Source: a virus. Taken from it: a stretch of 64,000 nucleotides of DNA. Where the stretch lies: positions 1-64,000 of the IMG/VR virus record IMGVR_UViG_3300018080_004265; one strand, 5' to 3'. This document shows positions 1 to 64,000 of this stretch, piece after piece; the stretch's first letter is position 1, and every line of letters starts with the position of its first letter. Both the position numbers and the translations under genes were made by a program. Below the pieces are notes generated by a model. The model ran no database searches. It was not told the DNA's origin and worked only from the letters and a program-made list of their open reading frames with translations.

Positions 1-2
1 GA

Positions 3-83
3 AGAGGTAGAGGAATGGGACCCGGTAGAGGAGTAAATGCAAGAAGAGGTAGAGCTTGGGAAGAAGAGAATGGAAATAAATAA
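3..83 (+). CDS. C-terminal end of a Gly/Arg-rich protein (partial)
   Basis: An open frame enters from the left edge and ends at TAA 81-83. It reads as a Gly/Arg-rich tail (GRGRGMGPGRG, then an acidic end). The composition resembles the low-complexity tails of DUF5320-like small proteins or of RRM-type RNA-binding proteins, and an RRM protein follows shortly. Only 26 codons are visible, so no domain can be assigned. It overlaps the likely start of the next gene, as is common in this operon. Confidence 0.4.
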   Translation, partial: RGRGMGPGRGVNARRGRAWEEENGNK

Positions 84-240
84 AGATTGTCCTTGTTTGA
101 ATCTTAAATGTCAATACAGAACTAAATGTTCTGATTGTCAAGCTTTTCATGAGAGAATGGGTGGAACACCTGCTTGTAAAAAGTTAGAAAAGTCTAAAAA
201 AGAAGAGAAAAATAAAAAAGAAGAAAATGATGAGGAGTAA
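70..240 (+). CDS. Small Cys-rich protein, DUF6485-like
   Basis: A 56-residue protein with a compact cysteine cluster near the N-terminus (MEINKDCPC, then CQYRTKCSDCQAFH), followed by a Lys/Glu-rich low-complexity tail. The cysteine pattern recalls DUF6485, small presumed metal-binding proteins of anaerobic bacteria and archaea; this is recalled similarity, not a search. ATG 70 is chosen because family members begin close to the cysteine block. An in-frame ATG at 37 with GAGGAG three bases upstream would add 11 residues. The gene lies 22 bp before the RRM gene, so cotranscription is likely. The function is unknown. Confidence 0.6.
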   Translation: MEINKDCPCLNLKCQYRTKCSDCQAFHERMGGTPACKKLEKSKKEEKNKKEENDEE

Positions 241-262
241 AGAAGGCAGGTGAGAAAATAGA

Positions 263-514
263 ATGACTAATAAGTTATATATAGGTGGCATCGCATATGC
301 CACTGAAGAGGCAACATTGAAAGATGAATTTGCTAAAGCCGGTAATGTTCAATCAGTAAAAATAATTACTGATAAATTTACTGGTAAGTCAAGGGGATTT
401 GGTTTTGTTGAAATGTCTAGTATCGAAGAAGCTAAAAAAGCGATCGAGATGTTCAACGACAAAGAACTTGATGGTAGAGTGATTAAAGTTAACGAAGCTA
501 AACCATTAAAATAA
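263..514 (+). CDS. RRM-domain RNA-binding protein
   Basis: An 83-residue single RNA recognition motif filling the whole protein. RNP2 is LYIGGI (residues 5-10) and RNP1 is KSRGFGFV (residues 42-49), with the aromatic residues that stack on RNA bases intact. The beta-alpha-beta-beta-alpha-beta order is complete and ends in VNEAKPLK. Bacterial stand-alone RRM proteins of this type occur in cyanobacteria, proteobacteria and candidate-phyla bacteria; a phage copy is unusual. The SD AGGTGA precedes ATG 263. By inference it may bind phage or host mRNA post-transcriptionally. The RRM assignment itself is very secure. Confidence 0.95.
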   Translation: MTNKLYIGGIAYATEEATLKDEFAKAGNVQSVKIITDKFTGKSRGFGFVEMSSIEEAKKAIEMFNDKELDGRVIKVNEAKPLK

Positions 515-527
515 AAGGGGGAAATAC

Positions 528-827
528 ATGGATTTAAAAGCTTTAAAAGACAAACTAGTAGCAACAGTGAAATTTTATTATGATAAATTGTTAGCAGTAG
601 TAAACTCAGCATTGGATAATATAGTAAAAACAGTTGAAACTTTTTTGAATAAGATTCCACAAGCGATTGAAGATTCCTACAATATTATAATAAAGAATAT
701 AACAGCCCAGAATGCAGCAATTCTGGGATTGGTGTATATATTATATATCAATGCGAATACGGTTCTTAAGAACCCCGTAACATTGATTGCAGTATTGATT
801 GCAATTGTAGCTTTGTTGAAAAAATAG
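528..827 (+). CDS. Small membrane protein, unknown
   Basis: A 99-residue protein with a strong SD (GGGGGAA before ATG 528). The first ~65 residues form amphipathic helices with alternating Lys and hydrophobic residues. Two hydrophobic segments follow (about residues 63-77, ILGLVYILYIN region, and 83-96, LIAVLIAIVALL), with a KK C-terminus. This is consistent with a small inner-membrane protein. A holin-like role is possible from size, but no lysis gene is adjacent, so no function is assigned. Confidence 0.7.
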   Translation: MDLKALKDKLVATVKFYYDKLLAVVNSALDNIVKTVETFLNKIPQAIEDSYNIIIKNITAQNAAILGLVYILYINANTVLKNPVTLIAVLIAIVALLKK

Positions 828-828
828 A

Positions 829-1011
829 ATGCCTGGGAATATTCTCAAGATAAATGATTTTTTAGAATGGTATATCGGAGATAGTAAGATGCCGTCAGTA
901 TTAAACTTTTTAGATAATATTGGCGGCAGATACGATTCAGAAACCGGTGACTATGTCTTTAGAAAAGAAGAAAAAGAATTAATTCCCAACATTGTAGATG
1001 AAAGTTTATAA
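829..1011 (+). CDS. Hypothetical 60-residue protein
   Basis: It begins one base after the preceding stop, so translation is probably coupled. The protein is acidic with a short aromatic segment (LEWYIGD), a GGRYD turn and no recognisable motif. Its position between the membrane protein and the actin-like gene suggests the same transcript. It ends 16 bp before the actin-like gene, and the AAAGGAGG ribosome binding site of that gene lies in the gap. Confidence 0.6.
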   Translation: MPGNILKINDFLEWYIGDSKMPSVLNFLDNIGGRYDSETGDYVFRKEEKELIPNIVDESL

Positions 1012-1027
1012 AAGGAGGTAAAGTAAA

Positions 1028-2044
1028 ATGCCAATTGGAGCTGATATTGGAACGATGAATATCGTTTCAGCGCGAAAGAATAGTGATGGAAAAGTTATCT
1101 ATAAACGAGACCGTGATATTTTTATAGAGCTTCCTGAGAATGCTCAAGAAGCGAAACAATTTATGGATATGGCAGGATCGAAGTTAGTCTCTATAGATAA
1201 AAAGAACTATGCGGTTGGAGAGGAAGCCGTCAATTTCTCTTCATTCTTTGGCGAGGATTTTAAAAGACCGTTGAAAAATGGAATGATAAACCCTGATGAA
1301 GAAGATCTTGCCATCCATATTTTGAATACTATTATAGGTGGGGTATTAGGTAAACCCGCTAAAAAGGATGAACTTTGTGTTTTCTCTGTTCCTGCTGAAC
1401 CTATTGATGACGTACGTAATGCTCTCTATCATAGAAAGACATTAGAGTTACTTGTTGAACAGGCAGGATATAAGCCTAAGGCAATTAATGAGGCGCAAGC
1501 GATCATTTATGCTGAGCTTATGAAGAATCAAATGACTGGTATTGCGATATCGTGGGGGGCAGGTTTGTGCAACGTAAGTGTATCCTACAAAGCATTACCA
1601 GTATTTTCATTTAGTGTTAATAGATGTGGTGACTGGATCGATGAACAAGTAAAACAAGCGACTAGCAAACCAACATCCGAAGTTGCTATTATCAAAGAGC
1701 AAGAATTAGATCTGACTAAGAATAGTGATGACCGAATTCTTCGATATTTGAAAGCATATTATGAAGAGCTTATTGATTATGTTATTCGTAATATCATCAA
1801 GAAATTTGAAGCAACAAAAAGAATCCCACCAGCATTAGATGCAAAACATCGAAATGCAGAACCAATTCCTATTGTGTTAGCTGGTGGTACATCAACGCCA
1901 AAAGGATTCCCTGAAATGTTCAGAGATAGAATTGAGATCTCTGAATTCCCATTTAAAATTTCAGAGATACTTGTGGCAAACGATCCGCTATATACTGTAG
2001 CAAAAGGATGTTTGATATACGCAGAATCTGAAGAATCTAAGTGA
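1028..2044 (+). CDS. Actin/Hsp70-superfamily filament-type ATPase
   Basis: A 338-residue protein with the actin-fold nucleotide signature. Phosphate-1 is near the N-terminus (GADIGTMNIV, residues 4-13). A phosphate-2-like segment, ISWGAGLCNVSV, lies near residue 176. The adenosine motif VLAGGTSTPKGF is in the last quarter. The RPLKNGMI segment resembles that of MreB/MamK/ParM-like proteins. Such proteins assemble into dynamic filaments that move DNA or position complexes; phage actins such as Alp6A and AlpC are known. Strong SD AAAGGAGG. Whether this one polymerises cannot be seen. The superfamily assignment is secure and the subfamily is not. Confidence 0.85.
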   Translation: MPIGADIGTMNIVSARKNSDGKVIYKRDRDIFIELPENAQEAKQFMDMAGSKLVSIDKKNYAVGEEAVNFSSFFGEDFKRPLKNGMINPDEEDLAIHILNTIIGGVLGKPAKKDELCVFSVPAEPIDDVRNALYHRKTLELLVEQAGYKPKAINEAQAIIYAELMKNQMTGIAISWGAGLCNVSVSYKALPVFSFSVNRCGDWIDEQVKQATSKPTSEVAIIKEQELDLTKNSDDRILRYLKAYYEELIDYVIRNIIKKFEATKRIPPALDAKHRNAEPIPIVLAGGTSTPKGFPEMFRDRIEISEFPFKISEILVANDPLYTVAKGCLIYAESEESK

Positions 2045-2068
2045 CTACGAGGGGCGTTGAAAATCTAA

Positions 2069-2206
2069 ATGTATTTCAAAAGAAACAAAAAAGAAATTCG
2101 TATAGAGAACGAAGAGAAAGTACTTGTACTTAAACGCAAAGTATTGGAACAAGCATTGAAAGATCTCGTAAGAGATTTTAAAGAAGAATTTTTAAATTTG
2201 AATTGA
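2069..2206 (+). CDS. Small charged protein, unknown
   Basis: A 45-residue ORF in the gap between the actin-like gene and the tag-repeat gene. It encodes a highly charged, probably helical peptide (EEKVLVLKRKVLEQ) that could form a short coiled coil. ATG 2069 has a GAGGGG stretch about 14 bases upstream, longer than ideal. Its TGA stop lies inside the SD of the next gene. Location after a ParM-like ATPase would fit a small partner or adaptor, but nothing else supports that. Confidence 0.45.
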   Translation: MYFKRNKKEIRIENEEKVLVLKRKVLEQALKDLVRDFKEEFLNLN

Positions 2207-2214
2207 GGAGAACA

Positions 2215-3186
2215 ATGGAACTACCAATACTGAAGTCAAAAGGCCCATGGAAAAAAGGTAAAAAAGCACCCGAAATTAAACCTTTTGTTTCACATTCAAA
2301 AGAAGAATATGAAAGACGAAAAAACAATCTTTTAGAACAAGGATATGAAATAATTAAAGAAGATTATAAAATGACTCCCGAGGGTCCCAAATTTACTATT
2401 TATGCAAAATATAATCCTGTTGATACCCGATTTGAAATTAATGAAGATGTAATTTATGAGGGTGATGATGCTATTGTTGTTGGTCAAGAAGGTAATAATT
2501 ATATTGTTAGTCTTCCATATATGGATCAAACTGTAATAGCAGAACCAAGTGAATTACGAAGACCAACAGCAGATGAATTACATTATAGTGATGTAGTTGC
2601 AAAACCTAGTAGATCTAAAGACCCAAAAGATATGCCGATTGAAGATGTTTTAGCAGAAGCAAAAGAATTATTGAGTGGTGCAAAAAGGTATGAAGAAGGT
2701 AGAAAAACTATTAAATCTAAAGGACCGTGGAAAAAGGGAAAGAAATTAAAAGTAGATAATAAAGGAATACAACAGATTGTAGATAGAATAGATGATATTG
2801 ATGATGAGATATCAATACTAGAAGATGATCTATATGATGATAGAGTTCAAGAAGGTGGAACACTTGGTGGGATGAATGAATACGAACTTGAAGAAGAAAT
2901 AAGAAAACTCAGCAACAAAAAAGACTCATTAACTGCTCAATTAAAAAAACTTTCTAAATCAAAAGGACCATGGAGATTTCGTAAGAAAAAACATGGTGAA
3001 CAAAGATATGAATATCCTCGACAAACAGAATGCAAATATGCTTTACCAAAGAAAAAAAATAAATCAATGGGAGGCATGACAACAACAGGAGGCGGAAGAG
3101 GAGTAGTAACAGTTGGTATGGGTAGTTATCCTAAATTAAGAAAGAAAGAACATCTACCTTCAGAGAAAAAGAAAAGGAGAAAATAA
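2215..3186 (+). CDS. Protein with three SKGPWKKGKK tag copies
   Basis: Three near-identical basic tags are spaced through this 323-residue protein: KSKGPWKKGKK at the N-terminus after LPIL, KSKGPWKKGKK near residue 173, and KSKGPWRFRKKK near residue 250. Between the first two is a predicted small beta-barrel-like stretch (INEDVIYEGDDAIVVGQEG), and between the last two an acidic coiled coil. The C-terminus is Gly- then Lys-rich. ATG 2215 is preferred over an upstream TTG because TGAGGAGA lies just before it. The same tag occurs at the start of unrelated proteins downstream. The function is unknown; a virion or scaffold-associated address tag is an inference. Confidence 0.75.
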   Translation: MELPILKSKGPWKKGKKAPEIKPFVSHSKEEYERRKNNLLEQGYEIIKEDYKMTPEGPKFTIYAKYNPVDTRFEINEDVIYEGDDAIVVGQEGNNYIVSLPYMDQTVIAEPSELRRPTADELHYSDVVAKPSRSKDPKDMPIEDVLAEAKELLSGAKRYEEGRKTIKSKGPWKKGKKLKVDNKGIQQIVDRIDDIDDEISILEDDLYDDRVQEGGTLGGMNEYELEEEIRKLSNKKDSLTAQLKKLSKSKGPWRFRKKKHGEQRYEYPRQTECKYALPKKKNKSMGGMTTTGGGRGVVTVGMGSYPKLRKKEHLPSEKKKRRK

Positions 3187-3362
3187 TGAGAAAAGCAAAG
3201 TCATTAGCTTATGAAAAGAAAAGAGCAGAGAAAACTTGGAGAACAACTAAAAAAGAAGAGCGAAAAGATGCATATAAAGTTTACTTAAAAGTATGTGCTA
3301 AGATAAAAAGAGAAATGAGAGATAGAAGAGCTAGAAAAGTAGCACCAAAACAAGTAGGTTAA
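3186..3362 (+). CDS. Small Arg/Lys-rich protein
   Basis: A 58-residue, strongly basic, helix-prone protein (KKRAEKTWRTTKKEERKDAY, then KIKREMRDRRARK). Its ATG overlaps the TAA of the preceding gene by one base and its own stop is 2 bp before the papain-like gene, indicating translational coupling. The charge suggests nucleic-acid binding or capsid-interior packing. No family is recognised. Confidence 0.6.
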   Translation: MRKAKSLAYEKKRAEKTWRTTKKEERKDAYKVYLKVCAKIKREMRDRRARKVAPKQVG

Positions 3363-3364
3363 TA

Positions 3365-4237
3365 ATGAAAGATGAGAACAAAACAACTGGGGCAAAACGT
3401 TCACCTGTTGATGAAAGAGACTGGCGAGCAGAATCAATACATCCAACAGTAACACTTCCTTTAAAATTTGATTTAAGAGAGAAGATGCTTCCCGTTAGAG
3501 ATCAAGGATATCAAGGTTCGTGTGCAGCAATGACAGCGGCCGCTATGAAAGAATATCAAGAATATATAAATATTAGTTTAGCAGAATATATGAGCCCTCA
3601 GTTTGTTTATGATAATAGATATGATCAAACACATCTTGCTGGAATGTATGGTAGAGAAGTTATGCAGATCCTTCAAGAAAAGGGAGATTGCAGAGAAGTA
3701 ACTTATCCATATAATCATCCCCATAGTCCAGAAGATATTGCAGAAAATATATATGAAGAAGCATTGAATTTTACAATACAAAATTATGCTCAAGTAACAA
3801 CAATAGAAGGATTAAAAACTGCATTGATGCAGAATGGTCCTTGTTATATAGCTGTTCCTGTTTATAGATACGATACAAGAATGTGGTACCAATATCCTGG
3901 AGATGTTGGTAAATGTGGTCATGCTATGACAGTTGTAGGGTGGGATGATAAGGGATTTATAATCAGGAATAGTTGGGGAGAAGATTGGGGAGACAAAGGA
4001 TTTTGTACTTTCCCTTATGAAGATTGGGGATGGCAATGGGAAGTTTGGTCTCCTATTGATGATAATTCATCAACCCCTAATCCGAAATATTTTAATAATT
4101 TATGGCTGATGAAATTCTGGTTATGGCTGCAAAAAGCATATAAAAAATATAGACCATTTTTTGATATGGCAATATTGACTGCAGTTTTCTTTACTGTAAA
4201 ATTTATTTTAGTTGATCTATTACATTGGGTGAAATGA
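3365..4237 (+). CDS. Papain-like (C1A) cysteine protease with C-terminal membrane anchor
   Basis: A 290-residue protein with the full C1-type catalytic set. Cys53 is in QGYQGSCAAM (Gln50 would form the oxyanion hole), His186 is in KCGHAMTVVGW, and Asn202 is in RNSWGEDWGDKGF, the hallmark downstream block. The DLREKMLPVRDQG start of the mature domain is also typical. There is no signal peptide. A hydrophobic helix near residues 267-286 (AILTAVFFTVKFILVDLL) predicts membrane anchoring at the C-terminus. C1 proteases are uncommon in phages. Possible roles are host-protein or envelope cleavage, or virion maturation; context does not decide. The protease call is very secure. Confidence 0.93.
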   Translation: MKDENKTTGAKRSPVDERDWRAESIHPTVTLPLKFDLREKMLPVRDQGYQGSCAAMTAAAMKEYQEYINISLAEYMSPQFVYDNRYDQTHLAGMYGREVMQILQEKGDCREVTYPYNHPHSPEDIAENIYEEALNFTIQNYAQVTTIEGLKTALMQNGPCYIAVPVYRYDTRMWYQYPGDVGKCGHAMTVVGWDDKGFIIRNSWGEDWGDKGFCTFPYEDWGWQWEVWSPIDDNSSTPNPKYFNNLWLMKFWLWLQKAYKKYRPFFDMAILTAVFFTVKFILVDLLHWVK

Positions 4238-4434
4238 TCACTGAAAAGACTTTGATGAGAGATATATATTGTTCTTCTGATTTCAAAAAAGAATTAGTAA
4301 TTAGATTATTTAATATTCCTAGAGGTTCTTGTTTTAGTTGTATGGGAATAGCACATATATCATTAAAAGATGCTTGTAAAGAAAAAAATTTAAATTTAGA
4401 GAGTGTGTTAAATGAAATACAAACTACCAATTGA
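4234..4434 (+). CDS. DUF1858-like redox-disulfide protein
   Basis: A 66-residue protein starting at ATG 4234, overlapping the previous TGA (ATGA). It shows the plan of the small hybrid-cluster-associated redox disulfide domain (DUF1858): MITEKTLMRDI, a helix, then CFSCMGIAHISLKDACKEKN. The CxxC pair and the helix with DACK follow the family pattern. Such proteins occur mostly in anaerobes and are thought to act in redox chemistry. An in-frame TTG at 4225 is rejected in favour of the ATG. Family assignment is from memory of the pattern. Confidence 0.7.
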   Translation: MITEKTLMRDIYCSSDFKKELVIRLFNIPRGSCFSCMGIAHISLKDACKEKNLNLESVLNEIQTTN

Positions 4435-4687
4435 GAAAGCTATTAAAAGTGGATATGATAAGATTTTCTGGGATGCTGGAAAATCTAGTAATTATAATGG
4501 GAAATATGATCCTAAACAATTAGCTATGGGAATAAAAGTTGAATATGAGCATACAACAGACAAAAAGATGGCTGAGAAAATTGCTAAAGATCATATTGCG
4601 GAAATTCCAGATTATTATACCAGATTAGATGCTATGGAAGAACAAGCTAAAGCTGAAGGTAAATTCAGAAAAATTCCCAACAAATAA
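4412..4687 (+). CDS. DUF5661-like protein with LPIxK start
   Basis: A 91-residue protein overlapping the preceding gene by 23 bp. After an MKYKLPIEK start it carries a segment typical of DUF5661 (DPKQLAMGIKVEYEHT, then AEKIAKDHIAEIPDYYTRL), found in phage and bacterial small proteins. The LPIEK start recurs in other proteins of this window (13955, 14358, 14894). The function is unknown. Conserved His/Glu/Asp residues in the core could bind metal, which is inference. Confidence 0.75.
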   Translation: MKYKLPIEKAIKSGYDKIFWDAGKSSNYNGKYDPKQLAMGIKVEYEHTTDKKMAEKIAKDHIAEIPDYYTRLDAMEEQAKAEGKFRKIPNK

Positions 4688-4710
4688 AATAAAGTCAAGG
4701 AGAGATGTTA

Positions 4711-5859
4711 ATGAAGCGCACAGTTTTAATGTGGAAAGCCGACCATGCTGGGTGTGGCTGGGCAAGAATAGAGATGATTTCAAAATACTTAAATAAATAT
4801 TATGGAGATGAATTAGAAACAAGAACTTCGAATGTTATGAATCCAGATGAATGGGTAGAAAAAGATAAAGATGGTAAAATAATTGGTCCCAAGATACATT
4901 TAACAATACATCAACGACAATATGGGACACCTAACTTACAAAACTTTAGAGTACTCCAGAGAAATTTAAAGATTCCATGTATATATGAAATAGATGATTA
5001 TTTACATGGTGTGAGTAGATGGAGTACGGCATATCAAGCATATAATCCTCATACACAAAAAGAGCGATTTAAAAATATCGATTTATATTTAAAAGAAGCA
5101 AATGCTGTTACAGTAACGACAGATTATTTAAAAGGATTATATTCAGCTTACAATGGTAAAATTTACGTTCTGCCTAACTGTATAGATTTTGATGAAGTTT
5201 ATACCGATGAAATTCTCAAATTAAGAGAACAACATAGGAGTGAACATGAAAAAAAGAATGAAATTTGGATTGGGTGGGCCGGGTCTAATACTCATTTACC
5301 TGATCTACGTATTATCATTGATGCTATTAAGCAAATCTTGCACGATTTTCCAAATGTCAAACTCGCCCTCGGTGGTTGGCATGGAGAATTTAGAAATAAA
5401 GAAGGCGAAATAGTAAATCCAGAACTTAACCCATGGAAAGATGTTCCCGAAGATAGAATAGTTAAAATCCCATGGGCTAAAGATATGAAAGATTACCCCA
5501 AGATGCTTGCTCAATTTGATATAGGACTTGCTCCATTAGAAGATAATGATTTTAATAGAGCAAAATCAAATATTAAATTATTAGAATATGGTGGGTGTGG
5601 AGTTCCAGTAATTTGTTCTGATGTTGAACCATACACTCAAACAGTAACAAGCGGAGAGAATGGTTATAGGATTAAAGTTAAAGGGTCAGTTCATTATAGA
5701 TGGTATAAAAGAATAAAGCAATTAGTTGAAGATAGAGAAATGAGATTGAAATTGGGAACGAATATTAATAAGTATGTAAGAGATAATTTTGATATAAAAA
5801 AGAATATCCATTTATGGCGAGATGCATATGTAGATATTATGGATTCTTTTCATAAATGA
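4711..5859 (+). CDS. GT-B glycosyltransferase (GT4-like)
   Basis: A protein of about 382 residues with GT-B features. The N-terminal half opens with GCGWARIEM (Gly-rich loop) and contains YEIDDYLHGV. The C-terminal half contains IWIGWAGSNTHLPDL, a KIPWAKDM segment, a DIGLAPLEDNDFN stretch and SNIKLLEYGGCGVPVICSD, which matches the GT4 sugar-nucleotide site (E-x7-E-like, with GVPV). ATG 4711 is chosen over ATG 4705 because AAGGAGAG ends at 4704, so 4711 has normal spacing. It probably transfers a sugar onto host surface glycan, a virion protein or DNA; the substrate is unknown. Confidence 0.88.
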   Translation: MKRTVLMWKADHAGCGWARIEMISKYLNKYYGDELETRTSNVMNPDEWVEKDKDGKIIGPKIHLTIHQRQYGTPNLQNFRVLQRNLKIPCIYEIDDYLHGVSRWSTAYQAYNPHTQKERFKNIDLYLKEANAVTVTTDYLKGLYSAYNGKIYVLPNCIDFDEVYTDEILKLREQHRSEHEKKNEIWIGWAGSNTHLPDLRIIIDAIKQILHDFPNVKLALGGWHGEFRNKEGEIVNPELNPWKDVPEDRIVKIPWAKDMKDYPKMLAQFDIGLAPLEDNDFNRAKSNIKLLEYGGCGVPVICSDVEPYTQTVTSGENGYRIKVKGSVHYRWYKRIKQLVEDREMRLKLGTNINKYVRDNFDIKKNIHLWRDAYVDIMDSFHK

Positions 5860-5874
5860 TGAAGGGGAGATACA

Positions 5875-6222
5875 ATGCCATTCGAATCAAAAAAACAAGC
5901 GCGCTTTGCTTTCGGAACAGATCAACCATGGGCTGAGGAATGGGCAAAGAAAACAGATTTTAAGAAACTACCTGAAAAGAAGAAAAAAAAGAAAAAATCA
6001 TTAGATCTTCCAATGTATAAATCAGAAGTAACTGATCTTGCAAAAGATGTAATGAAAAATAAGATTACTCTTCCTGAAGCATTGGGTAAAATAGATAATG
6101 GCAAACGTAAACAGTTATTAAAAGAGATAAGAACTAATGGGAAGTCTGTTAAGAAAAAGAATAAAAAGAAAAAGTTAACTACTGAAGGTCAAGCATTATC
6201 TTCATTAGGCGGCGGAATGTAA
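5875..6222 (+). CDS. Basic protein with phage KKQARFAF motif
   Basis: A 115-residue protein opening with SKKQARFAFGTDQPWAEEW. This matches a recurring phage motif (usual form KSKAQARFMFA...PxxAxxWA) found in small proteins near head genes. Two Lys-rich blocks flank a central helical segment that begins LDLPMYKS. SD GGGGAG precedes ATG 5875. The net charge suggests DNA or capsid-interior contact. The function is unknown; it belongs to the tagged group by position and motif style. Confidence 0.7.
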   Translation: MPFESKKQARFAFGTDQPWAEEWAKKTDFKKLPEKKKKKKKSLDLPMYKSEVTDLAKDVMKNKITLPEALGKIDNGKRKQLLKEIRTNGKSVKKKNKKKKLTTEGQALSSLGGGM

Positions 6223-6737
6223 TGGCACTAAATAAATTTCAAGATAATAATATAGAAAAGGGTAAACCATGGCATATGCAGAATCGTATGTATGGGGAAG
6301 GGCGCGGATTTTCTGGAAGAAAAGAAAAGATCAAGCATTATAAATTAAAAGGATTTTTAGATTGGCTCGAAGAGCGACATGATATGAAGTTATCTATTGC
6401 TGGAGAAATGCTGACAAGAGGAAAAAGTAATGATATTAAGTTAGTTGCAGAACCAACTGAAAAAAATTTTAGCAAAGTAAGATCATCAGTTCATGAAATG
6501 TTAGGGTATCTTCGACATGTACAGAGAAGTTTATATAATCAAGAGAAACCAACAACAGAGATATCTATTAAAATGAAGCCTGAATGGAAAAATGATGTAA
6601 AAATATTATTTGAAAATGAATATCCCGATATTGATGTAAATAAAATTAAATATATTAAAATGAAAAGAAGCGGGTTATTTGATCATTTTGATGGATTTGA
6701 ATATGATGAAATACCCCATGAGAGGATAGATCAATGA
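6222..6737 (+). CDS. KGKPW-tagged protein, unknown
   Basis: A 171-residue protein whose N-terminus carries the tag IEKGKPWHMQNRMYGEGRGF near residues 11-30, followed by a basic GRKEKIKH stretch. The body is helical and mixed-charge with no known motif. Its ATG lies within the stop of the upstream gene and its stop overlaps the next ATG (ATGA at 6734). The tag is shared with 6734, 11669 and 12823 while the bodies differ, which argues for a common addressing role rather than common enzymatic function. Confidence 0.7.
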   Translation: MALNKFQDNNIEKGKPWHMQNRMYGEGRGFSGRKEKIKHYKLKGFLDWLEERHDMKLSIAGEMLTRGKSNDIKLVAEPTEKNFSKVRSSVHEMLGYLRHVQRSLYNQEKPTTEISIKMKPEWKNDVKILFENEYPDIDVNKIKYIKMKRSGLFDHFDGFEYDEIPHERIDQ

Positions 6738-7321
6738 CATTAAAAAAATATGGATCAAGTTTTTATAAGAGTTCATTTTCAAAAGCTAAACCATGGCTTC
6801 TTCAACAACGAGAATTCGGAGCGGGAAAAGGTAAAAAAGGTACAACAAAAAAGACTCCAGCTGAAGAATTCAATCATCCACCAATAGGGGTTATAACTAC
6901 AAAAGAACAAACATTGCGAGGGGTAGACCAAACTCCAGACTTTCATTTAAAAGCTGAAAAATATGATGTTATTGGAGTTAGTGAAGATATGCATGGTATA
7001 AAAACATATGTAACAAATACTTGGTATGATAAAGATAAAAGGATCCCTTTGCTTATTCATGAAGCGATGGTTGATAACTTTCAAGATATGCAAGAAGCAA
7101 TGATCGAATCAGACCTTGATGTTCAACACAGAGCATGGAAAGCTAAAGATGAATTAATCAAAGTTGGAAAAAATAATGATTATAAATTAGATTCCTCAAC
7201 TGTTAGTAGAATTACTGATAAATTTGATATTGAATTAGAAGATCTTCAAAGAGCAATGCAAAGATCTGATTATAGTTTAGAATACAATGGTTACGGGAAT
7301 TTTACATTAGAAGAAAATTAA
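6734..7321 (+). CDS. KAKPW-tagged protein, unknown
   Basis: A 195-residue protein with the N-terminal tag FSKAKPWLLQQREFGAGKGK followed by KGTTKK. The body after about residue 45 contains a mixed alpha/beta region (KYDVIGVSEDMHGIKTYVTN) and helices with many acidic residues. I recognise no domain. The ATGA overlap with the upstream gene implies coupled translation. Tag and body boundaries are clear by eye because the tag is basic and Gly-rich while the body is acidic. Confidence 0.7.
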   Translation: MTLKKYGSSFYKSSFSKAKPWLLQQREFGAGKGKKGTTKKTPAEEFNHPPIGVITTKEQTLRGVDQTPDFHLKAEKYDVIGVSEDMHGIKTYVTNTWYDKDKRIPLLIHEAMVDNFQDMQEAMIESDLDVQHRAWKAKDELIKVGKNNDYKLDSSTVSRITDKFDIELEDLQRAMQRSDYSLEYNGYGNFTLEEN

Positions 7322-7332
7322 AGGAGTAAAGA

Positions 7333-7869
7333 ATGAAAGTATTGCATGAGGGAAAGTATGTATCATTGGTAGATCTTAGTGTTGGATATGAAACACTAAA
7401 AGAGAAAGATATTGTTATTTCATTTGTAAAAAAAGTAAGTCAATTCGGGGAAACACTTTATGCTGTTAGATATGAGAATTGTCCGCCTTATAGTGAAGAT
7501 GAAAATTATTATACAATAATTAGTGGCAAAATAGATGAAGGCGAAACTCCAATGGATGCTTGTATTAGAGAATTAGTTGAAGAAGCTGGAGTAAAAATAT
7601 TAAATAAAGATATTGTTAATCCATCATTTGAAAAGATTCCAGTATGTAAATCAACTATGATGAGAACGAACTTATATATTATTACATTAAATGAGGATCG
7701 CAAAGATCTTGATTGGGAAGAGACAGAAGCAACGGGTGATGGAACAGAGTTTGAAGGTAACAGTGAAACACAATGGCTCACAATGGATGAACTAATAAAC
7801 ATTCTAAATAATAATAGCAACTTTGATGTACTATATTATCTAGCATGTTTTGTGTATCAAAATGCATAA
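7333..7869 (+). CDS. Nudix hydrolase
   Basis: A 178-residue protein with a complete Nudix box, G-x5-E-x7-REL-x-EEAG-V, at about residues 65-87 (GKIDEGET, then RELVEEAGV). This loop-helix-loop binds Mg2+ and cleaves nucleoside diphosphates linked to another moiety. Beta strands before and after fit the family, and a short insert with TEATGDGTEFEG precedes the C-terminal helix. SD AAGGAG. Phage Nudix enzymes can act on (d)NTPs, NAD-type cofactors, ADP-ribose or RNA caps. The substrate cannot be read from sequence. Confidence 0.9.
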   Translation: MKVLHEGKYVSLVDLSVGYETLKEKDIVISFVKKVSQFGETLYAVRYENCPPYSEDENYYTIISGKIDEGETPMDACIRELVEEAGVKILNKDIVNPSFEKIPVCKSTMMRTNLYIITLNEDRKDLDWEETEATGDGTEFEGNSETQWLTMDELINILNNNSNFDVLYYLACFVYQNA

Positions 7870-7956
7870 GTAAGGTGATTAAAGATTGATAACAAATTAC
7901 ATGATATACTTAATGATTTAAGTATTGAATTAGCTAAAGAATCTGCCGGGATCAAT

Positions 7957-9453
7957 ATGACCCCCGTAGATATTGAGACTTTTTTATATGGTAAAGACTA
8001 TATGAATTTGTCTCCAGATAAAGATCATCCATTAAGATTATCTGATGAACAAATGCGTGTTTTACGAGAACTTGATGATGATAATCCAGATACAAATAAG
8101 ATTATAGAAGCGGTATTAGTTTGGGGAAAAGGATCTGGTAAAGATTGGATAACATCGATCTTTTTCTGTAGAAGAGTCTATAAATTATTATGTTTAGCAA
8201 ATCCTCAGAAATTTTACGGTATGCCAGCCGGTGAACCTATGGAATTTTTGAATGTTGCAGTATCTGCTGAACAAGCTAACTCAGTATTCTTTTTTAAATT
8301 GACTAATATGATAAAAGAAGCTGGGCCATTAGCATTCAAACAATTTGGATTTGATAAAAATAAAGATATATTATCGAATAAAATAATTTTCCCTAAAAGT
8401 ATAATATTACATAGTGGACATAGTGAACAAGCGTCCTTAGAAGGTAAGAACTTATTTGCAGCTGTTATGGACGAAGCCGCTGAGTTTAAAACTGAAGCTG
8501 AATTAAGAGGTAAAGGACATAGAGCTAAAAAATCAGCTCCAGCAATTTATAGATTTTTAGCTTCATCAATTCGTTCGCGTTTCCCAACAGTTGGTAAATT
8601 AATAATTATATCTTATCCTCGATTTGCTAATGATTTTATTTTACAAAGATATGAGATTGGAAAAAATGCTCCTGACACTTTAACAAGTTTTGGGACAACA
8701 TGGGAAATAAATCCCCTAAGAAAAAGGGATGATTTTAATAAAGATTATAGAGAAAATCCAGAGCAAGCTCGAAGTCAATACGAATGTGTTCCTCCAATGG
8801 CAAAAGAACCATTCATTAGAGAATCAGAAAAAGTTGATTTCATTATAGATAATATGATAAAATCTCCGTATGATTTATGGGGAACATATTATCCAGAATT
8901 TAGAGGTAAACCATATTCATATGCTGTTGGAGTCGACTTAGCATTAACTGGAGATAGAGTTGGGTTCGCATTAACGCACAAAGAACAACGGATACTTAAT
9001 GATACGAGAAAAGATATAGTTGTTCTTGATTTGTTAAAGACATGGGAAGCTGAACCCGGAAAAGAAATAGATCTCGATCTAATTACTAAAGAGATATTAT
9101 TTCTTCGATCAAGAGGCTTTAATATTATACAAATATTTTTTGATCAATTCCAAAGTGCACATATAATTCAACAATTAAGAAAGCTTGGATTTGCTGTTGA
9201 TAGATTATCAATAGAAACAAAATTAGATATATGGAATTCTGTTAAAACATTAATATATAATTACGAATTAAAAACTTATAAAAGTGAAGCAAGTTATTTA
9301 TTAATAGAAGAGTTAAAAGGATTAAGTTTATTTAATGGGAAAAAAGTTGATCATACAGATACTACTACAAAAGATTTGTCTGATGCAGTTGTAAGAGCGA
9401 TCCACGGGTTAGTACAAACAGGTGGTAGCGAGTTTGTGTTTAAGCCAGCGTAA
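7957..9453 (+). CDS. terL: Terminase large subunit
   Basis: A 498-residue DNA-packaging motor. The ATPase has Walker A-like VLVWGKGSGKDW (about residues 53-64) and Walker B FAAVMDEAAEF (about 165-172). The RNase H-like nuclease begins YAVGVDLALTGDRVGF (about 322 on) and has later acidic residues including FFDQF and a C-terminal DLSDA. The frame stays open and protein-like upstream of ATG 7957 back to an ATT at 7885. That ATT has AAGGTG seven bases upstream, whereas 7957 has only a weak site, so the true N-terminus may be 24 residues longer. No small terminase subunit is recognisable nearby. Confidence 0.95.
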   Translation: MTPVDIETFLYGKDYMNLSPDKDHPLRLSDEQMRVLRELDDDNPDTNKIIEAVLVWGKGSGKDWITSIFFCRRVYKLLCLANPQKFYGMPAGEPMEFLNVAVSAEQANSVFFFKLTNMIKEAGPLAFKQFGFDKNKDILSNKIIFPKSIILHSGHSEQASLEGKNLFAAVMDEAAEFKTEAELRGKGHRAKKSAPAIYRFLASSIRSRFPTVGKLIIISYPRFANDFILQRYEIGKNAPDTLTSFGTTWEINPLRKRDDFNKDYRENPEQARSQYECVPPMAKEPFIRESEKVDFIIDNMIKSPYDLWGTYYPEFRGKPYSYAVGVDLALTGDRVGFALTHKEQRILNDTRKDIVVLDLLKTWEAEPGKEIDLDLITKEILFLRSRGFNIIQIFFDQFQSAHIIQQLRKLGFAVDRLSIETKLDIWNSVKTLIYNYELKTYKSEASYLLIEELKGLSLFNGKKVDHTDTTTKDLSDAVVRAIHGLVQTGGSEFVFKPA

Positions 9454-9465
9454 AGGAGGGTAGTA

Positions 9466-9993
9466 ATGAAAGCGACGATACAGTATAGTATTGAAAGTGT
9501 TGTAAATTTTGTGATATCTGCAGCTGAACAATTTTCTGATTCAACTAAAGATAAAAATTTTGAGTATTTAAAAAGATATAAAGCCAGAATTGGGCTGAAA
9601 CAAAATGATTCTGTAGATATTGTAATAGTATATAAAACATGGGATAAACATGTTGCTGAACTACAGAATAGAATAAATTATAAACTTTCAGATAATTCAA
9701 AAGTTGGTGTATTTTTTAAAGGCGGAAAAAATAAAGAATATTTTTTAATGCCATTTAATTTTAATATTTTACTTGAGAGTGCTGATTCGTTTATGCAAAA
9801 AATGCGTTCGGAGAAAATGAATCCAATCGCATTAGTTAATTTAGAAATTAAAAATTTTGGTATGTTTGAAGATATCCTTGAAAAAAATAAAAAATCAAAA
9901 AAATTAAATTTTGAACCTACTTATTTGCATCTTCAACGTGAAGATAAATTTGATTTAGATAAACACGTATTAGGTGCATGGAGTAATAAATAG
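9466..9993 (+). CDS. Hypothetical protein following terminase
   Basis: A 175-residue soluble protein with good SD (GGAGGG). The sequence shows alternating beta and helical stretches (SVDIVIVYKTWDKHV, then KVGVFFKGGKNKEYFLMPFN). No family is recognised. It is immediately downstream of the terminase and followed by two small genes in the same order and strand, so a packaging or head-related role is possible but unsupported. Confidence 0.65.
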   Translation: MKATIQYSIESVVNFVISAAEQFSDSTKDKNFEYLKRYKARIGLKQNDSVDIVIVYKTWDKHVAELQNRINYKLSDNSKVGVFFKGGKNKEYFLMPFNFNILLESADSFMQKMRSEKMNPIALVNLEIKNFGMFEDILEKNKKSKKLNFEPTYLHLQREDKFDLDKHVLGAWSNK

Positions 9994-10008
9994 AAAGGGG
10001 AATTAAAG

Positions 10009-10269
10009 ATGGCTGATGAAGTAAAGGCTACTGAAAAGAAAGGGGAAATTAAGATTGAATCTAAGGAGGAAGCGATCAAGGCCTTGGAAAATCTTTCTGT
10101 AATCGTATATTCTAGAATGAAAGGTAAAGGATTGAGTCTTATTGAAAAGATCATTCCCGAAGGAAGCGATTCTTTAGAACCAAACAAAACATTATTCACT
10201 TCTTATACTAGCGCAATTTCGAATGATGTATCTAAGACAGTTAAAAAAGCTCTTGAATTCTTAAAATAA
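10009..10269 (+). CDS. Small acidic/basic helical protein
   Basis: An 86-residue, mostly helical protein: a charged N-terminus (KATEKKGEIKIESKEEAIKA), a central KGKGLSLIEKIIP segment and a helical C-terminus. SD AAAGGGG precedes ATG 10009. No motif is recognised. It lies between the post-terminase gene and 10273 with spacings of 15 and 3 bp, clearly part of the same transcript. Confidence 0.6.
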   Translation: MADEVKATEKKGEIKIESKEEAIKALENLSVIVYSRMKGKGLSLIEKIIPEGSDSLEPNKTLFTSYTSAISNDVSKTVKKALEFLK

Positions 10270-10272
10270 AAT

Positions 10273-10659
10273 ATGAGACGCAAATTTGATGTTTTTAAAG
10301 GTATCTCCATGGATGGAGTTGATAAACTCGCCAACTTTTTTGATATACAAAGAGCTGGACGGGATACTGATGTTCAATTTAGACAAAAAGTCAAAAGTTG
10401 CGTCGATTATTTTCAACATAAAAATCAAGAACCTGTAATAAAGCCAATAACAAAATCTTTAAGCGAATTATCATATGAAGTTTGTGGATACGATAAAGAT
10501 CTTGAAAATTATATGGCTGAACGAAGCGTTGAATTAAAACGTATCCCATTAGGTACAAAAGTTAAAGCAACTGATTTATTAAAAACTCAGCTGGCTAAAT
10601 TTACGCCTCCAAGAACTTATGTAGATGGGCAAGGGAATATCTGGAAAATAGTAGTTTAA
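10273..10659 (+). CDS. Hypothetical 128-residue protein
   Basis: Starts 3 bp after the preceding stop. The N-terminal half looks helical (ISMDGVDKLANFFDIQR). The C-terminal part has IPLGTKVKATDLLKTQL followed by an aromatic tail with a DGQGN turn. No family is recognised. The stop lies inside the -35 region of the promoter at 10655, so this gene ends a transcription segment that is reinforced immediately downstream. Confidence 0.6.
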   Translation: MRRKFDVFKGISMDGVDKLANFFDIQRAGRDTDVQFRQKVKSCVDYFQHKNQEPVIKPITKSLSELSYEVCGYDKDLENYMAERSVELKRIPLGTKVKATDLLKTQLAKFTPPRTYVDGQGNIWKIVV

Positions 10660-10683
10660 ATTTGCTTTCTTTTGCAGTATAAT
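10655..10683 (+). promoter_or_regulatory. Phage promoter P1 (TTTAAA-17-TATAAT)
   Basis: The -35-like TTTAAA is at 10655-10660, followed by a 17 bp spacer and -10 TATAAT at 10678-10683. The flanks AGTTTAAA and CAGTATAATATA are shared exactly, with identical spacing, by the element at 10881-10909. It lies 27 bp upstream of the ATG at 10711, which has a strong AAGGAGG. The repeated arrangement rather than the AT-rich hexamers alone supports the call. Confidence 0.7.
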
Positions 10684-10710
10684 ATACTATCAAAATCAAG
10701 GAGGTAGTAT

Positions 10711-10872
10711 ATGGAAGTTAATGAAAGATTGTATACATTTTTAGATAGTGACGAGAACATTATTTTTCAGGTACGAGCATATAGTCATGATCACGCAGTA
10801 ATGAGAGCACAAGGAAGTTATACGGGTTATGATGTTGATAGTGATACCGATTTTTATAGCGAGTCCTTATAA
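10711..10872 (+). CDS. Small acidic protein between two promoters
   Basis: A 53-residue acidic protein (MEVNERLYTFLDSDENIIFQ opening, then an AYSHDHAVMRAQGSY segment and an Asp-rich end). The ribosome binding site AAGGAGG is near-perfect. It has its own promoter 27 bp upstream and another promoter follows 9 bp after the stop, so it is a self-contained expression unit. The size and isolation recall early or regulatory phage proteins such as anti-host factors; that is inference. The body resembles small DUF-type proteins that modify signal input (VRAYSHDHAV), but I cannot name a family. Confidence 0.6.
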   Translation: MEVNERLYTFLDSDENIIFQVRAYSHDHAVMRAQGSYTGYDVDSDTDFYSESL

Positions 10873-10880
10873 AATAACAG

Positions 10881-10909
10881 TTTAAAAAGAAAGAAAAGTA
10901 CAGTATAAT
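10881..10909 (+). promoter_or_regulatory. Phage promoter P2 (TTTAAA-17-TATAAT)
   Basis: TTTAAA at 10881-10886, a 17 bp spacer and TATAAT at 10904-10909. It shares AGTTTAAA, a 14-base interval and CAGTATAATATA with P1, while the spacer sequences are unrelated (pyrimidine-rich in P1, purine-rich in P2). That is what a protein-recognised bipartite site should look like. It drives the HExxH gene at 10937 and probably the small tagged genes after it. Confidence 0.7.
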
Positions 10910-10936
10910 ATAGAAGCAAAGTAAAGTAGGTTAATT

Positions 10937-11461
10937 ATGGAACTCGAAGTACAAGTAAATTTGTCAAGAGAAGCAGAGCAATTTATCATAGCATTTTTAT
11001 CACAATATAATGTCGATAAACTTGCATACATAAGATTACGCGGATCGAAAGGGATTGGCAATCATGGTTATTGTCAATATCCAATATCGACAAGAAAATA
11101 TAATAAATTACGACACATTAGAAGAAATATTCAACCAAGAAAGTACTATCATATCGTTTGTAATATTGGCAGAGACACAACGTACCCCCGTAAGATATCA
11201 CAATATATTGGGTGCAAAGTACCTCAAGGATTTAAGGGTGATCCTTCAGGCTTAGCGCGCAATCAGCTTGATTGGGTATACGATGAAGAAGAAGTAAGAG
11301 ATATAAATGAAGAAACGATATGGATATTTGGACATGAGATATTTCATTTTCTTCGAAAGACACGGCAAGTCGATGGAAGAAATACACAATCTCAAGCGAA
11401 CAAGTTTGGGTTTAAATTATTAAGAGATTTTAAAACTCAAACATATTATAATAGTATATGA
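10937..11461 (+). CDS. HExxH putative zinc metallopeptidase
   Basis: A 174-residue protein containing FGHEIFHFL, an HExxH zinc-binding helix at about residues 133-137, preceded by an acidic helix (DEEEVRDINEETIWI). Downstream a segment with Gln/Asn residues (NTQSQANKFGF) is where a third ligand could lie. The N-terminal ~100 residues have beta-type and basic stretches and include cysteines. HExxH alone also occurs in non-proteases, so catalysis is not proven. The gene follows promoter P2 by 27 bp and overlaps the next gene (ATGA at 11458). Confidence 0.65.
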   Translation: MELEVQVNLSREAEQFIIAFLSQYNVDKLAYIRLRGSKGIGNHGYCQYPISTRKYNKLRHIRRNIQPRKYYHIVCNIGRDTTYPRKISQYIGCKVPQGFKGDPSGLARNQLDWVYDEEEVRDINEETIWIFGHEIFHFLRKTRQVDGRNTQSQANKFGFKLLRDFKTQTYYNSI

Positions 11462-11658
11462 AAAAATATAAGATCTATGAAAATAACGAATGGCTAACAA
11501 CAATGGCTGCATCTTCTATAAAAGAAGCAAGAGATAAATTTTTAAAACAATATCCATATTATAAGGATAAAGAAAAATTTAAAAACTTATCTGTTGGAGA
11601 ATTAACGAGTTTTAGTTCAGTGGGATTTGATTTAAAGACAATAAAATATTTATTATAA
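11458..11658 (+). CDS. Hypothetical 66-residue protein
   Basis: The ATG overlaps the TGA of the metallopeptidase-like gene, so the two are probably co-translated. The sequence begins MKKYKIYENNEWLTTMAASS and continues with a helix (IKEARDKFLKQYPYY). The pattern of an edge strand, an IKEAR helix and a second strand resembles small DUF-type alpha/beta domains. No function is recognised. Confidence 0.55.
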   Translation: MKKYKIYENNEWLTTMAASSIKEARDKFLKQYPYYKDKEKFKNLSVGELTSFSSVGFDLKTIKYLL

Positions 11659-11668
11659 GGAGTCAATA

Positions 11669-12574
11669 ATGGTTATTCATAAATATGGAATTGACGATAA
11701 TAGAGAAATTTCCAAGGGTAAACCATGGGTATTACAACAACGTGGATTTGGAGAAGGACGCGGTAAAAAAGGAAAGAAATTAAGTAACGATGATATTTTA
11801 GATATTAGATATCACGGTATTGATCAAGGATATGCATATAATATTGCTATTGCGAGAATACAAGAAAATGGGATATTTAAAGATATTACTTATTATCAAA
11901 GTCCAGATAATCCAAATGATTGGGGATCTGAAATTTATCAAGGTAAAAATTATATAGAATATTCTGAAGACCCATCCTTTTCAAGAAATTATAAAAATGG
12001 AGAAGGTTTACCAGAAAAATATAAAGATATAGTTAGTACTCTTAAAAAAATGCATGAAGATCGTTATGGAGAAGAAGAAATTGAAGAAGAAGTTGAACCA
12101 GAAATTGGAGATTATGTCAGAATAGCAAGTCATTTAGTAGAAGCTGGTGGAAAAAGCGGAGAAGTAGTAGAAAAGCATGGAAGCTTTTTAGTTGTTGATG
12201 TTGATGGTAAATATTTTAGTGTTCATGCGAGTGACACTGATATTGTTGATGATGATGAATTAATGGATGAGATGGAAGAAGAAGTTTATCAAGATGAGAT
12301 CTTACAAGAACTAGATCAGCAAAATATGATTACGGGATTAAAGAATAAATTTCCAACATTAGAACTTGGAACTACTGAAGAATTTGGAACAAGTGCTGGT
12401 GGTATTTGGGTTAAGAATAATCCTGATATGCCAGATGGAATACCAATGTTTGATTCATATGCTAATAATTCACTTTATCCTTTGGGAGTACATAAAGATG
12501 TGAATCAAATTCTTACAGATCATGGATGGCACGCTGAATGGCATGATGCTGGAACAGTAATGTTTTGGCAATAA
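11669..12574 (+). CDS. KGKPW-tagged protein with SH3/KOW-like barrel
   Basis: A 301-residue protein. The tag ISKGKPWVLQQRGFGEGRGK occupies residues ~13-32, preceded by an MVIHKYGIDDN lead and followed by KGKK. After an acidic helix, residues ~145-200 form a beta-rich unit (IGDYVRIASH, GKSGEVVEKHGSFLVVDVDG), like KOW/SH3 barrels. The C-terminal 90 residues are a separate unit (FGTSAGGIWVKNN, then HGWHAEWHDAGTVMFWQ). Strong SD AAGGAG. The tag is shared with 6222, 6734 and 12823. The function is unknown; the barrel suggests nucleic-acid or protein binding. Confidence 0.72.
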   Translation: MVIHKYGIDDNREISKGKPWVLQQRGFGEGRGKKGKKLSNDDILDIRYHGIDQGYAYNIAIARIQENGIFKDITYYQSPDNPNDWGSEIYQGKNYIEYSEDPSFSRNYKNGEGLPEKYKDIVSTLKKMHEDRYGEEEIEEEVEPEIGDYVRIASHLVEAGGKSGEVVEKHGSFLVVDVDGKYFSVHASDTDIVDDDELMDEMEEEVYQDEILQELDQQNMITGLKNKFPTLELGTTEEFGTSAGGIWVKNNPDMPDGIPMFDSYANNSLYPLGVHKDVNQILTDHGWHAEWHDAGTVMFWQ

Positions 12575-12584
12575 GGAGATTATA

Positions 12585-12818
12585 ATGCGTAAATTATTAG
12601 TTGAGAAATCTAAGGGGCCATGGAAGAAAGGTAAGAAAGGTCCAGTAACTAAAGAGCAAAAATTGAAAGATGCTGCTGTGAATATTTACTATCATCAATA
12701 TCGACAAAAGGATAATTACGATATAATAAGAAAACTTCTTGGGAAAGAAAGTGTTAGCATTGAAGATGTAGAAGACATTTTAAAAATACCAAAGCGCTCA
12801 AGAATATTAGAAAGGTAA
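12585..12818 (+). CDS. SKGPWKKGKK-tagged small protein
   Basis: A 77-residue protein beginning MRKLLVEKSKGPWKKGKKGP, i.e. the same basic tag that is repeated three times in the gene at 2215. The remainder is a short helical body (NIYYHQYRQKDNYDII, then SVSIEDVEDILKIPKR). Good SD AAGGAG. Because the tag makes up a quarter of the protein, it gives the simplest example of tag plus small domain. Confidence 0.7.
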   Translation: MRKLLVEKSKGPWKKGKKGPVTKEQKLKDAAVNIYYHQYRQKDNYDIIRKLLGKESVSIEDVEDILKIPKRSRILER

Positions 12819-12822
12819 TACA

Positions 12823-13569
12823 ATGACTGTTAATAAATATCATTTAGATGGTGATAATAAGAAATTTGAAAAAGGTACTGGAAAACCCTGGGCCCTTCAA
12901 CAAAGAAAACCTGGTAAAGGTAAAGGTAAAAAAGGAAAAGAAGTTAAATATGATGATGTTATATTAGAAGAAATAATGAATGATATTGATACTTCAAAAA
13001 AGACATTGACTAGTTTACAAGGGCAAGAGTTAAATCATTATATCTCAGCTGGATCTTCTAATCTTTATGAAAAGAGAGCAATTCAATATCATGTTGGCCA
13101 AATAATTTCAGCTCCTGTTCCAGCATTATCTGAAGCACGAGAAAAATTAAAAGAGATCGATAAAAAATATACTGTAAGAATTGCAGAAGATATGGGAAAA
13201 AATGAATCTAGAAATCTTGCTAGATTACATCATGATAAATTAAAAGAACAAAAAAGAATTGTATTTGGGGTACAACAATATTTAGATCTAACTCCAGAAA
13301 AGCAAGATGTAGGAGATAAGTATCTTGATGTAGCTAAAAAATTAGGGATTAAACCAGAACCAATGGGAACAGCTCCATTTATTTTTCATAAAAAAAATGG
13401 GGATACTCTTACTTTTGGTTATGTTGATGGCCCATTAGGTTGGGATATTGTTAATAGAGAAGGAGAAATAAAAGATTCAAATCAGATGGAAGATGAATAT
13501 GCATCAGCCGAAGATCAAGTAGCTTTTATGAGAGATGTTGCTGATACATATGGATTTGAGCTTAAATAA
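12823..13569 (+). CDS. GKPW-tagged helical protein
   Basis: A 248-residue protein with the N-terminal tag TGKPWALQQRKPGKGKGKKG near residues 19-38, after an MTVNKYHLDGDN lead like that of 11669. The body is mainly helical with a coiled-coil-like region (LSEAREKLKEIDKKY). It ends in a small alpha/beta unit (GTAPFIFHKKNGDTLTFGYV, then VAFMRDVADTYGFELK). That C-terminal part resembles the DUF1257 (Ycf35-like) layout, but only weakly. The stop overlaps the next ATG. Confidence 0.68.
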   Translation: MTVNKYHLDGDNKKFEKGTGKPWALQQRKPGKGKGKKGKEVKYDDVILEEIMNDIDTSKKTLTSLQGQELNHYISAGSSNLYEKRAIQYHVGQIISAPVPALSEAREKLKEIDKKYTVRIAEDMGKNESRNLARLHHDKLKEQKRIVFGVQQYLDLTPEKQDVGDKYLDVAKKLGIKPEPMGTAPFIFHKKNGDTLTFGYVDGPLGWDIVNREGEIKDSNQMEDEYASAEDQVAFMRDVADTYGFELK

Positions 13570-13958
13570 TGTATTATCAATGTGTTGGTAAAACTCATTA
13601 TTACGAGAAGCTGGGCTTCCCTCAGTATAAGGGACCAAATAACGTAAGTAAGTTTATTGACTATAAAGATTGGATGCCAGGGTACAAAAAGACTCCATCA
13701 GAATTAGGTGTACCATTTCCGCCTCCAGAACAATTTAGAGATGCTGATGGCAGATTATGGTTATTAAGACATGGCGATATTGGAGTTGATGGCAATAAAC
13801 CATTTACAAGTGAAGCTAGACATGGTGCAGAAGCAGTTGGGGATTGGAGTGGATTTAAGCCTCAAGTAAAAGAAAAAACATATGATCCGAATTTAAGTTG
13901 GGCTTTTCAATGGGGAAATACATGGCAAAGCCTTAAACGAAGGGGATTTTTAAAATGA
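13569..13958 (+). CDS. Aromatic-rich hypothetical protein
   Basis: A 129-residue protein rich in Trp, Tyr, Gly and Pro (KFIDYKDWMPGYKKTP, FPPPEQFRDADGRLW), with TSEARHGAEAVGDWSGF in the second half and a SLKRRGFLK end. The similar C-terminal SLKERG of the gene at 15244, and a shared build of Pro-rich turns with a W-rich segment, suggest the two could be distant relatives. It has no tag, but overlaps tagged genes on both sides by 1 and 4 bp. Confidence 0.6.
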   Translation: MYYQCVGKTHYYEKLGFPQYKGPNNVSKFIDYKDWMPGYKKTPSELGVPFPPPEQFRDADGRLWLLRHGDIGVDGNKPFTSEARHGAEAVGDWSGFKPQVKEKTYDPNLSWAFQWGNTWQSLKRRGFLK

Positions 13959-14197
13959 AAAAATATAAACTGCCAATAAAAAAGAATATAGATAAACTTC
14001 CTATAGAAAAAGGTGGACCAGGATCTGGTCGAAGAAAAGGAAGTCGACTTGATGTTGGAATGCCATTAGTTAATGTTAATGGTAAACCTGGAGAAATTGT
14101 TGGTGGTAATAGTAGACATGGTTATTGGGTAAGATTCCATGGTAGTGGAGAAGAAAAACGTTATCCTGCTAAAAAAATTCATGTTATGAGAGACTAG
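13955..14197 (+). CDS. LPIxK/KGGPGSGR-tagged SH3-like protein
   Basis: An 80-residue protein. Two LPIxK units (YKLPIKK, KLPIEK) lead into KGGPGSGRRKGSR, a motif I know from many phage head-associated proteins. The remaining ~50 residues read as a small beta barrel (VGMPLVNVNGKPGEIVGGN, then GYWVRFHGSGEEKRYPAKKI). It thus repeats the plan of tag plus SH3-like barrel seen at 11669. Its stop is followed by a 160 bp AT-rich gap with no gene and no convincing promoter or terminator. Confidence 0.7.
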   Translation: MKKYKLPIKKNIDKLPIEKGGPGSGRRKGSRLDVGMPLVNVNGKPGEIVGGNSRHGYWVRFHGSGEEKRYPAKKIHVMRD

Positions 14198-14357
14198 TTA
14201 AAATAGTATTAACAATTAATTTAAATTTGTTATTATCGCTATAAGAAAAGTTAATAAGTATTATATCCTCTTTCATTCTTCTGTTAATCATAAAAAATTG
14301 CCTTCGTAGATAACATTTTTGTGGTAATAATTATATATATAGAGCAATAGCTTTCAA

Positions 14358-14873
14358 ATGAAAAAAACATTAATTTTAGATAATTTAGGTCGTATACAAG
14401 GGAGGTTGGAACCTCGCGGAGGTGACGTGTATGTGTATGACCGCAATGGTGTGTATCAAGGAAAAACTTCTGGCGGAAAAACATATAACAAGAATGGGAT
14501 TATTATTGCTATTGGAGAAATCCCTGGTATTTTAATAAAATCAAAAAATAAATTACCAATTCAAAAAGGCGGTCCAGGATCTGGTAGAAAAAAATTAACT
14601 GAAAAAGATAAGAAACTTATAGCGTTAGCAAAAAAAGTAATTAAACCAGGTATGGATGCGTCTGATATAGTTGCTGCTTTAAAACAAGAAGGAGTAAGCC
14701 CTACTGAATTTTGGAAACCAAAAGATTATGAAACATGGGCTGAAAGAACTGGAAAAAAACATAAAGAAGCAAATAAAAATAGATCACAAGAAGATATTCA
14801 AAAAGAAGAAGAAAAGTATAAGAAACAACAAGAGAATGAAGATAAGACAAAGCGTAGATATGATATTGGCTAA
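14358..14873 (+). CDS. Protein with internal LPIQKGGPGSGR tag
   Basis: A 171-residue protein in which the tag KLPIQKGGPGSGRKK is internal (about residues 67-81). It is preceded by an unusual domain of Gly/Asp turns (LGRIQGRLEPRGGDVYVYD, then RNGVYQGKTSGGKTYNKNG). The body after the tag is helical and Lys/Glu-rich. No SD is visible before ATG 14358, and the first ~100 bases are clearly more GC-rich than the surroundings. A perfect 6 bp inverted repeat (GAGGTT/AACCTC) lies near 14401-14415. This looks like a fusion of an acquired N-terminal domain to a normal tagged protein. Confidence 0.6.
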   Translation: MKKTLILDNLGRIQGRLEPRGGDVYVYDRNGVYQGKTSGGKTYNKNGIIIAIGEIPGILIKSKNKLPIQKGGPGSGRKKLTEKDKKLIALAKKVIKPGMDASDIVAALKQEGVSPTEFWKPKDYETWAERTGKKHKEANKNRSQEDIQKEEEKYKKQQENEDKTKRRYDIG

Positions 14874-14893
14874 ATAAAAAAGGAGAGTGTTAC

Positions 14894-15244
14894 ATGAAAA
14901 AGTTACCTATTCTAAAAGCTAAAAAGAAACCTACGCGTTCTCAAGCAAAACAATCTGGAACGTATATCGGATTTGATAAATTGGTTGAGAAGTTAAAAAG
15001 AAAAAAAGGTATTTCAGAAAATTCATTGGAAAAAGCTTTGGATATTTTGAAAGTAGAGGATTTCTTCGAAGAACTTTGGGTAAAATCCATTGATGGTGTT
15101 ATTATGAACACACCAGAATTTATGGAAGAAATTGGGAAGGCAAAGGTTTATAATCCCGCTGGATTAGCTGCATATATTGGAAGAAAAAAGTATGGAAAGA
15201 AAAAGTATCAAGAAATGGCAGCTAAAGGAAAGAAGAAAAAATAA
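14894..15244 (+). CDS. LPILK-tagged protein with phage IGRKKYGK motif
   Basis: A 116-residue protein starting MKKLPILKAKKKPTRSQAKQ. It ends with NPAGLAAYIGRKKYGKKKYQ and a Lys-rich tail. The last motif (usual form PxxLAAxIGRKKYGKxxF..MAAxGRK) is widespread as a short terminal module of phage proteins. The middle is helical (GISENSLEKALDILKVEDFFEEL order). Good SD GGAGAG. Both ends therefore carry recurring phage tags, which supports a structural or packaged role. Confidence 0.72.
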   Translation: MKKLPILKAKKKPTRSQAKQSGTYIGFDKLVEKLKRKKGISENSLEKALDILKVEDFFEELWVKSIDGVIMNTPEFMEEIGKAKVYNPAGLAAYIGRKKYGKKKYQEMAAKGKKKK

Positions 15245-15651
15245 TGGGGATGTTAGGTGAACAACCTACTCAACCAGTTTCAGCATTTGGGTGGTGGGTT
15301 GGTAAAACAGGGAGCCAGCTTATTCAATCGCTTGTTCCTCAAATGCCAAAGCCACCACCAAAATTAAATATAAACTTAACATATGATAATGTAAAACAAG
15401 TAAATCCAACAACACATGATTGGTCATATCCTCAAACATATAAATCTGGATCTGCTGAAATAAAAGCATATGAAGATAGAGGATTTCCACGTTATGATAA
15501 TAATGGACAGCCAACAAAAGAATTTGCGAATTGGAATGGATTTAATTGGAAAGATTATCCAAATAGATTTGAACCGCCAAGAGAAAAAACAGCGACTACA
15601 CATGGGGCAAGATTAGATTCTTTAAAAGAACGAGGCTTAATACAATCATGA
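15244..15651 (+). CDS. Pro/aromatic-rich hypothetical protein
   Basis: A 135-residue protein that starts on the last base of the previous stop. It opens with Gln/Pro-rich sequence and a hydrophobic FGWWVGKTGSQLIQSLVPQM stretch, then PKPPPK and an aromatic-rich body (HDWSYPQTYKSG, GFPRYDNNGQP). The end, ARLDSLKERGLIQS, parallels SLKRRGFLK of the gene at 13569. Possibly a peripheral structural protein; no family is recognised. Confidence 0.58.
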   Translation: MGMLGEQPTQPVSAFGWWVGKTGSQLIQSLVPQMPKPPPKLNINLTYDNVKQVNPTTHDWSYPQTYKSGSAEIKAYEDRGFPRYDNNGQPTKEFANWNGFNWKDYPNRFEPPREKTATTHGARLDSLKERGLIQS

Positions 15652-16076
15652 CATTAAAGATACATAAAGATTTAAGAATATGGAAGAAGCCAGACAAAAG
15701 AGCTTCTGAATATGCATCAGATCAGGGATTAGAATATTCTTCTAAAGATCCTGCGCCAAATCAATGGATTAGAAAAAACATTTTAGATAAAGTGGTTTAT
15801 TGGATTGATACAGTTCATGAACCCGGTTCTCAAGAGGGGTATAGAACCGCCTTTAATGAATTAACTAATTATGCTATACCCCTTGGGGATATTAAATTAA
15901 ATATTGAATCATATATAGCACAAACAAAGATTAATAGAAAAGAATCAAAAGTAGAACCAACAAAAGATAATTTTAAGTATTATGATAATGAACTTAAAGC
16001 TTTAGAAAATGTATTATTGTTGGTGAACGATAAGATCCCACCAGAAGAACGAGATCGCCTATTTACTTTAGGTTAA
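15648..16076 (+). CDS. Hypothetical 142-residue protein
   Basis: ATGA overlap with the previous gene. The N-terminus (MTLKIHKDLRIWKKPDKRA) is basic and resembles the lead peptides of the tagged genes without the KGKPW core. The rest is helical with acidic patches (DNFKYYDNELKALENVL, then IPPEERDRLFTLG). No family is recognised. Confidence 0.58.
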   Translation: MTLKIHKDLRIWKKPDKRASEYASDQGLEYSSKDPAPNQWIRKNILDKVVYWIDTVHEPGSQEGYRTAFNELTNYAIPLGDIKLNIESYIAQTKINRKESKVEPTKDNFKYYDNELKALENVLLLVNDKIPPEERDRLFTLG

Positions 16077-16084
16077 GGAGAAAT

Positions 16085-16672
16085 ATGACTATCGCTAAAT
16101 ATACATTACATAATAATTTATTAGAAAAAATTGAAAACAATATTAATAAAACTATTGATATTAGCATGTGGGATCCCAAAAGAGATAATATAGAAAATCA
16201 TACAGATATAGATCCTGATATTGCAGATAAAATGCCATTTAAAGTTGGCGATTCTCGACAATTATTAGATAATAAAGTACATACTGATTTATCAATTGAT
16301 GAACAATTGCCAATAAGAAATAAAATAATTGTTATTATAAATGATGCTTTACAGACCGCAGATCACGATTCAAACGAAAGTAAAAGACAACAAATATATA
16401 ATTTAGGAATTAAAGAAGCTCTTACAGCATCAATAGAGCATATTAAGAGTGGAGTGAATTTATATGAATTAGCAGATTATTATAAAAAATTAGCATTTAA
16501 ATACAAAAATATGTTAATTGATGAACCAGATACAGAAGAGTTAGAGTACCCACAAACACGATTCAAAGGAAGTGCTAGTGGGTTTTTTAATTTATACCAG
16601 CTAATTGAATATAAATTAGCTGAAGAAACGATGACAAAATATAAACAAAATCTCGTCCCAGTGGTGAGATAA
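16085..16672 (+). CDS. Hypothetical helical protein
   Basis: A 195-residue protein with SD AAGGAG. It opens with MTIAKYTLHNNLLEKIENNI, again similar in style to the MTxxKY lead of the tagged proteins, followed by acidic and helical sequence (QIYNLGIKEALTASIEHIK, LYELADYYKKLAFKYK). I recognise no domain. Position and orientation place it in the same operon. Confidence 0.58.
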   Translation: MTIAKYTLHNNLLEKIENNINKTIDISMWDPKRDNIENHTDIDPDIADKMPFKVGDSRQLLDNKVHTDLSIDEQLPIRNKIIVIINDALQTADHDSNESKRQQIYNLGIKEALTASIEHIKSGVNLYELADYYKKLAFKYKNMLIDEPDTEELEYPQTRFKGSASGFFNLYQLIEYKLAEETMTKYKQNLVPVVR

Positions 16673-16687
16673 AAAAGGAGTGCAAAA

Positions 16688-17167
16688 ATGAAAGTGACGG
16701 AATCATATAGTAGCCAACCATTATTGAGACCAACAGAAAGATTTAAAAGTGTAGAAGAAAAGCTAGAGGAATTAAAACAAAACTTTTCTCACAATGCTGT
16801 GAAAGTAGATTTTTTAAGAAAGTCTGATGGATTTAATTATGTATTAGGTTATGTTGGCTTAACCGAAGATAATGCAGAATGGAGAATATGGAAATCTATT
16901 GGTAATATTTCTAAAAGTGATGAATATCTTCATACATTTAAAAATGCCGATGAAGCACGAGTAATGTTTAAATCGGTAATTGAAGAAGATTATACATCAA
17001 AGTCAATAGAAAAGGATCAAGTAGAAAAAGCAAGAAAAAAGAAAAAAAAGAAAAAAGATAATAATTTCGTATCTAAAGATAGTGACTATCCTGCGGCACA
17101 AGATAATTCTAGTGATGTTGAAGCAGCAAAAAATGCCGAGGAAAAAGGAACATTGGCAAAAGAATAA
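16688..17167 (+). CDS. Hypothetical protein with Lys tract
   Basis: A 159-residue protein with SD AAAGGAG. An N-terminal alpha/beta part (ERFKSVEEKLEELKQNFS, then FNYVLGYVGLTEDNAEWRIW) is followed by a run of about ten Lys/Arg residues near residue 117 and a disordered acidic tail. The Lys tract could bind DNA or the capsid interior, as in several proteins here. No family is recognised. Confidence 0.6.
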   Translation: MKVTESYSSQPLLRPTERFKSVEEKLEELKQNFSHNAVKVDFLRKSDGFNYVLGYVGLTEDNAEWRIWKSIGNISKSDEYLHTFKNADEARVMFKSVIEEDYTSKSIEKDQVEKARKKKKKKKDNNFVSKDSDYPAAQDNSSDVEAAKNAEEKGTLAKE

Positions 17168-17193
17168 TAATTTCCCAACAAGGAGGAACAACG

Positions 17194-17619
17194 ATGAAAG
17201 TCTATCGCGCAAAAGATAATGGTAGTAAAGTTACCGTTCAACAATTTGACGGAGCTTGGAACTACAATGATAAAAAAGAGAAAAGTATTGAACAGTACGC
17301 TGGAGATGGTAGTTGGAAATGGCTTCATGGAGTAAAACTTATGGTTGATCCAGCTGGTTTAGTTATAAAAGGACCAGATATTTTTATTAGTAGAAAATAT
17401 GATGATGTAAAAAATCTATCATATGCCGATACATTTACTGTAATGCGTTCAGTTGCAAGAGCAACTGGTGCAACTAATAAAGCTATTGAAATGCCAGAAG
17501 ATAAAGAAGCAAAAGAAAAAGCATGGCAAGAAGCAGTTGATTTAATGGATACATTAATTGAAACTAGAAAGCAACATGAAAAAGATAAAACAAAGTATTT
17601 AACTCCAAGTAACGAATAA
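17194..17619 (+). CDS. Hypothetical 141-residue protein
   Basis: Strong SD AAGGAGG. The sequence combines a beta-rich start (KVTVQQFDGAWNYN), a central GVKLMVDPAGLVIKGPDIFI stretch and a helical C-terminus (AKEKAWQEAVDLMDTLIE). No motif is recognised. Its own strong ribosome binding site suggests appreciable expression compared with the coupled genes upstream. Confidence 0.6.
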   Translation: MKVYRAKDNGSKVTVQQFDGAWNYNDKKEKSIEQYAGDGSWKWLHGVKLMVDPAGLVIKGPDIFISRKYDDVKNLSYADTFTVMRSVARATGATNKAIEMPEDKEAKEKAWQEAVDLMDTLIETRKQHEKDKTKYLTPSNE

Positions 17620-17632
17620 AGAAGGTGAAGCA

Positions 17633-18076
17633 ATGAGTAAGTTTGAAGCATTTAAATGTTTAGTTTGCGGGAAGAAATTTAAAAAGCCAAAAGAAGAGTG
17701 GGTTAAACTTAATGAGGAATTAAAAAAAGTAAATGACCCTGATAAAGTAAAGAATAAAATTGAATGTCCACAATGTAGAAATACAAAATTACAGCATTTA
17801 GTTAAAAAGAATATTAATATATTTAAATCTTTATTTTCTTTTATAAATAAAATAATTGATTTAAATTTAAGTATGTTGGGTAATTTAGCTGCAAATACTT
17901 TGATTTTTATTAATAGACAAGTTGGTAGAAATATAGATATTGTAATTGAATATGTAATTGGATTTGTTGGCATATTAGTAGCTACTTATCTTACTAGTCA
18001 ATATTTAAAAATAGATGTGTTGTGGAGTCTTGGAGTTGTATTTCTATTTTTCATAATTAAGAAACTATTAAAGTAA
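17633..18076 (+). CDS. Zinc-ribbon membrane protein
   Basis: A 147-residue protein with an N-terminal zinc-ribbon (CLVCGKKF near residue 10 and CPQCRN near residue 44, a CxxC-CxxC pair). After it come two hydrophobic helices (roughly residues 104-121, YVIGFVGILVATYLTS, and 127-142, LWSLGVVFLFFII), ending KKLLK. The topology suggests a cytosolic metal-binding head anchored in the inner membrane. It is the last gene before the endonuclease/portal boundary. The role is unknown. Confidence 0.68.
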   Translation: MSKFEAFKCLVCGKKFKKPKEEWVKLNEELKKVNDPDKVKNKIECPQCRNTKLQHLVKKNINIFKSLFSFINKIIDLNLSMLGNLAANTLIFINRQVGRNIDIVIEYVIGFVGILVATYLTSQYLKIDVLWSLGVVFLFFIIKKLLK

Positions 18077-18080
18077 AGTA

Positions 18081-18127
18081 TAGGCTAGGGTCGCTCCCGA
18101 AAAGAGACATTCTGAGTCTCCTGCCTA
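18081..18127 (+). other. Three-stem RNA-like structure upstream of homing endonuclease
   Basis: In the 88 bp gap between two genes an outer 5 bp stem (TAGGC 18081-18085 with GCCTA 18123-18127) encloses two hairpins: GGG/CCC (18088-18090 with 18096-18098) and GAGAC/GTCTC (18104-18108 with 18116-18120). The GC content is much higher than nearby intergenic DNA. It lies 37 bp before the endonuclease ATG. It could be a regulatory leader, an RNA processing site, or a relic of a mobile intron end. No known family is recognised. Confidence 0.4.
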
Positions 18128-18164
18128 ACTATAAAACCAGAAAATAACTACGGAGGTTATTAAT

Positions 18165-18845
18165 ATGCCAATTGGAGTATATAGAAAAACTAAAAAACAT
18201 AAACAAAAAATCGGTAAAGCGAATAAAGGTAAAATTTCTTATAAAAAAGGAAGAACTTATGAAGAGATATATGGAAAAGAAAAAGCAAAACAAATAATTA
18301 AAAAAATAAGTAAAACGAAAATAAAATATTATAAAACTCATGATGCCCCTATGAAAGGTAAAAAGCATTCAGAAGAAACAAAAGAAAAATTTAGAAAAAT
18401 AAAATTAGGAAAGAAAACTGGAAGAAAACCAATGTTAGGCAAAAGTCATTCTAAAAAAACTAAACAATTATTAAGTGAAAAATTTAAAGGGAGAACATTT
18501 TCTAAAGAAGCAAAAAAGAAAATGAGAATATCAGCAATCAAAAGGATAGAACGAAATCATGGCATTGCACATCCTAACTATAATTCTAAAGCATGTGAAT
18601 TTTTCAAAACATACGATAAAAAACATAATACTAATGGACAATATGCAACTAATGGTGGGGAATATTATATAAAAGAACTCGGATACTATCCCGATTACAT
18701 AAACTTTGATAAGAAAATAATTATAGAATATGATGAGAATTATCATAAAGGTCAAATTAAAAAAGATAAAGGGCGTCAAATGGAAATACAAAAATTATAT
18801 CCAGATTTTGAATTTGTAAGAGTTAAAGAAAGTAAAGGAGTGTAA
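18165..18845 (+). CDS. Free-standing homing endonuclease (NUMOD3 + Vsr-like nuclease)
   Basis: A 226-residue protein. The N-terminal half has repeated NUMOD3-type DNA-binding motifs (TKKHKQKIGKANKGK, MKGKKHSEETKEKFRK, LGKSHSKKTKQLLSEKFKG). The C-terminal nuclease carries YYPDYINFDKKIIIEYDENY, then HKGQIKKDKGR, matching the EDxHD/Vsr-like fold of I-Bth0305I-type enzymes. It sits between a membrane gene and portal without interrupting either, so it is a free-standing homing endonuclease gene. Good SD (CGGAGG). Composition is even more Lys-rich and AT-rich than neighbours, a usual sign of mobility. Confidence 0.85.
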   Translation: MPIGVYRKTKKHKQKIGKANKGKISYKKGRTYEEIYGKEKAKQIIKKISKTKIKYYKTHDAPMKGKKHSEETKEKFRKIKLGKKTGRKPMLGKSHSKKTKQLLSEKFKGRTFSKEAKKKMRISAIKRIERNHGIAHPNYNSKACEFFKTYDKKHNTNGQYATNGGEYYIKELGYYPDYINFDKKIIIEYDENYHKGQIKKDKGRQMEIQKLYPDFEFVRVKESKGV

Positions 18846-18847
18846 AC

Positions 18848-20500
18848 ATGGCATTTCGCGATGGATTTAATCAAACTATGAATAAAGCTTTTGGGCATTC
18901 ACAAGTGTCTGCACGCCCATCTATTGTTACATCTGGAAGTTCAATGGAAAAGTCCATGCGAGCCTATTTACCTACATACCGTGATGATGCTCGATATGGA
19001 CAACCACCAGAAGAAGGCTTTGAATACAAACTTAGAACTTCTTTATTGCGTAAAATGTATGAAAGAAATGTTGTTGTTCGTGCGGCAATAGATACTATTA
19101 TTAATGAAGTTGTATCTGCAAAATTTGAAATTAAACCAATAAATCCAGATGAAAAAGTTAGTCCAGAAAAAAAATCACAACAAGATAAAAAAATAAAAGA
19201 AATAGAAGATTTTTTTAATCATCCAAATGAAAATAGAGAATCATTTCGTATTTTATTAGAAAAAATGATGTGGGATCTTCTAGTATTTGATGCTGGTGTC
19301 ATAGAAAAAGTTAGAAATGTTGGCGGAGATAAATTAAAAGAAATTTATGCGATACCTGGAGATACAATAAGAATTAAAGTAGATGAACATGGTAAAATAT
19401 TAGGGTATTGGCAAGTATTAGATGGTACAAAACGACCACCTAAGTTTTTTAAATCAGATAATATTATATATATCGTAATGAATCCGCGTTCTCATACACC
19501 TTATGGATTTTCTCCATTACATACATTGGAGAATATGGTAACAGCTTTCTTATATTCAGAACATTACAATGTTAAATATTTTGAAAATAATGCTACACCA
19601 AGGGGAATATTAGAACTTGGAGCTATTAATGAAGGTCAATTAGATAGATTTAGAGAATATTGGAGGCAAGAAAATCTTCAGCAACCACATCGTGTAATGG
19701 TTGTTTCCAATCCGCATGCACACGAAGGCAAAGGCGGAATCAAATGGATTCCTTTAGCGTTAAATGCTAAAGATATGGAGCTAATGCAATATTTAAATTG
19801 GTTAATGAAAATGATTCTTATGGTCTTTGGCGTTACGCCATCCGAGGTCGGCTTTGCGGACGAACTTAGAGGTGCACCTGCTCTTGGCCAAGTCCTCCAA
19901 TCTCAAGCTTTTAAAAATAAAGCAATCTTTCCTATGATGGATAGAATTGCAAGATATTTTACTGAAGAAATTATTGTTTCTGAATTTGGGGCTAAAGATT
20001 TAATATTTGATTTTATTGAAGAACAATCAATTCAAGAACAATTACAAAAAGCCCAATTAGATTCATTGTTAATTCAATCTCAAATAATGACTGTTGAAGA
20101 AGTTAGAAAAGACCGTGGATTAGAAATTAAAAAAGGAAGAGGAGTTCCTGGTCTTGAGGGCATTCTCGCTGGATTGCAAGGTAAACCTGCGCCTGGTGAA
20201 GAAGCAGTAATGGGAATTGAAAACGAACCAACAATTGTAGACACCGCATTTAAGCAGTTAAAAGAAGCAGTATATAATCATTTAGGTCTTGATGAAAGTG
20301 TCGAGTCGAAGCCTGGCGTGCCTGAGACATTGGATGGCGCGTACAATGAGCTAAAAGATTCGATTGAAGCATATATTGGGCAGAAGAAAACTGGAGAAAC
20401 TGGAAGTCTTATTGAAGATGCTTTTCATCGATTAGTTAGAGAAATTAAACTTATGACTACAATGAAGCATATAGATGGTATTTTAAGTGGGAACCGCTAA
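18848..20500 (+). CDS. Portal protein
   Basis: A 550-residue protein with portal features. The N-terminal part includes RKMYERNVVVRAAIDTIINE. The clip/stem region includes GDTIRIKVDEHGKILGYWQV, DNIIYIVMNPRSHTPYGFSP and LNWLMKMILMVFGVTPSEVG. There is a conserved QSQ-containing helix near residue 355, and a C-terminal helical and acidic extension follows from about residue 420. Twelve copies form the packaging ring at the capsid vertex. It is followed directly by a small gene, MuF-like and protease genes as expected for a head module. Confidence 0.93.
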   Translation: MAFRDGFNQTMNKAFGHSQVSARPSIVTSGSSMEKSMRAYLPTYRDDARYGQPPEEGFEYKLRTSLLRKMYERNVVVRAAIDTIINEVVSAKFEIKPINPDEKVSPEKKSQQDKKIKEIEDFFNHPNENRESFRILLEKMMWDLLVFDAGVIEKVRNVGGDKLKEIYAIPGDTIRIKVDEHGKILGYWQVLDGTKRPPKFFKSDNIIYIVMNPRSHTPYGFSPLHTLENMVTAFLYSEHYNVKYFENNATPRGILELGAINEGQLDRFREYWRQENLQQPHRVMVVSNPHAHEGKGGIKWIPLALNAKDMELMQYLNWLMKMILMVFGVTPSEVGFADELRGAPALGQVLQSQAFKNKAIFPMMDRIARYFTEEIIVSEFGAKDLIFDFIEEQSIQEQLQKAQLDSLLIQSQIMTVEEVRKDRGLEIKKGRGVPGLEGILAGLQGKPAPGEEAVMGIENEPTIVDTAFKQLKEAVYNHLGLDESVESKPGVPETLDGAYNELKDSIEAYIGQKKTGETGSLIEDAFHRLVREIKLMTTMKHIDGILSGNR

Positions 20501-20702
20501 AGATAAAATTGCTCCTGAAACTACGGGCAAAAAATTAGATCCAGAAATCAAAAGAGTATATTCAACTCTAAACCAATCAAAGAAACGTGAAAGATATGAT
20601 AAGCCTCTACAACAACTAGAGACTTGGTATTATGATCTTCTAATAGAGAAGATGAAAAAAGTTAAAGAAAGGTTTAATGAGGTGTATAAGGAAGGTAAAT
20701 AA
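20487..20702 (+). CDS. Small basic helical protein after portal
   Basis: A 71-residue ORF starting at GTG 20487 inside the last codons of portal; no clear SD, so translational coupling is likely. The sequence is charged and helical (DPEIKRVYSTLNQSKKRERY, KMKKVKERFNEVYK). Its stop overlaps the ATG of the MuF-like gene. It may be an assembly factor; no family is recognised. Confidence 0.55.
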   Translation: MGTAKDKIAPETTGKKLDPEIKRVYSTLNQSKKRERYDKPLQQLETWYYDLLIEKMKKVKERFNEVYKEGK

Positions 20703-21532
20703 TGAAATTTGATTTTACTTTTCCAAATACTTTGCTTTTAGCTTCACTATTTTTCCTATTTATCGACGATATTTTATCAGCAACTGACGATCTTCCAGAT
20801 AAAACTCTTTTATTAGGTGCTCAGTTATTACATGAGCAAGTAAAGCCGGGAACGACAATGGATATTAAAAGAATATCTGAAGAAGCTGGCCCCACATTAG
20901 AGAAATTAAAATTAAAACATTATTGGAATGTTCAAGGTTTAGCAGATAATTCTCGAAATAAGTTAATGGAAGTTATAGTTGGTGGTAAAGAAAAAGATCT
21001 TCCACCTGGAGAAATTGCTAAACAAATAAATACAGAAGTATTTGAGAAATTTTCCAATAAAGCATTATTAACAACAAGAACTTTTATTACGGAAGCTGAG
21101 GCTGAAGGTAGAGTTCTTTATGCTAAAATGCGCGAAAAAGATACTGGCAAAAAACAATATTTACAAGCAAATTCTGCACCAGATGCTTGTCCTTTATGTA
21201 AAACATATTTAAATTTCATCGATGGAAAAGGTTCTATAATAGAAGGAAAGATATTTCCAGTCGATTATTTAGCGAAACAAAAAAGTAATTTAAGTAAAAA
21301 ACCTAAAGATATTAAACCAAATATTCCAGTTCATTTTAATTGTCGTTGTATTTGGTTACTTGTTTCAGAAGAAAAATATAAATCTCAACAAGACAGAATT
21401 AAAAAAGGTGAATTGAAAAATAGAAAATTAGATGAAGTTACTTCTATATTAAAAAAGCATGACAAAAATTTTAAGAAGACTATTGATGAAGTAACATTGG
21501 AAAAAACATTTGAATTAGAATTTACTTACTAG
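20702..21532 (+). CDS. Phage Mu gpF/SPP1 gp7-like head morphogenesis protein
   Basis: A 276-residue protein with the MuF core: a helical N-terminal part, then LTTRTFITEAEAEGRV near residue 125. The signature cysteines follow: DACPLCKTYL (about residues 160-169) and IPVHFNCRCIWLL (about 206-218). In this family the CxxC and CRC residues are typical and the protein is a minor head component near the portal. The hydrophobic N-terminus (LLLASLFFLFIDD) is unusual. The position between portal and protease is standard. Confidence 0.88.
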   Translation: MKFDFTFPNTLLLASLFFLFIDDILSATDDLPDKTLLLGAQLLHEQVKPGTTMDIKRISEEAGPTLEKLKLKHYWNVQGLADNSRNKLMEVIVGGKEKDLPPGEIAKQINTEVFEKFSNKALLTTRTFITEAEAEGRVLYAKMREKDTGKKQYLQANSAPDACPLCKTYLNFIDGKGSIIEGKIFPVDYLAKQKSNLSKKPKDIKPNIPVHFNCRCIWLLVSEEKYKSQQDRIKKGELKNRKLDEVTSILKKHDKNFKKTIDEVTLEKTFELEFTY

Positions 21533-21541
21533 GGGAGAATT

Positions 21542-22876
21542 ATGGGTACGTTAGATAGAACATACAAAGATATTTTAAAGCAATTTTTTCCTGAGACGTC
21601 ACATAAAATACCTATTTATAAAACTATGTCAACGACAGTTGGTAAACCAAGAGGTCCACTTACTGAAGAGCATAAGCGCCATATTAGCGAATCATTAAAA
21701 AAGAAATATGGTGCCACTAATTATGATGAAATATTTAAACGTTTTATTAGTGAAAATTACGGTATTATTGGTAATGTCGTAAAAAAATATCAACCTTATG
21801 CCGATCGAGATGATTTGATTCAAGAAGCATTGGTTAAGGTATATGAAAATTTTCATAGATATGATCCAGATATTTCTAAACCTACTACTTGGTTAAATCA
21901 AGTAGTTAGTGGACATTTACATGGATATATTACTCCTCAAGAATTAAAAAGGCATGGGGCTTATGTAAAAATGGTAACTTTTAAAAGAATTGCTGCAAAA
22001 TTCCTAAAAGATACTGGAAAAGAAGCAACAAATGAAGATATTTCTCGTATCTCAGGAGAACCTCTTGAAAAAGTAAATGTTATTTTAAATCTTTCCAAAC
22101 CCGTACTTCAATTAGATCAACCAATGAAATTCGGCGATGATGATAATATGTTATTAGGAGATACGCTTGAAGTCATTGGCCCATCACCAGAAGATATTGT
22201 AGAAAGAATAGAGGCAAAAGAAATGATTAATCAAGCAATAGATCAGTTAGATGATAGAGAGAAAGTAGTTATATTAGAAAATACTGGATACAAAACTGGC
22301 GAACCTAAAAATGATTCTGAAGTTGCAAGAATATTAAATATTTCAAGTGTATATGTAAAAAAGATAAGGGAAAAAGCATTTGATAAAATGAAAAGATTTT
22401 TAAAGAAAAAAGAATATGTTGCAAAATCAGAAGATACTCCAGATAAAATTATTCTATATTTAGCAGGAATAGAACAAGCGATTAATCAATTAAATGATAA
22501 AGCAGTTATTAAATCAATGGTCACTTCATTATTAACTGCTATTAGTAAAAAAGAAATTAAAAAAACATATAATCCAATAAGAATTAGACAAAGAGATCCA
22601 AAAATATTTAATAAAGATACCATGAGAACAATAAGTTTATCAAAAAGTCTTGGTATTCAAGCGGTTATTGGTGAATTACCAAACGATAAAAGAACAAGAG
22701 TTCAAACACTTATATTCAATAGAACTCCCGATGAAGGCAAAACATGGGATTTAAAAGAAGCAAAATCATGGGTAAAAGCGCATAAAGAAAGGATAAAAGT
22801 AAGTTTAGATTTAAAAGAATTATTAGAAAAAACTAAAAAAATTATCGATAAACAAATAGAAGAAGAGGTGAAATAA
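21542..22876 (+). CDS. Sigma-70-family protein with phage C-terminal extension
   Basis: A 444-residue protein. Residues ~1-45 hold an IPIYK start-like motif, GKPRGP and a NUMOD3-like LTEEHKRHISESLKKKYG. Sigma region 2 follows (DRDDLIQEALVKVYENFHRY, then PTTWLNQVVSGHL), then a region 3-like helix (GKEATNEDISRISGEP) and region 4 with helix-turn-helix (INQAIDQLDDREKVVI, then DSEVARILNISSVYVKKI). The last ~140 residues are unlike sigma factors and include RTPDEGKTWDLKEAKSWVKA, a motif I associate with phage head/protease C-termini. It lies in the head operon between MuF and protease. It may direct late transcription or be packaged. Confidence 0.82.
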   Translation: MGTLDRTYKDILKQFFPETSHKIPIYKTMSTTVGKPRGPLTEEHKRHISESLKKKYGATNYDEIFKRFISENYGIIGNVVKKYQPYADRDDLIQEALVKVYENFHRYDPDISKPTTWLNQVVSGHLHGYITPQELKRHGAYVKMVTFKRIAAKFLKDTGKEATNEDISRISGEPLEKVNVILNLSKPVLQLDQPMKFGDDDNMLLGDTLEVIGPSPEDIVERIEAKEMINQAIDQLDDREKVVILENTGYKTGEPKNDSEVARILNISSVYVKKIREKAFDKMKRFLKKKEYVAKSEDTPDKIILYLAGIEQAINQLNDKAVIKSMVTSLLTAISKKEIKKTYNPIRIRQRDPKIFNKDTMRTISLSKSLGIQAVIGELPNDKRTRVQTLIFNRTPDEGKTWDLKEAKSWVKAHKERIKVSLDLKELLEKTKKIIDKQIEEEVK

Positions 22877-24852
22877 TGTTTAATCCGATATTTAAAGGAA
22901 AAATATCGAAAAGTGATAGTGACAAATCTGATAATAAATTTTTTATTCAAGGATATATGTCAAAACCAGTAGTTGATTTAGAAAATGAAATAGTTGATAC
23001 TTCGGCTTATGATGATGCTATTGATACTGTTCAACAACGATCAGCAGTTGGGAGACCAATTCCGATTTTCATTGAACATAGAAGAAAAGAATTAAGTTTA
23101 CCAGTTGGTAAAATTGTAGATGCTGGAAAAGATGATAAAGGATTGTGGTTTAAAGGAGAAATTGCTGGTGGAGTTATTGGACAACCAGTAAGAGATTTAA
23201 TTAAAGGTGGATATCTATATGGATGTTCCATTGGTGGAGATGCATTAAAAACAATTCCCTTTTATGATTCGAAATCTAGAAAGGACGTTCGAAAGATTAC
23301 GAAGATGGCATTCAGGGAACTGTCATTAACTGGACTTCCCGTCAACGAGGAAGCAGTTTTTTCAATTGCGAAAAGTTTAAATAAAGATGGAAGGGAGGTG
23401 AAGTTGTTAATGAACAAGTTGAATAAAGCCATCGACATGCAGCAAACGCTTAAAACTTTGGAAAAGGCTGTAGAGCCTGATAATTTAGATGAAGCAAGTC
23501 TAAACCGAATTAAAGAAGCGTTGAACAATTTAGCTAAATTGCTTAAGATAGATATTGCAGAAGGTGGAGGTGTTACTGGTGAAGGGGCCACTCCTGTAGA
23601 AGGAGCTGAAACTCCAACTCCAGAAGCACAACCTGCTGCTGATACAACAGCTGCTCCGGAACCAGCTGTTGCAGAACAAGCTCCTTCAGAAGAGGAGACA
23701 ACTGAAATAGAAGAAAAGAAAAAGAAACCAGAAGAAGAAGTAAAATTAAAAACTCCGGGTACGCCAGAAGAAGGATCAAAGCTTGATGAAATTAATTCTA
23801 AGCTTGATAAACTTTTGAGTATGGAAGCTACTGAAGAGGAAAGTAAATATTCTGAAGAAGATAATTCTGAAGATAATGATTCAGAAGAAAATGATTCTGA
23901 TGAAGATAATGATAGTGATGATGATGAAAATGGTAAAAAGAAAAAATTTCCTAAGAAAAAAGATGATGAAGAAAGGGGTGACAATATGGAGTACTTGAAA
24001 TGCAGAAAATGCGGAGCTAAATATGATATTACTAAATCATATGACGCGAAGTATTGTCCCGAATGTGGCGAAGAATTAGAAGCCGATCAATCTACTGAAA
24101 AAGCACTAGATACCGAAGGGCTATTTAGTGGGGACGATTTAATCTGTGAGGAATGCGGATCTGTTTTCGGAAAATCCGAAAAATATGAAGCTCACTACTG
24201 CCCTAAATGTGGTAAGTCGTTAGCTACTATTGCTGTAGCACCTCCTGCAAAAGGAGCTGATACAAAGCGTCCTGCTGAAAAGCAGATGCCTAAAGGAAAT
24301 GCTTCCCCAGAAGGCGGAGACAGAGTTGCTGTAGCGCCAAGTCCTAAAGGTGCTGATACAAGTTATCAAGATCCTTCAAATTCTGATGGATCTGGTATGG
24401 ATTGGAAAACACCAGACAAAGATATTGATAATTTAAGTAAAGGTGAGAATGCAGACGGTATGGAAAAAGATCTTTCGATCGATAAACCTGTAAAAGACAA
24501 CGCTAATAACGTTGCTTCTTATAAAGGAACTTATTACGTACCTGCTGATCAGAAAGAAGTTACAGATAGAAAAGGATCTGATCTCAACGAATCTCGTCCA
24601 GCTGGAAAACCTATGTTAGGGGCTGATAATCCGGACAAGTATACACAGTACGGAAAAGACAGAATGGGTAAGAGTATGGATGAAAGATTGAGTTCAATCG
24701 AAAAAACGATTGAAAAAGTCCTTGATAAATCTGAAGGAAGAAAATCTGAAATTCCTGGTGAAGGTATTGAGAAGTCTCAAACAGCTTCTGTTCCTTCCCA
24801 AGAATCTATGGATAGAAACTTTGCACAATATTTGTTAGGTTCAAAGAAATAA
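22876..24852 (+). CDS. Prohead protease-scaffold fusion with two zinc ribbons
   Basis: A 658-residue protein. Residues 1-170 are an S78-type prohead protease with His in IFIEHRRKELSLPVG (about 64-78), Ser in YGCSIGGDA (about 115-123) and a typical FRELSLTGLPVNEEAVF end. Residues ~180-365 form a helical then very acidic, Pro/Glu/Ser/Asp-rich scaffold. Two Cys4 zinc ribbons follow (CRKCG...CPEC near 375-395; CEECG...CPKC near 424-446), then low-complexity linker and a C-terminal coiled coil (MDERLSSIEKTIEKVLDK). Two strong internal ribosome binding sites suggest nested products. Zinc ribbons in a scaffold are unusual. Confidence 0.88.
   Translation: MFNPIFKGKISKSDSDKSDNKFFIQGYMSKPVVDLENEIVDTSAYDDAIDTVQQRSAVGRPIPIFIEHRRKELSLPVGKIVDAGKDDKGLWFKGEIAGGVIGQPVRDLIKGGYLYGCSIGGDALKTIPFYDSKSRKDVRKITKMAFRELSLTGLPVNEEAVFSIAKSLNKDGREVKLLMNKLNKAIDMQQTLKTLEKAVEPDNLDEASLNRIKEALNNLAKLLKIDIAEGGGVTGEGATPVEGAETPTPEAQPAADTTAAPEPAVAEQAPSEEETTEIEEKKKKPEEEVKLKTPGTPEEGSKLDEINSKLDKLLSMEATEEESKYSEEDNSEDNDSEENDSDEDNDSDDDENGKKKKFPKKKDDEERGDNMEYLKCRKCGAKYDITKSYDAKYCPECGEELEADQSTEKALDTEGLFSGDDLICEECGSVFGKSEKYEAHYCPKCGKSLATIAVAPPAKGADTKRPAEKQMPKGNASPEGGDRVAVAPSPKGADTSYQDPSNSDGSGMDWKTPDKDIDNLSKGENADGMEKDLSIDKPVKDNANNVASYKGTYYVPADQKEVTDRKGSDLNESRPAGKPMLGADNPDKYTQYGKDRMGKSMDERLSSIEKTIEKVLDKSEGRKSEIPGEGIEKSQTASVPSQESMDRNFAQYLLGSKK
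23410..24852 (+). CDS. Probable nested scaffold product (internal start)
   Basis: In-frame ATG 23410 is preceded by AAGGGAGGTGAA at 23391-23402, as good as any ribosome binding site in the window. It lies exactly where the protease domain ends and the scaffold begins (product starts MNKLNKAIDMQQTLKTLEKA, helical). An in-frame TTG at 23404 is a second option. Known phages such as lambda (C/Nu3) make the scaffold from an in-frame internal start, so the same arrangement is inferred here. Confidence 0.5.
   Translation: MNKLNKAIDMQQTLKTLEKAVEPDNLDEASLNRIKEALNNLAKLLKIDIAEGGGVTGEGATPVEGAETPTPEAQPAADTTAAPEPAVAEQAPSEEETTEIEEKKKKPEEEVKLKTPGTPEEGSKLDEINSKLDKLLSMEATEEESKYSEEDNSEDNDSEENDSDEDNDSDDDENGKKKKFPKKKDDEERGDNMEYLKCRKCGAKYDITKSYDAKYCPECGEELEADQSTEKALDTEGLFSGDDLICEECGSVFGKSEKYEAHYCPKCGKSLATIAVAPPAKGADTKRPAEKQMPKGNASPEGGDRVAVAPSPKGADTSYQDPSNSDGSGMDWKTPDKDIDNLSKGENADGMEKDLSIDKPVKDNANNVASYKGTYYVPADQKEVTDRKGSDLNESRPAGKPMLGADNPDKYTQYGKDRMGKSMDERLSSIEKTIEKVLDKSEGRKSEIPGEGIEKSQTASVPSQESMDRNFAQYLLGSKK
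23986..24852 (+). CDS. Possible nested zinc-ribbon product (internal start)
   Basis: A second in-frame ATG at 23986 follows AAAGGGGTGACAAT (23973-23985), nearly the same ribosome binding sequence as the major capsid gene (AAGGGGTGAAATTAAA). The product would begin MEYLKCRKCGAKYD and contain both zinc ribbons plus the coiled-coil tail, without protease and acidic scaffold. Precise placement at the domain boundary argues against chance. Expression is unproven. Confidence 0.45.
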   Translation: MEYLKCRKCGAKYDITKSYDAKYCPECGEELEADQSTEKALDTEGLFSGDDLICEECGSVFGKSEKYEAHYCPKCGKSLATIAVAPPAKGADTKRPAEKQMPKGNASPEGGDRVAVAPSPKGADTSYQDPSNSDGSGMDWKTPDKDIDNLSKGENADGMEKDLSIDKPVKDNANNVASYKGTYYVPADQKEVTDRKGSDLNESRPAGKPMLGADNPDKYTQYGKDRMGKSMDERLSSIEKTIEKVLDKSEGRKSEIPGEGIEKSQTASVPSQESMDRNFAQYLLGSKK

Positions 24853-24963
24853 CGAGTGAGGAAATCTCACGATATCTAAACAGAATGCCAGTGGTCACAG
24901 AAGATTACCACGATACTATTAACTTCAAAACAAAAATTCAAAAATGTAAGGGGTGAAATTAAA
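24853..24963 (+). promoter_or_regulatory. Structured leader of the major capsid gene
   Basis: This 111 bp gap contains two small hairpins: GTGAG/CTCAC (24856-24860 with 24866-24870) and GTGGT/ACCAC (24891-24895 with 24907-24911). An A-rich stretch follows, then the strong site AAGGGGTGA before ATG 24964. It may stabilise or process the mRNA for the most abundant virion protein. No convincing -10/-35 pair is visible. Confidence 0.35.
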
Positions 24964-25405
24964 ATGGGTTTAGAGAAAGCTCTTTCTAGTGCCGTAGGTC
25001 AAGGCGGAGATACAATTATCCCTCAGCTTGCTGATCAGATAATTCCATTTATTCGTCAAAAGTCTTATTTAAGACAATTCCTACAAAGTTTCACTATGCC
25101 TACAGAAACATATCGTTTTCCTAAGTTAACACAAGGGAATTCTGTATATTATGTGGGTGAAGCTGCAAGTGCACCTGAGAGTTTAATGACTACAGGAACT
25201 ATCGAACTTAATGCTAAAAAGCTTATGGTTGCGTTAGCAATTTCTGCTGAGTTAGAAGAAGATGCTGTTGTTCCTATCGTACCGGTTGTCCGTGACGATA
25301 TGGCAAAAGCATTCGCTCTTGCTGAAGAAAACGTATTCATCAATGGTGATACGACTCATACAGCGACTCAAACAGATCCTGCTTCTGCTACAGAAGCGGA
25401 TTGGT
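24964..25405 (+). CDS. Major capsid protein, exon 1
   Basis: HK97-fold major capsid protein start: VGQGGDTIIPQLADQIIPFI, then LRQFLQSFTMPTETYRFPKL, GEAASAPESLMTTGTIELNA and AFALAEENVFINGDTT. After ATEADW the frame runs into non-coding intron sequence. The 5' splice site after T25405 is defined by a P1 helix (ATTGGT 25400-25405 with GCCAAT 25415-25420) ending in the required U-G pair. Joined exons 25405|26380 and 26639|27603 give 945 nt, a 314-residue protein. It continues as W-Y-VNDHRLAFNG across junction 1. Confidence 0.93.
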
Positions 25406-26379
25406 GTTTTACACGCCAATGTAAAACCCTGAAGAATTGCTGGAAAGTCTTAAAGTCTATCTACTACAACGTAATTTCTTATATAGAAGTAAGCGTGAAT
25501 TGTTTGAAAAATGATAGAATTATGCAATTTGCATAAATAGACAATCAGCAGCCGAGCCCGAAAGGGAAGGTTCAGAGACTATGTATCGGGGATGTTTAAC
25601 AAAACATAAGATATAGTCCGAACTATATGGAGACATATAGAATTATCCAGAAATGAGATAATCTTTAAATAGAATATGGGGTTAAGATAAGAAGTCATGA
25701 GCTTATCGATGGAGCCCAAACTCCAAACCCCACCAATCTTTTGGGAGGTTGAAATGAATGAATTCGTTATATGTGAAATTTGTAGTCAGAAACTAAAAAG
25801 AATTACAAATACTCATTTAAAGCAACATAATCTAACATTTAAAGAATATATTGAATTATACCCTAATTCAAATACAACTTCTAAAATTGTTAGAGATAAA
25901 ATAAGTAAAAACGGAAAAGGAATAACAGGAAGAAAAGCAGGATTTAAGCATAACAAAAAGCATAAAAAGTTAATAAGTAATTTAATGAAAAATAGAAAAA
26001 TTACTTGGAAAGATAAGATAAGAGAGACAATTCAAGATTATTACGATAATAATACTTTAATTGGATGGAAAAGTAAAGAATGTTATGAAAATAAGCCAGA
26101 ATATATGAAGAATATATTCTATGGGAATGAATGGCTGAGTATTCGGTCAAAAGTTAAACAAAGAGATAAATTTATTTGTCAAGATTGTAAAAAGAAAGAA
26201 AATAAATTAGCTGTTCATCACATAATTCCTTTTAAGCATTACTTATTAAAGCACAATGGTAGTTTAGAAAAAGCTAGAAAAGACGCACATAAATTGAAAA
26301 ACTTAATTACCTTATGTTTTAGCTGTCACATGAAAAGAGAAAGACGAATTCAAAAATCTATTTAATAGTAACAAAATTG
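25406..26379 (+). ncRNA. Group I intron 1 in the capsid gene
   Basis: A 974 nt intron. P1 pairs exon ATTGGT with GCCAAT (25415-25420). P10 pairs TTTACA (25408-25413) with TGTAAA of exon 2 (26381-26386). The 3' end is G26379. Core sequence before the ORF includes GAAGGTTCAGAGACTATG and AAGATATAGTCC, the P3/P7 type blocks of td-like group IA introns. The frame is restored exactly on removal, and the joined codon TAT fits between exon 1 Trp and exon 2 Val. It encodes an HNH endonuclease at 25754. Confidence 0.92.
25754..26365 (+). CDS. Intron-encoded HNH homing endonuclease
   Basis: A 203-residue protein. The N-terminal CEICSQKLKRITNTHLKQHN and the following FKEYIELYP resemble a MucR/Ros-type zinc finger, and GKGITGRKAGFKHNKKHKK is a basic linker. 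The HNH core is CQDCKKKENKLAVHHIIPF, with NLITLCFSCH as the last part. ATG 25754 is chosen because GGGAGG lies five bases upstream; an upstream in-frame ATG at 25697 lacks this. The ORF ends 14 bp before the 3' splice site. It is expected to cut intron-less capsid genes and spread the intron. Confidence 0.9.
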   Translation: MNEFVICEICSQKLKRITNTHLKQHNLTFKEYIELYPNSNTTSKIVRDKISKNGKGITGRKAGFKHNKKHKKLISNLMKNRKITWKDKIRETIQDYYDNNTLIGWKSKECYENKPEYMKNIFYGNEWLSIRSKVKQRDKFICQDCKKKENKLAVHHIIPFKHYLLKHNGSLEKARKDAHKLKNLITLCFSCHMKRERRIQKSI

Positions 26380-26639
26380 ATGTAAACGACCACAGATTGG
26401 CGTTTAATGGTTTGAGAAAAGTTGCTTGTGGTACTCAGGTAGACGCTGGATCTGGTGCTCTTACTCTTGCTGATATCTCTACAGGTATTCAAAATTTAGA
26501 CGTTTTCGGACGTGATAAATCAGAACTTCTGTTAGTTGTATCTTTGAGAGAAGAAAACACTTTGAGACAGTTGTTAGGTATCAACCTTGCTGTTAACCAG
26601 CTTGGATTAACTGGTACTGCACTTCCGGGTGAAATCGGT
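26380..26639 (+). CDS. Major capsid protein, exon 2
   Basis: A 260 nt middle exon encoding VNDHRLAFNGLRKVACGTQ, a Gly/Asp-rich segment, then SELLLVVSLREENTLRQLLG and QLGLTGTALPGEIG. The 3' boundary at T26639 is set by P1 of intron 2 (AAATCGGT 26632-26639 with GCCGATTT 26667-26674). Its first two bases complete a Tyr codon begun in exon 1. The typical capsid continuation GxxWGVPVV is found only in exon 3, confirming splicing. Confidence 0.92.
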
Positions 26640-27602
26640 AGACACAGTAAATTACCCAATTACTTTGCCGATTTAAAAACTCGTAAATTCGGTGGAACTC
26701 CAGAAATGGACAATACCGAGCCAAGCCTTGTAATTAAATTACTCGGAAGGTGTAGAGACTATACACGAGTCATTTTAGAAAATATTTCTAAAATTGAAGA
26801 TATAGTCCGAACTGCATATAAATCATTAATGATGAAATTGCAGAGCATAGCAGAAATGACTATGCCTCAAGAATTTAATATGGGTCTAAGTTTAGCCTAA
26901 TTAACTAAACGACGGTGCTTGTATCACCAAGACCCACCTAATCTTATACAAGGAGATTAAAATGGTTGCAAAAGGTTCTAAATTATCAGAGGAAACAAAA
27001 AGAAAAATAAGTGAAAGTGTAAAGAAAAAGTTTAAAGAAAGTCCTGAAATTATTGAAAATGGTGTTAAAAAATGGAAAAAATTTTTTAATACAAAAGAAG
27101 GAAAAATAATTTGGGAAGAAAAAAATAAAAAAGTTAGTAATACAATGAAAGGAATTAAAAAGAAGCCTTTCACTAAAAAACACAAAGAAAACATAAGCAA
27201 AGCAACAAAAAGACAATATAAAGAAATGTTTCCTTGGGGTAAACGAAAATCATCAAAAATTCATTTAAAGTTACAAAAACAATTATATAAATACACTGAT
27301 AATTTTATATCAGAAGAATTTATAAGATTAAAAGAATTAGAAAAATGGATTTGTGTTGATGAACTTGATAGAAAAAATAAAATTGCAATATTTATAGATG
27401 GCGAACATTGGCACGCAAGAAATTATAAAGATAATTATATTGTTCGACCTCTAAATAAAACTGCAAAAGAAATAAGAAATAAAGACAAGATAGAAACAAA
27501 ATGTCTTATTTCAAAAGGATATCAAGTTTTAAGATTTTGGGATACCGAAATTGAAAGTAATTTAGAACAATGTATTAATAAAATTCTTGAAGTAACAAAA
27601 TG
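26640..27602 (+). ncRNA. Group I intron 2 in the capsid gene
   Basis: A 963 nt intron. P1 has eight pairs ending in U-G. P10 pairs TACTTT (26661-26666) with AAAGTA of exon 3 (27603-27608). The core includes GAAGGTGTAGAGACTATAC and GAAGATATAGTCC near 26746-26810, close to intron 1. The intron ends at G27602. The open frame runs on from exon 2 for 87 codons into the intron before a stop, which would mislead an annotator. It encodes a Vsr-like endonuclease at 26962 whose stop codon spans the 3' splice site. Confidence 0.92.
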
Positions 27603-27603
27603 A
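26962..27603 (+). CDS. Intron-encoded homing endonuclease (NUMOD3 + Vsr-like)
   Basis: A 213-residue protein. NUMOD3-type motifs are at the N-terminus (KLSEETKRKISESVKKKF, FTKKHKENISKATKRQ). The C-terminal EDxHD/Vsr-like nuclease contains IAIFIDGEHWHARNYKDN, then RNKDKIETKCLISKGYQVLR and FWDTEIE. SD AAGGAG before ATG 26962. The stop TGA (27601-27603) uses the last two intron bases and the first base of exon 3, so the spliced mRNA destroys the stop. It belongs to the I-Bth0305I-like group, unlike the HNH enzyme of intron 1. Confidence 0.9.
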   Translation: MVAKGSKLSEETKRKISESVKKKFKESPEIIENGVKKWKKFFNTKEGKIIWEEKNKKVSNTMKGIKKKPFTKKHKENISKATKRQYKEMFPWGKRKSSKIHLKLQKQLYKYTDNFISEEFIRLKELEKWICVDELDRKNKIAIFIDGEHWHARNYKDNYIVRPLNKTAKEIRNKDKIETKCLISKGYQVLRFWDTEIESNLEQCINKILEVTK

Positions 27604-27845
27604 AAGTATGGGGCGTTCCAGTTGTAGCAACAAACTTATTGAGGGTTAGTGATACTAATACTTCAGAAGCTCTGTTGTTAAATAGAAACGCTGCGGTTAT
27701 CGGCGACAGACGTATTTTCACTATCAAGTCTTCGGATGAGGTATTGTTACGTTCTGACCAGTTGTTAATCGTTGCTTCTGAAAGATTGGCATTTAATGCA
27801 CAATACTGTGAAGCAATCACTAAGATCGTTAACATCGCTAGCTAA
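27603..27845 (+). CDS. Major capsid protein, exon 3
   Basis: A 243 nt final exon encoding KVWGVPVVATNLLRV, LLLNRNAAVIGDRRIFTIKS and ASERLAFNAQYCEAITKIVN, ending TAA. WGxPVV followed by NRNA and a DR stretch is the standard end of HK97-fold capsid proteins. An ATG at 27600 creates a false start because its last two bases are intron sequence. Confidence 0.92.
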   Translation, partial: KVWGVPVVATNLLRVSDTNTSEALLLNRNAAVIGDRRIFTIKSSDEVLLRSDQLLIVASERLAFNAQYCEAITKIVNIAS

Positions 27846-27867
27846 AATAAAATTAGTTAGTTTTGTG

Positions 27868-27895
27868 GGGGAGGTAGTAATCCTGCCTCCCCTTT
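27868..27895 (+). terminator. Hairpin terminator after capsid gene
   Basis: GGGGAGGTAG (27868-27877), loop TAATC, CTGCCTCCCC (27883-27892), then TTT. This is a ten-pair stem with one G-T pair, by far the most GC-rich structure in this AT-rich region, followed by a short T run. It would end or attenuate the head transcript after the capsid gene. The T tract is short, so it may be partial or act as an mRNA 3' stabiliser. Confidence 0.75.
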
Positions 27896-27920
27896 GTAAA
27901 GAAAAGAATAGGAGTTTAAA

Positions 27921-28355
27921 ATGACATTAGTAATAACAGATATGAATTTAATTTTGAATTGGAAAAAAGATAATAAAACATATAAAATAGTAAAAGATCT
28001 TCAAATAGATTTACCAGATGAAGCAATTAGCTATTTAAAAAAAGTATATCCAAAAAATAATATAGTAAATATATTAGATAGACCAAAAAAAGATCTACCT
28101 CCAATTGCTAAAGAGCCAATCGAAATTAAAACTACACCTGATGAAGTTACTAATTTAGAAGATCTTGTAGAAGATAAAAAAGAAGAAATAGATATTAAAT
28201 CTATTATAGAAGATGCTATAAAGAAAAAAATAATTATACAAAATGGAATGTGGTATCAATACAATGGCAATAATATTTGTAGAGGTATCAATAAATTAAA
28301 AAATGCATTAAAACAAGATTCTATATTATTAAATGAAATTAGGGGCAAACTATGA
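27921..28355 (+). CDS. Hypothetical protein after capsid
   Basis: A 144-residue protein with SD AGGAG. An N-terminal part starting MTLVITDMNLILNWKKDN is followed by a Pro-rich acidic linker and a helical C-terminus (IIQNGMWYQYNGNNICRG near residue 105). Small post-capsid proteins with a beta-rich start can be head fibre or adaptor components, but no family is recognised. The stop overlaps the next gene. Confidence 0.58.
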   Translation: MTLVITDMNLILNWKKDNKTYKIVKDLQIDLPDEAISYLKKVYPKNNIVNILDRPKKDLPPIAKEPIEIKTTPDEVTNLEDLVEDKKEEIDIKSIIEDAIKKKIIIQNGMWYQYNGNNICRGINKLKNALKQDSILLNEIRGKL

Positions 28356-28609
28356 TAGATGCTAAATCTTTAATATGTGATTCAAACAATAAACTTTCAA
28401 AAGGTAATATTATGTGTTGGATATCTTTTTTCTTTTTAATGGGGTTAATTGTAGCCAATTTAAAAGGAATAAATATATCGACAGATGCTTTTGAAACTTT
28501 AAAATATATTTTTACAACAACTTTTATTTATAGTGGTTGGAAGAAAGGTACAGATGTTTTTAAAGACGTAGAAATCACTAAAAATGGATTTTCAGCCAAA
28601 AAGGAATAA
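28352..28609 (+). CDS. Small two-helix membrane protein
   Basis: An 85-residue protein overlapping the previous stop (ATGA). One strong hydrophobic segment (MCWISFFFLMGLIVANL, about residues 21-37) and a weaker one (FETLKYIFTTTFIYSGW, about 47-63) with a charged C-terminus. Two-segment small membrane proteins in phages are often holins, but its place in the head-neck region is odd for one. Confidence 0.6.
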   Translation: MIDAKSLICDSNNKLSKGNIMCWISFFFLMGLIVANLKGINISTDAFETLKYIFTTTFIYSGWKKGTDVFKDVEITKNGFSAKKE

Positions 28610-28612
28610 AGA

Positions 28613-29755
28613 ATGAAATCATCTTATACTTGGGATCTAAATACAGATAATGCAAGTGAATATATATATGATGCATCTAAGCTAGAATTTACAGCTAATG
28701 GTGTGCGTAGATTATATCCTGCAAGTCCTGATACTCCATATGTTATTAATTCAGAAGGAATTTATTTTACTATATTAAATAAATTTACATGTACAGTATA
28801 CGGGACAACATCACAAGAACAAGTTAGATTCCAATTAAGTAACGATGGTGAAACTTGGTATTATTATGATCAATTACAAACGCAATGGGTAGAATCTGGA
28901 ACAGTTTCTACTTCTGCTGAAATTGTATCTGGATCAAACACTGCAAATGAATTAACTAGTAGTATATTTGAAAAATTTGTTTATGATATTGACGCTGGCA
29001 GTCTTTATTGGAAAGCATATTTATTTCAAGATGTTGAACTTTCAACAGTATCTTTTAATTATGAACAATATTATACAACAATTAAAAAAATAAGACAATT
29101 AATGGCACCGTATGGATTAAGAGCAAGAGATCCAAATACTGGTGAATATTGTGAAGATGAAGATTTTTTATCTGATGCAACACTAAAAGATTATTTAATT
29201 CTTGCTGATAGTTATTTAAATAATTTATTATTTAGAGATTTTTATTATCATAGAGATGTTGTAGAATTCCATGATGGTAATGGGAAAGAATCTTTAACTA
29301 CATATTATTTCCCAATTACAAAGATAACACGTGTAATAATGTATAATCAATTATTACAAGCGATGAGAACATTTTTAGATTCCGAGTTAATAGTACATCC
29401 CGAATGGGGTGAATTGTTCTTGCCTCCTGCATATCCAGCATATTTATCAGATAGACCATCAAGAGGTATATTTGGGAATATCTTTATTCCCGGAAAAAGA
29501 AATGTAGAAATTAAATATGATTATGGATATGAGACGCCACCTGATGATATAGAGATGGCAGCAAGAAAATATATAGGTACACAAGTATTAAATGCTTATT
29601 GGGCATGGATAACACGAGGAATCCAAAGCAGAAGCTTTGATGGTTATTCTGAATCTTATATGCAAAAACCATTTACTGGCATATGGGAACAATGGAATAA
29701 AGAAGTTAATGATATTATAGAACGTAGAAGAAGACAATTTCAGAGGTCAATATAA
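28613..29755 (+). CDS. Head-tail adaptor-like protein with N-terminal beta domain
   Basis: A 380-residue protein. The N-terminal ~155 residues are beta-rich and read like a sandwich domain (YGTTSQEQVRFQLSNDGETW, YDIDAGSLYWKAYLFQDVEL). From about residue 160 a helical part (KKIRQLMAPYGLRARDP, TLKDYLILADSYLNNLLFRD) and a beta segment (YFPITKITRVIMYNQ, YDYGYETPPDDIEMAARKYI) match the layout of connector proteins that bind under the portal (gp6/gp15-like). The position right after the capsid module fits. The domain call is moderately sure. Confidence 0.65.
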   Translation: MKSSYTWDLNTDNASEYIYDASKLEFTANGVRRLYPASPDTPYVINSEGIYFTILNKFTCTVYGTTSQEQVRFQLSNDGETWYYYDQLQTQWVESGTVSTSAEIVSGSNTANELTSSIFEKFVYDIDAGSLYWKAYLFQDVELSTVSFNYEQYYTTIKKIRQLMAPYGLRARDPNTGEYCEDEDFLSDATLKDYLILADSYLNNLLFRDFYYHRDVVEFHDGNGKESLTTYYFPITKITRVIMYNQLLQAMRTFLDSELIVHPEWGELFLPPAYPAYLSDRPSRGIFGNIFIPGKRNVEIKYDYGYETPPDDIEMAARKYIGTQVLNAYWAWITRGIQSRSFDGYSESYMQKPFTGIWEQWNKEVNDIIERRRRQFQRSI

Positions 29756-31980
29756 TGCTTATAAATAAATCATTAATAGACGACTTAAGTGAAGGAGTCG
29801 TTTATGAACTTGAAAAAGCGATTCCTGGCATGCCTAAATTACCAAAACCTGGTAAAATAGGCGGACAACCTGATTTAGATAAGAAAAAAGTTGGAGATAT
29901 CGTTCAAAGACACGGGAAAGATTATAGAATTACAGCTATAAACCCAACAAAAACTGGGTGGGGACGTTTTAAATTAGAAGCAGTTACTAAAAAACCAGAA
30001 GATGAAGCTGCTAAAAGAGAAGCGCGTCCAGAAGAAACTGGAAAACCTACTGCTATTAAACAAATGGGACAACAAGTAAAAGATCTTTATTCTAAAGTAA
30101 AAGAAAAATTAGGGGAAAAACAAAAACCAACTGTAACACCGCCTAAAGAAAAACCAAAAGAAAGACCAATGATCCCTAAAACATCGGCAGAAGTACAACA
30201 AGCTGATATAAATACTTTAAAAGGGACAATGGATTATCTTTCTAATTTAGAAAATAAAATGAATGCTACAAAAACATCTCCAGAACTGGCAAAATTAAAA
30301 CAAGATGTTGTAGATAATTATATAGTTAAAATGAGAGATAAACTTAAACAAAAAATGGGATCTCGTTTTGTTGAATACAAACCAACTGGAAAACCAGGAG
30401 CAGCAGCTGCAGCTGTGAGTTATGAAGATTTACAAAATAAAGTTAAACAATATGAAGATAAAATGTCTGCTGGTCAATATTTAGATCCTCTTGAAAATAA
30501 AGAATATAAGAGAATGAGTAAACAGCTTAATGATATAGAAGATAATAGAATTAAAGCAATGCAAGCTGCTAATCAAAAAATGATGCAAGAAGAACGTGCT
30601 AAAAAAGCAAAAGAATTTGGTGAGAAATTAGCACGTGGTGAAAAACCATTTCCTGAAAGAACTGATAAACATAAAATTGAAGAAGTTAAGTTAACAGATA
30701 AAGATAAACAAGAAGATCTTAGCACCTTTGTTATGACTCGTTATAGAGATGATACTGGAAAATCATATTCATTAGATCAAGTACAAGCTAATAATAAAAA
30801 AGTTGTAGATAGTTTTGTAAAACAAAATGGGTTAAAGATTCCTAAAGATTCTATTAATTATGTTAAAGGTGAAATTAGAATACCATTTAATTCAAAAACT
30901 ATTAAAGAAATAAGTGGAACACTAAAAGAAAATTATGGATCAACTGATAATGATTATATATCTTTTGAAAAAGGTACTCCTGGTGAAGATTCAATTTTAA
31001 AGATCAAAAAAGTTGGCGGAATTAATTGGGAAATTAAACCATTACCAGAACAATCATTAGCTGATTCAATAAATACAGTTTCTGATATGTATGATAAACA
31101 AGCAAAATCTGGAAAGAGAAAAGAATACAGATTTTTATTTGCTCCAGATCAAGCATTATTTAATCCGCCAGATTCTCCTGAAGGTCAATCAATGACATTT
31201 ATTCAAGGTGGTATGAGATCTGGTAAAGGATTAATGTTTGGTACAATGATGAATCAAGCTCTTGGAAGTGCTGATGGATCTGTTGTTAAATTTTATAATT
31301 TTGATCCAACTGGTGCTTTTTGGAATGACATGAAAGATGTTAATCCAAATGTTATTAAACAAATGGATAAAAAAGGATTAGTTGGTCATAATGGTGTTGC
31401 AACAGATAATATAGTTAAGATGCCACCAGATAAACAAGCTTCTGCTGTTAAATCATATGTAGATAATTTTGTTAATAAATATAATGAAGTTTATAGCGAA
31501 CGAGCAGCAATGATGGAACATTATGGCGTTGGTCATATTGGGAAAATAAAAGATCAACAAATTCCTCAAGCAGTATTTAATTTTGATGAAATGCAACAAT
31601 TTGAAGGTATTATTCAAAAAAATACTGCATTATCTAAAGGTGAGAAAAAAGAATTATTAAATAAAATAACTGGAGTAATGGCATCACAAAAAACAACAGG
31701 AAAAAAACTTGGTATAACAATGAATGTTGTTTGTCAAAATGGATTTGATAGTGATCAAATGACTAGTATTTCTGGTGCAGCTGGAAATCATTTATTATCA
31801 TTAGATGGAAAAGCAGATTTAAGATCTTTTGGCAGTGCTAGAGGATTTACAAGTGCAGTGACAAGGGCAAATATTGGAAATGCAATAGTTGCTGAAACAA
31901 GAAAGCCAGATCAGAATCCTAGACTATTAAATCCAATAGTTCCTGGTGTTGGTACAGCAACTGCATTAAAAGGTAAATAA
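29755..31980 (+). CDS. FtsK/HerA/VirD4-type P-loop ATPase
   Basis: A 741-residue protein. The N-terminal portion has an LPKPGKIGGQPDLDKKKVG tag-like segment and a small barrel-like stretch (VGDIVQRHGKDYRITAINP). A long Lys/Glu/Pro-rich coiled coil follows to about residue 320. The C-terminal ~270 residues form an ATPase with Walker A FIQGGMRSGKGLMFG (about 480-494) and Walker B QAVFNFDEMQQFE (about 602-614). A Gln-containing motif NVVCQNGFDSDQM lies further on. This layout is typical of DNA or protein translocating ATPases such as FtsK, HerA or VirD4. It is not a terminase, which lies at 7957. A role at the neck or in ejection is inference. Confidence 0.75.
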   Translation: MLINKSLIDDLSEGVVYELEKAIPGMPKLPKPGKIGGQPDLDKKKVGDIVQRHGKDYRITAINPTKTGWGRFKLEAVTKKPEDEAAKREARPEETGKPTAIKQMGQQVKDLYSKVKEKLGEKQKPTVTPPKEKPKERPMIPKTSAEVQQADINTLKGTMDYLSNLENKMNATKTSPELAKLKQDVVDNYIVKMRDKLKQKMGSRFVEYKPTGKPGAAAAAVSYEDLQNKVKQYEDKMSAGQYLDPLENKEYKRMSKQLNDIEDNRIKAMQAANQKMMQEERAKKAKEFGEKLARGEKPFPERTDKHKIEEVKLTDKDKQEDLSTFVMTRYRDDTGKSYSLDQVQANNKKVVDSFVKQNGLKIPKDSINYVKGEIRIPFNSKTIKEISGTLKENYGSTDNDYISFEKGTPGEDSILKIKKVGGINWEIKPLPEQSLADSINTVSDMYDKQAKSGKRKEYRFLFAPDQALFNPPDSPEGQSMTFIQGGMRSGKGLMFGTMMNQALGSADGSVVKFYNFDPTGAFWNDMKDVNPNVIKQMDKKGLVGHNGVATDNIVKMPPDKQASAVKSYVDNFVNKYNEVYSERAAMMEHYGVGHIGKIKDQQIPQAVFNFDEMQQFEGIIQKNTALSKGEKKELLNKITGVMASQKTTGKKLGITMNVVCQNGFDSDQMTSISGAAGNHLLSLDGKADLRSFGSARGFTSAVTRANIGNAIVAETRKPDQNPRLLNPIVPGVGTATALKGK

Positions 31981-31982
31981 TA

Positions 31983-32741
31983 ATGGCAGAATGTACTTCA
32001 ACTAGAGTTAATGCGATCAAAGGCATGGTTGATAGAGGTGGTGTTTACGTCACTATCTATAATGCTGAACCTTGTACTGGTGATCAAATAACAGTTAATA
32101 ATGAACTTCAACAGTTTAATTATGAATTAACTGGCACTAATAGCGTGATCCTGTATGGGTATGAGAGTCTTATTGGGGCTAAAGTAGATTGGGATCTAAG
32201 TGGAACTGAAGTAGTATCTGGATCCATGGTAGTAACAGATGCGTCTGGAGTTACTGGATATAATGAAAATATTGATTATACAATGGATTATGAAAATGGC
32301 ACTTTAACTAGAACAGATACTGGATTATTACAAGACTTATCAATTATAAAAATAAATTATACATGGCATTTTGATTGTGTAGATGAAAAAACTGGATCTC
32401 CGTTTAGATATTGTACAACATGTATAGATCCAGATCAAGGTAATTTTCCAACAGGTGTAATATATACAAATTCGACTAGAATGAAAGCTTTATTTCATAT
32501 TCCAAATTATAATTCTCCTTTTGAAAAAATTGGCGTATGGAAATTAGGTGATGGTGTAGTAACAGTACCTTATGATGTTCAAGTAAATGCTAAAAATCAT
32601 GAAGACGGTGGATTTTTCTGTCAAGATAAAATAAAAATTGATGGACAACCAGGAATTTGGAAAGTTATGTCTCTCCCACAGACCATACAAATGGGGGAAT
32701 TCTTGGGTAAAAGAATTCATGTCAGAAAGATAGATTTTTAA
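31983..32741 (+). CDS. Neck/tail protein, unknown
   Basis: A 252-residue beta-rich protein with an internal NIDYTMDYENGTLTRTD unit ending IIKINYTW. This is the same small beta module found in baseplate proteins downstream. Cysteine pairs occur (RYCTTCIDPD). The C-terminal part (KIKIDGQPGIWKVMSLPQTI) resembles the end of head-tail joining proteins. It lies between the ATPase and an ART-like gene in the neck region. I cannot name the family. Confidence 0.6.
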   Translation: MAECTSTRVNAIKGMVDRGGVYVTIYNAEPCTGDQITVNNELQQFNYELTGTNSVILYGYESLIGAKVDWDLSGTEVVSGSMVVTDASGVTGYNENIDYTMDYENGTLTRTDTGLLQDLSIIKINYTWHFDCVDEKTGSPFRYCTTCIDPDQGNFPTGVIYTNSTRMKALFHIPNYNSPFEKIGVWKLGDGVVTVPYDVQVNAKNHEDGGFFCQDKIKIDGQPGIWKVMSLPQTIQMGEFLGKRIHVRKIDF

Positions 32742-32742
32742 C

Positions 32743-33300
32743 ATGACTATATATAAATACGTAGTAGATGAAAATATAAATAAAGCAAAAAAGCCAGTTA
32801 AAGTTAGATCAAAAACTGGTAAAGTGTTTACTCAAATGAGAGAAGAAGGTAAAGGAGCTAAAACAAAAACTCCTAAAATTCTTTATCATGTAGCATTTAC
32901 TGAAAAAGTTCCTAAGATAAAAGAAGAAGGAGTTAGACCATTACAACCAACAAATTGGGTTCAAGCAGGTAATAAGAAAAGATATGGTGGTGGAGAAGTA
33001 TATGCGTTTGAACATCCAGAAGATGCTTTTCGATGGGCAGCTAAAATGGATTGGGAATTTAATAAAGAGATGGGCAGTGGAAAAATTTCTGTAGTTAGAG
33101 CTAAAAATGATGAAGAATGGGAAATAGATGAAAATGATCCAATGAGTCAAGCCGGTTCAAAAGGTAATTGGCTTAAACATGATTTAGGAATCAAAAAAGA
33201 AAATATACAAGATGCTGTACCATTAACAATAGATATTACAAGAAAAATAACTGCAGGAGATACTGAAAAATTAGATTCATTATTTAAAAAGGAAAAATAA
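32743..33300 (+). CDS. Tagged protein with ADP-ribosyltransferase-like fold (putative)
   Basis: A 185-residue protein. The lead MTIYKYVVDENINKAKK and the basic KVRSKTGKVFTQMREEGKG are in the style of the tagged proteins at 6-14 kb. The body starts ILYHVAFTEKVPKIKEEGVR and continues with GGGEVYAFEHPEDAFRWAAK and ISVVRAKNDEEWEID. This is the order of His-strand, helix, YAFE-type strand and later acidic segment seen in ART-like domains of phage MuF-type effectors. Catalytic identity is uncertain. A virion-delivered effector is an inference from tag and location. Confidence 0.5.
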   Translation: MTIYKYVVDENINKAKKPVKVRSKTGKVFTQMREEGKGAKTKTPKILYHVAFTEKVPKIKEEGVRPLQPTNWVQAGNKKRYGGGEVYAFEHPEDAFRWAAKMDWEFNKEMGSGKISVVRAKNDEEWEIDENDPMSQAGSKGNWLKHDLGIKKENIQDAVPLTIDITRKITAGDTEKLDSLFKKEK

Positions 33301-33758
33301 TGGCTTTAAAAGATAATGATGCGTTACAGGCTAGATTTGATAATATTGTTCATGAAGAAATGGAACAAGGAGTTGGAATTGTAGTTGAAACAATTCAAGA
33401 AGTTGGGATAAGACGAAGAACTGGTAATTTATTAAATTCAGTTAGATATGTTGGTGAAGTTGAAGCGATGACACATAGAATTGTAGTTGGTGCTCCTTAT
33501 GCATCATATTTAAATAGAGGATATGGCGAATTTAGTTTGGTTCCGGGAAGATTGGGAAAAACAATTCCATTAAGAGATGCAACTGGTAAATTAATATTTC
33601 GTAGAGTATCAACAAGGCCAACATCAACAGGAAAAAATTGGACACATCCAGGATATGAAGGAAAAAATTTCGTGGATATAGCAAAAGAAAAAATTTATAA
33701 AAATATTGTTGTTCGTGTTGAACAGTTTTTAAATGATATTGATCCGGAGGATATGTAA
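33300..33758 (+). CDS. HK97 gp10-like neck/tail protein
   Basis: A 152-residue protein. RRRTGNLLNSVRYVGEVE and VVGAPYASYLNRGYGEFSLV are the recognised core of HK97 gp10-like proteins, which join head and tail or complete the tail top. A helical C-terminus with an acidic end (FLNDIDPEDM) follows. It starts on the last base of the previous stop and its own stop overlaps a homing endonuclease start. Confidence 0.85.
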   Translation: MALKDNDALQARFDNIVHEEMEQGVGIVVETIQEVGIRRRTGNLLNSVRYVGEVEAMTHRIVVGAPYASYLNRGYGEFSLVPGRLGKTIPLRDATGKLIFRRVSTRPTSTGKNWTHPGYEGKNFVDIAKEKIYKNIVVRVEQFLNDIDPEDM

Positions 33759-34234
33759 TGAGAAAAGCCTGGAATAAAGGGTTAGTAGTAGAAAATTATC
33801 ATACAGATGAAGTTAAAAAAAGAATTGGTGAAGCTTCAAAAAAAAGATGGGCAAAAACAAGTTATAGAAATATGATATATAAATCTATGCGTAATGCATT
33901 TAATAATAAATGTACTTCTATTGAAATAAAAATACAAAAAGCATTGAAAGATAAAAACATTGATTTTGAAATCAATAAGCCATTAAGTGGATTACCAGAT
34001 ATATTTATAAAACCTAATATTTGTATTTTTGCAGATGGTGATTATTGGCATTGCAATCCAATTAAATATCCTAATGGACCAATAAATAATTATCAAAAGA
34101 CAAGAATAGAAAAAGATAAAAGAATTAATAGAATATTGAAATCAAATAAGTATAAAGTTTTAAGGTTTTGGGAGAATGATATAAAAAATAATTGGGGTAA
34201 ATGTGAAAAAAAATTAATGGGGGCTATCTACTAA
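33758..34234 (+). CDS. Free-standing Vsr-like homing endonuclease
   Basis: A 158-residue protein. A short NUMOD-like N-terminal stretch (DEVKKRIGEASKKRW) is followed by a Vsr/EDxHD-type nuclease: TSIEIKIQKALKDKNIDFEI, GLPDIFIKPNICIFADGDYW, HCNPIKYPNG, and RINRILKSNKYKVLRFWEND. It is wedged between the gp10-like and tail-terminator genes with one-base stop/start overlaps at both ends, so it exploits the existing translation coupling. It is unlike the host-type Vsr repair enzyme in lacking an adjacent methylase. Confidence 0.88.
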   Translation: MRKAWNKGLVVENYHTDEVKKRIGEASKKRWAKTSYRNMIYKSMRNAFNNKCTSIEIKIQKALKDKNIDFEINKPLSGLPDIFIKPNICIFADGDYWHCNPIKYPNGPINNYQKTRIEKDKRINRILKSNKYKVLRFWENDIKNNWGKCEKKLMGAIY

Positions 34235-34791
34235 TGAGTATCGTGGATGCAAAATATGCAATATGGCGAACATTACATGATGCTTATAAAGAATTAAATG
34301 AGCAGCATCCAGATAAAATAGATGTAAAAGTAACTATGGCTTATCCAAGAACTGTTGAGGAAATCGATAAAAGAGCTATAATTACTGTTGCACGAATAAA
34401 TGCTCCGGAAGAAACGAGATTTGTTTCTGATTTGCTATACGAAGAATTACAAACAAATGAAATGCAAAATCAAAGGGGGACATTTCAAACTGATATTTTC
34501 GAAGTAGCAATTTGGACATTGGATCCTCAATATAGAGATGATTTATATTTATTAACAAGACAACTATTATTTGAAAAAAAGAAAACTGAATTATTAGAAA
34601 AATTTAAATTTATTAAATTTTACAGAATAGGGGGAAGTGATCAAGAATTAGATGTAGCAAAATTGCCACGTACAATATACAGAGCAGTATTAACTTATTT
34701 GACAACAACTCAATTAGAATACCAAACATTATATGATTTAGTAGAACAAATAACTGTTAGTACTTTAGTGGTTACGGGAGATATAGTTTAG
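34234..34791 (+). CDS. Tail terminator-like protein
   Basis: A 185-residue protein in the standard place between the gp10-like gene and sheath. Its layout fits terminator proteins: an N-terminal helix (MSIVDAKYAIWRTLHDAYKE), VKVTMAYPRTVEEI strand, a TFQTDIFEVAIWTLDPQYRD segment, then LLTRQLLFEKKK helix and a final strand. Terminators cap the tail tube and sheath at the head side. Assignment relies mainly on order and length. Confidence 0.65.
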   Translation: MSIVDAKYAIWRTLHDAYKELNEQHPDKIDVKVTMAYPRTVEEIDKRAIITVARINAPEETRFVSDLLYEELQTNEMQNQRGTFQTDIFEVAIWTLDPQYRDDLYLLTRQLLFEKKKTELLEKFKFIKFYRIGGSDQELDVAKLPRTIYRAVLTYLTTTQLEYQTLYDLVEQITVSTLVVTGDIV

Positions 34792-34802
34792 GAGGAGAAA
34801 AG

Positions 34803-35036
34803 ATGGTTGAAATAATTAAAAGTCAAAATGAAGATGAAAGTATTAAACTTCAAGCTGGAAGTGAGCCTAAGAAAGATTATCCTAAAATGAACTTTTTTGA
34901 GCTTGCTGCCGAAATTGATCAAAAATATGTACAAGCATTAAAAGTATTTGCAAAAGTTAAAAATGGTAATGAAGAAAAAACAAGAGAAGAATGGCATGAA
35001 CTATTAAGTAAAATGCTGAATAAAAAAACTACATAG
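34803..35036 (+). CDS. Small acidic protein before sheath
   Basis: A 77-residue charged, helical protein (KMNFFELAAEIDQKYVQALK core, EWHELLSKMLNKK end) with SD AGGAGGA. It could be a small assembly factor for sheath or tube. No family is recognised. The spacing to the sheath gene is 15 bp and contains AAAGGAGGA. Confidence 0.6.
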   Translation: MVEIIKSQNEDESIKLQAGSEPKKDYPKMNFFELAAEIDQKYVQALKVFAKVKNGNEEKTREEWHELLSKMLNKKTT

Positions 35037-35051
35037 AAAAGGAGGAGAACG

Positions 35052-36470
35052 ATGAGTCCTACGTTTGATGGAAAGTTTTATAGGGTTCCACAAGTAGCTG
35101 TAAAAACTGATATTTCAGGTCTTACGTCTACTGCTTTGGCACCCGGAGGAATTGTTGCGATGATAGGATCTGCTGAGGGTGGAGCACCGAATCTAGTAAC
35201 TCGTTTTACTGATCCGGTAGAAGCAACTAATACATTTAGAGGCGGGAATTTACTTGAAGCAGCTCAAGTCGCATGGCAACATGGCGCACAAGTGATCTAT
35301 ATGACAAGAATTGGAACAGCTGATCAAGCTACATTGACATTAGTAGATGGAGCTAGTGCAGATGTTCTTCAAGTCGATTCAATAGATTATGGTGATTATG
35401 TAAATGAAATTAAAGTAAAAGTAGAAGATGGGTCTGTAAGTGGTAAAAAAGTTACTGTACAATTGTATGATAGTTTAACAAACAGAACAACTGTGGAAGT
35501 TGGAGATAATTTGGCAGATGCAATATCAATTGCTAATTATTTTAATGGTATTACAGAAGGGGTTGAACCATCTGCACTTGTTACGATGACCTCTATTGTA
35601 AGTGGCGGAATTCCTGAAAATATTGGATATACTAATTTAAGTGGTGGAGATAATGGTACGCCATTAACAGCTACTGATTGGTCAAATGCATTAGATCTGT
35701 ATGCAACTGAATTTGTAAATATTTTACATCCTGCAGGAAGTACAGATGCAACAGTTCACGCGTTATTTCAAACACACGTTGAAACATATTCTAATCAAAA
35801 ATTAGAAAGAACAGCGGTTGTTGGAGCGGCGGCTGAAGATCCAATTGGAGATATAAGTACACCAGATTCGTTAGTATACAGAGCATATAATATGAATTCT
35901 GAAAGAATGGTATTAGTTGCGCCTGGAACTGATGGAAGATCTGGAGCTTATACAGCTGCAAAGATTGTTGGAAGAGCAGCTGGAGTTGATGTTGCAACAC
36001 CATTAACTTATCAGACAATCACGGCTACAAGTATTGCCGAAAAATATACAGCGTCTCAAAAAGACACATTAGTACAATATGGAATTCTTGCAATTGAAGA
36101 AGTACCTCAAGGTCGAAGAATCGTAAGAGGTATTACAACTGTTCAAGATCCATCTCAAACGACTGAAGATCCTTTTAAAGAATATAGTGTATTGAGAATT
36201 AGAGATTATGTTAATTCTAATGTAAGATCAATTCTTGAATCTACTTATATTGGCAAGAAAGGTGTTTTTGGAGTTGAGAGTCAAATTCAAGCTACTACAG
36301 CTTCAGTGCTTGGAAGATTAAAGGAAGCTGAAATCGTTCTTGGTTATAGAAATATCAGAGTTACAAAAGATCAGAACAATCCAAAAGTTTACTATGTAAA
36401 CTATCAAATTGCTCCGATCAGTCCGATTAACTGGATATTCGTGACTACAGAATTTGTTAACACAATTTAA
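35052..36470 (+). CDS. Contractile tail sheath protein
   Basis: A 472-residue protein with the sheath signature. The N-terminal PQVAVKTDISGLTSTALAPG and VAMIGSAEGGAPNLVTRFT are followed by GGNLLEAAQVAWQHGAQVIY. The C-terminal domain has GILAIEEVPQGRRIVRGIT, SVLRIRDYVNSNVRSILEST and NPKVYYVNYQIAPISPINWI. Very strong SD AAAGGAGGA. It establishes a contractile (myovirus) tail. Length is normal for the family. Confidence 0.95.
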   Translation: MSPTFDGKFYRVPQVAVKTDISGLTSTALAPGGIVAMIGSAEGGAPNLVTRFTDPVEATNTFRGGNLLEAAQVAWQHGAQVIYMTRIGTADQATLTLVDGASADVLQVDSIDYGDYVNEIKVKVEDGSVSGKKVTVQLYDSLTNRTTVEVGDNLADAISIANYFNGITEGVEPSALVTMTSIVSGGIPENIGYTNLSGGDNGTPLTATDWSNALDLYATEFVNILHPAGSTDATVHALFQTHVETYSNQKLERTAVVGAAAEDPIGDISTPDSLVYRAYNMNSERMVLVAPGTDGRSGAYTAAKIVGRAAGVDVATPLTYQTITATSIAEKYTASQKDTLVQYGILAIEEVPQGRRIVRGITTVQDPSQTTEDPFKEYSVLRIRDYVNSNVRSILESTYIGKKGVFGVESQIQATTASVLGRLKEAEIVLGYRNIRVTKDQNNPKVYYVNYQIAPISPINWIFVTTEFVNTI

Positions 36471-36487
36471 GAAAAGGAGGTAGAGAA

Positions 36488-37087
36488 ATGTCTAATTTAA
36501 TTGGTGCTCCGCTTACAGCGATTACAGCAACGCTTATGTTTTTTGGAAGACAAGTTGGCGAATTACAATCACTGTCATGGAATGAAAACAATAATTATCG
36601 TAGATTGAGTTCTATTGGTAATGGCGTTGATGTTATTCATGTTCCAGGAGTATCCCAATATGATTTAACCGCAAGACGTGCTTTATTGGAAACTGATCTA
36701 GTTTTAGATTTGTTATATACAATGAAGCAAGGGGATTTTGATGGTAAAACACCATTCGTTGGTAAAGGACCCAATCCCACAGATACAGCTTCATTAGTAG
36801 CTGCAACAGTAACACCTGAAGATTTAATTGCAGCAATTCTTGCTGGTGGCGGTGGAATTGATTTGGGAGATAAGATTGTAAACTTGTACTTTGATGTACA
36901 AGTACAAAATGCTGCTGGTGCTCCGCTCTTTACCTTCGAGGATGTTTCGTTAAACACGAGAAGAGCTACCCTTGATGTGGGTGGAGTTATTATTATGAGT
37001 GATATAACAATGCTTGGTAGAAAGAAGAAAATTGCAGTTGATTCAAATAGAGCAGCTGAATTAACAAAAGCATTGCCATCAACTTAA
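36488..37087 (+). CDS. Tail tube protein 1
   Basis: A 199-residue protein immediately after the sheath, the normal place of the tube gene. It shows GELQSLSWNENNNYRRLSSI, then TARRALLETDLVLDLLY, a central Gly-rich loop, and FEDVSLNTRRATLDVGGVII followed by a DITMLGRKK end. These features are repeated in the two following genes. SD AAAGGAGG makes it the best expressed of the three by appearance, so it is probably the main tube subunit. Confidence 0.85.
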   Translation: MSNLIGAPLTAITATLMFFGRQVGELQSLSWNENNNYRRLSSIGNGVDVIHVPGVSQYDLTARRALLETDLVLDLLYTMKQGDFDGKTPFVGKGPNPTDTASLVAATVTPEDLIAAILAGGGGIDLGDKIVNLYFDVQVQNAAGAPLFTFEDVSLNTRRATLDVGGVIIMSDITMLGRKKKIAVDSNRAAELTKALPST

Positions 37088-37105
37088 TAAAAAAAGGAAA
37101 AATGA

Positions 37106-37654
37106 ATGCCGGGAATAATTGGAAATCCATTATCAGCTTTAACCGCAAGAATCCTATTTGATGGGACAGATGTCGGCACATTGCAAGAATTAACTGTTGA
37201 GGAAGATTTTAATGTTCGACAAGTTAATCAGATTGGTTCCAATATTCCCGCTGAATTTTTACCGGGAACACAGACTGGGAGAATAATTGCTGCTAGAGCA
37301 ATGCTCGAAGGTGATTTACTTTGGGATAAACTTACTCCTAGCCTTGTTCCCGGGGCAGATTTAACGGAACTAATCAAAGGTGCTATAGATAATAGTGGAG
37401 AATTAGAGCTTAATCCAGTATCAGATATTCTTGAACAAGCATATGATATTTATGAAGCTCTTTTTTTGGGGAGAGTTACTGGGGATAGAGCAACATTTGT
37501 AGTATATTTTAATGTTGAAATATTAGATCCAAATGATAATATAATTGCAAAATTTAATAAATGTACTTTAACAGCTAGAACATTATCAATAACAATTGGT
37601 AATATAATAGTAATGCAAAATATAACAATGTTATTTGGAAGTAGGGAATATTAA
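37106..37654 (+). CDS. Tail tube-like protein 2
   Basis: A 182-residue paralogue of 36488: GTLQELTVEEDFNVRQVNQI, then ARAMLEGDLLWDKL, and FNKCTLTARTLSITIGNIIV followed by NITMLFG. The ribosome binding site (AAAAAGGAA) is weaker than that of the first gene, suggesting lower copy number. It might form the tube end next to the terminator or the baseplate. Confidence 0.8.
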   Translation: MPGIIGNPLSALTARILFDGTDVGTLQELTVEEDFNVRQVNQIGSNIPAEFLPGTQTGRIIAARAMLEGDLLWDKLTPSLVPGADLTELIKGAIDNSGELELNPVSDILEQAYDIYEALFLGRVTGDRATFVVYFNVEILDPNDNIIAKFNKCTLTARTLSITIGNIIVMQNITMLFGSREY

Positions 37655-38376
37655 TGTTAATTAAGCAGGTAATAACAGCTCAGAATTGTGTAATTGAAAT
37701 ACCAGATGGACATGAAGTTGGTTATTTGCAAAATTTAACTATAAATGCTAGTTATAATTTACAACCTATTAAAAATTTATATCAACATACTATACAACAA
37801 TATGCTCAAGGTATTGCACAATATGCCGTGACAGCTCAAAGGGGATTCATTGAAATGGATTCTATTTTTGGGGATCAAAGGGCATTAGTACAATTTTTAG
37901 ATTCACTTGAGAATTTAACAAATAAAAATCAAGAAAATACAACAGCTAATAATCAAATGCTTCAATGGCTAGATGATATTGGTACGATTATTAGAACTGG
38001 TAAACAAATATGGGATAAGATAACATCAGATAATAGTGAAGGTATTATAGATACTTTAAAAGAAATATTCTTAGGTAATAGAAATATTGGAGACTTATTT
38101 ACATTAATAAAATTTAACATTAGAGTGGCAAACCCAATTGTTCAATATCCTGAAACACTTGGGCAAGAAGCTGCTAGAATAGCTGAACTTTTCACTGGCA
38201 ATCGAAGTGATTTGTATATATTAAAGGACTGTAAGGTAAATTCAAGAAACATGGTAATTAATCCAGAGAATGTATTAGTTATGGAAACTGTAGAAATTTT
38301 CGCCGAACAAATGGAAGATGCTGTATTTAGAGCAAATCTTCCAAATGATTTAAATATCGGAAATTTTACAACGTAA
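37654..38376 (+). CDS. Tail tube-like protein 3 with insertion
   Basis: A 240-residue third paralogue: VGYLQNLTINASYNLQPIKN, ITAQRG-type helix (AQRGFIEMDSIF), then KDCKVNSRNMVINPENVLV and MEFV-like end. Compared with the others it has an added helical segment (about residues 85-150) and a C-terminal extension. It starts on the last base of the previous stop and lacks an obvious SD. It may be a special tube ring or an initiator. Confidence 0.72.
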   Translation: MLIKQVITAQNCVIEIPDGHEVGYLQNLTINASYNLQPIKNLYQHTIQQYAQGIAQYAVTAQRGFIEMDSIFGDQRALVQFLDSLENLTNKNQENTTANNQMLQWLDDIGTIIRTGKQIWDKITSDNSEGIIDTLKEIFLGNRNIGDLFTLIKFNIRVANPIVQYPETLGQEAARIAELFTGNRSDLYILKDCKVNSRNMVINPENVLVMETVEIFAEQMEDAVFRANLPNDLNIGNFTT

Positions 38377-38398
38377 AGAATAATGGGAGGTGAATGAA

Positions 38399-38893
38399 AT
38401 GCCAGAGGATAAAAAGCCAGAAATAAAGAAACTGACAGAAGAACAAGAAGCTATTAAAGTAGCAAAAATTGAAATTGGTAAAGATCAAAAAGCAAAGATC
38501 ACAACTACTTTCGATGATGATAAAGATAGAAATAGAAAGATCACATTTGAATTTGATGTTCATATTCCTACTGTTCAAGAAGAACTTCAAATAACAGTAA
38601 GAGAAAATGAAATTCTTGGTGCTAATGTAAATAATTTTCTAGTAAATACTGCAGTTAGAATGATTGCAACTTTAGATATTGTTACTGATCAAATTAGAGT
38701 AACTGATGACGACAATAAAACTCATGTTCTTGATTGTGGATTTTGGGATATGTTACAAACAATGAAACAAGTTGGTAAAGCATACAAAGAAATAGTTTTT
38801 CCAGTTTATCAAGAATTTTCTAAATTTCAACAAGATATCGAGGTTGATTTCGACGTATTAAAAAAATCGTTAGCACACCTTGGGAAGAAATAA
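38399..38893 (+). CDS. Tail assembly chaperone (short form)
   Basis: A 164-residue protein in the usual place just before tape measure. ATG 38399 has GGGAGGTG at good distance; GTG 38390 is rejected. The N-terminus is charged (EDKKPEIKKLTEEQEAIKV) and a beta-type core follows (ITFEFDVHIPTVQEELQITV), with a helical end (GKAYKEIVFPVYQEFSKFQQ). It matches gpG/gpE-type chaperones that wrap the tape measure. It has a slippery site near its 3' end. Confidence 0.82.
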   Translation: MPEDKKPEIKKLTEEQEAIKVAKIEIGKDQKAKITTTFDDDKDRNRKITFEFDVHIPTVQEELQITVRENEILGANVNNFLVNTAVRMIATLDIVTDQIRVTDDDNKTHVLDCGFWDMLQTMKQVGKAYKEIVFPVYQEFSKFQQDIEVDFDVLKKSLAHLGKK

Positions 38894-39159
38894 AATTTGG
38901 TATTTGGGAAAGATATGGGCTACCCTGGGATGTGCAAAATCTTACAAAGATGCAGTATATGTTGCTTTATGCCCATATTTTTAATAGCTTACATAAAGAA
39001 GATACTAAAGATAAAGCAACTAAAGAAGAAATTGAAAATGATTGGAATAAACGCTTAGAAGACGCTAAAGTGAGATCTATTAAGAGACAAAAAAGCCGAG
39101 AAGACATGATTAAAGAAGCCCAAGACAAGATCATGAAACACATAGAGGAAAATAAATAA
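38399..39159 (+). CDS. Tail assembly chaperone, -1 frameshift fusion
   Basis: At A AAA AAA (38860-38866) a -1 shift joins codon AAA to ATC at 38866, giving a ~253-residue fusion. The new frame reads STPWEEIKFGIWERYGLPWD, then NLTKMQYMLLYAHIF and a charged coil, with no stop until 39157-39159. The downstream frame is clearly coding before any start codon, so the fusion is the only sensible way to express it. This is the gpGT/E-E' arrangement of long-tailed phages. Confidence 0.85.
38860..38866 (+). promoter_or_regulatory. Programmed -1 ribosomal frameshift slippery site
   Basis: The heptamer A AAA AAA is in the correct phase (zero-frame codons TTA AAA AAA TCG). It lies 27 bp before the zero-frame stop of the chaperone gene, as in lambda-like and P2-like phages. 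No strong downstream pseudoknot is obvious by eye. Confidence 0.82.
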
Positions 39160-41070
39160 ATGGCATCGGAAGTAATTGATTTATTATTAGGAAGATCTGG
39201 AGTTGGGGCTGGTAGGCGTGTAGAACAGGCTCATAGCGATGCTATGTCTCAACAACAAGTAACAGATATTTCTAATGCGATGCAAGAACTAACTACCCAA
39301 TTCAGAGATATGAAGCAACTTCAATATCAATTAAGAAGTGGGGAAATTAGACCTAGTGAGGGCGAACCAGCAAGAGCGGCAAAAGAAGTTGAATTAAACC
39401 TTCAAAGAGACTTAACAAGAAGTTTACAAGATTATTTGAAAAGTCAAGGCGGAGGCAAAGAAGACTGGGAAGTTTATCAAACAGCTCAAAGAATATCAAG
39501 AGCTAGAAGCTTAGAAGAATTTAATGAGCAAATTGAGAAAGCTACAGGTAGTTATAAAGAATTCAATAGAGCTGCTGAAAGAGCTGGAGGATCTAGAGGA
39601 TTTATAAGTACATTGCTTGGAGCTGCTGGAGCAGCTGCAGTTGTTGGTGGAGCAATGACTGGTAATGTACTTCAATTAGCTATGGGCGGAGTTGCAATTG
39701 GCGAAGGATTTCGTAGGGAAAGAATGCGCCAGCAACAAATTGATGAAGCAAAAGAACAAGGTGTAGATATTGCAAGTATGTATGAGAAACTTGTTCCATC
39801 TCCAATGCTTCGACAAGCATTATCTGTATTTACAACTGGAACAGTTTATGCACTTCAAGCTTCAATAGATAGAGCATTACAAGATGTTCCAAGAGCACTT
39901 CAATTAGGAATGGGTGTTGAACGAGCTAGAGCAATGGGTGCTACTGGTTTAGGTTATATGCAATTAACTGGTAGAGCTATTGGCCAAGATCAATTTGCAG
40001 CAATGGGTGCTATTGCTGGACAAGATGTATTAGGAATACAAAGACGCCAGCAAATGGTAGATCTTTTTGCTCAAACAGGCGGAGGAACACAAGCTGATCT
40101 TGCAAGAGCAATGAGACAGTTTGCTGAATATACAGTAGTATATGGAGAATCAGCTCAACAAATGATGCAAGCTACTAGAGGTTTGCAAATGTGGATTCCT
40201 GATGGAGATATGGGAAAAGTAATGAGAGATGCTCTCAATGCTTCTGAAGCCCAAGGAGTTCCAAGAGCTTTACAATTAGAACAAATACAAGCATTTAGTC
40301 AATATGGTAGACAACTTGCGATAAGCGGATATCAAGATAGAGGCGCTGTTGCTGATGAAGCTAGAAAAGCTATACAATATGCTGATCGTTTAGGATTACA
40401 TGGAGCAGCAGGGGTACAAGCAGTTCAAGGGTTCCAAGGTGGATTTGCTGGGGCAGTACAAAATACTCCTCAATTTGCGGCATTAATGGCTGCAGGATTT
40501 TCTCCACAAGAAATATTTGCAATTGCATCTGGTGAAAAATCAATAAATAAAGATCAAATACAACAATTAAGTAGCTATTTAGGGACTGCAATGGGTGGAA
40601 CCCCCGAATATGTACAATCATATATAACAAGAATGTTAATTCCAATGGCTGGCGGAAGAATAGGCGGAGAACTTCTTGAACGAGGAAGAGCTGGAGAAGA
40701 AGTAGTTGTTGGTGAACTTGGTGCAAGAAGAGGAAGAAGAGGTATTGGAAGACAAGCATATGCTGCAGTAACTGGTGAATTTGCAAATCAATTTCAAGCA
40801 ATGTCTTCTGTATATACAACTGAATCTGAAAGAGTAAGAATTGCTTTTCATGCTGGTATGAAGAGTTTAGTACAAGCAAATCAAGCGATTCAACAAGAAC
40901 TTGGGAATAGAATGGTTGCATCTATTGCTGGATTAGCAGAGAAAGTTGATAATGTAATTGGTATATTAAGAGGAAGAGTTCCAACGAAAGCTGAAAGGCA
41001 AGCAGAAAAACCAATGGTAATATCTACAGATTCAGTTAATCAAGTTGGTACTTCTAAAGGTAAAAGATAA
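39160..41070 (+). CDS. Tail tape measure protein
   Basis: A 636-residue protein following the chaperones. It is Ala/Gln/Gly-rich and helical with coiled-coil stretches, a hydrophobic segment near residues 150-180 (GAAGAAAVVGGAMTGN), and repeated LQ/ARA helices. The length sets the tail length; at about 1.5 Å per residue it would predict a tube of roughly 95 nm. It starts right after the frameshift ORF stop and ends with overlap to the hub gene. No lysozyme or peptidase domain is seen. Confidence 0.85.
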   Translation: MASEVIDLLLGRSGVGAGRRVEQAHSDAMSQQQVTDISNAMQELTTQFRDMKQLQYQLRSGEIRPSEGEPARAAKEVELNLQRDLTRSLQDYLKSQGGGKEDWEVYQTAQRISRARSLEEFNEQIEKATGSYKEFNRAAERAGGSRGFISTLLGAAGAAAVVGGAMTGNVLQLAMGGVAIGEGFRRERMRQQQIDEAKEQGVDIASMYEKLVPSPMLRQALSVFTTGTVYALQASIDRALQDVPRALQLGMGVERARAMGATGLGYMQLTGRAIGQDQFAAMGAIAGQDVLGIQRRQQMVDLFAQTGGGTQADLARAMRQFAEYTVVYGESAQQMMQATRGLQMWIPDGDMGKVMRDALNASEAQGVPRALQLEQIQAFSQYGRQLAISGYQDRGAVADEARKAIQYADRLGLHGAAGVQAVQGFQGGFAGAVQNTPQFAALMAAGFSPQEIFAIASGEKSINKDQIQQLSSYLGTAMGGTPEYVQSYITRMLIPMAGGRIGGELLERGRAGEEVVVGELGARRGRRGIGRQAYAAVTGEFANQFQAMSSVYTTESERVRIAFHAGMKSLVQANQAIQQELGNRMVASIAGLAEKVDNVIGILRGRVPTKAERQAEKPMVISTDSVNQVGTSKGKR

Positions 41071-43007
41071 TGGTTAGAGAATATGGGCCACAATATCATG
41101 TAAGAATAATTACAAGTACAGGCGAAATTAATTTAGATAATGTTTTGTCTATAACAACTGACAAGGATATATATGCAGATCATGGAAGTTTTCAAATAGA
41201 ATTAAATTATGATCAACATTTTTTTAATGATCAATTAATAAATTCAGTAACTTATAGTCAAAGTTCAGTATTTTTTAGAATAAAACCAATGGATTATGTT
41301 GAGATTTATTTATCTCATGATACTGATAAAAAATTTGGAGTATATGATATAAAAGGAAAATTCGTTAGGGATTTTGATTTTAATTCAGATACTCAACAGC
41401 CAGAAAATAAACAAGATGCAGATGCTATTGGAATAGTCGAAAGAATGGTAAATCCTCATTTAGTATTTTGTGGATTTGTAGATGCAATTGATAATAATTT
41501 TGCTTTAGCTGAAAATAGTACAAACAATAGAGTAATAATAAGAGGAAAATGTCTTGCTAAATATTTAGTTAATCATCATTTGTTTTTTAATTTTCCTTAC
41601 GATGAATTATTCGTAAGAAAAGTTAAAGGGCAAATTGCATTATTGGGGTTAAGACCAAATGAGGCTATTGATCTTGTTATGACTAATTATTTAATTGGTA
41701 TAATGACAACAGATCAATTACAAGTAGTTGATGAAGTTATTGATAAGGGTCAAGGTAAAAAAATTAAGTCAAGAAAATTGAAGAAAAAACCATCTCATAC
41801 AATAATTTGGCATGATAAAAAGAAAAAAGGTAAAGATGGTCAACCAGCAAAACTTGCTGAAGTTCTTCATAACGATACACCAAGCTTTAGATATTTATAT
41901 TGGGGAACAAATTTAACATCAGCCAGCCGCAACGGTGTGCCTGCTTCGGAGCAAATTCCATCAAAAGGATACTTTGAATGGGGCAGAATGCAATATGTGA
42001 ATACAACTAATAGAAATATAATGAACATAACTGCTGATGCTCCATTGTTTGGTATTTTAAAACAAAGTGCTCAAGTTCCATTTAATGAATTCTTTGTGGA
42101 TGAAGTTGGTAATATAGTTTTAAGAAGAGCAATAGATGCATGGGATTTTAATCAAGGCAGTTTAGATACTCAAGATGATAAATTAGTTAAAGATTGGGTA
42201 GAAATAAAAGAAGAAGATATTATTAATTGGAATTTTTCAATTAGTGATGATGAATTAAGAACTTTAATATTATCTATCCCAGTTGCTTCAATGTTTGGCA
42301 ATATGCCTATTATGGTTGGAGCAGTTGGTATGGCTCCAGTAACAGAAGAAATACAAAGAACTTTTACAGATTTAGATACAAAAAGATTTAAACAAGCTTC
42401 TGATATTTTAAAAAATAAAGCAAGAGGAAAAACTCAAGTAGTTAATGTTCAAAAAGAAAAACAACAACTTGCAGATACTTTACAAGATATACGAGAAAAA
42501 CAAGCGAATCATTTAGATGAATATCCATTAGTAACAAAAGAAGATATTCTAAATTTCTGGAAAAGATTTGGTGTAAGACCTGAATCAATTAATGATCTTT
42601 ATTCAGATGATTTTAGTAAATTTTATTGGTCTGCTTGGTCATTATTTCAAAAGTATGCAAATTATTGGTGGAAAGGGTCAATTACGGTTAAAGGTGATTC
42701 AAAATATAAAATTGGCCAAAAATGTGTAATTAAGAGATTTGCTAAAGATAAAACTAATGTAATAAGAGATTTTCATTTATATATTCATTCAGTAAAACAT
42801 CAATTTGTGTGGGGAGAGGGATGGATAACTCAATTAGCTTTTACTCGTGGAGAAATTGAAGGATCTACAACGAGCCAAGATATGGAAGCTAATAGTGAAA
42901 AAACAAAAACAGATCCAAAAAATAAACAACGCCCACCCCTTGCAAAGCCATCTATAGAAACCGAAGATTATGAATCAATACAGGACAAAGCTGTTCCTGG
43001 ATTTTAA
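41070..43007 (+). CDS. Baseplate hub protein (gp27/gpD-like)
   Basis: A 645-residue protein after the tape measure. Segments such as SITTDKDIYADHGSFQIELN, RIKPMDYVEIYLSHDT, NNRVIIRGKCLAKYLVNHHL and NWNFSISDDELRTLILSIPV are typical of hub proteins that hold the tail spike. The C-terminal part carries KYKIGQKCVIKRFAKDKTNV and a beta-rich end. Length is about twice the minimal hub, so additional domains may be inserted. Confidence 0.78.
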   Translation: MVREYGPQYHVRIITSTGEINLDNVLSITTDKDIYADHGSFQIELNYDQHFFNDQLINSVTYSQSSVFFRIKPMDYVEIYLSHDTDKKFGVYDIKGKFVRDFDFNSDTQQPENKQDADAIGIVERMVNPHLVFCGFVDAIDNNFALAENSTNNRVIIRGKCLAKYLVNHHLFFNFPYDELFVRKVKGQIALLGLRPNEAIDLVMTNYLIGIMTTDQLQVVDEVIDKGQGKKIKSRKLKKKPSHTIIWHDKKKKGKDGQPAKLAEVLHNDTPSFRYLYWGTNLTSASRNGVPASEQIPSKGYFEWGRMQYVNTTNRNIMNITADAPLFGILKQSAQVPFNEFFVDEVGNIVLRRAIDAWDFNQGSLDTQDDKLVKDWVEIKEEDIINWNFSISDDELRTLILSIPVASMFGNMPIMVGAVGMAPVTEEIQRTFTDLDTKRFKQASDILKNKARGKTQVVNVQKEKQQLADTLQDIREKQANHLDEYPLVTKEDILNFWKRFGVRPESINDLYSDDFSKFYWSAWSLFQKYANYWWKGSITVKGDSKYKIGQKCVIKRFAKDKTNVIRDFHLYIHSVKHQFVWGEGWITQLAFTRGEIEGSTTSQDMEANSEKTKTDPKNKQRPPLAKPSIETEDYESIQDKAVPGF

Positions 43008-43019
43008 TTGGAGATATAA

Positions 43020-43739
43020 ATGTTTGAAGATACTAAATTATTTTTAGCTGAAGTTACTAATGTCTACCCAAAAAGAGTTGTAGGCAAACAAGCTTTAGGT
43101 ACAGATACAGAAATTGAAGTAGTTCATGAAGCATATACAATTGATGTAAAACCTGCCGCTCATAGGATGCCATTACAAGGAGTAAGAGTATTAATTCCAA
43201 CAGCTGGAACTGGATCAAATGTTAATTCTGGATTTGTTTGGTTACCATCAGTTGGGGATTGGGTTGTTTGTGGATTTTTAGAAGGATATCCTGATTTTGC
43301 TATATGTTTTGGAGTGGTTAGAAATCCATTATTTAATAAACCATCTGATGAAGGTGAAGTTTTTGATGATTATGTAATTCATCATCAATCAGATTCTTGG
43401 ATAAGAATGAGAAATCTTGAGAAAGAACAAGATCCATCATCGACACAAATAAGATCTGAAGTAAAAATACATCATAAGTCTGGAACAGAATTAGAATTTA
43501 CAGAACCAGAAGTTGATAAATGTGAATGCAGTATAACACATAATACTGGTACAATATTTAAAATAGATCAAGAAGGTAATATTGAAATAACTACAGAAAA
43601 AGATGTAAAAGTTATTGGCAAAACAGTTACTTTAGGTGATGAAAGTAAAGCACAAGGTGTTCAAACTAAACAAACAATTCCATTTTGTAGATATACTGGA
43701 GAACCTTTTGAAGGATTACCAAATATAAAAGCTGGTTAA
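43020..43739 (+). CDS. OB-fold tail spike (gpV/gp5-like)
   Basis: A 239-residue protein. The OB-fold part includes VRVLIPTAGTGSNVNSGFVW, then LPSVGDWVVCGFLEGYPDFA, as in gp5/gpV/VgrG proteins. After it come an IHHKSGTELEF-type strand repeat and FKIDQEGNIEITTEKDVKVI, the beginning of a triple-stranded beta-helix. It ends with a small Cys-containing tail. It most likely forms the trimeric membrane-piercing spike. No lysozyme domain is present. Confidence 0.85.
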   Translation: MFEDTKLFLAEVTNVYPKRVVGKQALGTDTEIEVVHEAYTIDVKPAAHRMPLQGVRVLIPTAGTGSNVNSGFVWLPSVGDWVVCGFLEGYPDFAICFGVVRNPLFNKPSDEGEVFDDYVIHHQSDSWIRMRNLEKEQDPSSTQIRSEVKIHHKSGTELEFTEPEVDKCECSITHNTGTIFKIDQEGNIEITTEKDVKVIGKTVTLGDESKAQGVQTKQTIPFCRYTGEPFEGLPNIKAG

Positions 43740-43740
43740 A

Positions 43741-44523
43741 ATGAAATGGACATCATCAAAATTAAAAAATTTTATAAAGAGTGCTTTACAAACTAAAAAT
43801 AGAGTTACTTTACAAGATGGTAATATAACTAAAGCAACTAATGAAGTATTAACAGCAATTGCAAACGGTATTGCAACTGTACATGGTGAATGGCAAGATA
43901 ATGCAAAAATAAATAATATTATAGTAAATGGTGGAACATGTACACCACTTGGTCCATTGGCATTACCAGCAACTGGAATAGCATTAACTGGGTGTATTCA
44001 ATTAAAAATAAAAGCAAAACAAATCGAATCTGAAATATTAAGTTATTTTCCAGGAAAAAATATTGTTGAATTAACTGGCGGATTAAAGAGTTTAGCAATT
44101 GCGGCATCAAGTGGATTTGCTAATACATATAATCAATGGTTAGATCTATTAGTTATAAATAATATTATAGTAAGCGGTGGAACATGTACATGTCAATCAC
44201 CACCATTATCGCCAATTGGAACATATTCAAATGGAACTGGGCAATTACCAATATTAGAAGGTAATTTATCTACAAAGATTCAACAAAAAGTTTTAAAACA
44301 AAATATTACTTTAGATTTAAAAAGTCAGGTTAAATTAGACGAATCTGGTAATATAACAAAACATTTACAACAATTTGTTGATGCAATAACACAAGGGATT
44401 ATGGATATGTATAATCAATGGTTAATTGGAACACAAATTCAAAATATACAAGTTAATGGTGGAGTTTCAGTATTTGCAGGACCATTAAGTGGAGCACAGG
44501 GTATTCAAGGAGAGTTAAAATAA
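43741..44523 (+). CDS. Triple-repeat baseplate/spike-associated protein
   Basis: A 260-residue protein made of three tandem ~85-residue repeats. Each has an AI(A/T)xGIxxxY/HxxW helix followed by INNIIVNGGTCTPLGPLALP (repeat 1), INNIIVSGGTCTCQSPPLSP (repeat 2) or IQNIQVNGGVSVFAGPLSGA (repeat 3). The family single unit is usually seen as short proteins near spikes. A fused trimer next to a trimeric spike suggests a pseudo-threefold partner in the baseplate centre. Confidence 0.65.
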   Translation: MKWTSSKLKNFIKSALQTKNRVTLQDGNITKATNEVLTAIANGIATVHGEWQDNAKINNIIVNGGTCTPLGPLALPATGIALTGCIQLKIKAKQIESEILSYFPGKNIVELTGGLKSLAIAASSGFANTYNQWLDLLVINNIIVSGGTCTCQSPPLSPIGTYSNGTGQLPILEGNLSTKIQQKVLKQNITLDLKSQVKLDESGNITKHLQQFVDAITQGIMDMYNQWLIGTQIQNIQVNGGVSVFAGPLSGAQGIQGELK

Positions 44524-44524
44524 T

Positions 44525-46213
44525 ATGCCAACTTTTACTGTAGATATACAAAATACACAAGAAGCTTTAGATACAATTACTGATTATATTGGTGGAACAT
44601 TTAAAAATTATATAAAAACAATATTTCCACCGATATCAGTTGTTTATGTAAAACAATCTGGAGTCGAAATACCATATACATTAGAAGATATTGATGGGGA
44701 TGGTGAATTAGAAATAGTTGTTGGAAGTGCGACAGAATCTGCTCTTGTTAAATTTAATTATGAGGGCGGAGATGAACCATATTCTCAAGCAGCAGAAATA
44801 ACTATTTATAATCCAACTGGAACACCAAATAATTATGTAGAAGTAACTAATTATCCAGTAACAACAGTAAATGATCCAGCAACTGGGACTATTGATGGAA
44901 TTGGAAATCAATTAATAAGAGTTGGCGGATTAACTGGTAAAATAAATGTGAATTATCAATATGATGCTGGGGAACTTGGAGCAATGGCTGGGGCTGCCGT
45001 TTCTAAAGAAGAAGAATATGATGAATTAATTGCTTCAATAGACAATTTAGAACAAACTAAAATAGATAAATATAATGAGTTCGTCATAAACAACAAAATG
45101 GCCACCTTTTATTATCAAGGTTTTGATTTAACTGTCTCTTACCCTACTGAATATGATCTGTATCAAGATGAATATGATAATAAGGGCAGTTGGACGTGGC
45201 AGGACCAAGGCGGTGGTAACTTTACCTGGTATTATACGGGTGGCCATTCAACTGAATTTGCTGCTGGAATAATTGAAGAAATTGAATATAATAAAAAAGA
45301 ATTGGCTTCAATGGCTATTCAAGGGTTGCAACAAGAAGAAAAAATTAGTTTAGATACATTAACAATTAGCACTGCAGTATCGGGAGAAAATTTTCAATAT
45401 GGTGAAAGAATTCTTGAAAAAGCAATTGATGATCAAATTGGTATAGATAACGCTTTTCAATCTAATGCAATTAATCCAATTACTATTTTTATTACATTAG
45501 ATTCTTTACAATATATAACTAAAATTAGAATTAATGCAACTCCAGAATTAGGTCTAGAAATAATTGAAAGTGTTAAATTAATGGATGATTATGGAACTTC
45601 TGGAATTGAATTATTAAGAGAGCCTAAAGAAGTTGCTAATGAATGGATAGATATAGATGCAATTCAAAAATTTACAGATGATTTTGGAATAGCAGAAGAA
45701 GATGAAAATGGCCAAGAAAAAATATATTTAGCAAAGAAAAAAATAATTGGGATTACAATATCAAGAGCGTTATCTGATAATGTATGGATAAATGAAATAG
45801 AAATTTATAAAGCAGCATATACACCAACTCAATTAAGTATATTAGAAAGTACTTGGAATATATACAATATTAATATAATAGATTCACAACGAAATTATGG
45901 CCCCGATGATGGATGGGATACAATTCCTCCAACTGGTAGAGCAACATGGATTGATACTCGTTTCACGAATACATTAACAAATAGACAATCAAATATTACT
46001 ACTTGGGTAGAACTTCCAGAAAATATTGCAGATGCAGCACAAATTGTAGATGAGGGAGATACAAATTATGTAATATCTCAAAAGAAATTATGGAGAGAAA
46101 AATTTGATTCAAGTGAAACACAACAGTTTGGAATTCAAAATTCAATTAGTGACACTGGAGTAGAGATTGTAAAAATAGGGTCTGAACTTCGAGATTATCA
46201 GAGGTATTTATAA
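44525..46213 (+). CDS. Baseplate-associated protein with discoidin-like region
   Basis: A 562-residue protein. The N-terminal region has beta modules (EIPYTLEDIDGDGELEIVVG, NQLIRVGGLTGKINVNYQYD), followed by a coiled coil near 180-200. A tailpiece follows with FQSNAINPITIFITLDSLQY, then IRINATPELGLEIIESVKLM and KIIGITISRALSDNVWINEI, recalling discoidin-type (F5/8-like) carbohydrate-binding sandwiches. It lies between spike and gp25-like genes, so a baseplate arm protein is probable. Confidence 0.58.
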   Translation: MPTFTVDIQNTQEALDTITDYIGGTFKNYIKTIFPPISVVYVKQSGVEIPYTLEDIDGDGELEIVVGSATESALVKFNYEGGDEPYSQAAEITIYNPTGTPNNYVEVTNYPVTTVNDPATGTIDGIGNQLIRVGGLTGKINVNYQYDAGELGAMAGAAVSKEEEYDELIASIDNLEQTKIDKYNEFVINNKMATFYYQGFDLTVSYPTEYDLYQDEYDNKGSWTWQDQGGGNFTWYYTGGHSTEFAAGIIEEIEYNKKELASMAIQGLQQEEKISLDTLTISTAVSGENFQYGERILEKAIDDQIGIDNAFQSNAINPITIFITLDSLQYITKIRINATPELGLEIIESVKLMDDYGTSGIELLREPKEVANEWIDIDAIQKFTDDFGIAEEDENGQEKIYLAKKKIIGITISRALSDNVWINEIEIYKAAYTPTQLSILESTWNIYNINIIDSQRNYGPDDGWDTIPPTGRATWIDTRFTNTLTNRQSNITTWVELPENIADAAQIVDEGDTNYVISQKKLWREKFDSSETQQFGIQNSISDTGVEIVKIGSELRDYQRYL

Positions 46214-47571
46214 TGGCACAACTCCTATCAGAAAAAAATAAACCACCAATGTTCATTTTAGAATATTGGGAAAAAAAAGATATTTCAGAAGAACAAGCTA
46301 ATGATGAAGTTAGTACTAATGAAACTGATATCATTAATGGATTATTTGAAAATGTAAAAACTAAATTTATAAATACTGCAACCCAACCATTAAATAATGT
46401 TACAAGAAAATATGGATTACCAAGTCTTCAATTATTTGGTAAACAACCAACGGAAATAAAAAAAATAAAAACTTTAGATTTGAATTCAGCAACAATGGAT
46501 TGGGCATCTAGTCGTTCAAAAAAAGGAAGCCCAAAAATGGATTCAAAGACCGCTATAGAATGGGCAAAACCACCAAGAACTGGATGGGCTGTTGTAAGAC
46601 ATAAATCTTTAGGAAATTCAGTATTGGCACCAGATGATGATAGAGTCCATCTTCTTACAGCTAACGAAGTAGCAGCAGCACCTATTGATTTTGGTGGAGT
46701 TGTATGGGTATATCAAGCTCAAGGCGGAGAAACTCCAATATGGGTTCCGGGATCTCCTGATTATTATAATCATTATGTGGAAAGATTTGAAAAGGGAAGA
46801 GTAGCTAAAACACTTAGAAATTATGAATATATTTCTGAGCCTGGAGATAATAAATATAAAGTTGTAATATTAGATCAATCAGCATTGAATTTACCTTCTT
46901 ATCCGCCAGCAAATGTTCCATATGTAGTAATTAGATATTATAAAGATTGGGAATATAAACCTGGTGATAGAGAATTACCACATCCAATTCAAACAGATAT
47001 AAATGGATTAAATATTGATGTTTTTGGATTACATATAAATTTTCCATGGAAAGACGAAGAAGATACTACAACAACTCCTACATATGATATTTGGATGTTA
47101 GATTTTCATGATATTGCAAGAAGAGATTTTGGATTTGGCGTAGAAAGATTTGATTTTGGTGGAGATTCTAGAAAATCAATACAACAAACAAGAGGAAAAG
47201 TTACTAATGATACTGTTCAAAATAATTTTTATGTAGATACATGGTGGAAAGGTCCAGAAACAATAACATTAGCAGGAGTAATTGAATTACCAAATGGTTA
47301 TGAAACTAATGTTTTAATAAAAAATAGCGAATCATATGATGATATATTTTCTCCATTTTTAGAAGCAACTGAAAGATTTTTTCTATGGAATAATAATCCA
47401 ATAAGAGCAAACCGCGGAGATTATATGATCTTTAGAGATTTATATAGAGAACAAGAATATAAAGTTACATTTAAATCGAGAAGATATTCTCAATCAGTTG
47501 AGAGACAGAGTTTAGTATCATTTCAATTTGATTTTGTTGTATTAGATTCTACAAAGGATAGAGGAAGATAA
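46213..47571 (+). CDS. Baseplate-related structural protein
   Basis: A 452-residue protein. A Lys/Glu-rich N-terminal part is followed by a mixed region (TGWAVVRHKSLGNSVLAPDD, VVWVYQAQGGETPIWVPGSP). A C-terminal domain resembles the tail-hub-adjacent DUF6046-like proteins (WWKGPETITLAGVIELPNGY, FLWNNNPIRANRGDYMIFRD, EYKVTFKSRRYSQSVERQSL). It overlaps both flanking genes by one base. The role in the baseplate is inferred from position. Confidence 0.58.
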   Translation: MAQLLSEKNKPPMFILEYWEKKDISEEQANDEVSTNETDIINGLFENVKTKFINTATQPLNNVTRKYGLPSLQLFGKQPTEIKKIKTLDLNSATMDWASSRSKKGSPKMDSKTAIEWAKPPRTGWAVVRHKSLGNSVLAPDDDRVHLLTANEVAAAPIDFGGVVWVYQAQGGETPIWVPGSPDYYNHYVERFEKGRVAKTLRNYEYISEPGDNKYKVVILDQSALNLPSYPPANVPYVVIRYYKDWEYKPGDRELPHPIQTDINGLNIDVFGLHINFPWKDEEDTTTTPTYDIWMLDFHDIARRDFGFGVERFDFGGDSRKSIQQTRGKVTNDTVQNNFYVDTWWKGPETITLAGVIELPNGYETNVLIKNSESYDDIFSPFLEATERFFLWNNNPIRANRGDYMIFRDLYREQEYKVTFKSRRYSQSVERQSLVSFQFDFVVLDSTKDRGR

Positions 47572-48464
47572 TGGCAGCTGATCCAAGGATTTATGGTACT
47601 GATTTATATTTAGAAGATGGTGATCTTATTTCTGGGTATTCTGGAGATATGCAAACAATTTCTTCTTTAGAAAATCTTGCACAATCTATTAAATATGCTT
47701 TAATGACTGAGCAAGGAAGTCTTTATTATGATCCAGATTATGGAATAAATCTTTCTAGTATTATTGGGACAAAAAATACCGCTTTACAACGTTCAAGATT
47801 AAGAACAGAAATCAGTCGAGTATTAAACGCGGAACCAAGAATTGAAAAAATAGAACAATTAGATGTAACTCAAAGCACTACAAATCCAACAGAAATAAAT
47901 ATATATGCGAGAGTAAAACCTATTGAATCAACAGCAACGGTAGAAATTAATTTAATTTATCCATTTGCTGTATTTGCTGTAGAATCAACTACGATAACTG
48001 GGGAAGCACAAATAAGTTCTACACAACTAATAGTATATACACAATATTCAATTTATAATGTTCAAGGTGTTTATTTATCTACCGATATAAATCGCGAAGG
48101 AACAAATTATTATACTGGGGGATATGTTGAAGATAATAAAATAACTTTAGGTACTCCTCTTCCAGGTGCTTATACTGATGTTATTATCGATTATGAAACA
48201 TTAAATATAACAAGAACGAATATTCAAGTTACACAAATAGATAATGAAAGAGTAACCACGAATGATGGTTTAACATTAAATCTTGAATATAATATATATG
48301 ATTTAACTAGTGCCTATTTAGTAAGCGATACAACACAGACTGGTACTGATTATGCTTCTGGTGCAACATATGTTACAAATGTAATGACTCTTGGAGCATC
48401 AGCTGAGCCTAACACTTCATTTTTTGTAGATTATTCTACTACAGATAAAATAAGAAGGAGCTAA
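47571..48464 (+). CDS. Baseplate wedge gp25-like protein with two added beta modules
   Basis: A 297-residue protein. Residues 1-130 have gp25/gpW features (LENLAQSIKYALMTEQGSLY, DPDYGINLSSIIG, ARLRTEISRVL-like helix). Two copies of a beta module follow, each with YLSTDINREGTNYYTGGYVE or YLVSDTTQTGTDYASGATYV, then ITLGTPLPG or MTLGASAEP and a final IDY/VDY strand. The module occurs in other baseplate genes here. It is therefore roughly double the size of a normal gp25. Confidence 0.8.
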   Translation: MAADPRIYGTDLYLEDGDLISGYSGDMQTISSLENLAQSIKYALMTEQGSLYYDPDYGINLSSIIGTKNTALQRSRLRTEISRVLNAEPRIEKIEQLDVTQSTTNPTEINIYARVKPIESTATVEINLIYPFAVFAVESTTITGEAQISSTQLIVYTQYSIYNVQGVYLSTDINREGTNYYTGGYVEDNKITLGTPLPGAYTDVIIDYETLNITRTNIQVTQIDNERVTTNDGLTLNLEYNIYDLTSAYLVSDTTQTGTDYASGATYVTNVMTLGASAEPNTSFFVDYSTTDKIRRS

Positions 48465-48466
48465 TT

Positions 48467-49837
48467 GTGGCTGTCGAATTTAGAACACAAAATAAGATAT
48501 TTCAAAATCTAAGAGCATACATTAGAACGATAAGTTCTACTTTAACTGATTTTAATAAAGGAAGTATACTTAATACTATTTTATATGCTTTTAGTAATGG
48601 ACTTTCTAGTTTATATGGAAGTTTACAAAATGTTTACGATGCTAGTTTTGTTGCAACAGCTACTGAAGATGATTTAGATGATAGAGTTTTAGATTTTAAT
48701 ATAACAAGAAGAATTGCTACTCGTGGGTCTGGAACTGTTACATTTTTCAGATCAACTCCTACTGGTGGAGATATTATTATACCAGCAGGAACTCGTGTTA
48801 AAACAATTACAACAAATTTATTACAAGGTATAGAATTTCAAACAACAATTGAAAAAGTTATTCAACCAGATATTACTGAAGAAGCATATACATATTATTC
48901 AACACAACAAATATATGATTTTAGTGTAAGAAAAGTTTATGACATAGATGAAATAATTGGAACTGTTGGTGGATTTTCTGGATATACTTTTGTAAAGAAT
49001 GTCGATTATCAATTAAATACAACTGATTCAACTCAAGCAAAAATAGAATGGTTAACTGTTGGTGTAAAACCAGATACAAATACAAATTTCTTTGTTACAT
49101 ATACACCACTTTCAGTAGATGCTCCAATTGAAGCAATTGGTGCTGGTGCTTTTGGAAACGTATCTGCTGGAACTATTATAAATATTCCACAAAAACCATC
49201 TGGAGTTGAAGAAGTAACTAATTATGAAGCAACAAGTGGGGGAACTGATGCTGAGTCTGATGAAGATTTAAGGGCAAGGGTTCCCCTTTATTTGTCTTCA
49301 CTTTCAAAATCAATTAAAAGTTCATTAAAAGCTTCAGCACTTTCAATTGATGGAGTACAAAATGCAAATGTTGTTGAATATGATCCACCAAATGGATATG
49401 TAACTATTTTTATTGATGATGAATCTGGTGGTGCAACAACTGATGTTATTAGAGCTGTTAAAGATGCAATTGATGGGACTGTTAATGGAGTAGAATCAAC
49501 TAGTGCTACTGGAATTAGAGCGGCTGGAATTGCTGTTAATGTAACAGCTCCAACTGTAAAAGATATTTCAATATTTGTAATAGCATATATTGATACTGGA
49601 TATGATCAAACAACAGTTTCAGCTAATATAGAAACTGATGTAAAACAATGGTTGTCATCTCATACAACTGGTCAAGATATTTTAAGAGCCGAATTAATTG
49701 AGATTATTATGGGAGTTGAAGGGGTAGCAAATATTGATTTAGAAACTCTAAGTGTAAATGGAATTACAACTGGAGATACAACAGTTGGAGATAATGAAGT
49801 TCCAAGACTTAGAACAATAACAATCTCACCGAGGTAA
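48467..49837 (+). CDS. Baseplate J-like protein
   Basis: A 456-residue protein starting at GTG 48467 with AAGGAG just upstream. It has the J/gp47 pattern: YAFSNGLSSLYGSLQNVYDA, then ATEDDLDDRVLDFNITR, GSGTVTFFRSTPTGGDIIIP with AGTRVKT, GTDAESDEDLRARVPLYLSS and SIDGVQNANVVEYDPPNGYV. A modified beta module is inserted (TFVKNVDYQLNTTDSTQAKI, then NFFVTYTP). It is part of the baseplate wedge. Confidence 0.9.
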   Translation: MAVEFRTQNKIFQNLRAYIRTISSTLTDFNKGSILNTILYAFSNGLSSLYGSLQNVYDASFVATATEDDLDDRVLDFNITRRIATRGSGTVTFFRSTPTGGDIIIPAGTRVKTITTNLLQGIEFQTTIEKVIQPDITEEAYTYYSTQQIYDFSVRKVYDIDEIIGTVGGFSGYTFVKNVDYQLNTTDSTQAKIEWLTVGVKPDTNTNFFVTYTPLSVDAPIEAIGAGAFGNVSAGTIINIPQKPSGVEEVTNYEATSGGTDAESDEDLRARVPLYLSSLSKSIKSSLKASALSIDGVQNANVVEYDPPNGYVTIFIDDESGGATTDVIRAVKDAIDGTVNGVESTSATGIRAAGIAVNVTAPTVKDISIFVIAYIDTGYDQTTVSANIETDVKQWLSSHTTGQDILRAELIEIIMGVEGVANIDLETLSVNGITTGDTTVGDNEVPRLRTITISPR

Positions 49838-49841
49838 TTGA

Positions 49842-49925
49842 ATGTCTTTAGAAATTTTTAGAAAAATTAAAAGAGAGATAAGAATTAAAGATAACAAGAA
49901 AAAGGGAATAGTTTATGTCACTTAA
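49842..49925 (+). CDS. 27-residue basic ORF between wedge genes
   Basis: A short ORF with GAGGT six bases upstream, encoding MSLEIFRKIKREIRIKDNKK and a short tail. It overlaps the next gene by 11 bp. Its first residues (MSLxIFR) match those of the next protein (MSLNIFRELL), suggesting either a duplicated 5' end or a small leader that couples translation. It may not be a real protein. Confidence 0.35.
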   Translation: MSLEIFRKIKREIRIKDNKKKGIVYVT

Positions 49926-51303
49926 TATTTTTCGGGAATTATTACTTTCAAGTCTTTCAAGTGTTTTTTCTAAAGTAACGTCATCAACAAATTATAAAGT
50001 TATGACGGCTATTGCTAGTAGTGTAGATGATGCTCAAACTCAAATTGATAATATGAGTGAAGCATCCTCGATTAATCAAGCAACATCTGCAGATTTAGAT
50101 CTTCATGGATATACATTAGATGTACAAAGAATTATTGGTGAAAATGATGCAACCTATAGACAAAGAATTTTAGCTTCATATGATAGACCATATGTAACAA
50201 AACCAAATCTTAAAGAATTAACTCAACAATATAGCGAAAGCGATATTAGAGTTGAAGAATATATATTAGATAGATGGTGGCTTGGTGGTAATCCATGGCC
50301 ACAACCAGTTACTGAATATTTACCAGCATTAACTGATACAGTTACTCAGACATCAAGCGGAATATTAACACGTACAATGCCTGAAGGATGGTTAGCAGCA
50401 GACACAGCGCGCACTGGTACTAATTATACTTCTGGTAGCACATGGACTAATAATGCCTCAGGAGCCGAACTCACCCTGACAACTCCTGTGTCAGCTGGAA
50501 CTATATTACGAATCACATATACTCCAAATACAAGTCCATCTGGAGATGACATTGATTGGGTCCCCCATGGATATCTTGGTGATGACACAATAATACATCA
50601 TCGTTTAGTATCGAATAATTATGGGGAAATCGAATCAATACCATCAGAAATAAGTATACAGACAAATATGCTTCCAGGATATCAGGTATATTCTATGTAT
50701 AATGATATAGAAACTGGAATTGTTTATAGTTGGATATCAGTAGTAGATGGAAATAAACGAATAACATTAAAAGAAGAAAATAGAACTGATAATTTAGTTA
50801 GTGATGAATTTCAAAATGCAACTAGCACAACACAAGTACAAGTAAATCACGATATTGCAAAAGTAATTGGTGTATGGTTAGCTACAGATCCAGATCATGA
50901 AGGAATAAACTACGCTACAGATAATACTTTTGATGGAAGAACTATTTATTTAAATACAGAATTACCAAGTAAAACTGGATTAATTGTTAATTATCATCGA
51001 TATTCAATTACAGATTATCAAAGACTTGATTTTGAAAAATTTGTAAAAACCGGAGAAGATGATTTGAGATTTACACTTGAATTACAAATGTCTTCTAGCT
51101 TTATTAAATGGGGAACTTTTAAATATAGACAAAAAAGATGGGGAGAATTAATAAATGAAGTTGCTGGGACAGTAGGGGAACTTCTTAATATTGCAAAAGC
51201 TGCTGGCGTAAAAACAAAAGCAATATTGATTACAGCTGGCGCAATTTATGGAAGACCAGAATCGATATACGCACAAGTATATTATGGTGGTTCATATTAC
51301 TAA
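49915..51303 (+). CDS. Baseplate wedge/tail protein I-like with beta-module insertions
   Basis: A 462-residue protein. The N-terminal part (MSLNIFRELLLSSLSSVFSK, SINQATSADLDLHGYTLDVQ, TYRQRILASYDRPYVTKPN) resembles the gene next to J in contractile tails. Insertions include two beta modules: LAADTARTGTNYTSGSTWTN, LTLTTPVSAG with ILRITY; and LATDPDHEGINYATDNTFDG, IYLNTELPSK with LIVNYH. The C-terminus returns to structural sequence (ELINEVAGTVGELLNIAKAA). Confidence 0.7.
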   Translation: MSLNIFRELLLSSLSSVFSKVTSSTNYKVMTAIASSVDDAQTQIDNMSEASSINQATSADLDLHGYTLDVQRIIGENDATYRQRILASYDRPYVTKPNLKELTQQYSESDIRVEEYILDRWWLGGNPWPQPVTEYLPALTDTVTQTSSGILTRTMPEGWLAADTARTGTNYTSGSTWTNNASGAELTLTTPVSAGTILRITYTPNTSPSGDDIDWVPHGYLGDDTIIHHRLVSNNYGEIESIPSEISIQTNMLPGYQVYSMYNDIETGIVYSWISVVDGNKRITLKEENRTDNLVSDEFQNATSTTQVQVNHDIAKVIGVWLATDPDHEGINYATDNTFDGRTIYLNTELPSKTGLIVNYHRYSITDYQRLDFEKFVKTGEDDLRFTLELQMSSSFIKWGTFKYRQKRWGELINEVAGTVGELLNIAKAAGVKTKAILITAGAIYGRPESIYAQVYYGGSYY

Positions 51304-51317
51304 GTTGGAGGAAAACA

Positions 51318-51944
51318 ATGGATAAGACTAAATTTTATGATCAAATGCATGTTGCTGCAGAAGACATGGAACAAATATATTTAGATACAGAAGCTTTTAT
51401 GGTGCAGCATATAAGAGACTTTCATACAAATAAAACACAATTTATACTTGGAAGTACTGCATATGGATCTAATTCATTGAAAGTTTCTTCAACTTCTATT
51501 CCATCTTTAACTGTTGAAATTTCTGGTGGAGTTGCTTATGATAGTTATAAACGCCTTGAAGTAACATCAACAGAAGATTTTGTAATTACGAACCCTCCTC
51601 CAACATCTGGTGGTGGATTAATTATTACAAGAATTGATCTACTTTATATTAAAAGAATTACGACAGATGCATATCCATTTACTATTGATTTAATTGATTA
51701 TAATAGAAATATTTATCAAGATACAAAAGATACAAGAAGCGTTGATTCATATCAAATTGAACAATTGCAAGGAACATATAATATAGCTGGTGGAGTAAAA
51801 CCCGCAGTTCCTGATGATGTAATTCCTCTCGCATGGATTCATTTGAGAGATAATACAAATAAAATTTATAACTATGATACGGGAAGTCTTGACGAGGGGT
51901 ATATCGAAGACGCCCGTACAGTTGTATATGCAAATACAATATAA
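51318..51944 (+). CDS. Tail fibre base/connector protein
   Basis: A 208-residue protein. The start (YDQMHVAAEDMEQIYLDTEA, FMVQHIRDFHTNKTQFIL) and the following beta-rich part (YDSYKRLEVTSTEDFVITNP, IDLLYIKRITTDAYPFTIDL, DDVIPLAWIHLRDNTNKIYN) resemble baseplate-proximal fibre attachment proteins. It lies between the wedge genes and the first fibre. Good SD GGAGGA. Confidence 0.65.
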   Translation: MDKTKFYDQMHVAAEDMEQIYLDTEAFMVQHIRDFHTNKTQFILGSTAYGSNSLKVSSTSIPSLTVEISGGVAYDSYKRLEVTSTEDFVITNPPPTSGGGLIITRIDLLYIKRITTDAYPFTIDLIDYNRNIYQDTKDTRSVDSYQIEQLQGTYNIAGGVKPAVPDDVIPLAWIHLRDNTNKIYNYDTGSLDEGYIEDARTVVYANTI

Positions 51945-51956
51945 GGAGAATGAATA

Positions 51957-53216
51957 ATGTCAACACGTTATCCTGACAACTATGACAGTTATACAGATAA
52001 GCAAGACAATATAAGTGATGCAAGAGCGCAAGATGTAAATGATTTACAAGATGCTATAATGGCAATCCAAGAGGAACTTGGAACTAATGTTGCTGGAAGG
52101 AATCAACCTTCTGGGTGGACACTTGCATCTAGATTGGATCGTTTTATTAATGATAACGGGACATTAAAAGCTACAGTGTTGACTTCATCTGATATACCCT
52201 CTGGATCAATTTCAAATACAAAAATTTTCCATGAAGATACTTTTGATTTTAAACAAATAAATGTTGGACAACATTCTGATGGAATAACTTATGGATATTC
52301 TGGTAGTGGACCTGGCCCAGATGCCGGTGTAACAATAGATGAAGATGGTAATATATGGTGTGATGGAAATATAACAGTAAAAGGTGGACAAGCAATTCAA
52401 GCATCTGAAACAATTACAACAAATCTTAATGTACATGGTAATTCATATTTAGGTGATCAATCAACAGATATTACAGAAATTCATGGGACATTACGACCAG
52501 CTGTAACTTCACAATATAATATTGGATCTTCAACAAAAAGATGGAAATCTGCTTATATTGATATAATATTGGGGCAATCAACTGGTGGAGAAACTTTAAC
52601 TGTTGGAACTTCGGGGGTATTTGATAATACAATAGCAATTAAATCATCAACAGATTCTTCTTCTGGTGATGCTCTTGGATTTATTGGTATAAAAAATCAA
52701 GATCTAATATTTCAATCTGGTACGGGAAAAAATTTAAGATTACAACCTTATGAAGGGATTACATACCTTGATGGAGTTGCAACACTTACAAATCCCAATA
52801 CAGGAATGATTGTTAATAGTAATATTGTTTTTAATGATGGGTCTTCAAAAATAACAGCAAAATATGATGATATAGATACATATAATTTTTATATAAAATA
52901 TCCATATGTACAAGAAAATATTCAACAACAATTTATAGCAAGCCCAGGAACAGTAATTTCAACTTCAGCAAAGACTGATGTAGCAGCTTCTGGGAATAAT
53001 TTAATTGTTGATGTTACTATAAATAATGATAGATTAAATGAAATAGGGGATTTATATACTTTTCCAGATATTACAAATGCAGTTACGACAAAAACAGATT
53101 TTGTTTCTGGGGATTCAGTAGTTTTGAATGATGCTCTTGGAATTTCAATTATACAAACTGGTTCAATAGTTTCTGGACAAGATTTAAAAATTGGAGTTAA
53201 GGTAAGGAAAATATAA
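51957..53216 (+). CDS. Tail fibre protein A
   Basis: A 419-residue protein. The N-terminal anchor has RYPDNYDSYTDKQDN and VNDLQDAIMAIQEELG, shared with the larger fibre at 54618. A repetitive fibre shaft follows (GNSYLGDQSTDITEIHGTLR, NIGSSTKRWKSAYIDIILGQ), and a C-terminal beta domain. The next gene is a Gly-rich adhesin, the pattern of fibre plus tip protein. SD AAGGAG. Confidence 0.82.
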   Translation: MSTRYPDNYDSYTDKQDNISDARAQDVNDLQDAIMAIQEELGTNVAGRNQPSGWTLASRLDRFINDNGTLKATVLTSSDIPSGSISNTKIFHEDTFDFKQINVGQHSDGITYGYSGSGPGPDAGVTIDEDGNIWCDGNITVKGGQAIQASETITTNLNVHGNSYLGDQSTDITEIHGTLRPAVTSQYNIGSSTKRWKSAYIDIILGQSTGGETLTVGTSGVFDNTIAIKSSTDSSSGDALGFIGIKNQDLIFQSGTGKNLRLQPYEGITYLDGVATLTNPNTGMIVNSNIVFNDGSSKITAKYDDIDTYNFYIKYPYVQENIQQQFIASPGTVISTSAKTDVAASGNNLIVDVTINNDRLNEIGDLYTFPDITNAVTTKTDFVSGDSVVLNDALGISIIQTGSIVSGQDLKIGVKVRKI

Positions 53217-54316
53217 TGGGGAATATATATTATTCTGGAGGTTCATCTTTACCTCCTCAATATAGTGAAGGTAGAGATGGGAATATTATTGTCACTGGAA
53301 CAAATGTAAATATTGCTGATATTTATAATAATGATAATGTTACTGGTGTTATAACTCATCGCGGTTCTAATAAAGGATTAAATTATTCAAATGGAAATCC
53401 AACAGGTGAAAATGCATATAATCCTCAAGCAAATCAATTTGAAAATAGAGGATTAAATATTCCTAACTGTCTTAATTTCACTATAAACTCTGGTGCTTCT
53501 TTAATAGCTTCATCATGGAATGGTACAGATAATCGAAAAGGTGTAATATGGATTGCTGCTATACAACAAATTTATATTGCAGGAACAATTAATGTTGATC
53601 AATTAGCAGTTGCTGGAGCATCTTCTCCTTGTTATCAACAGCAAGGGCTTACTGGAGCTGGAGTTGGTTATGGTGGAGGAGGTTTTAGTGGAGGTCCTGG
53701 TTATGGTGGTCCAACAGGAGGAACTGCTGGCGCGTCATATGGAGATACTCAAATAAGTACAATTACTTGGGAAAATATATATGGTTCATCTGGTGGAAGT
53801 GGCGGAGCTACACACGCTGGATTTTGTGGAGGATTCCCATTTGGTGGCGGTGGTGGACATTATTCTGGGCACGGTGGTGGCGGTGGTTTTAGAAGTACAG
53901 GACGTGAAGGATACACAAGTTCGGGTACAAATACTTCAACGGATTGTTTTTGGGGTTCTCATGGCGGTGCTGGCGGAGGAGCAGTTAGATTATATGCAGC
54001 TTCTTTAATAATTGATGATTCCACAGGATTAATAACAAGTGATGGAACTTTTGGTGGAAGCGGAACAGGTCAATTACAGGGTGATTATGCTTCGGGTGGA
54101 GCTGGTGGAGGAGGTAGTGGAGGTTCAATTTATATTGAAACAGTTTTAGGTGCAAATATAGGTACAGATAAAATTAGAGCAAGGGGTGGGACTGGTGGAG
54201 GATGTTGGAATTTAAGTCCTACACGTTATTCAAATGCTGGTGGTTATGGTAGTGAAGGAAGAGTTCACATAGAAGGTGGATATACGGGTTCAACAAGTTT
54301 TAACCCAATAGAATAA
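53216..54316 (+). CDS. Gly-rich fibre-tip adhesin A
   Basis: A 366-residue protein with dense Gly stretches (GVGYGGGGFSGGPGYGGPTG, FGGGGGHYSGHGGGGG, GGAGGGGSGGSIYIET). The pattern alternates Gly-rich loops and short beta/aromatic segments, as in gp38-type phage adhesins that use poly-glycine helices to present receptor-binding loops. The start is MGNIYYSGGSSLPPQYSEGR. The ATG is one base after the fibre stop. A paralogue lies at 57653. Confidence 0.78.
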   Translation: MGNIYYSGGSSLPPQYSEGRDGNIIVTGTNVNIADIYNNDNVTGVITHRGSNKGLNYSNGNPTGENAYNPQANQFENRGLNIPNCLNFTINSGASLIASSWNGTDNRKGVIWIAAIQQIYIAGTINVDQLAVAGASSPCYQQQGLTGAGVGYGGGGFSGGPGYGGPTGGTAGASYGDTQISTITWENIYGSSGGSGGATHAGFCGGFPFGGGGGHYSGHGGGGGFRSTGREGYTSSGTNTSTDCFWGSHGGAGGGAVRLYAASLIIDDSTGLITSDGTFGGSGTGQLQGDYASGGAGGGGSGGSIYIETVLGANIGTDKIRARGGTGGGCWNLSPTRYSNAGGYGSEGRVHIEGGYTGSTSFNPIE

Positions 54317-54326
54317 AAGGAAATTT

Positions 54327-54587
54327 ATGGGAAATACTATAATATATAAATATAATTTAACAGATAAAATAAATAATAATGAATTAACTTTAACTTCTGC
54401 AACAAGCGGGACTAAAGAAGAATTTTTACAAAATCCATTGACTATTGAAGAAAAAGAAGAATTAGAAATTATATTAAAAACGGTTAATAATAATTATGAT
54501 TTATTAGGATATAAAGAAGTTAACGGGAAAAGACATGTAATAATTATATATCTGGATTGTCCAGAATGTCATACACCTAGTGATTAA
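54327..54587 (+). CDS. Small protein between fibre units
   Basis: An 86-residue protein with AAAAGGAAA SD. It has a helical region (NPLTIEEKEELEIILKTVNN) and a final CPECHTPSD with a CxxC pair. It lies just after adhesin A, where phages often carry fibre assembly chaperones. That role is inferred from position only. Confidence 0.55.
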   Translation: MGNTIIYKYNLTDKINNNELTLTSATSGTKEEFLQNPLTIEEKEELEIILKTVNNNYDLLGYKEVNGKRHVIIIYLDCPECHTPSD

Positions 54588-54617
54588 TTTTGTTAATAAC
54601 ATTAAAGGAGAATAAGA

Positions 54618-57600
54618 ATGACAGGCCTAAACATATATCCAAGTGATTACGATACATGGTCAACAAAAGTTGATAATGTCAATCGTATTTTTGCTGATCA
54701 TGTAAATAAATTACAAGATGTAGTAGAAGCGATTGAATATGAACTTGGACTTGGCCCAAAAGGTGCTACATCAAATGTAGCTGCAAGATTAGATACATCT
54801 CATGATATATATGGTAATAATGTAGATAGATTTTATAATAATTCTGGAAGAACATTAAATATCGGGGAAGTTGTTGTTGCAGATAAAACTCAAGCACAAT
54901 CTATAACTGTTAGTGGAGCTTTATATAATGAAGAAGTTATTGGAGTTGTAACTGAAGCGACTGCAGCTGGATTATTAACACCTATTGCGACATTGGGTAA
55001 TGTTGGAACTTATGTTACTGCTGAAACTGGGGACATTAGTCCTGGGGATTGGTTAACAACTGCTTCTACTCCTGGATATGCAACTAAAGCTCTTGCTGAT
55101 ACTCAAGTATTTTTAGGAAAAGCTAATACAACTATTTCAGCTGGCACTTCTGGAATATATTCAATATTTGTAAGAGTTGGTGCTAGTGGATTACCAGAAC
55201 ATACCCATAGTGGAATTACTGGGTCTGGTGGGTTATTAGGTGATAATGTTGTTGATAATAGAATATTAGATAATACAGATGATTATACAGTTCATAGTTT
55301 AACTGTTTCTGGAGATCTAATTGTTAGTAATTTAGGTGGAGATACTCTTAATATAACTGGAAATTCATATTTAGGAAATGATGCTTCTGATTTAACTCAA
55401 ATATCTGGTAATCTTTATATTGCTGAAAATACTGGTATTCCAGTATCAAATGGAGCTATTTATTTGGGACGTGCTGGTGGTTGGACATATTACTTAAGAT
55501 ATAATTCTGCAGAAGGAAGATTTGAATTAAATGCTCCTCTTTATATTGGAGGACTTTTTAGTGCAGATTATTTACAATCTTATAATGATGCTATTATTTG
55601 GGGAAATACTTCTGTAAATACAATTTCTACTTCTGGTAATGCTGAATTTGGAAATGATGTTGTAATACATGGGGATCTTTATGTAGAAGGTACAGAATAT
55701 GTAACAGAAACAGAAGTTTTAACTGGAGATCAAGTTATTACTGGTTCTTTATATGTTTCTGGTAATACATATTTAGGAAGTGATTCTACAGATACTGTTT
55801 ATGTGTCAGGAGATTTAGCTGCTGCTGGAACAATATCTGCTTCAGCATTAAATATTGCAGACAATTCAATTTTTCAAAGTGATTTAACTATTGAAGGTGA
55901 TTTATATGTAAATGGTACGGAATACATTACTAATACTGAGATTATTTCTGGGGATCAAATAATTGGTGATGAATTATGGGTTAAAGGAAACTCATATTTA
56001 GGAAATGAATTAACTGATACAACTTTTGTATCTGGAGACTTATATGTTGGTGGAATAGTTCATGGATCAAGTCCATTAAAAATTGGTGATGATTTGAACA
56101 TGAATAGTAATAAGATTGCAAGTTTAGGAGAACCAAATGATAATTCAGATGCAACAACTAAAAATTATGTAGATACTCTTGTTGCGGCAACTTCAGGACA
56201 AGGTGGAGGTGGAGGAGCCTCACTTATTACTGGAGTATTAGGTGAAACAATAGATATTGGGCAACCTGCATATCAAGCAGAATCTGATAGTAAATGGTAT
56301 TTAGCTCAAGCTATTGATGGAAAATTAACAAGTTTATCTATTTGTCAAGCCGGTGGAAATGCTGATGATACTGGAACATTTATGAGATATGGTGAAATTA
56401 CTTCTGCAACATCAGTTACTTCTGGTAAAGAATTATATGTTTCACAAGATACTCCAGGAGAATTAATTGATGTAGTTCCTGAAACTGGTATTATATCATT
56501 TATTGGAGTAGGTAAAGAAAACGATAAAATAGATGTTGCAATTGGATTAACATCATATACTATTAATAGTACTGGCGGTGGAGGTACTGGAACTGGAATA
56601 TTAACAGGAACTCTTGGAGAAGCAGCTAGTGCTGGTCAACCAGTATATCAACAAGAATCTGACGGAAAATGGTATCTTGCTCAAGCTGTTGAAAATATGG
56701 TATCATCATTATCTATAGTAAAAGTTGGTGGCGGATCTGGAGCAACTGCAAGTCTTGTGAGATATGCAGAAGTTACTGGATTAGATAATTATCCATCAAA
56801 TAAAGAATTATATCTTTCTCAAGATTCACCTGGGGTTTTAACTGATACAGTTCCAGCTTGTGGAATTAAAATATATACAGGTATTACACGCGGCCCTGAT
56901 ACAATGGATGTTGTTATTGGAGTTATTGGCGGATCTATTAGTGGTGGATCTGGTGGTACAGGGACTGGGGTTACTGAAGGTGAACTTGGTGAAACTGTAG
57001 CAAAAGGACAACCTGTTTATCAAAATAGTTTAGACGGTAAGTGGTATCTTGCACAAGGTGTTAGCGGAAAAATATCTTCATTATCTGTATGTATTTTAGG
57101 CGGAAGTTCAGGAGCAACAGGACAATTTATTAGATATGGAGAAATTACTGGACTCACTGGATTACCTGATAGTAATGAAATATATTTATCGCAAGAAAAT
57201 GCTGGTGAATTTGTTGAAACTGCATCTCCATCTGGAGTTGTTGCTTATATTGGTGTAAGTAGGGGTACAACCGAACTTGATGTTGCAATTGGAATTACTT
57301 CTTATGCTTCTAGTGCTTCTGGGAATGTTGAAGTACAAGGACAAATTTATTCACCATCTGTAGATCATGGAGATGTTAGTGGAGCATTTGATCTTAATTG
57401 GAATGATGGAAATGTTCATACAATTTCTTTAACTGATAATGCTACAGGTAATTTAATACATGCATTTAATGGTGCAAGTTATGTACTTACTGTAACTCAA
57501 GGAACATCTGGGAATAATCTTAATTTTGTTCAAGCAATTAAATGGCCTGGTGGAGAAACATATGTACCAACAACAACTCAAGGAAGTGTTGATGTTCTGA

Positions 57601-57656
57601 ATTTTATTTATGCAAATAGTACTTATTATGGTGCTTATATGCAGGATATGTCATGA
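54618..57656 (+). CDS. Large tail fibre protein B
   Basis: A 1012-residue protein. It has the same kind of anchor as fibre A (SDYDTWSTKVDNVNRIF, VNKLQDVVEAIEYELGLG), a DUF2190-like segment near residues 85-185, and several shaft repeats (GNSYLGNDASDLTQISGNLY, GNTYLGSDSTDTVYVSGDLA, GNSYLGNELTDTTFVSGDLY). Three ~122-residue repeats start near residues 538, 661 and 783 (GQPAYQAESDSKWYLAQAID, GQPVYQQESDGKWYLAQAVE, GQPVYQNSLDGKWYLAQGVS). A C-terminal beta domain contacts the adhesin. The stop overlaps the next ATG. Confidence 0.85.
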   Translation: MTGLNIYPSDYDTWSTKVDNVNRIFADHVNKLQDVVEAIEYELGLGPKGATSNVAARLDTSHDIYGNNVDRFYNNSGRTLNIGEVVVADKTQAQSITVSGALYNEEVIGVVTEATAAGLLTPIATLGNVGTYVTAETGDISPGDWLTTASTPGYATKALADTQVFLGKANTTISAGTSGIYSIFVRVGASGLPEHTHSGITGSGGLLGDNVVDNRILDNTDDYTVHSLTVSGDLIVSNLGGDTLNITGNSYLGNDASDLTQISGNLYIAENTGIPVSNGAIYLGRAGGWTYYLRYNSAEGRFELNAPLYIGGLFSADYLQSYNDAIIWGNTSVNTISTSGNAEFGNDVVIHGDLYVEGTEYVTETEVLTGDQVITGSLYVSGNTYLGSDSTDTVYVSGDLAAAGTISASALNIADNSIFQSDLTIEGDLYVNGTEYITNTEIISGDQIIGDELWVKGNSYLGNELTDTTFVSGDLYVGGIVHGSSPLKIGDDLNMNSNKIASLGEPNDNSDATTKNYVDTLVAATSGQGGGGGASLITGVLGETIDIGQPAYQAESDSKWYLAQAIDGKLTSLSICQAGGNADDTGTFMRYGEITSATSVTSGKELYVSQDTPGELIDVVPETGIISFIGVGKENDKIDVAIGLTSYTINSTGGGGTGTGILTGTLGEAASAGQPVYQQESDGKWYLAQAVENMVSSLSIVKVGGGSGATASLVRYAEVTGLDNYPSNKELYLSQDSPGVLTDTVPACGIKIYTGITRGPDTMDVVIGVIGGSISGGSGGTGTGVTEGELGETVAKGQPVYQNSLDGKWYLAQGVSGKISSLSVCILGGSSGATGQFIRYGEITGLTGLPDSNEIYLSQENAGEFVETASPSGVVAYIGVSRGTTELDVAIGITSYASSASGNVEVQGQIYSPSVDHGDVSGAFDLNWNDGNVHTISLTDNATGNLIHAFNGASYVLTVTQGTSGNNLNFVQAIKWPGGETYVPTTTQGSVDVLNFIYANSTYYGAYMQDMS

Positions 57657-58639
57657 CAGCCTATTATAATTTAGGAGCATTTTTAGGGTAATATTATCCT
57701 CCATTTGGTAATGGAAGTGATGGAGAAGTTATTTTAGGGTCTGGATCGGTAACTTTAAAAAGTATTTATGAAGATGATGATGTATCTGGAGTTACTACTT
57801 GGAGAGGTACAGATAAAGGATTAAATCACGGAACAGATTCTTATTTACCATATAGAAATAAAACATTTGGTAATTGTCGTAATGTTCCCAATTTTACTAA
57901 TTTTACTATAAATAATGGTGCAACTTTAACAATTGATGCTTTAGGAGAAGGGACAGATTTAAATAATGGAGTAGCTTGGTTTTGTTGTACTGGAACTTGT
58001 ACAAATAGTGGAGCAATAGATTTAGCAGCAAAAGGATGGATAGGCGCTCCTTGGACATGGGGAGATAGCGAGAACGGAAGAGGTCCAGGTGGCGGTATAA
58101 ATGGTAGAGGTGGAAGTAACCCTCCGCCATATGGAGGAACTGGTGGACCAATTTATGGATCTACTAATATTCCTAAAAAACCATGGGAAAATTTATTTGG
58201 TTCAGGTGCTTCCGCTGGTGGAGGTGCCGTTTATGATGATTCTTGGTATGGTGGTGGCGGAGCTGGAGCGGGTCATAGAAGTGTTGGTGAAGATGGTTCA
58301 GATGGATTAGCAAAAACACCACAAACTGCGGGTCCTTCAAGTGGTATACCAGGAAATGGTGGAGGCGCATTAAGAATATATGCAGTTAATTTTAATACAG
58401 AGAGTGGAACAATTAGTGTAAATGGACAAAATGCAGTAAATGGACATGCTGGTGGCGGTTCAGGTGGAACAGTTTATATAAAAACATTAAACGGTAAGTT
58501 AGGAACAAATAAAATTACTTCTACAGGTGGAATTGGATTAACTGACTGGGCTAGTTCGGTAGGTGGGGATGGTTCAGAAGGAAGAATTCATATTGATGGA
58601 CCATATACTGGAAGTACAACTACTCCACCAATTGAATAA
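57653..58639 (+). pseudogene. Gly-rich fibre-tip adhesin B with in-frame TAA
   Basis: ATG 57653 overlaps the stop of fibre B. After 12 codons (MTAYYNLGAFLG) an in-frame TAA occurs at 57689-57691, yet the same frame continues for 316 codons with the features of adhesin A (GSDGEVILGSGSVTLKSIYE, GPGGGINGRGGSNPPPYGGT, GGGGAGAGHRSVGEDGSDG) to TAA 58637. The 12 residues before the stop also match the start of adhesin A (MxxxYY). There is no good restart codon after the stop. It is either a recent nonsense allele, a readthrough gene or a sequence error. Confidence 0.75.
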
Positions 58640-58656
58640 AATAAAAAAGGAGAATT

Positions 58657-59469
58657 ATGATGGTTAGAGGAGATGGAGGTCTTATAAATGTACCCGTTGG
58701 CGGTGTTGGGGGAGAAGCGTTTGACCCATCCCAAACTCTTACGCTAACAAATCCAGGAACAGGATTAGTTGTTGAAGGCGATTCTGTAATGCAGAGTGCT
58801 TTATATGCTGTAGATGAAATAATTTTTGCAGATGGAACTTCAATGACAACTGCTTCTTCTGGTGGCGGCGGAGGAGGGGGAGAAAATCTCTCTCAAACAT
58901 TAGCTATTGGTAATTCAGCTGGATCCTATACAATTGATATGAACAGCCAAAAGATAACAAATGTCGCAACACCGACAAATAGTGGAGATGGCGTAAATAT
59001 TGATTATGTATTAACACAATCTGAAGCAACTTCAGGGAATGCTTTGGGGCAAGCACAAGCTTATACAGATACAGCTTCAGGGAATCTCGCTTCTTATATA
59101 GATGTAAGAGATCAATGGGTATATGATAATGTCCCAAAAGGAATAACTTGGAATGAAGTTACAGGAACTTCTCAAGGGATGTCAGTAGGAAATGGTTATA
59201 TAGCAAATAATGCATCAAGAGTAACTTTAACATTACCTTCAACTTGTGCAGTTGGAAGTATTGTTGCTTCTATTGGTAAAGGCGCTGGTGGTTGGAAAAT
59301 AGCACAAAATTCTGGACAACAAATACATTTCATTAATGTAAGTACAACATCAGGAACAAGTGGATATGTTCAATCAACAAATCAATATGATGGTTGTGAA
59401 ATAATTTGTATTACTGCAAATACTACATTTGCTATTAGAAATTCAGTTGGTACTTTAGAGGTAAATTAA
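58657..59469 (+). CDS. Tail fibre tip-like protein C
   Basis: A 270-residue protein. After a Gly-rich start and a GGGGGGGENL linker, a coiled-coil-prone section (ATSGNALGQAQAYTDTASGN) leads to a C-terminal beta domain with SNRVTLTLPSTCAVGSIVAS-like strands and GKGAGGWKIAQNSGQQIHFI. The end domain is a common phage fibre end that binds a receptor or trimerises. SD AAAAGGAG. Confidence 0.72.
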   Translation: MMVRGDGGLINVPVGGVGGEAFDPSQTLTLTNPGTGLVVEGDSVMQSALYAVDEIIFADGTSMTTASSGGGGGGGENLSQTLAIGNSAGSYTIDMNSQKITNVATPTNSGDGVNIDYVLTQSEATSGNALGQAQAYTDTASGNLASYIDVRDQWVYDNVPKGITWNEVTGTSQGMSVGNGYIANNASRVTLTLPSTCAVGSIVASIGKGAGGWKIAQNSGQQIHFINVSTTSGTSGYVQSTNQYDGCEIICITANTTFAIRNSVGTLEVN

Positions 59470-59471
59470 TT

Positions 59472-60440
59472 ATGGCGATAAAACGTAGTGGAGATGTTTT
59501 ACAAATATCTTCATCAGCTAAATCTTCTACAATATCTGCTACAGGACAAATGTATTATGAGACAGATACTCATAAAATAAAATTTGTTATTGTTGGTGGT
59601 GCTGCTGGTTGGACTAGCGGAGGAAATTTAAATAATGCTAGAGGGGCTGGAATTGGTGGTGCAGGGACTTTAAATGAAACATTATCTTTTGGTGGAGGTA
59701 CTGGTATTAGTGCTTTTTCTGCTAAAACTGAAGAATATAATGGAGCATCCTGGACAAACAGTAATGATTTATCTACGGCGAAATATTTTGTTGGTGAGGC
59801 AGGTACTCAAAATGCTGGGTTATGTGCAGGTGGAAGTACTGATGTAGGTGTTTATACTGCCGTAACAGAAGAATATGATGGAGCGTCTTGGTCTGGAGGT
59901 GGTGCTCTTAGTACTGCCAGACAAGGAATGGGTGGTTGTGGGACTCAAAATGAAGCATTAACATTTGGTGGTAATAATGGCGGGCATTTAGCAACTACTG
60001 AAGAATACAATGGTGCGTCATGGTCATCTGGAGGAAATTTATTAGATTCAAGAAATAGTACTTCAGGATGTGGAACACAAAATTCAGCACTTTGTGCTGG
60101 TGGATATGATGGTTCTTATAAACCTGTTTCAGAAGAATATAATGGTTCGTCATGGTCAAATGGTGGAACAATGAACACGGGATATGGAATGCTTGCAACT
60201 TTCGGGGTACAGGGTGACGCAATTTCTGCAGGTGGAGATACTGGAAGTCCAAGTTCTAGTTGTGAGAGATATAACGGGACTTCTTGGTCTATTATGCAAA
60301 GTTTAAATACTGCAAGAAGAGCAGCTGGACCTGGAGGAGTTACTTCTGCAGGATTAACTTTTGGTGGCGGATGGTTATTTGATACTTATTTAAGTTCTAC
60401 AGAAGAAATTACTGGGGCTGTAGAGAGGTATATACAATGA
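59472..60440 (+). CDS. Kelch-repeat tail adhesin 1
   Basis: A 322-residue protein. A short attachment domain (YYETDTHKIKFVIVGG) is followed by six Kelch-like units of ~45 residues. Each has a GG(N/A)LxxAR start, a CGTQN(A/E)AL(C/T)xGG strand and a (T/S)EEYNGASW end. Six units could close a beta-propeller. Such repeats appear in phage fibre proteins and suit glycan or protein binding. The stop overlaps the next gene. Confidence 0.82.
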   Translation: MAIKRSGDVLQISSSAKSSTISATGQMYYETDTHKIKFVIVGGAAGWTSGGNLNNARGAGIGGAGTLNETLSFGGGTGISAFSAKTEEYNGASWTNSNDLSTAKYFVGEAGTQNAGLCAGGSTDVGVYTAVTEEYDGASWSGGGALSTARQGMGGCGTQNEALTFGGNNGGHLATTEEYNGASWSSGGNLLDSRNSTSGCGTQNSALCAGGYDGSYKPVSEEYNGSSWSNGGTMNTGYGMLATFGVQGDAISAGGDTGSPSSSCERYNGTSWSIMQSLNTARRAAGPGGVTSAGLTFGGGWLFDTYLSSTEEITGAVERYIQ

Positions 60441-60619
60441 TAATACAAAATTCTTCAGCATTTAAAGTTCCAATTATAACATCAACAACTGCACCAACAA
60501 CTGGTGAAGAAGTTTCAGGAGCATTTTTAGGATATATGTGGTATGAAACAGACACTGCTAAATTAAAAGCATTTGTTGACGATAATAATGGAACACCATT
60601 AATAAAGGAATTAAATTAA
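60437..60619 (+). CDS. Kelch-less adhesin attachment domain
   Basis: A 60-residue protein overlapping the Kelch gene by four bases. It consists of the attachment domain only (GAFLGYMWYETDTAKLKAFV), which opens the two Kelch proteins at 59472 and 60621. It may be a stand-alone competitor or cap, or the remnant of an adhesin that lost its Kelch part. Confidence 0.68.
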   Translation: MIIQNSSAFKVPIITSTTAPTTGEEVSGAFLGYMWYETDTAKLKAFVDDNNGTPLIKELN

Positions 60620-60620
60620 T

Positions 60621-61610
60621 ATGAGTTATCAAAACAATGATAATTTTAAATATATACATATGACAACTTCAGCATCAAGTGGGGATTTTACAATTACCGG
60701 TAATGAAGGAATAATTTTTTATGAAACAGATACTGAAGCATTAAAAGTATTTATTACTTCTGGTGGATGGAGCTCTGGTGGTAATTTAATAACTGCACGT
60801 CCAGGATTAGCGGGTGCAGGATTGCAAGATGTTGGACTTTGTTTTGGAGGTCAAACTGCAGAAGCTCCATATTATAGAGATGAAACAGAAGAATATGATG
60901 GAAGTTCATGGGCAAGCGGTGGAGATTTAGTAACTGGTAGAGGTTCTCCAAGCGGAGCTGGTACTCAAAATGCTGGACTTTGTATTGGCGGACAAAATGC
61001 TGGTTCTCTTAGTTCTTGTGAAGAGTACGATGGAGCATCATGGTCAAGCGGTGGAGATACTATAACTGCAAGAAATGGCGGCGCAGGTGCAGGAACTCAA
61101 ACAGCTGGATTAGTTTTTGGTGGAACTGGTGCAGGACTTACTTCTGAAGAATATAATGGATCAACTTGGGCAACAGGTGGTTCTTTATCTTGGTCAAGAA
61201 TGACTCCTGCGAGTGCAGGTATACAGACAGATGCTTTAGCAATTGCAGGATATGTTTCAATTGATGCTTCTGTATTATGTGAATCTTATGATGGTGCTTC
61301 ATGGAGTAGTGCAGGAAGTTTAAGTCAAAAAAGATATACTACAGCGGGATGTGGTGCAGATAGTAGTAATGCATTAGTATTTGGAGGTCTTTCTGGAAGT
61401 ACAGTTCTTTCAAGTACAGAAATATACAATGGATCAAATTGGGCAAATACTGGTTCATTAAATAGTGCAAGAAGATATTTAGGCGGGGCAGGAACAACCT
61501 TAGCAGGATTAAGTATGGGTGGAAATGCAGTTGGAAGTACTTCTGGAAATACAAATGTTACAGAAGAATATAGTGGCAGTTCTACAGTAACAGTTCCAAC
61601 AGCAGAATAA
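60621..61610 (+). CDS. Kelch-repeat tail adhesin 2
   Basis: A 329-residue paralogue of 59472: the same attachment domain (GIIFYETDTEALKVFITSGG) and six Kelch-like units with GGxLxxxR, GAGTQxAGL and EEYDGASW, ending in Ser/Thr/Val-rich sequence. Unit order is preserved but the loops between strands differ strongly, the expected pattern for receptor-range diversification. Confidence 0.82.
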   Translation: MSYQNNDNFKYIHMTTSASSGDFTITGNEGIIFYETDTEALKVFITSGGWSSGGNLITARPGLAGAGLQDVGLCFGGQTAEAPYYRDETEEYDGSSWASGGDLVTGRGSPSGAGTQNAGLCIGGQNAGSLSSCEEYDGASWSSGGDTITARNGGAGAGTQTAGLVFGGTGAGLTSEEYNGSTWATGGSLSWSRMTPASAGIQTDALAIAGYVSIDASVLCESYDGASWSSAGSLSQKRYTTAGCGADSSNALVFGGLSGSTVLSSTEIYNGSNWANTGSLNSARRYLGGAGTTLAGLSMGGNAVGSTSGNTNVTEEYSGSSTVTVPTAE

Positions 61611-61628
61611 ATAAAGGAGTAAAGTAAA

Positions 61629-62411
61629 ATGAATAACAATACTATTTCTATACCTATGTATTCTGAAGAAAGTTTAGAGACAATTAAAGAAAGTCAATTT
61701 TTACCAAAAGAAGACTTTAAAGAATTAGAACAATTAAGAAGCGAATTGCAAGATACATTTGAAAAGAAACAAATGTGGAGAACAGAAACTGAAATGAGAA
61801 TTTCTGTTCTTAATGATATTAAATTCCCAACAAATGCTTCTAAATACTGGCAATCAGTTAGAGAGCAATCTGTATTTTTTGAGAATTTAGTAACACTTTC
61901 GTTTGAATATAGAAGAAATAATATAAAAATAAAAAAATTAATGAAAGAAATTGAACAAGCAAAAAATGATTTTGAAAAAGAAGAAAAACAAATTGATTTA
62001 GATGAGGCATTATTTTCAAAAAAGAATATGGAATTAGCTGCCAAAGATAGAATGAGAGAAATAAAACTTTGGAGTAAAATTAAAAAAGAACTTGATAATA
62101 ATACTTTTGATACTCACAATGTTAATAATCATCAACTTATAAGTTATGGTCAGAGATTTCTTAAAATGGGACTTAATTTAAAACATTCTCCCAATGCTAA
62201 TACCGGAGAGGTTAATAATATATTGGGGCAAATGATAACAACATTAAAAGTCGCAAAGGATAATGGAGTTGAAGATGAGATTCTTAAAGCATTAACTCCA
62301 AATGAACAACAAGAAATTATTAATTATATGAAAATAAGCACTGGAATAGATTTATCTAAAAATTTACCAGAAGGTAAACCACAGTTAAGAATTTTGGAGG
62401 GTAAACAATGA
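61629..62411 (+). CDS. Coiled-coil protein, unknown
   Basis: A 260-residue, Lys/Glu-rich protein dominated by coiled-coil heptads (FKELEQLRSELQDTFEKKQM, IKKLMKEIEQAKNDFEKEEK). A conserved-looking C-terminal region follows (ALTPNEQQEIINYMKISTGI). SD AAAGGAG. It follows the adhesins and could be a structural or regulatory protein. No family is recognised. Confidence 0.6.
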   Translation: MNNNTISIPMYSEESLETIKESQFLPKEDFKELEQLRSELQDTFEKKQMWRTETEMRISVLNDIKFPTNASKYWQSVREQSVFFENLVTLSFEYRRNNIKIKKLMKEIEQAKNDFEKEEKQIDLDEALFSKKNMELAAKDRMREIKLWSKIKKELDNNTFDTHNVNNHQLISYGQRFLKMGLNLKHSPNANTGEVNNILGQMITTLKVAKDNGVEDEILKALTPNEQQEIINYMKISTGIDLSKNLPEGKPQLRILEGKQ

Positions 62412-62680
62412 CACACAAATATTATGTTGCTGAATGTTATGGACAAGGGTTTATAACACATGATCATCAAGAAGAAGATAATCTTCAATTTGAAGGATTT
62501 CCTGGTAATGTATGGCTTGTTAGATCATCTACTGAAGAGAATTCAGGCAATATATTAACTTGGGCAGCTGGAGTAAGTGGTGAAGAAAAAACTCTTTCAG
62601 AGGCTCAAAATATTGTAGACGCAACAAATCCTACTGATATAGAAGGTAATCCAATAACAATAACAGTTCCTGCGTCATAA
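62408..62680 (+). CDS. Hypothetical 90-residue protein
   Basis: Overlaps the coiled-coil gene by four bases (ATGA-type). A small alpha/beta protein with FITHDHQEEDNLQFEGFPGN, then VWLVRSSTEENSGNILTWAA and a Thr/Val-rich end. Proteins of this length and pattern lie near fibres in many phages, but no function is known to me. Confidence 0.55.
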   Translation: MTHKYYVAECYGQGFITHDHQEEDNLQFEGFPGNVWLVRSSTEENSGNILTWAAGVSGEEKTLSEAQNIVDATNPTDIEGNPITITVPAS

Positions 62681-62699
62681 AAGATAAGGAGGATAAGTT

Positions 62700-63017
62700 A
62701 TGTGGGTAAAGATAGTAGAATTTTTGCTTAATCAAGGTCTTGCGGGGATTGCAATACTGGCATTAGGTGGTGCTGCTTGGATTTTTTATAAAGATAATCA
62801 AAAAAAAGAAGTATCACATCATGGAGAAAAAAAAGAAATAACAGAAAAGTTTATTCAATTATCTAATGAAGCGGTAAAATATATACAAGAAAATACTTCA
62901 AGTCTTAAAGAATTACGAGAAGATATAAAAGAAGATCGACATGCGCGCGAAAGAGTTAATGAGAGAATGTTACAAGCATTGCAAGATGCAATAAGGGATT
63001 ATAGAAGAGGAGAATAA
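62700..63017 (+). CDS. Single-span membrane protein with cytosolic coiled coil
   Basis: A 105-residue protein: MWVKIVEFLLNQGLAGIAIL and LALGGAAWIFY make one N-terminal membrane segment, followed by a charged helical tail (SLKELREDIKEDRHARERVN). Very good SD AAGGAGG. The layout matches phage proteins often labelled holin-like or DUF-type membrane accessory proteins. A role in lysis is possible because a three-span membrane protein follows. Confidence 0.62.
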   Translation: MWVKIVEFLLNQGLAGIAILALGGAAWIFYKDNQKKEVSHHGEKKEITEKFIQLSNEAVKYIQENTSSLKELREDIKEDRHARERVNERMLQALQDAIRDYRRGE

Positions 63018-63019
63018 TA

Positions 63020-63358
63020 ATGAATATGGTTTTTATAGTATTTGCAATAATGATGTTTATTAGTTTTCTTATTGCATCAAGATTAACATACACTTTTTTT
63101 AAATTAGCTGAAATAATGAAAAGCAAAAAGAATTTAGCTAAATTTTTAGGGTATTTTTCATCAGCCGGTGCGATTGTTGCATTATCAGTTTTAGCAACAA
63201 ATATTATGAGTATTTTTGCTAGTACTGTTGATAGATATGTAACTTATCTTGTATATAGCTCAATTGGCACGCTTATTAATATATCTGTATTTGTATGTTC
63301 TTTAATTCTATTTTATATAGTAGAAATTAAAAACGGCAATGGTAAATCTATTAAATAA
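63020..63358 (+). CDS. Three-span membrane protein, holin candidate
   Basis: A 112-residue protein with three hydrophobic segments: residues ~3-25 (FIVFAIMMFISFLIASRLTY), ~43-66 (LGYFSSAGAIVALSVLATNI) and ~78-104 (SSIGTLINISVFVCSLILFY). It ends in a basic tail. Three spans and this length fit class I holins. It directly follows the single-span gene. No endolysin is within the window, so the holin call is tentative. Confidence 0.55.
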   Translation: MNMVFIVFAIMMFISFLIASRLTYTFFKLAEIMKSKKNLAKFLGYFSSAGAIVALSVLATNIMSIFASTVDRYVTYLVYSSIGTLINISVFVCSLILFYIVEIKNGNGKSIK

Positions 63359-63369
63359 AGGCAACTTAA

Positions 63370-63798
63370 ATGGGTGTAACAGGAACAGGACAACCTTATG
63401 TAAATCCGGGTGATATAATACAACGTCGCTGGCAAACACCAGCTGATGCAGATAGAGTTACGCTTGTTGATGAAAATGGCAATCTTATAAATGAAAGTCA
63501 CCCATTACCAACATCAGCGACAATAGAATTAAGTGGAGTTAATATTGAAGCTGTCGCTATTAAAGATGGTACAACAGATTCTCAAAGAGCAGCAGTTGAT
63601 AGCGATGGAAGTTTACACGTAAAAATTCAAGAAGTAGAACCTTTATCCGCTACAACTGTCAATCCTTCATATATATATACTTGGACAGGAAATAATCTCA
63701 CAAAAATTAGAAAAACAATTGGATCTAATAGTTGGGAAAAAACCTTGTCATATACTAATAATAATTTGACAAGCGTTAGCGGATGGGTTTCAGTATGA
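63370..63798 (+). CDS. Virion-associated beta protein, unknown
   Basis: A 142-residue, beta-rich protein: GVTGTGQPYVNPGDIIQRRW, DRVTLVDENGNLINESHPLP, VNIEAVAIKDGTTDSQRAAV, and an end with repeated WTGNNLTKIRK and YTNNNLTSVSG units. Such DGTTD-type proteins are found near phage tail fibres and are probably structural. The stop overlaps the next ATG (ATGA). Confidence 0.58.
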   Translation: MGVTGTGQPYVNPGDIIQRRWQTPADADRVTLVDENGNLINESHPLPTSATIELSGVNIEAVAIKDGTTDSQRAAVDSDGSLHVKIQEVEPLSATTVNPSYIYTWTGNNLTKIRKTIGSNSWEKTLSYTNNNLTSVSGWVSV

Positions 63799-64000
63799 CA
63801 TGGCATAAACACGAAGTATTAGATTTAGAACATGGAGAAATTAGAGGATTAGCACTTCCCGTCGAAACTGATGGTACTTCTGGTGAGTATTTAAGTAAAG
63901 TAAGTGATGATACAGCAGAAGGAACAATAACTTTTAATAAAGATATTATTCTTACACCAACAACTACTCCAAGTGGTTCTGAAGATGGAAGAATAACTTA
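63795..64000 (+). CDS. Fibre-like protein, 5' part only
   Basis: Starts at ATG 63795 overlapping the previous TGA and runs open to the window edge (about 68 codons). It begins MTWHKHEVLDLEHGEIRGLA and continues with SKVSDDTAEGTITFNKDIIL. That composition (SDDTAEGxITF) is typical of phage tail fibre or appendage proteins. The rest lies outside the window. Confidence 0.65.
   Translation, partial: MTWHKHEVLDLEHGEIRGLALPVETDGTSGEYLSKVSDDTAEGTITFNKDIILTPTTTPSGSEDGRIT

Follow-up and report, generated by a model that had tools for sequence, protein, structure and literature searches.

Shared leaders and basic tags joined at a capsid-like lysine junction on unrelated head-region proteins of an uncultured phage

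Tagged genes

The window is the whole stretch of DNA analysed, 64,000 nucleotides long (positions 1 to 64,000 of IMG/VR virus record IMGVR_UViG_3300018080_004265); all genes described are on the plus strand, and a slash in a motif marks the junction discussed below. Four tag families occur on unrelated bodies: KPWxLQQRxxGxGxGKKG, KSKGPWKKGKK, GGxGSGR and, in a relative, HVRVSSxGKPFSAGKG. The KPW family has four members, which also have in common the leader upstream of the tag. Gene 6222..6737 (KPWHMQNRMYGEGRGFSG) encodes the leader MALNKFQDNNIEK, the tag GKPWHMQNRMYGEGRGFSG (6252-6317 with the site) and a body; gene 6734..7321 has leader MTLKKYGSSFYKSSFSK and tag AKPWLLQQREFGAGKGKKG (6785-6841); gene 11669..12574 has leader MVIHKYGIDDNREISK and tag GKPWVLQQRGFGEGRGKKG (11717-11773), with a body for which the match to PHROG 20865 begins only at residue 48; and gene 12823..13569 has leader MTVNKYHLDGDNKKFEK and tag GTGKPWALQQRKPGKGKGKKG (12874-12936). 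The tag KSKGPWKKGKK is borne by two genes. In the multi-site protein of gene 2215..3186 it is found as MELPILK/SKGPWKKGKK (2233-2265), IK/SKGPWKKGKK (2713-2745) and LSK/SKGPWRFRKK (2956-2988), that is at residues 11 and 171 and, as a variant, at 252 (numbered from a TTG start; the ATG is at 2215), while gene 12585..12818 contains MRKLLVEK/SKGPWKKGKK (12606-12638).

LPIxK leads into GGPGSGR in gene 13955..14197 (LPIEK/GGPGSGR, 13997-14032) and in gene 14358..14873, where an N-terminal domain precedes LPIQK/GGPGSGR (14553-14588) and the body. Two genes have LPIxK without GGPGSGR: 4412..4687, encoding a DUF5661 protein (Pfam PF18905, E 1.3e-15) with LPIEK/A at 4424-4438, and 14894..15244, with MKKLPILK/AKKKPTRS (site 14903-14920) and a body. 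The KKQARFAF protein (5875..6222) contains LPMYK/S (6007-6021) and matches PHROG 1375 over residues 3-42. Further downstream, gene 32743..33300 contains MTIYKYVVDENINK/AKKPVKVRSKTGKVFTQM, with a leader of the type seen in the tagged proteins and a tag like VRVSSTGKPFSAGKG of a relative. A large protein with a P-loop-like GGMRSGKG sequence (29755..31980), for which no Pfam match was found, contains a candidate site YELEK/AIPGMPK (29809-29820); L025:16310 has IIKK/AFAGMPR. The tagged bodies mostly gave no identity in Pfam or PHROG, and a Pfam scan of ten tagged proteins of the window gave a single significant match, the DUF5661 domain in one of them.

The tags named in the first-pass annotation are thus all present, and their occurrence on differing bodies is far above that in shuffled controls. 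Counted over the 152-kb contig (all 229 ORFs) against composition-preserving shuffles, GGPGSG was observed twice (0.00 in shuffles), KGPW four times (0.12), K(A/G)KPW three times (0.23), GxGxGKK three times (0.10) and the leader M[TAV][ILV]xK[YF] six times (0.07, with a maximum of 2 in 200 shuffles). The LPIxK-like motif, with 13 occurrences against 4.9 expected, is weak and uninformative on its own. The best ungapped 14-mer scores were 62-69, while shuffles reach 41 at most. The original description needs amending: not every tag is N-terminal, that of 14358 being at residues 66-77 and two of the three copies in 2215 internal, and the characterisation as Gly/Lys/Trp-rich does not extend to GGPGSGR, which contains no Trp.

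The junction preceding the tags

The tag boundary is formed by a hydrophobic residue, any residue and a lysine, followed by Ser, Gly or Ala, a point the first-pass annotation had missed. In this phage group, the junction precedes 28 of 29 KPW, SKGPW and GGxGSGR copies, and the conserved residue is the lysine, often after Glu. By family, the hydrophobic-x-Lys sequence is present before 7/7 KPW, 13/13 GGxGSGR and 8/9 SKGPW tags, a fortuitous GGxGSGR match in a glycine-rich tail protein being left out of the count; the probability of this by chance is about 1e-15 at P3 and 4e-18 at P1. Predicted junction peptides are LPIEKGGPGSGR, NIEKGKPWHM, VEKSKGPWKK and GLEKALSS.

The junction motif is enriched in the N-termini of head-region proteins and not in those of tail or replication proteins. 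Within the first 60 residues of proteins encoded between 1 and 35 kb, PhixK[SGA] occurs 32 times against 16.2+-3.8 expected, so the motif is loose and about 16 of the 32 occurrences are expected by chance, while the stricter PhiEK[SGA] occurs 10 times against 1.2+-1.1. Over the same residues, PhixK[SGA] is found 4 times against 5.2 expected in the tail region, PhiEK[SGA] is found 0 times against 2.5 expected in the rest of the genome, and Arg and acidic control motifs show no head-region enrichment. Some genes of the head cluster do not contain the motif. In diverged ortholog contexts (first 80 amino acids), the site was retained in 30/79 cases, against 20/184 for the pooled control motifs.

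Head genes containing the site

The same type of site is present in the structural genes of the head. The portal protein (18848..20500; Pfam PF04860, E 1e-38) contains MNK/A and MEK/S (18944-18955) in its N-terminal tail, and a Lys/Ser site before a conserved PTY is found in all four portals compared (MEK, LQK, MAK and IEK); no portal homologs were found in GTDB genomes. The major capsid protein (exon 1, 24964..25536; Pfam PF05065, E about 1e-22) begins with MGLEK/ALSS (24970-24981), which in two relatives is MASLEK/ALSS and MSFEK/ALNS. In the matches to 3qpr and 1ohg, its K5/A6 falls on K103/S104 of HK97; by sequence the match to HK97 itself is weak (E 0.2), while that to the Pfam family is strong. 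Gene 22876..24852 encodes an S78 prohead protease (Peptidase_S78, PF04586, E 2.6e-9; relatives 3.8e-11 and 1.6e-10) with a fused scaffold-like carboxy-terminal part containing many candidate sites, which are kept in relatives.

Also within the head cluster, gene 21542..22876 encodes a sigma-70 factor (Pfam r2 2.9e-9, r3 4.6e-7 and r4 1.6e-6) with the site IPIYK/T (21608-21625) and a C-terminal domain; in relatives the site is IPIVK/S or IPIIK/G. In a literature search partly confined to titles and abstracts, no paper on a packaged sigma factor was found.

Exchange of leaders, tags and bodies

Related phages combine these tags with further bodies and these bodies with different tags, and they also contain fusions made exactly at the site. 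The carboxy-terminal part of the 2215 protein is homologous to L019:1335, the N-terminal module of which has GGQGSGR instead, and homologs of the 12823 body (L019:9616 and L023:4168, E 6e-13) bear GGPGSGR instead. The DUF5661 body of 4412 recurs in L025:4029 with the site LPIMK/S, and the ortholog of 6222 (L025:3032) has kept IEK/GKPW behind an unrelated leader. In L024:3900, the N-terminal domain of 14358 and the body of 14894 are joined at LPIEK/, and L019 contains a run of genes with like leaders and different bodies.

PhixK/GGxGSGR also recurs on different bodies in unrelated phages, one of its bearers being a topoisomerase IB encoded near a portal gene. No S78 protease was found in most of these other GGPGSGR contigs, many of which are short fragments and two of which are 51-113 kb long. 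No cultured phages with these tags were found, and the string GGPGSGR did not occur in the literature searched.

Codon usage and predicted structure

Codon values for tag copies within a genome were 0.47/0.48/0.54/0.57, compared with 0.43/0.48/0.58/0.53 expected. The tag codons are as different as random draws, which implies that selection at the protein level keeps the tags. This randomisation rules out that the tags are a DNA repeat of recent origin or an element spread by gene conversion.

For the 6222 protein, AlphaFold predicts a disordered leader and tag (residues 1-40, pLDDT about 26-36) and a folded body (mostly 70-88), with a sharp border between them. This contrast contradicts the idea that the tags are part of one folded domain, which the first-pass annotation had named as its own refutation. 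A Foldseek search with the 6222 body returned no significant relative.

Discussion

As leaders and tags meet at a lysine site like that of the capsid protein, the tagged proteins are probably shipped in the head and trimmed there. We infer that they are packaged, cleaved and delivered, and consider it likely that this large tailed phage carries them as cargo in its head, each being made up of a short leader, the hydrophobic-x-Lys/Ser, Gly or Ala site, a flexible basic or Gly-rich tag and a body. The leader (MTIxKYxxNENxIEK or MxLPIxK) would serve as a propeptide carrying the protein into a prohead filled with scaffold, where the S78 protease would cut after the lysine, as it would in the portal tail, the scaffold and the capsid protein (MGLEK/ALSS). 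Once mature, the cargo would start with the basic, flexible tag, stay among the packaged DNA and be ejected into the next host; multi-site proteins (2215, and polyproteins in other phages) would release several products. The targeting route is a proposal, because no leader motif was found that is common to the tagged proteins and the capsid protein or portal.

Part of the earlier interpretation, an addressing system with tags removed by the 22876 protease, fits these results. Portable N-terminal modules tied to head assembly are present, the protease match holds, and the shared modules of several proteins are probably cut by this enzyme. The removed part would be the leader, however, and the tag, lying on the P' side, would stay, so that the basic tag need not be the address. 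The tag might nevertheless itself direct proteins to capsid or scaffold, with the cut absent or incidental: protein-level selection acts on the tags, they have a wider distribution than any single leader, and some are internal, away from a leader (2215, 14358). We regard this as rather unlikely, because the four unrelated tag sequences have only the Lys/small junction in common, the capsid protein and portal have the junction without such a tag, and GGPGSGR and KPW proteins can have homologous bodies, meaning that no single tag sequence is required.

Basic disordered tails commonly bind nucleic acids, and the tags, basic and predicted to be disordered, could be DNA- or RNA-binding tails acting in the infected cell, the junction being a module border and packaging not taking place. 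This is improbable, as it leaves unexplained both the confinement of N-terminal EK/small sites to head-region proteins and the sites in the capsid protein, portal and protease-scaffold. Modules do move between genes, as would be expected if the tags were remnants of domain shuffling or a selfish DNA repeat, a short DNA element copied recently, but within one genome the synonymous codons of the copies are randomised while the residues are kept. Recent copying and a DNA-level element are thereby excluded, and such an origin is very improbable. Least credible of all is a single folded domain in all bearers; the four KPW proteins do resemble each other over the roughly 40 residues of leader and tag, but AlphaFold confidence in the 6222 protein is low there and high in most of the body, and homologous bodies can bear tags that differ in sequence.

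The proposed cargo pathway has parallels in known systems. Sites of the gp21 type have [IL]-x-Glu before the cut. In T4 (internal proteins and Alt, with the gp21 protease) and in SPN3US and phiKZ, several unrelated head proteins have N-terminal propeptides that the phage prohead protease removes, and those of T4 direct proteins to the core of the prohead (PMC10052503). The arrangement predicted here is alike in that a common N-terminal leader, running up to a candidate prohead protease site, is found on several unrelated proteins; it differs in that the predicted cut is after Lys and before Ser, Gly or Ala, the protease matches the S78 (HK97-type) family, the mature side starts with shared basic or Gly-rich tags, and leaders and tags mix. 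As in HK97 gp4/gp5 maturation, where gp5 is cut at K103/S104 (PMC10275583), an S78 gene is present in the head cluster and a Lys/small site opens the shell domain of the capsid protein at the same place, although here sites of this type are found in many proteins other than the capsid protein, and it is the protease, not the capsid protein, to which the scaffold is fused.

In phage P1, the N-terminal 30 residues of DarB suffice to place a reporter in the capsid, and the prohead protease trims the N-terminus of DarA (PMC9024508, PMC12810830). The authors saw no common N-terminal consensus in the Dar proteins, whereas here shared leaders and tags are obvious, and the P1 capsid protein is cut at E120/S121, not at a Lys/small site. 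The earlier statement that no such multi-protein tag set had been described is therefore incorrect, given T4, SPN3US and P1 DarB (PMC10052503, PMC9024508). Polyvalent proteins (Iyer et al. 2017, PMC5512222) are multi-domain phage proteins regarded as cargo that is packaged and then injected; the proteins described here are mostly small and separate with a common processing site, not chains of effector domains, and Pfam found no polyvalent-protein effector domains in the ten tagged window proteins.

More tentatively, and with a probability that we put below even, the arrangement may represent a widespread combinatorial 'ship-and-trim' code in phages with HK97-type proteases, whose heads would be loaded with interchangeable combinations of leader, site and tag, including polyproteins cut into several mature products and a packaged sigma-70 factor. 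If so, the packaged sigma-70 factor would redirect host transcription from injection onward. If the cargo reading is right, prohead-protease cargo processing would extend from T4- and phiKZ-type phages to HK97-type proteases, there would be a portable signal with which proteins could be loaded into capsids, the idea of a packaged sigma factor would become testable, and the leader, site and tag rule would show directly from sequence which proteins uncultured phages package and inject, a set now mostly unknown.

The phage and its genes

The window covers the first 64 kb of a viral contig of 152,375 bases. Its genes are those of a tailed phage and include a terminase (7957), the portal (18848), a MuF/minor-head-like protein (20702) and tail proteins. 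The S78 (HK97-type) prohead protease (22876) forms a fusion with a scaffold-like region, and the gene for the HK97-family capsid protein is divided by endonuclease genes (24964, 26397). The terminase is similar to those of Streptomyces phages (~32% identity) and the portal to those of Bacillus and Staphylococcus phages (~26%); for the two tagged proteins searched, no matching cultured phages were found. The capsid gene is broken up by endonuclease-like genes in the window (24964–26900) and in two relatives (L024:16400–19265, L025:12772–14670). In another relative, an endonuclease-like gene and an intein-like segment divide the terminase gene (L016:1–2584). In a 178-kb relative, sugar and glycosyltransferase-like genes form a block following that for the terminase (L020:11471–21452). 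A stand-alone RNA recognition motif protein (263–514; RRM_1, E 2e-21) is unusual in phages. The actin-like protein at 1028–2044 has a full-length match to Pfam Volactin (E 2e-79), a family that takes its name from an archaeal actin, yet the phage carries a sigma-70 factor. A papain-family cysteine protease (3365–4237, E 3.6e-21) with a carboxy-terminal hydrophobic segment sits among the tagged genes. At 32743–33300, a VRSKTGKVF-type tag precedes a putative ADP-ribosyl- or 2'-phosphotransferase body, so judged by eye, with a weak Pfam PTS_2-RNA match (E 0.098).

Tags and the junction preceding them

The short basic tags reported in the first-pass annotation were all found at the positions given for them, and their frequency is far above chance. 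Their location at or near the amino-terminus holds for most, not for the 14358 protein or two of the three copies in the 2215 protein. The KPW tag (KPWxLQQRxxGxGxGKKG) is indeed shared by four proteins, which also have in common the leader, the short peptide upstream of it.

When every copy of the three tag families from this group of phages is aligned, hydrophobic-x-Lys directly precedes the tag in 13/13 GGxGSGR copies (a further match, in a tail protein rich in glycine, was put down to chance and left out), 7/7 KPW copies and 8/9 SKGPW (KSKGPWKKGKK) copies, and the next residue is Gly, Ser or Ala. The chance probability is about 1e-15 for the hydrophobic residue and 4e-18 for the lysine. The element common to the tag families is this junction. 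Within the amino-terminal 60 residues of proteins from the first 35 kb, hydrophobic-x-K-[SGA] occurs 32 times (16.2±3.8 expected) and hydrophobic-E-K-[SGA], more strongly enriched, 10 times (1.2 expected). The tail region and the remaining 88 kb show no enrichment of either pattern, and the head region none of its arginine or acidic versions. Among ortholog pairs of relatives, which are non-independent, the site is kept in diverged surroundings within the first 80 residues in 30/79 cases, against 20/184 for pooled control motifs.

Where tag copies of one genome have the same residue, their codons differ as much as independent draws would (0.47, 0.48, 0.54 and 0.57, versus 0.43, 0.48, 0.58 and 0.53 expected); selection at the protein level therefore maintains the tags. 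In an AlphaFold model of the 6222 protein (two-sequence alignment), pLDDT is 26–36 for residues 1–40 and about 70–88 for most of the body.

Exchange of leaders, tags and bodies

The tag DNA was searched against 2.9 million viral contigs. Related phages carry the same tags on different bodies: in L019 (contig 35698_011270), adjacent genes have leaders like MTIxKYxVNENEFEK/GGxGSGR (slash, candidate cut) and differing bodies, and the 12823 body, KPW-tagged in the window, recurs there with GGPGSGR (E 6e-13). The protein at L024:3900 joins the amino-terminal domain of 14358 to the body of 14894, fused at LPIEK/. In contig 32046_000003 most copies of a fourth tag, HVRVSSTGKPFSAGKG, follow an [IVA]EK/[STA] junction at a distance of a few residues.

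In unrelated phages, different proteins repeatedly carry hydrophobic-x-K/GGxGSGR; among them are one of 950 residues with six copies, a pentapeptide-repeat protein and a topoisomerase IB whose gene lies close to that of the portal. These contigs were picked by the pattern I-x-K-GGPGSGR, so that only the nine copies lacking the proline are partly independent; all nine fit the junction. In one such phage (contig 27749_000055; L037, L042), several genes have the leader MxNPFS...NYPVxK/GGPGSGR, and its 950-residue protein looks like a cargo polyprotein.

A candidate prohead protease site

The HK97 capsid protein is cut at the K103/S104 bond (PMC10275583). Here the capsid protein begins MGLEK/ALSS (MASLEK/ALSS and MSFEK/ALNS in relatives), and K5/A6 aligns with K103/S104 in matches to HK97 structures 3qpr (residues 4–133 on 102–231) and 1ohg (12–133 on mature 7–128) that are weak in sequence (E 0.2–0.5; Pfam family match 1e-22). 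Ahead of the conserved start of the portal, a Lys/Ser site is kept in four phages despite changed flanks (MEK, LQK, MAK, IEK), and the protease-scaffold protein contains many such sites, conserved between relatives.

We infer that the leader would bring the precursor into the prohead, where the protease would cleave after the lysine; the mature cargo, with a basic, flexible tag now at its front, would stay with the DNA and then be ejected. After the cut, the tag may serve in DNA binding, site accessibility or as a second address.

The most consequential candidate cargo is the sigma-70 factor (21542–22876; regions 2, 3 and 4), encoded within the head gene cluster between the minor head protein and protease genes. 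It has a candidate site in all three phages compared (IPIYK/T, IPIVK/S, IPIIK/G). A relative's version (L025:9986) retains the site and carboxy-terminal domain and has lost most sigma regions, which suggests a structural role for that domain.

In T4, SPN3US and P1, amino-terminal propeptides on several head cargo proteins are removed by the prohead protease (PMC10052503, PMC9024508, PMC12810830). The likeness lies in this principle, here predicted. New would be an HK97-type Lys/small-residue site on candidate cargo; new also are the small common vocabulary of leaders and tags, variously combined, and the reach that this vocabulary appears to have across uncultured phages.

Follow-up and report, generated by a model that had tools for sequence, protein, structure and literature searches.

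A phage head protease-scaffold gene with paired Cys4 ribbons and two strong internal ribosome binding sites may encode three nested proteins

A single gene of an uncultured tailed phage probably gives rise to three head-assembly proteins that share one C-terminus. The gene lies in a 64,000-nucleotide stretch of viral DNA (positions 1 to 64,000 of IMG/VR record IMGVR_UViG_3300018080_004265; hereafter ‘the window’), where one open reading frame (ORF) of 658 amino acids occupies exactly positions 22876 to 24852 of the plus strand. Taken jointly, its identity as a protease-scaffold gene and internal translation initiation at 23410 and 23986 are likely to be correct. An initial annotation had proposed protease-scaffold, scaffold and zinc-ribbon products from this gene. 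The finding of both internal sites in diverged orthologs favours that proposal, with translation itself still a prediction from sequence.

From N- to C-terminus, the encoded protein has a Peptidase_S78 prohead protease domain, a linker that is acidic and scaffold-like, a pair of Cys4 ribbons and a tail whose terminal helix is conserved (Table 1). The protease domain matches PF04586 at 37.9 bits (curated cutoff 21), as do all nine orthologs, and the NCBIfam model TIGR01543 (HK97 prohead protease) at 49.5 bits (4.6e-13), which is under that model’s cutoff of 59. Residues H68 (IEHRRKE) and S150 (RELSLTGLPVN) are invariant across the nine orthologs, and are presumably the catalytic His and Ser of this Peptidase_S78 protease. 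A structure model of the protein, of low overall confidence (mean pLDDT 53.6), places the protease fold at approximately residues 20-155, a helix at 172-198 and the strands of ribbon 1 from residue 373. Modelled residues 8-155 align with T4 gp21 (rmsd 3.7, 139 residues aligned) and the predicted fold also resembles that of herpes proteases (Z up to 6.7). Because the family models, the fold match and the gene order (portal, protease and an intron-split capsid gene) agree, the protease and scaffold assignments of the initial annotation are supported; the scaffold function of the linker is suggested by its position and composition.

Table 1. Features of the protease-scaffold gene and its surroundings (window coordinates)
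Feature	Coordinates	Strand	Support
Protease-scaffold-ribbon ORF, product 1, 658 aa	22876-24852	+	Nine-member family
Peptidase_S78 prohead protease domain, residues 17-165	22924-23370	+	PF04586 2.6e-9; T4 gp21 Z 9.3
IAKS motif, residues 164-167, proposed R-like self-cleavage after K166	23365-23376	+	K166 and S167 invariant in 9 orthologs
Shine-Dalgarno of site 1, AAGGGAGGTGA	23391-23401	+	-17.2 kcal/mol; codon-shuffle P 5e-4
Predicted product 2, scaffold + ribbons + tail, 480 aa	23410-24852	+	Ortholog-conserved site 1, ATG/TTG/GTG
Predicted helix 301-320, scaffold linker	23776-23835	+	Low-confidence structure model
Shine-Dalgarno of site 2, AAAGGGGTGA	23972-23981	+	-12.2 kcal/mol
Predicted product 3, ribbon-tail fragment, 288 aa	23986-24852	+	Ortholog-conserved site before first ribbon Cys
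Cys4 ribbon 1 (C376, C379, C394, C397)	24001-24066	+	All four Cys invariant in 9 orthologs
Cys4 ribbon 2 (C424, C427, C442, C445)	24145-24210	+	7/9 orthologs; absent from L017 and L020
Two AVAPxxKGADT motif copies, residues ~452-463 and ~484-495	24229-24360	+	Sequence
IEKS motif, residues 631-634, proposed M-like site, 25 residues from C-terminus	24766-24777	+	
C-terminal helix 642-653, putative capsid-docking element	24799-24834	+	Predicted helix, conserved in alignment
Major capsid gene, first exon	24964-25536	+	Phage_capsid 1.2e-22; group I introns

Two in-frame ATG codons within this ORF follow strong Shine-Dalgarno (SD) sequences. The first (site 1, AAGGGAGGTGAAGTTGTTA-ATG) is codon 179 at 23410, and the second (site 2, AAAGGGGTGACAAT-ATG) is codon 371 at 23986. 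When strength is expressed as the energy of the duplex formed with the anti-SD sequence, the two sites rank first and second among the 268 internal in-frame ATGs in the 74 plus-strand genes of the window, as the very strong SDs described in the initial annotation would lead one to expect. The window medians are -1.5 kcal/mol for internal ATGs and -7.1 kcal/mol for gene starts. None of the 74 gene starts matches site 1 and four match site 2, and none of the 919 out-of-frame internal ATGs in the window is as strong as either site. Across the whole 152 kb record, sites 1 and 2 rank first and fourth of 694 internal ATGs. The codons ranked second and third there both reside within a 69-aa ORF at 58101, the reality of which is doubtful.

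The internal starts had also been said to coincide with domain borders, and the fit is a rough one: codon 179 falls inside helix 172-198, and codon 371 just precedes the first ribbon strands at residue 373. Pausing at such borders could aid folding, and the SD-like sequences might accordingly work in elongation (as a pause or a frameshift signal) rather than in initiation. We find this scarcely credible. Every ortholog has a start codon at the spacing that initiation needs, and only ATG, TTG or GTG is used; pausing would require no such codon. Frameshifting was rejected since the alternative frames close quickly past both sites and would add only short ends.

A chance origin of the sites is excluded mainly because they are conserved in eight relatives. 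These were reached through the portal gene and then by alignments, since the window protein by itself retrieved nothing from viral contigs; together with the window gene they form a family of nine genes, the relatives being 37-55% identical. In relatives L012 and L019 the capsid gene is uninterrupted. Scans of genome contigs found no relative, and the ribbon-tail has no match among 50,697 phage records. A set of distant portal relatives (L025-L031) was discarded, in that they carry S78-like proteases but lack the ribbon layout. Within the family, a strong site is present at the position equivalent to 23410 in eight of nine genes, with codon-shuffle P values of 3e-4 to 6e-3 and a start codon that varies among ATG, TTG and GTG. 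Site 1 is a candidate in-frame start with an SD beyond the protease domain, has a predicted C-coterminal product and is kept in relatives. Downstream of site 1, eight of nine orthologs have their strongest site immediately ahead of the ribbons, 2-21 residues before the first ribbon Cys (P ~1e-6, where combined P values count related sequences as if they were independent). Site 1 is weak in L018 and site 2 is weak in L004. Strong internal start-like codons number 20 of 199 in the nine orthologs, and 19 of these 20 are at sites 1 or 2.

Conservation of this kind bears on the possibility that the SDs are unused relics of a fusion between protease, scaffold and ribbon genes, such that the full-length protein is the sole product. 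A fusion is plausible, given that Herelleviridae (BSP9, P59) encode the protease in one gene and an acidic protein resembling a scaffold in the next. Relics would be expected to decay, yet the SDs stay strong although the linker around site 2 retains only ~25% identity across orthologs, and the start codon of site 1 is maintained through its ATG/TTG/GTG changes. We therefore judge the relic explanation to be very improbable.

Another alternative admits only two products: site 1 is the real scaffold start, and the SD of site 2 is a by-product of a Gly/Glu-rich linker from which no protein is made. The precedents found have a single internal start, and the synonymous-codon null gives modest values for site 2 (P 0.05-0.12 in most orthologs and 0.42 in L004), although this test is weak for site 2 because Gly-Gly-Glu alone already spells an SD. 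Against these points stands the recurrent placement of a strong SD and start ahead of the ribbon Cys. Moreover, the SD is encoded by differing residues in different orthologs (ERGD, GGE, EEVN), the start in L019 is GTG, and L020 alone gives a codon-shuffle P of 1.5e-3. A gene with only two products is thus unlikely, and initiation at both internal sites remains our preferred reading.

If all three starts are used, the first would produce the 658-aa protease-scaffold, the start at 23410 a 480-aa scaffold and the start at 23986 a 288-aa ribbon-tail fragment. The 480-aa scaffold is expected to be more abundant because its SD surpasses every gene start in the window. All three products would retain the C-terminal helix, which may dock onto the capsid protein, and the two longer products would keep the helical segments that presumably form the scaffold core. 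Co-assembly would bring the protease into the prohead as part of the 658-aa form, and site 2 would supply part of the ribbon module without the scaffold core. If this is correct, the strengths of ribosome binding sites in one phage gene set the ratio of three head-building proteins.

Proteases with nested scaffolds are already known from lambda, Mu and herpesviruses; what the window gene adds is a further internal start together with the ribbons, and a translationally tuned three-part scaffold is not described for phages in the literature that we found. In Mu, the scaffold gene Z starts in-frame inside protease gene I with an SD in front (PMC4378225), and the relative position of the nested start is kept between Mu and the diverged Mu-like phage PaMx73 of P. 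aeruginosa (PMC4378225; record annotation). Unlike the window gene, Mu has one reported internal start, a weaker SD for Z (-7.4) and no CxxC ribbons in gene I. In lambda, protease gene C and scaffold gene nu3 are likewise nested and C-coterminal ahead of the capsid gene (PMC8508860), but the protease is of the S49 type, ribbons are absent and one internal start is annotated. The window gene would therefore add one tier to the lambda and Mu arrangement, and its scaffold would also contain a metal-binding module. The gene for the 437-aa head maturation protease of Rhodococcus phage Trina lies directly before the capsid gene and, like the window gene, encodes an acidic tail and has a strong SD-ATG inside it, at residue 252 (-12.9); this is its one strong internal site, and the pair of Cys4 ribbons is absent. 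In Bacillus phages BSP9 and P59 the portal gene is likewise followed by a protease gene, a gene for an acidic, KS-rich protein resembling a scaffold and the capsid gene, but the protease and the scaffold-like protein are encoded separately, ribbons are absent and the protease gene lacks a strong internal site. The 246-aa protease of Parageobacillus phage JGon-2020a, also considered, has neither ribbons nor a strong internal site.

The protease itself may cut after lysine at [LIVMF]xK|[SA]-like sites, which would release the protease and separate the scaffold from the shell. The processing motif occurs 13 times, compared with 3.6 in shuffles, and is enriched in nine of nine orthologs. The R-like and M-like positions both carry it in all nine, and in each a [LIVMF]xK[ST] motif is placed 19-30 residues before the C-terminus. 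A lysine motif at the end of the protease and another near the C-terminus parallel the R and M sites of HSV-1 UL26/UL26.5, in which a scaffold-only protein is C-coterminal with the protease-scaffold (PMC12474303). The herpesvirus protein is cut after the protease and again 25 residues before the capsid-binding end (PMC12474303), and we propose corresponding cuts here; HCMV UL80/UL80.5 has the same pairing of products. In the herpesviruses, which infect eukaryotes, the scaffold-only form is the product of an overlapping gene and not of an SD site, and no Cys4 ribbons are noted for UL26/UL80 in the literature consulted. The herpes-like layout (a lysine site past the protease and another ~25 residues before the C-terminus), in a phage whose protease has the same fold, extends what can be compared between head assembly in phages and in herpesviruses.

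A similar lysine site is known from HK97, in which the capsid protein is processed at K103/S104 (PMC10275583). HK97 gp4 belongs to the same S78/HK97 prohead protease family as the window protease, and K103/S104 resembles the K|S/A motif found here. The HK97 scaffold lies within the capsid protein (gp5 delta domain), whereas here it is fused to the protease; the window capsid protein has no delta domain, and the LEKALSS with which it begins may contain a K|A cleavage site. The lysine motif offers a testable rule for which proteins undergo processing in the head. Separately, N-terminal [LIVMF]xK[SAG] motifs are present in 18 of 45 genes before 36 kb, compared with 14 of 128 (P 7e-5), and could mark head cargo.

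Both Cys4 ribbons named in the initial annotation are present, each with two CxxC knuckles. PF13240 matches the full protein at 25.1 bits (cutoff 25) and the ribbon-tail at 29.8, and the DZR model reaches 24.1 bits, under its cutoff of 27.3. Zinc binding is a prediction. A sequence search against solved structures returned generic zinc-finger matches only, and a literature search on zinc and phage scaffolds yielded no paper by title or abstract, which does not prove that none exists. Within the scaffold, the ribbons most likely serve a structural or docking role. We suggest tentatively that, in such a tiered gene, the shortest product could act independently in assembly or cargo docking, entering the prohead by way of the C-terminal helix that it shares with the scaffold. 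A version of the three-product arrangement in which the ribbon-tail is an independent adaptor that binds either nucleic acid or head cargo bearing N-terminal tags, along the lines of the initial annotation, appears rather doubtful. The fragment has its own start, low-scoring ribbon profile matches include nucleic-acid-binding families, and N-terminal tags are enriched as described above. Nevertheless, the generic ribbon matches name no partner, nothing here links ribbons to tags, and L017 and L020 manage with a single ribbon. Orthologs that have two ribbons also carry the AVAPxxKGADT pair in the alignment.

The prohead protease gene of this phage carries two internal in-frame start codons, ATG 23410 (codon 179; site 1) and ATG 23986 (codon 371; site 2), to which the initial annotation had assigned very strong ribosome binding sequences. 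Their Shine-Dalgarno (SD) duplex energies of -17.2 and -12.2 kcal/mol (more negative values are stronger) indeed rank first and second among the 268 internal in-frame ATGs of the window. For comparison, the energy is -11.7 at the start of the gene itself and -13.0 at that of the capsid gene. Site 1 is stronger than every gene start in the window, and 4 of 74 are as strong as site 2. Throughout the full record of 152,375 bases, of which the window covers 1-64000, the two sites rank first and fourth among 694 internal ATGs; ranks 2 and 3 both fall inside one 69-aa ORF that may not be a real gene. Of 198 gene starts in the record, 2 are as strong as site 1. These energies assume the canonical anti-SD, which is reasonable because genes in this phage plainly start behind SD sequences (median -7.1, versus -1.5 for internal ATGs). 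Local folding predictions leave the SD-to-start stretch unpaired more often at both sites than at most gene starts.

Features of the head-module region
Feature	Position	Size	Match
Small zinc-ribbon-like protein gene	17633-18076		
Portal gene	from 18848		
MuF-like head gene	from 20702		
Sigma-70-like gene	21542-22876		
Protease-scaffold-ribbon ORF	22876-24852	658 aa	
Peptidase_S78 prohead protease domain	residues 17-165 of the ORF		PF04586, E 2.6e-9
Capsid gene	24964-27845		
Group I introns splitting the capsid gene	25375-25640; 26598-26826		
ATPase-like gene	29755-31980	741 aa	

Within the ORF, the protease is followed by an acidic linker with a few predicted helices (mostly low-confidence in the structure model), two Cys4 ribbons, and a tail with a terminal helix. 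Eight non-redundant orthologs (L004, L005, L012 and L016 to L020; L006 is near-identical to L005) were found in viral contigs by a portal-based search followed by alignment searches; their identity to the window protein is 37-55%. Averaged over pairs, the protease is 61% identical, the linker 25% and the tail 32%. The two ribbons proposed earlier match family models weakly, and their cysteines are explicit in the sequence; ribbon 1 is present in all nine orthologs (the window protein included) and ribbon 2 in seven, being absent from L017 and L020. No match to the ribbon-tail was found among 50,697 phage records.

An invariant KS motif closes the protease domain, and in every ortholog an SD and a start-like codon follow 13-26 residues later. 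The start codon at site 1 is ATG in five orthologs (window, L012, L004, L005, L018), TTG in L016, L017 and L019, and GTG in L020. SD energies range from -13.4 to -17.8, except in L018 (-10.6). When synonymous codons were shuffled using the codon usage of each locus, an SD as strong as the observed one arose with P between 3e-4 and 6e-3 in every ortholog but L018 (0.11). Combining the orthologs gives P ~3e-15, and ~2e-18 if the start codon is counted as well. Both values overstate the significance by treating orthologs as independent; the stretch is largely common to the window and L012.

At site 2, the combined codon-shuffle P is 1e-4, although this test is weak because Gly-Gly-Glu itself spells an SD, and the case therefore rests on position and on changing residues. 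The first ribbon cysteine lies 2-21 residues after the strongest post-site-1 start-like codon in eight of nine orthologs (P ~1e-6, given how many start-like codons follow site 1). The exception is L004, where M386 is weak (-8.9) and a stronger M431 (-11.6; L004:15736-15738) lies between the ribbons. The SD is spelled by ERGD in the window and L012, GGE in five orthologs and EEVN in L020, and the start codon in L019 is GTG. Across the family, sites 1 and 2 account for 19 of the 20 internal start-like codons whose SD energy is -12 or below.

Scaffold starts lying in-frame inside protease genes are known for lambda, Mu and Mu-like phages (PMC8508860; PMC4378225). Both window sites are stronger than the internal SDs of these models: the Mu Z start scores -7.4, ranking second among the 16 start-like codons of gene I, and the strongest in lambda gene C (NC_001416) scores -10.8 at residue 309, giving a 131-aa product, whereas the lambda record places the nu3 start at residue 239 (-6.4). 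In Herelleviridae phages BSP9 and P59, the protease gene lacks a strong internal site, and an acidic scaffold-like protein has its own gene rather than being fused to the protease. In the isolate Rhodococcus phage Trina, the gene is fused and contains a single strong internal site, at residue 252 (-12.9). Our literature search found neither a second internal start nor ribbons in such protease-scaffold genes.

We infer both the products and their ratios: initiation at 22876 would yield a protease-scaffold, at 23410 a scaffold, and at 23986 a ribbon-tail. The C-terminal helix common to all three would dock and recruit capsid protein, helical segments would build the scaffold core, and the protease would enter by co-assembly, later cutting after lysine to free itself and the capsid-bound ends. 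For the ribbons, we favour a structural role as part of the scaffold; they may instead dock cargo or nucleic acid.

By predicted fold, the protease domain resembles T4 gp21 (Z 9.3) and herpesvirus proteases (Z up to 6.7); a Z below 8 would be weak evidence by itself, yet the proteins matched are the capsid-assembly proteases. The motif [LIVMF]xK[SAG] occurs 13 times in the 658-aa protein, where shuffling gives 3.6, and every one of the nine orthologs is enriched in it. In each, one copy closes the protease domain, and an [LIVMF]xK[ST] copy lies 19-30 residues before the C-terminus. HK97 capsid protein is cleaved at K103/S104 (PMC10275583); that of the window phage begins MGLEKALSS. The HSV-1 protease-scaffold has two cleavage sites, the R site after the protease and the M site 25 residues from the capsid-binding end; a scaffold-only protein shares its C-terminus (PMC12474303). 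By analogy, this common layout suggests a like processing mechanism at putative cleavage sites. Herpesviruses obtain the scaffold-only form through overlapping genes.

Of the 45 genes before 36 kb, 18 carry [LIVMF]xK[SAG] in their first 30 residues, compared with 14 of the 128 located elsewhere (P 7e-5), with no clear difference at residues 31-60. The motif-bearing genes lie at 2203-16000 and 22876-33300, and the motifs are often followed by KPWxxQxR..GKGKKG, KGPWKKGKK or GGPGSGR tags. Judged from sequence, these N-termini resemble head-targeting signals that the prohead protease would cleave.

The capsid-gene introns carry endonuclease-like ORFs; the gene is uninterrupted in L012 and L019 and apparently interrupted elsewhere in L004, L005, L016 and L018. 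A comparison of four loci (window 21542-22876, L004 13010-14446, L018 1390-3522 and L016 3577-3981) shows sigma-70 regions 2-4 fused ahead of a conserved head-module domain, which other relatives encode as a short gene of its own; in L018, sigma region 3 lies within a different, adjoining head-module gene. A sigma factor carried inside the virion is a possibility. Shortly upstream of the portal, and recurring in relatives, is a small protein whose N-terminal part bears a CxxC pair resembling a zinc ribbon and whose C-terminal half is hydrophobic. In the head-tail region, the 741-aa gene has a GGMRSGKG motif, by eye resembling DNA-pumping-type ATPases, and an N-terminal LEKA motif; it occupies the same place in relatives.

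Follow-up and report, generated by a model that had tools for sequence, protein, structure and literature searches.

Two group I introns of different types in a phage major capsid gene, and a lineage in which that gene appears to be an intron sink

The window analysed here is a 64,000-nucleotide stretch of viral DNA (positions 1 to 64,000 of IMG/VR record IMGVR_UViG_3300018080_004265). Its major capsid gene, by our estimate with a probability of about 95%, carries two mobile self-splicing group I introns of different types and belongs to a phage lineage whose capsid gene acts as a sink for such introns. The gene follows the portal (18848-20500) and prohead protease (22876-24852) genes in the head-gene run of a tailed phage. 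Exon 1 matches the PHROG major head protein (E 7.8e-25), and the ORFs containing exon 1 and exon 3 match the Phage_capsid family of HK97-type proteins; the ORF holding exon 2 matched no Pfam family. The coordinates of exons, introns, guide pairings and intron-borne genes are given in Table 1.

Table 1. Features of the interrupted capsid gene (window coordinates).
Feature	Position	Strand	Details
Exon 1, major capsid protein gene	24964..25405	+	442 nt; PF05065 1.2e-22 (unspliced ORF); join as in G001
Intron 1, group I	25406..26379	+	974 nt; RF00028 80.7 bits; U/G ends; P1, P10; covariation
Intron 1 P10 strand	25408..25413	+	pairs with 26381-26386
Intron 1 internal guide sequence	25415..25420	+	GCCAAT, pairs with exon end ATTGGT; U.G at splice site
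Intron 1 P7 strands	25577..25582, 25613..25618	+	GACTAT and ATAGTC; enclose P3 3' strand and P8
Intron 1 HNH homing-endonuclease-like protein	25754..26365	+	203 aa; PF01844 3.4e-7; ROS/MUCR-like N-terminus
Exon 2, capsid gene	26380..26639	+	260 nt; spliced frame and G001 comparison
Intron 2, group I	26640..27602	+	963 nt; RF00028 63.6 bits; P1, P10; homologous intron in L031
Intron 2 P10 strand	26661..26666	+	pairs with 27603-27608
Intron 2 internal guide sequence	26667..26674	+	GCCGATTT, pairs with exon end AAATCGGT
Intron 2 P7 strands	26757..26807	+	GACTAT 26757-26762, ATAGTC 26802-26807
Intron 2 DUF559/Vsr-like homing-endonuclease-like protein	26962..27603	+	213 aa; PF04480 2.7e-8
Exon 3, capsid gene	27603..27845	+	243 nt with stop; PF05065 6.6e-7 on 27600-27845; join as in G001

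Splicing in silico joined the three exons into 945 nt, giving 314 codons with a single, terminal stop, which is the one 314-residue frame that a preliminary description had proposed. An intact allele of the gene is present in G001 (L001 3106-4053; IMGVR_UViG_3300035698_021704), which encodes an uninterrupted 314-residue capsid protein 90% identical to the spliced protein of the window. The DNA of this allele reads GATTGGT/ATGTAAACGA at join 1 and GAAATCGGT/AAAGT at join 2, as predicted from the window splice sites, and because the uninterrupted homologue reads across both joins it shows the spliced product directly; the intron coordinates first put forward agree with it. A spliced alignment constrained only to a T before the intron and a G at its end recovered the same four boundaries, an agreement that serves as a consistency check only, since the spliced protein of the window itself served as query. 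Intron 2 and exon 3 both begin with A, so that the sequence leaves a one-base ambiguity at the 5' end of intron 2, which the U.G rule resolves in favour of the coordinate originally given. Differences between the spliced gene and G001 are mostly silent (pN 0.080, pS 0.635, pN/pS 0.127), indicating at the sequence level that the joined capsid frame is under purifying selection. The unspliced frame does run into a stop at codon 191 (25534-25536), as expected of a broken capsid pseudogene or a mixed assembly whose insertions are never removed, but such an origin is highly improbable and was rejected, as all three exons are in frame, the joined frame is selected, the joins are those of an intact allele and the intron cores covary.

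The preliminary description had proposed a covariance-model search for group I introns; run with RF00028, it gave matches at both places, 25375-25640 (E 6e-19) and 26598-26826 (E 8e-14), each scoring above the gathering score of 50 bits. No RNA family besides the group I intron was matched in the Rfam search of the 64-kb window, and the whole virus record (152,375 bases) contains no RF00028 match beyond the two in the capsid gene. Inteins were ruled out by capsid-frame stops inside the insertions, and group II introns by the lack of an Rfam match to any other intron family.

The guide pairings expected of group I introns were found as originally described, with P1 ending in U-G, P10 formed with the next exon and G as the last intron base. 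Counting the U.G pair, P1 has six contiguous pairs in intron 1 and eight in intron 2; P10 has six in each. Pairing was tested on 27 curated introns from six records (window 2, G006 1, G008 2, G010 16, G011 3, L031 3), using one identical search for cognate and non-cognate intron-exon combinations in which P1 was sought within 32 nt. P1 reached at least four pairs in 25/27 cognate versus 156/702 non-cognate combinations, counts that are partly non-independent because several boundaries in G010 and one in L031 were chosen by hand with P1 in view; the two introns with fewer than four pairs within 32 nt are G006_1 and L031_3. P10, which played no part in choosing the hand-set boundaries, reached at least four pairs in 18/27 cognate versus 57/702 non-cognate combinations, and none of 20,000 permutations attained the cognate sum for either pairing. 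All 27 introns follow an exon ending in T and end in G themselves, a rule imposed when the boundaries were set.

The predicted cores covary. An RNAalifold consensus of intron 1 with seven relatives contains 45 pairs, 31 of them with changes on both sides, and that of intron 2 with five relatives contains 22 pairs, 13 with changes on both sides; in both consensuses every P3 pair shows a compensatory change. The P7 strands, identified by eye, are without covariation evidence because they are invariant. Both insertions are group I introns, as had been claimed, on the evidence of their Rfam scores, their P1 and P10 pairings, the G at the intron end, the P7 motif and the covariation in the core helices. 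In a tree, the two lie on opposite sides of a branch with 95/100 support and thus in different clusters: intron 1 groups with introns 2, 5, 6, 11, 13, 15 and 16 of G010 and intron 1 of L031, and intron 2 resembles intron 12 of G010 and intron 2 of L031. By their sequences, the window introns are two different types and not copies of each other.

Each intron contains an open gene for a nuclease-like protein. In the intron 1 protein the match to PF01844 is above cut-off and that to ROS_MUCR (E 2.8e-4) below it; in the intron 2 protein the match to PF04480 is above cut-off and that to Vsr (E 0.0088) below it. Vsr-like folds occur as homing endonucleases. The TGA stop of the intron 2 gene straddles the 3' splice junction, so that translation and splicing could interfere. 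At the site of intron 2, L031 carries a nuclease 64% identical to that of the window, and a second L031 nuclease, at site 459, shares the N-terminal domain of the intron 1 protein (54% over 54 residues) and has a DUF559/Vsr-like domain in place of HNH. Single-sequence pattern searches of viral contigs found no relatives of the intron 1 nuclease.

Relatives of the capsid gene were sought with the spliced protein, a seven-sequence alignment, one exon and the downstream head-tail adaptor gene. The spliced protein found 11 relatives among viral contigs, and genome contigs yielded no relative of the capsid; L031 (IMGVR_UViG_3300035698_010038) came through a search with the intron 2 nuclease. Including the window, the gene is present in 14 records, nine of which have introns in it. 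The counts are two in the window, one in G006 and in G007 (identical over the 1,950 nt compared), two in G008, sixteen in G010 and three in G011; partial or lower-bound counts are at least three in L031, whose contig begins inside the gene, at least two in G002 and at least one in L027. The other five records are intronless (G001, G003, G004, G005, and G009 over residues 88-314). Two records were left out of the counts: L030, with a capsid 25% identical and no credible introns, and L049, which was picked up solely by way of the head-tail adaptor protein encoded downstream. The statement that two introns in one capsid gene are uncommon therefore needs qualification, as several relatives have one to three and one has sixteen. 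The preliminary description is silent on this intron load, on the insertion site shared with L031 and on both nuclease genes.

The 27 curated introns, which do not include the partial introns of G002 and L027, occupy 23 sites. In window CDS numbering, sites 300 and 373 are common to G010 and G011, site 702 to the window and L031, and site 887 to G010 and L031; L027 and G008 are both interrupted at site 323, in L027 by manual reading, the automatic model placing it one base further on. Site 702, that of window intron 2, is empty in G001, and the two introns that occupy it are 72% identical over 951 aligned nt. Site 442, that of window intron 1, is occupied in the window alone, is likewise empty in G001 and sits in a variable stretch of the gene. 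A preference of introns for the most conserved codons was weak (930 of 20,000 random site sets reach the observed value).

In L031 the contig begins at the end of an exon, and the automatic model, which for this reason was spurious before residue 153, was replaced by one set by hand. In G002 one search gave RF00028 at 52.2 bits and cmscan of the same record gave none, and that intron was counted as partial. No RF00028 match was returned by cmscan in L006 or in the regions of L008 and L011, where nuclease genes interrupt the core; the introns there were identified from spliced alignment, from homology and motifs, and from the pairing of their guides. In 11 records (the window, G000, with G001-G006 and G008-G011) the P7 motif GATATAGTCY was counted 25 times, 24 times in or at the capsid gene and once at G008:48448 on the minus strand, and the reversed pattern, used as a control, occurs 7 times.

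The introns might now be immobile or regulatory, splicing tuning capsid output and the nuclease genes being relics. The nuclease stop across the 3' junction of window intron 2 fits this, as do 13 of the 16 introns of G010, which at 225-295 nt are too short for an endonuclease gene, but the two nuclease genes of the window have open frames and score above cut-off against nuclease-type families, and the patchy occupancy of shared sites fits homing; we consider this reading unlikely. From the intron class, the exact joins, the covarying cores, the selection on the spliced frame, the shared sites and the nuclease-like genes, all read from the DNA itself, we infer the following course for mobile, self-splicing introns. 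Each window intron is most likely a self-splicing ribozyme whose guide sequence would first bind the last bases of the exon before it (P1) and afterwards the first bases of the exon after it (P10); guanosine would attack after the last U of the upstream exon, and ligation of the exons at the terminal G of the intron would yield one 314-residue capsid protein. In mixed infections the intron-encoded endonuclease probably cuts intronless capsid alleles such as that of G001, and repair of the cut allele would copy the intron in.

The most heavily interrupted gene is that of G010 (IMGVR_UViG_3300032053_000045), known from a single contig of metagenomic origin; a search with an exact 27-nt probe gave no further copy. 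Its capsid locus of 7,780 nt (L014 5353-13132), between the prohead protease and adaptor genes, is 88% intron, with 16 introns and 17 exons of 11-344 nt (14, 11, 53, 13, 18, 28, 43, 92, 34, 73, 54, 344, 28, 30, 25, 39 and 19 nt in order). Spliced in silico it gives an open frame of 305 codons. Exons 1, 11, 12, 16 and 17 were set by hand from the sequence; automatic spliced alignments gave 14 and 15 introns, with one boundary misplaced near residue 145 and the last intron missed. The cmscan search of the region gave 14 RF00028 matches, 10 above gathering, and none to introns 9 and 10. In both of these the core is interrupted by an endonuclease gene, and for each a homologue lies at the corresponding site of G011. 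The 73.8-kb record contains GATATAGTCY 15 times, every time in the capsid gene, and the sixteenth intron has GAGATAGTCT in its place.

Compared with the intronless G003, the spliced gene of G010 has a pN/pS of 0.154, and exon groups 1-6, 7-11, 12 and 13-17 each have pN 0.12-0.16 and pS 0.80-0.84, indicating that the tiny exons evolve as protein. Some of them are also shared between guides: in exon 4 (13 nt) intron 3 takes five bases for its P10 and intron 4 takes seven for its P1, and in exon 2 (11 nt) the P10 of the preceding intron and the P1 of the following one need overlapping bases. Six of the 16 guides pair best with their own exon end, whereas for the other ten at least one further exon end pairs equally well or better. 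Wrong joins or skipped exons would therefore be expected, unless order or folding guards against them.

In G010 the sink apparently grew to 16 introns, in part as related introns colonised further positions of that one gene. Alternatively, all 16 could stem from separate homing events from other phages. Introns 9 and 10 do have sites and nuclease genes in common with G011, intron 15 lies at the same site as an L031 intron, and the tree splits the introns of G010, like those of the window, into more than one group. Introns at different sites of G010 are nevertheless very close: introns 11 and 16 are 80% identical over 245 nt (tree support 98/95), introns 1 and 3 are 79% identical over 173 nt, and introns 7 and 8, which lie at two GGT sites, have nearly the same beginning. 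On this evidence we regard separate homing as possible but not probable. We lean, with modest confidence, towards a gene really spliced from 17 exons by 16 autonomous ribozymes on one transcript, in a lineage whose capsid gene may be a runaway group I sink with introns spreading inside it by guide changes, through reverse splicing or ectopic homing.

Interrupted genes of comparable kind are described in published reports. The major capsid gene of a Zeta-group crAss-like phage is in five fragments with four insertions, three of them with intron-type domains (PMC7886860); this gene and that of the window both encode a phage major capsid protein and are interrupted more than once, with group I features in the insertions, but the former comes in five pieces and in another phage group, whereas the window gene has two introns and that of G010 sixteen, most without an endonuclease gene. 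In mycobacteriophage LittleE (Cluster J), splicing of the capsid intron was shown by RT-PCR and protein sequencing (PMC3706429). This too is an HK97-type capsid gene with a probable group I intron, predicted to be mobile, although it has one intron and the window gene two, of different types and known from their DNA sequence. Staphylococcus phage Twort orf142 has three group I introns and is reported to show exon skipping (Landthaler and Shub 1999, via PMC11878797); it resembles the window gene in having several group I introns in one phage gene, but is a tail-tube and not a capsid gene. Up to three introns per gene are reported in Bastillevirinae (PMC11878797), and for Jug phages the reported average is 18.5 group I introns in a genome (PMC12363816).

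Outside phages, cox1 of Agaricus bisporus has 18 group I introns and exons down to 3 nt (PMC2987802), comparable to G010 in the very many group I introns of one gene and the tiny exons; it is, however, a fungal mitochondrial gene with introns of 1-2.7 kb, most with intact endonuclease genes, unlike the short introns of G010. Mirusvirus major capsid genes contain 4-22 spliceosomal introns (PMC12768974) and share with the window lineage a capsid gene that is an intron hot spot with intron-borne endonuclease genes, but these introns, in viruses of eukaryotes, are predicted to depend on the host nucleus, whereas those of the window are group I introns of a phage. Among the contigs searched, a 43-nt piece of the window intron 1 core recurs in three from another phage (L051, L052 and L053), in which a Mu-like gpT capsid gene lies between two group I matches, with two HNH-type genes alongside; as in the window, a capsid gene is accompanied by group I matches and HNH-type genes, but the capsid family differs. 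The full-text literature searched, with most subscription journals and bioRxiv lying outside it, reports in the portions available no phage gene with more than four intervening segments, although such a gene may be described elsewhere.

A capsid gene with two introns is thus precedented in kind, and the surprise is the lineage, above all G010 as its extreme variant. If the reading of G010 holds, its capsid gene would be the most intron-dense bacteriophage gene known to us, and one late structural gene would depend on 16 RNA-catalysed reactions. The case also calls for care in annotation, since a phage of this sort would seem to have no capsid gene if ORF calling were the sole guide. The value of the window gene is as an entry to a lineage with group I introns at 23 or more sites of one late structural gene, up to 16 at once, a gene that from these sequences appears to be a sink for them. 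Several questions become testable in this lineage: the number of ribozymes that a single transcript tolerates, the minimum size of an exon that has to serve in P10 as well as in P1, the means by which the skipping of exons is avoided, and the route by which introns reach new sites, be it reverse splicing or endonucleases.

The prohead protease of the window has a counterpart (contig L014, 3268-5040) in G010, the relative whose capsid gene carries 16 predicted introns, and this protein has a long acidic tail too.

Genes preceding the capsid gene in the window
Feature	Position	Remarks
Sigma-70-like factor gene	21542-22876	between portal/minor head genes and prohead protease
Prohead protease	22876-24852	long acidic tail, zinc-ribbon-like motifs

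In intron 2 of the window, the 3' splice junction falls within the stop codon of the nuclease gene (27601-27603). The stop codon likewise lies across the 3' splice junction in L031 (2519-2521), a relative with a homologous intron at the same site. At the last intron of G010, the same nine bases, TATTAATAT, open both the intron (L014 12819-12827) and its downstream exon (13114-13122).

Outside the capsid gene, the P7-like motif GATATAGTCY was found only once among the 11 records searched, including the window, at position 48448 on the minus strand of G008. In L051, L052 and L053, contigs of another phage, a Mu-like gpT capsid gene adjoins two group I intron matches and two HNH-type genes (e.g., L052 3263-5202). 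In the record L027 (9319-9898), only the 5' half is present of the group I intron occupying site 323 (window CDS numbering); a reading frame in which inspection by eye recognised no nuclease comes next, and there the contig ends.

Near the capsid C-terminus of G002, we observed a group I core together with a nuclease gene (L017 900-1937). The start of this insertion re-encodes an alternative capsid end, ESVVKIENISG followed by a stop codon, which resembles the end lying past the insertion, DAVVAIDNIAA and stop. Full-length capsid protein could therefore be produced in G002 without splicing.
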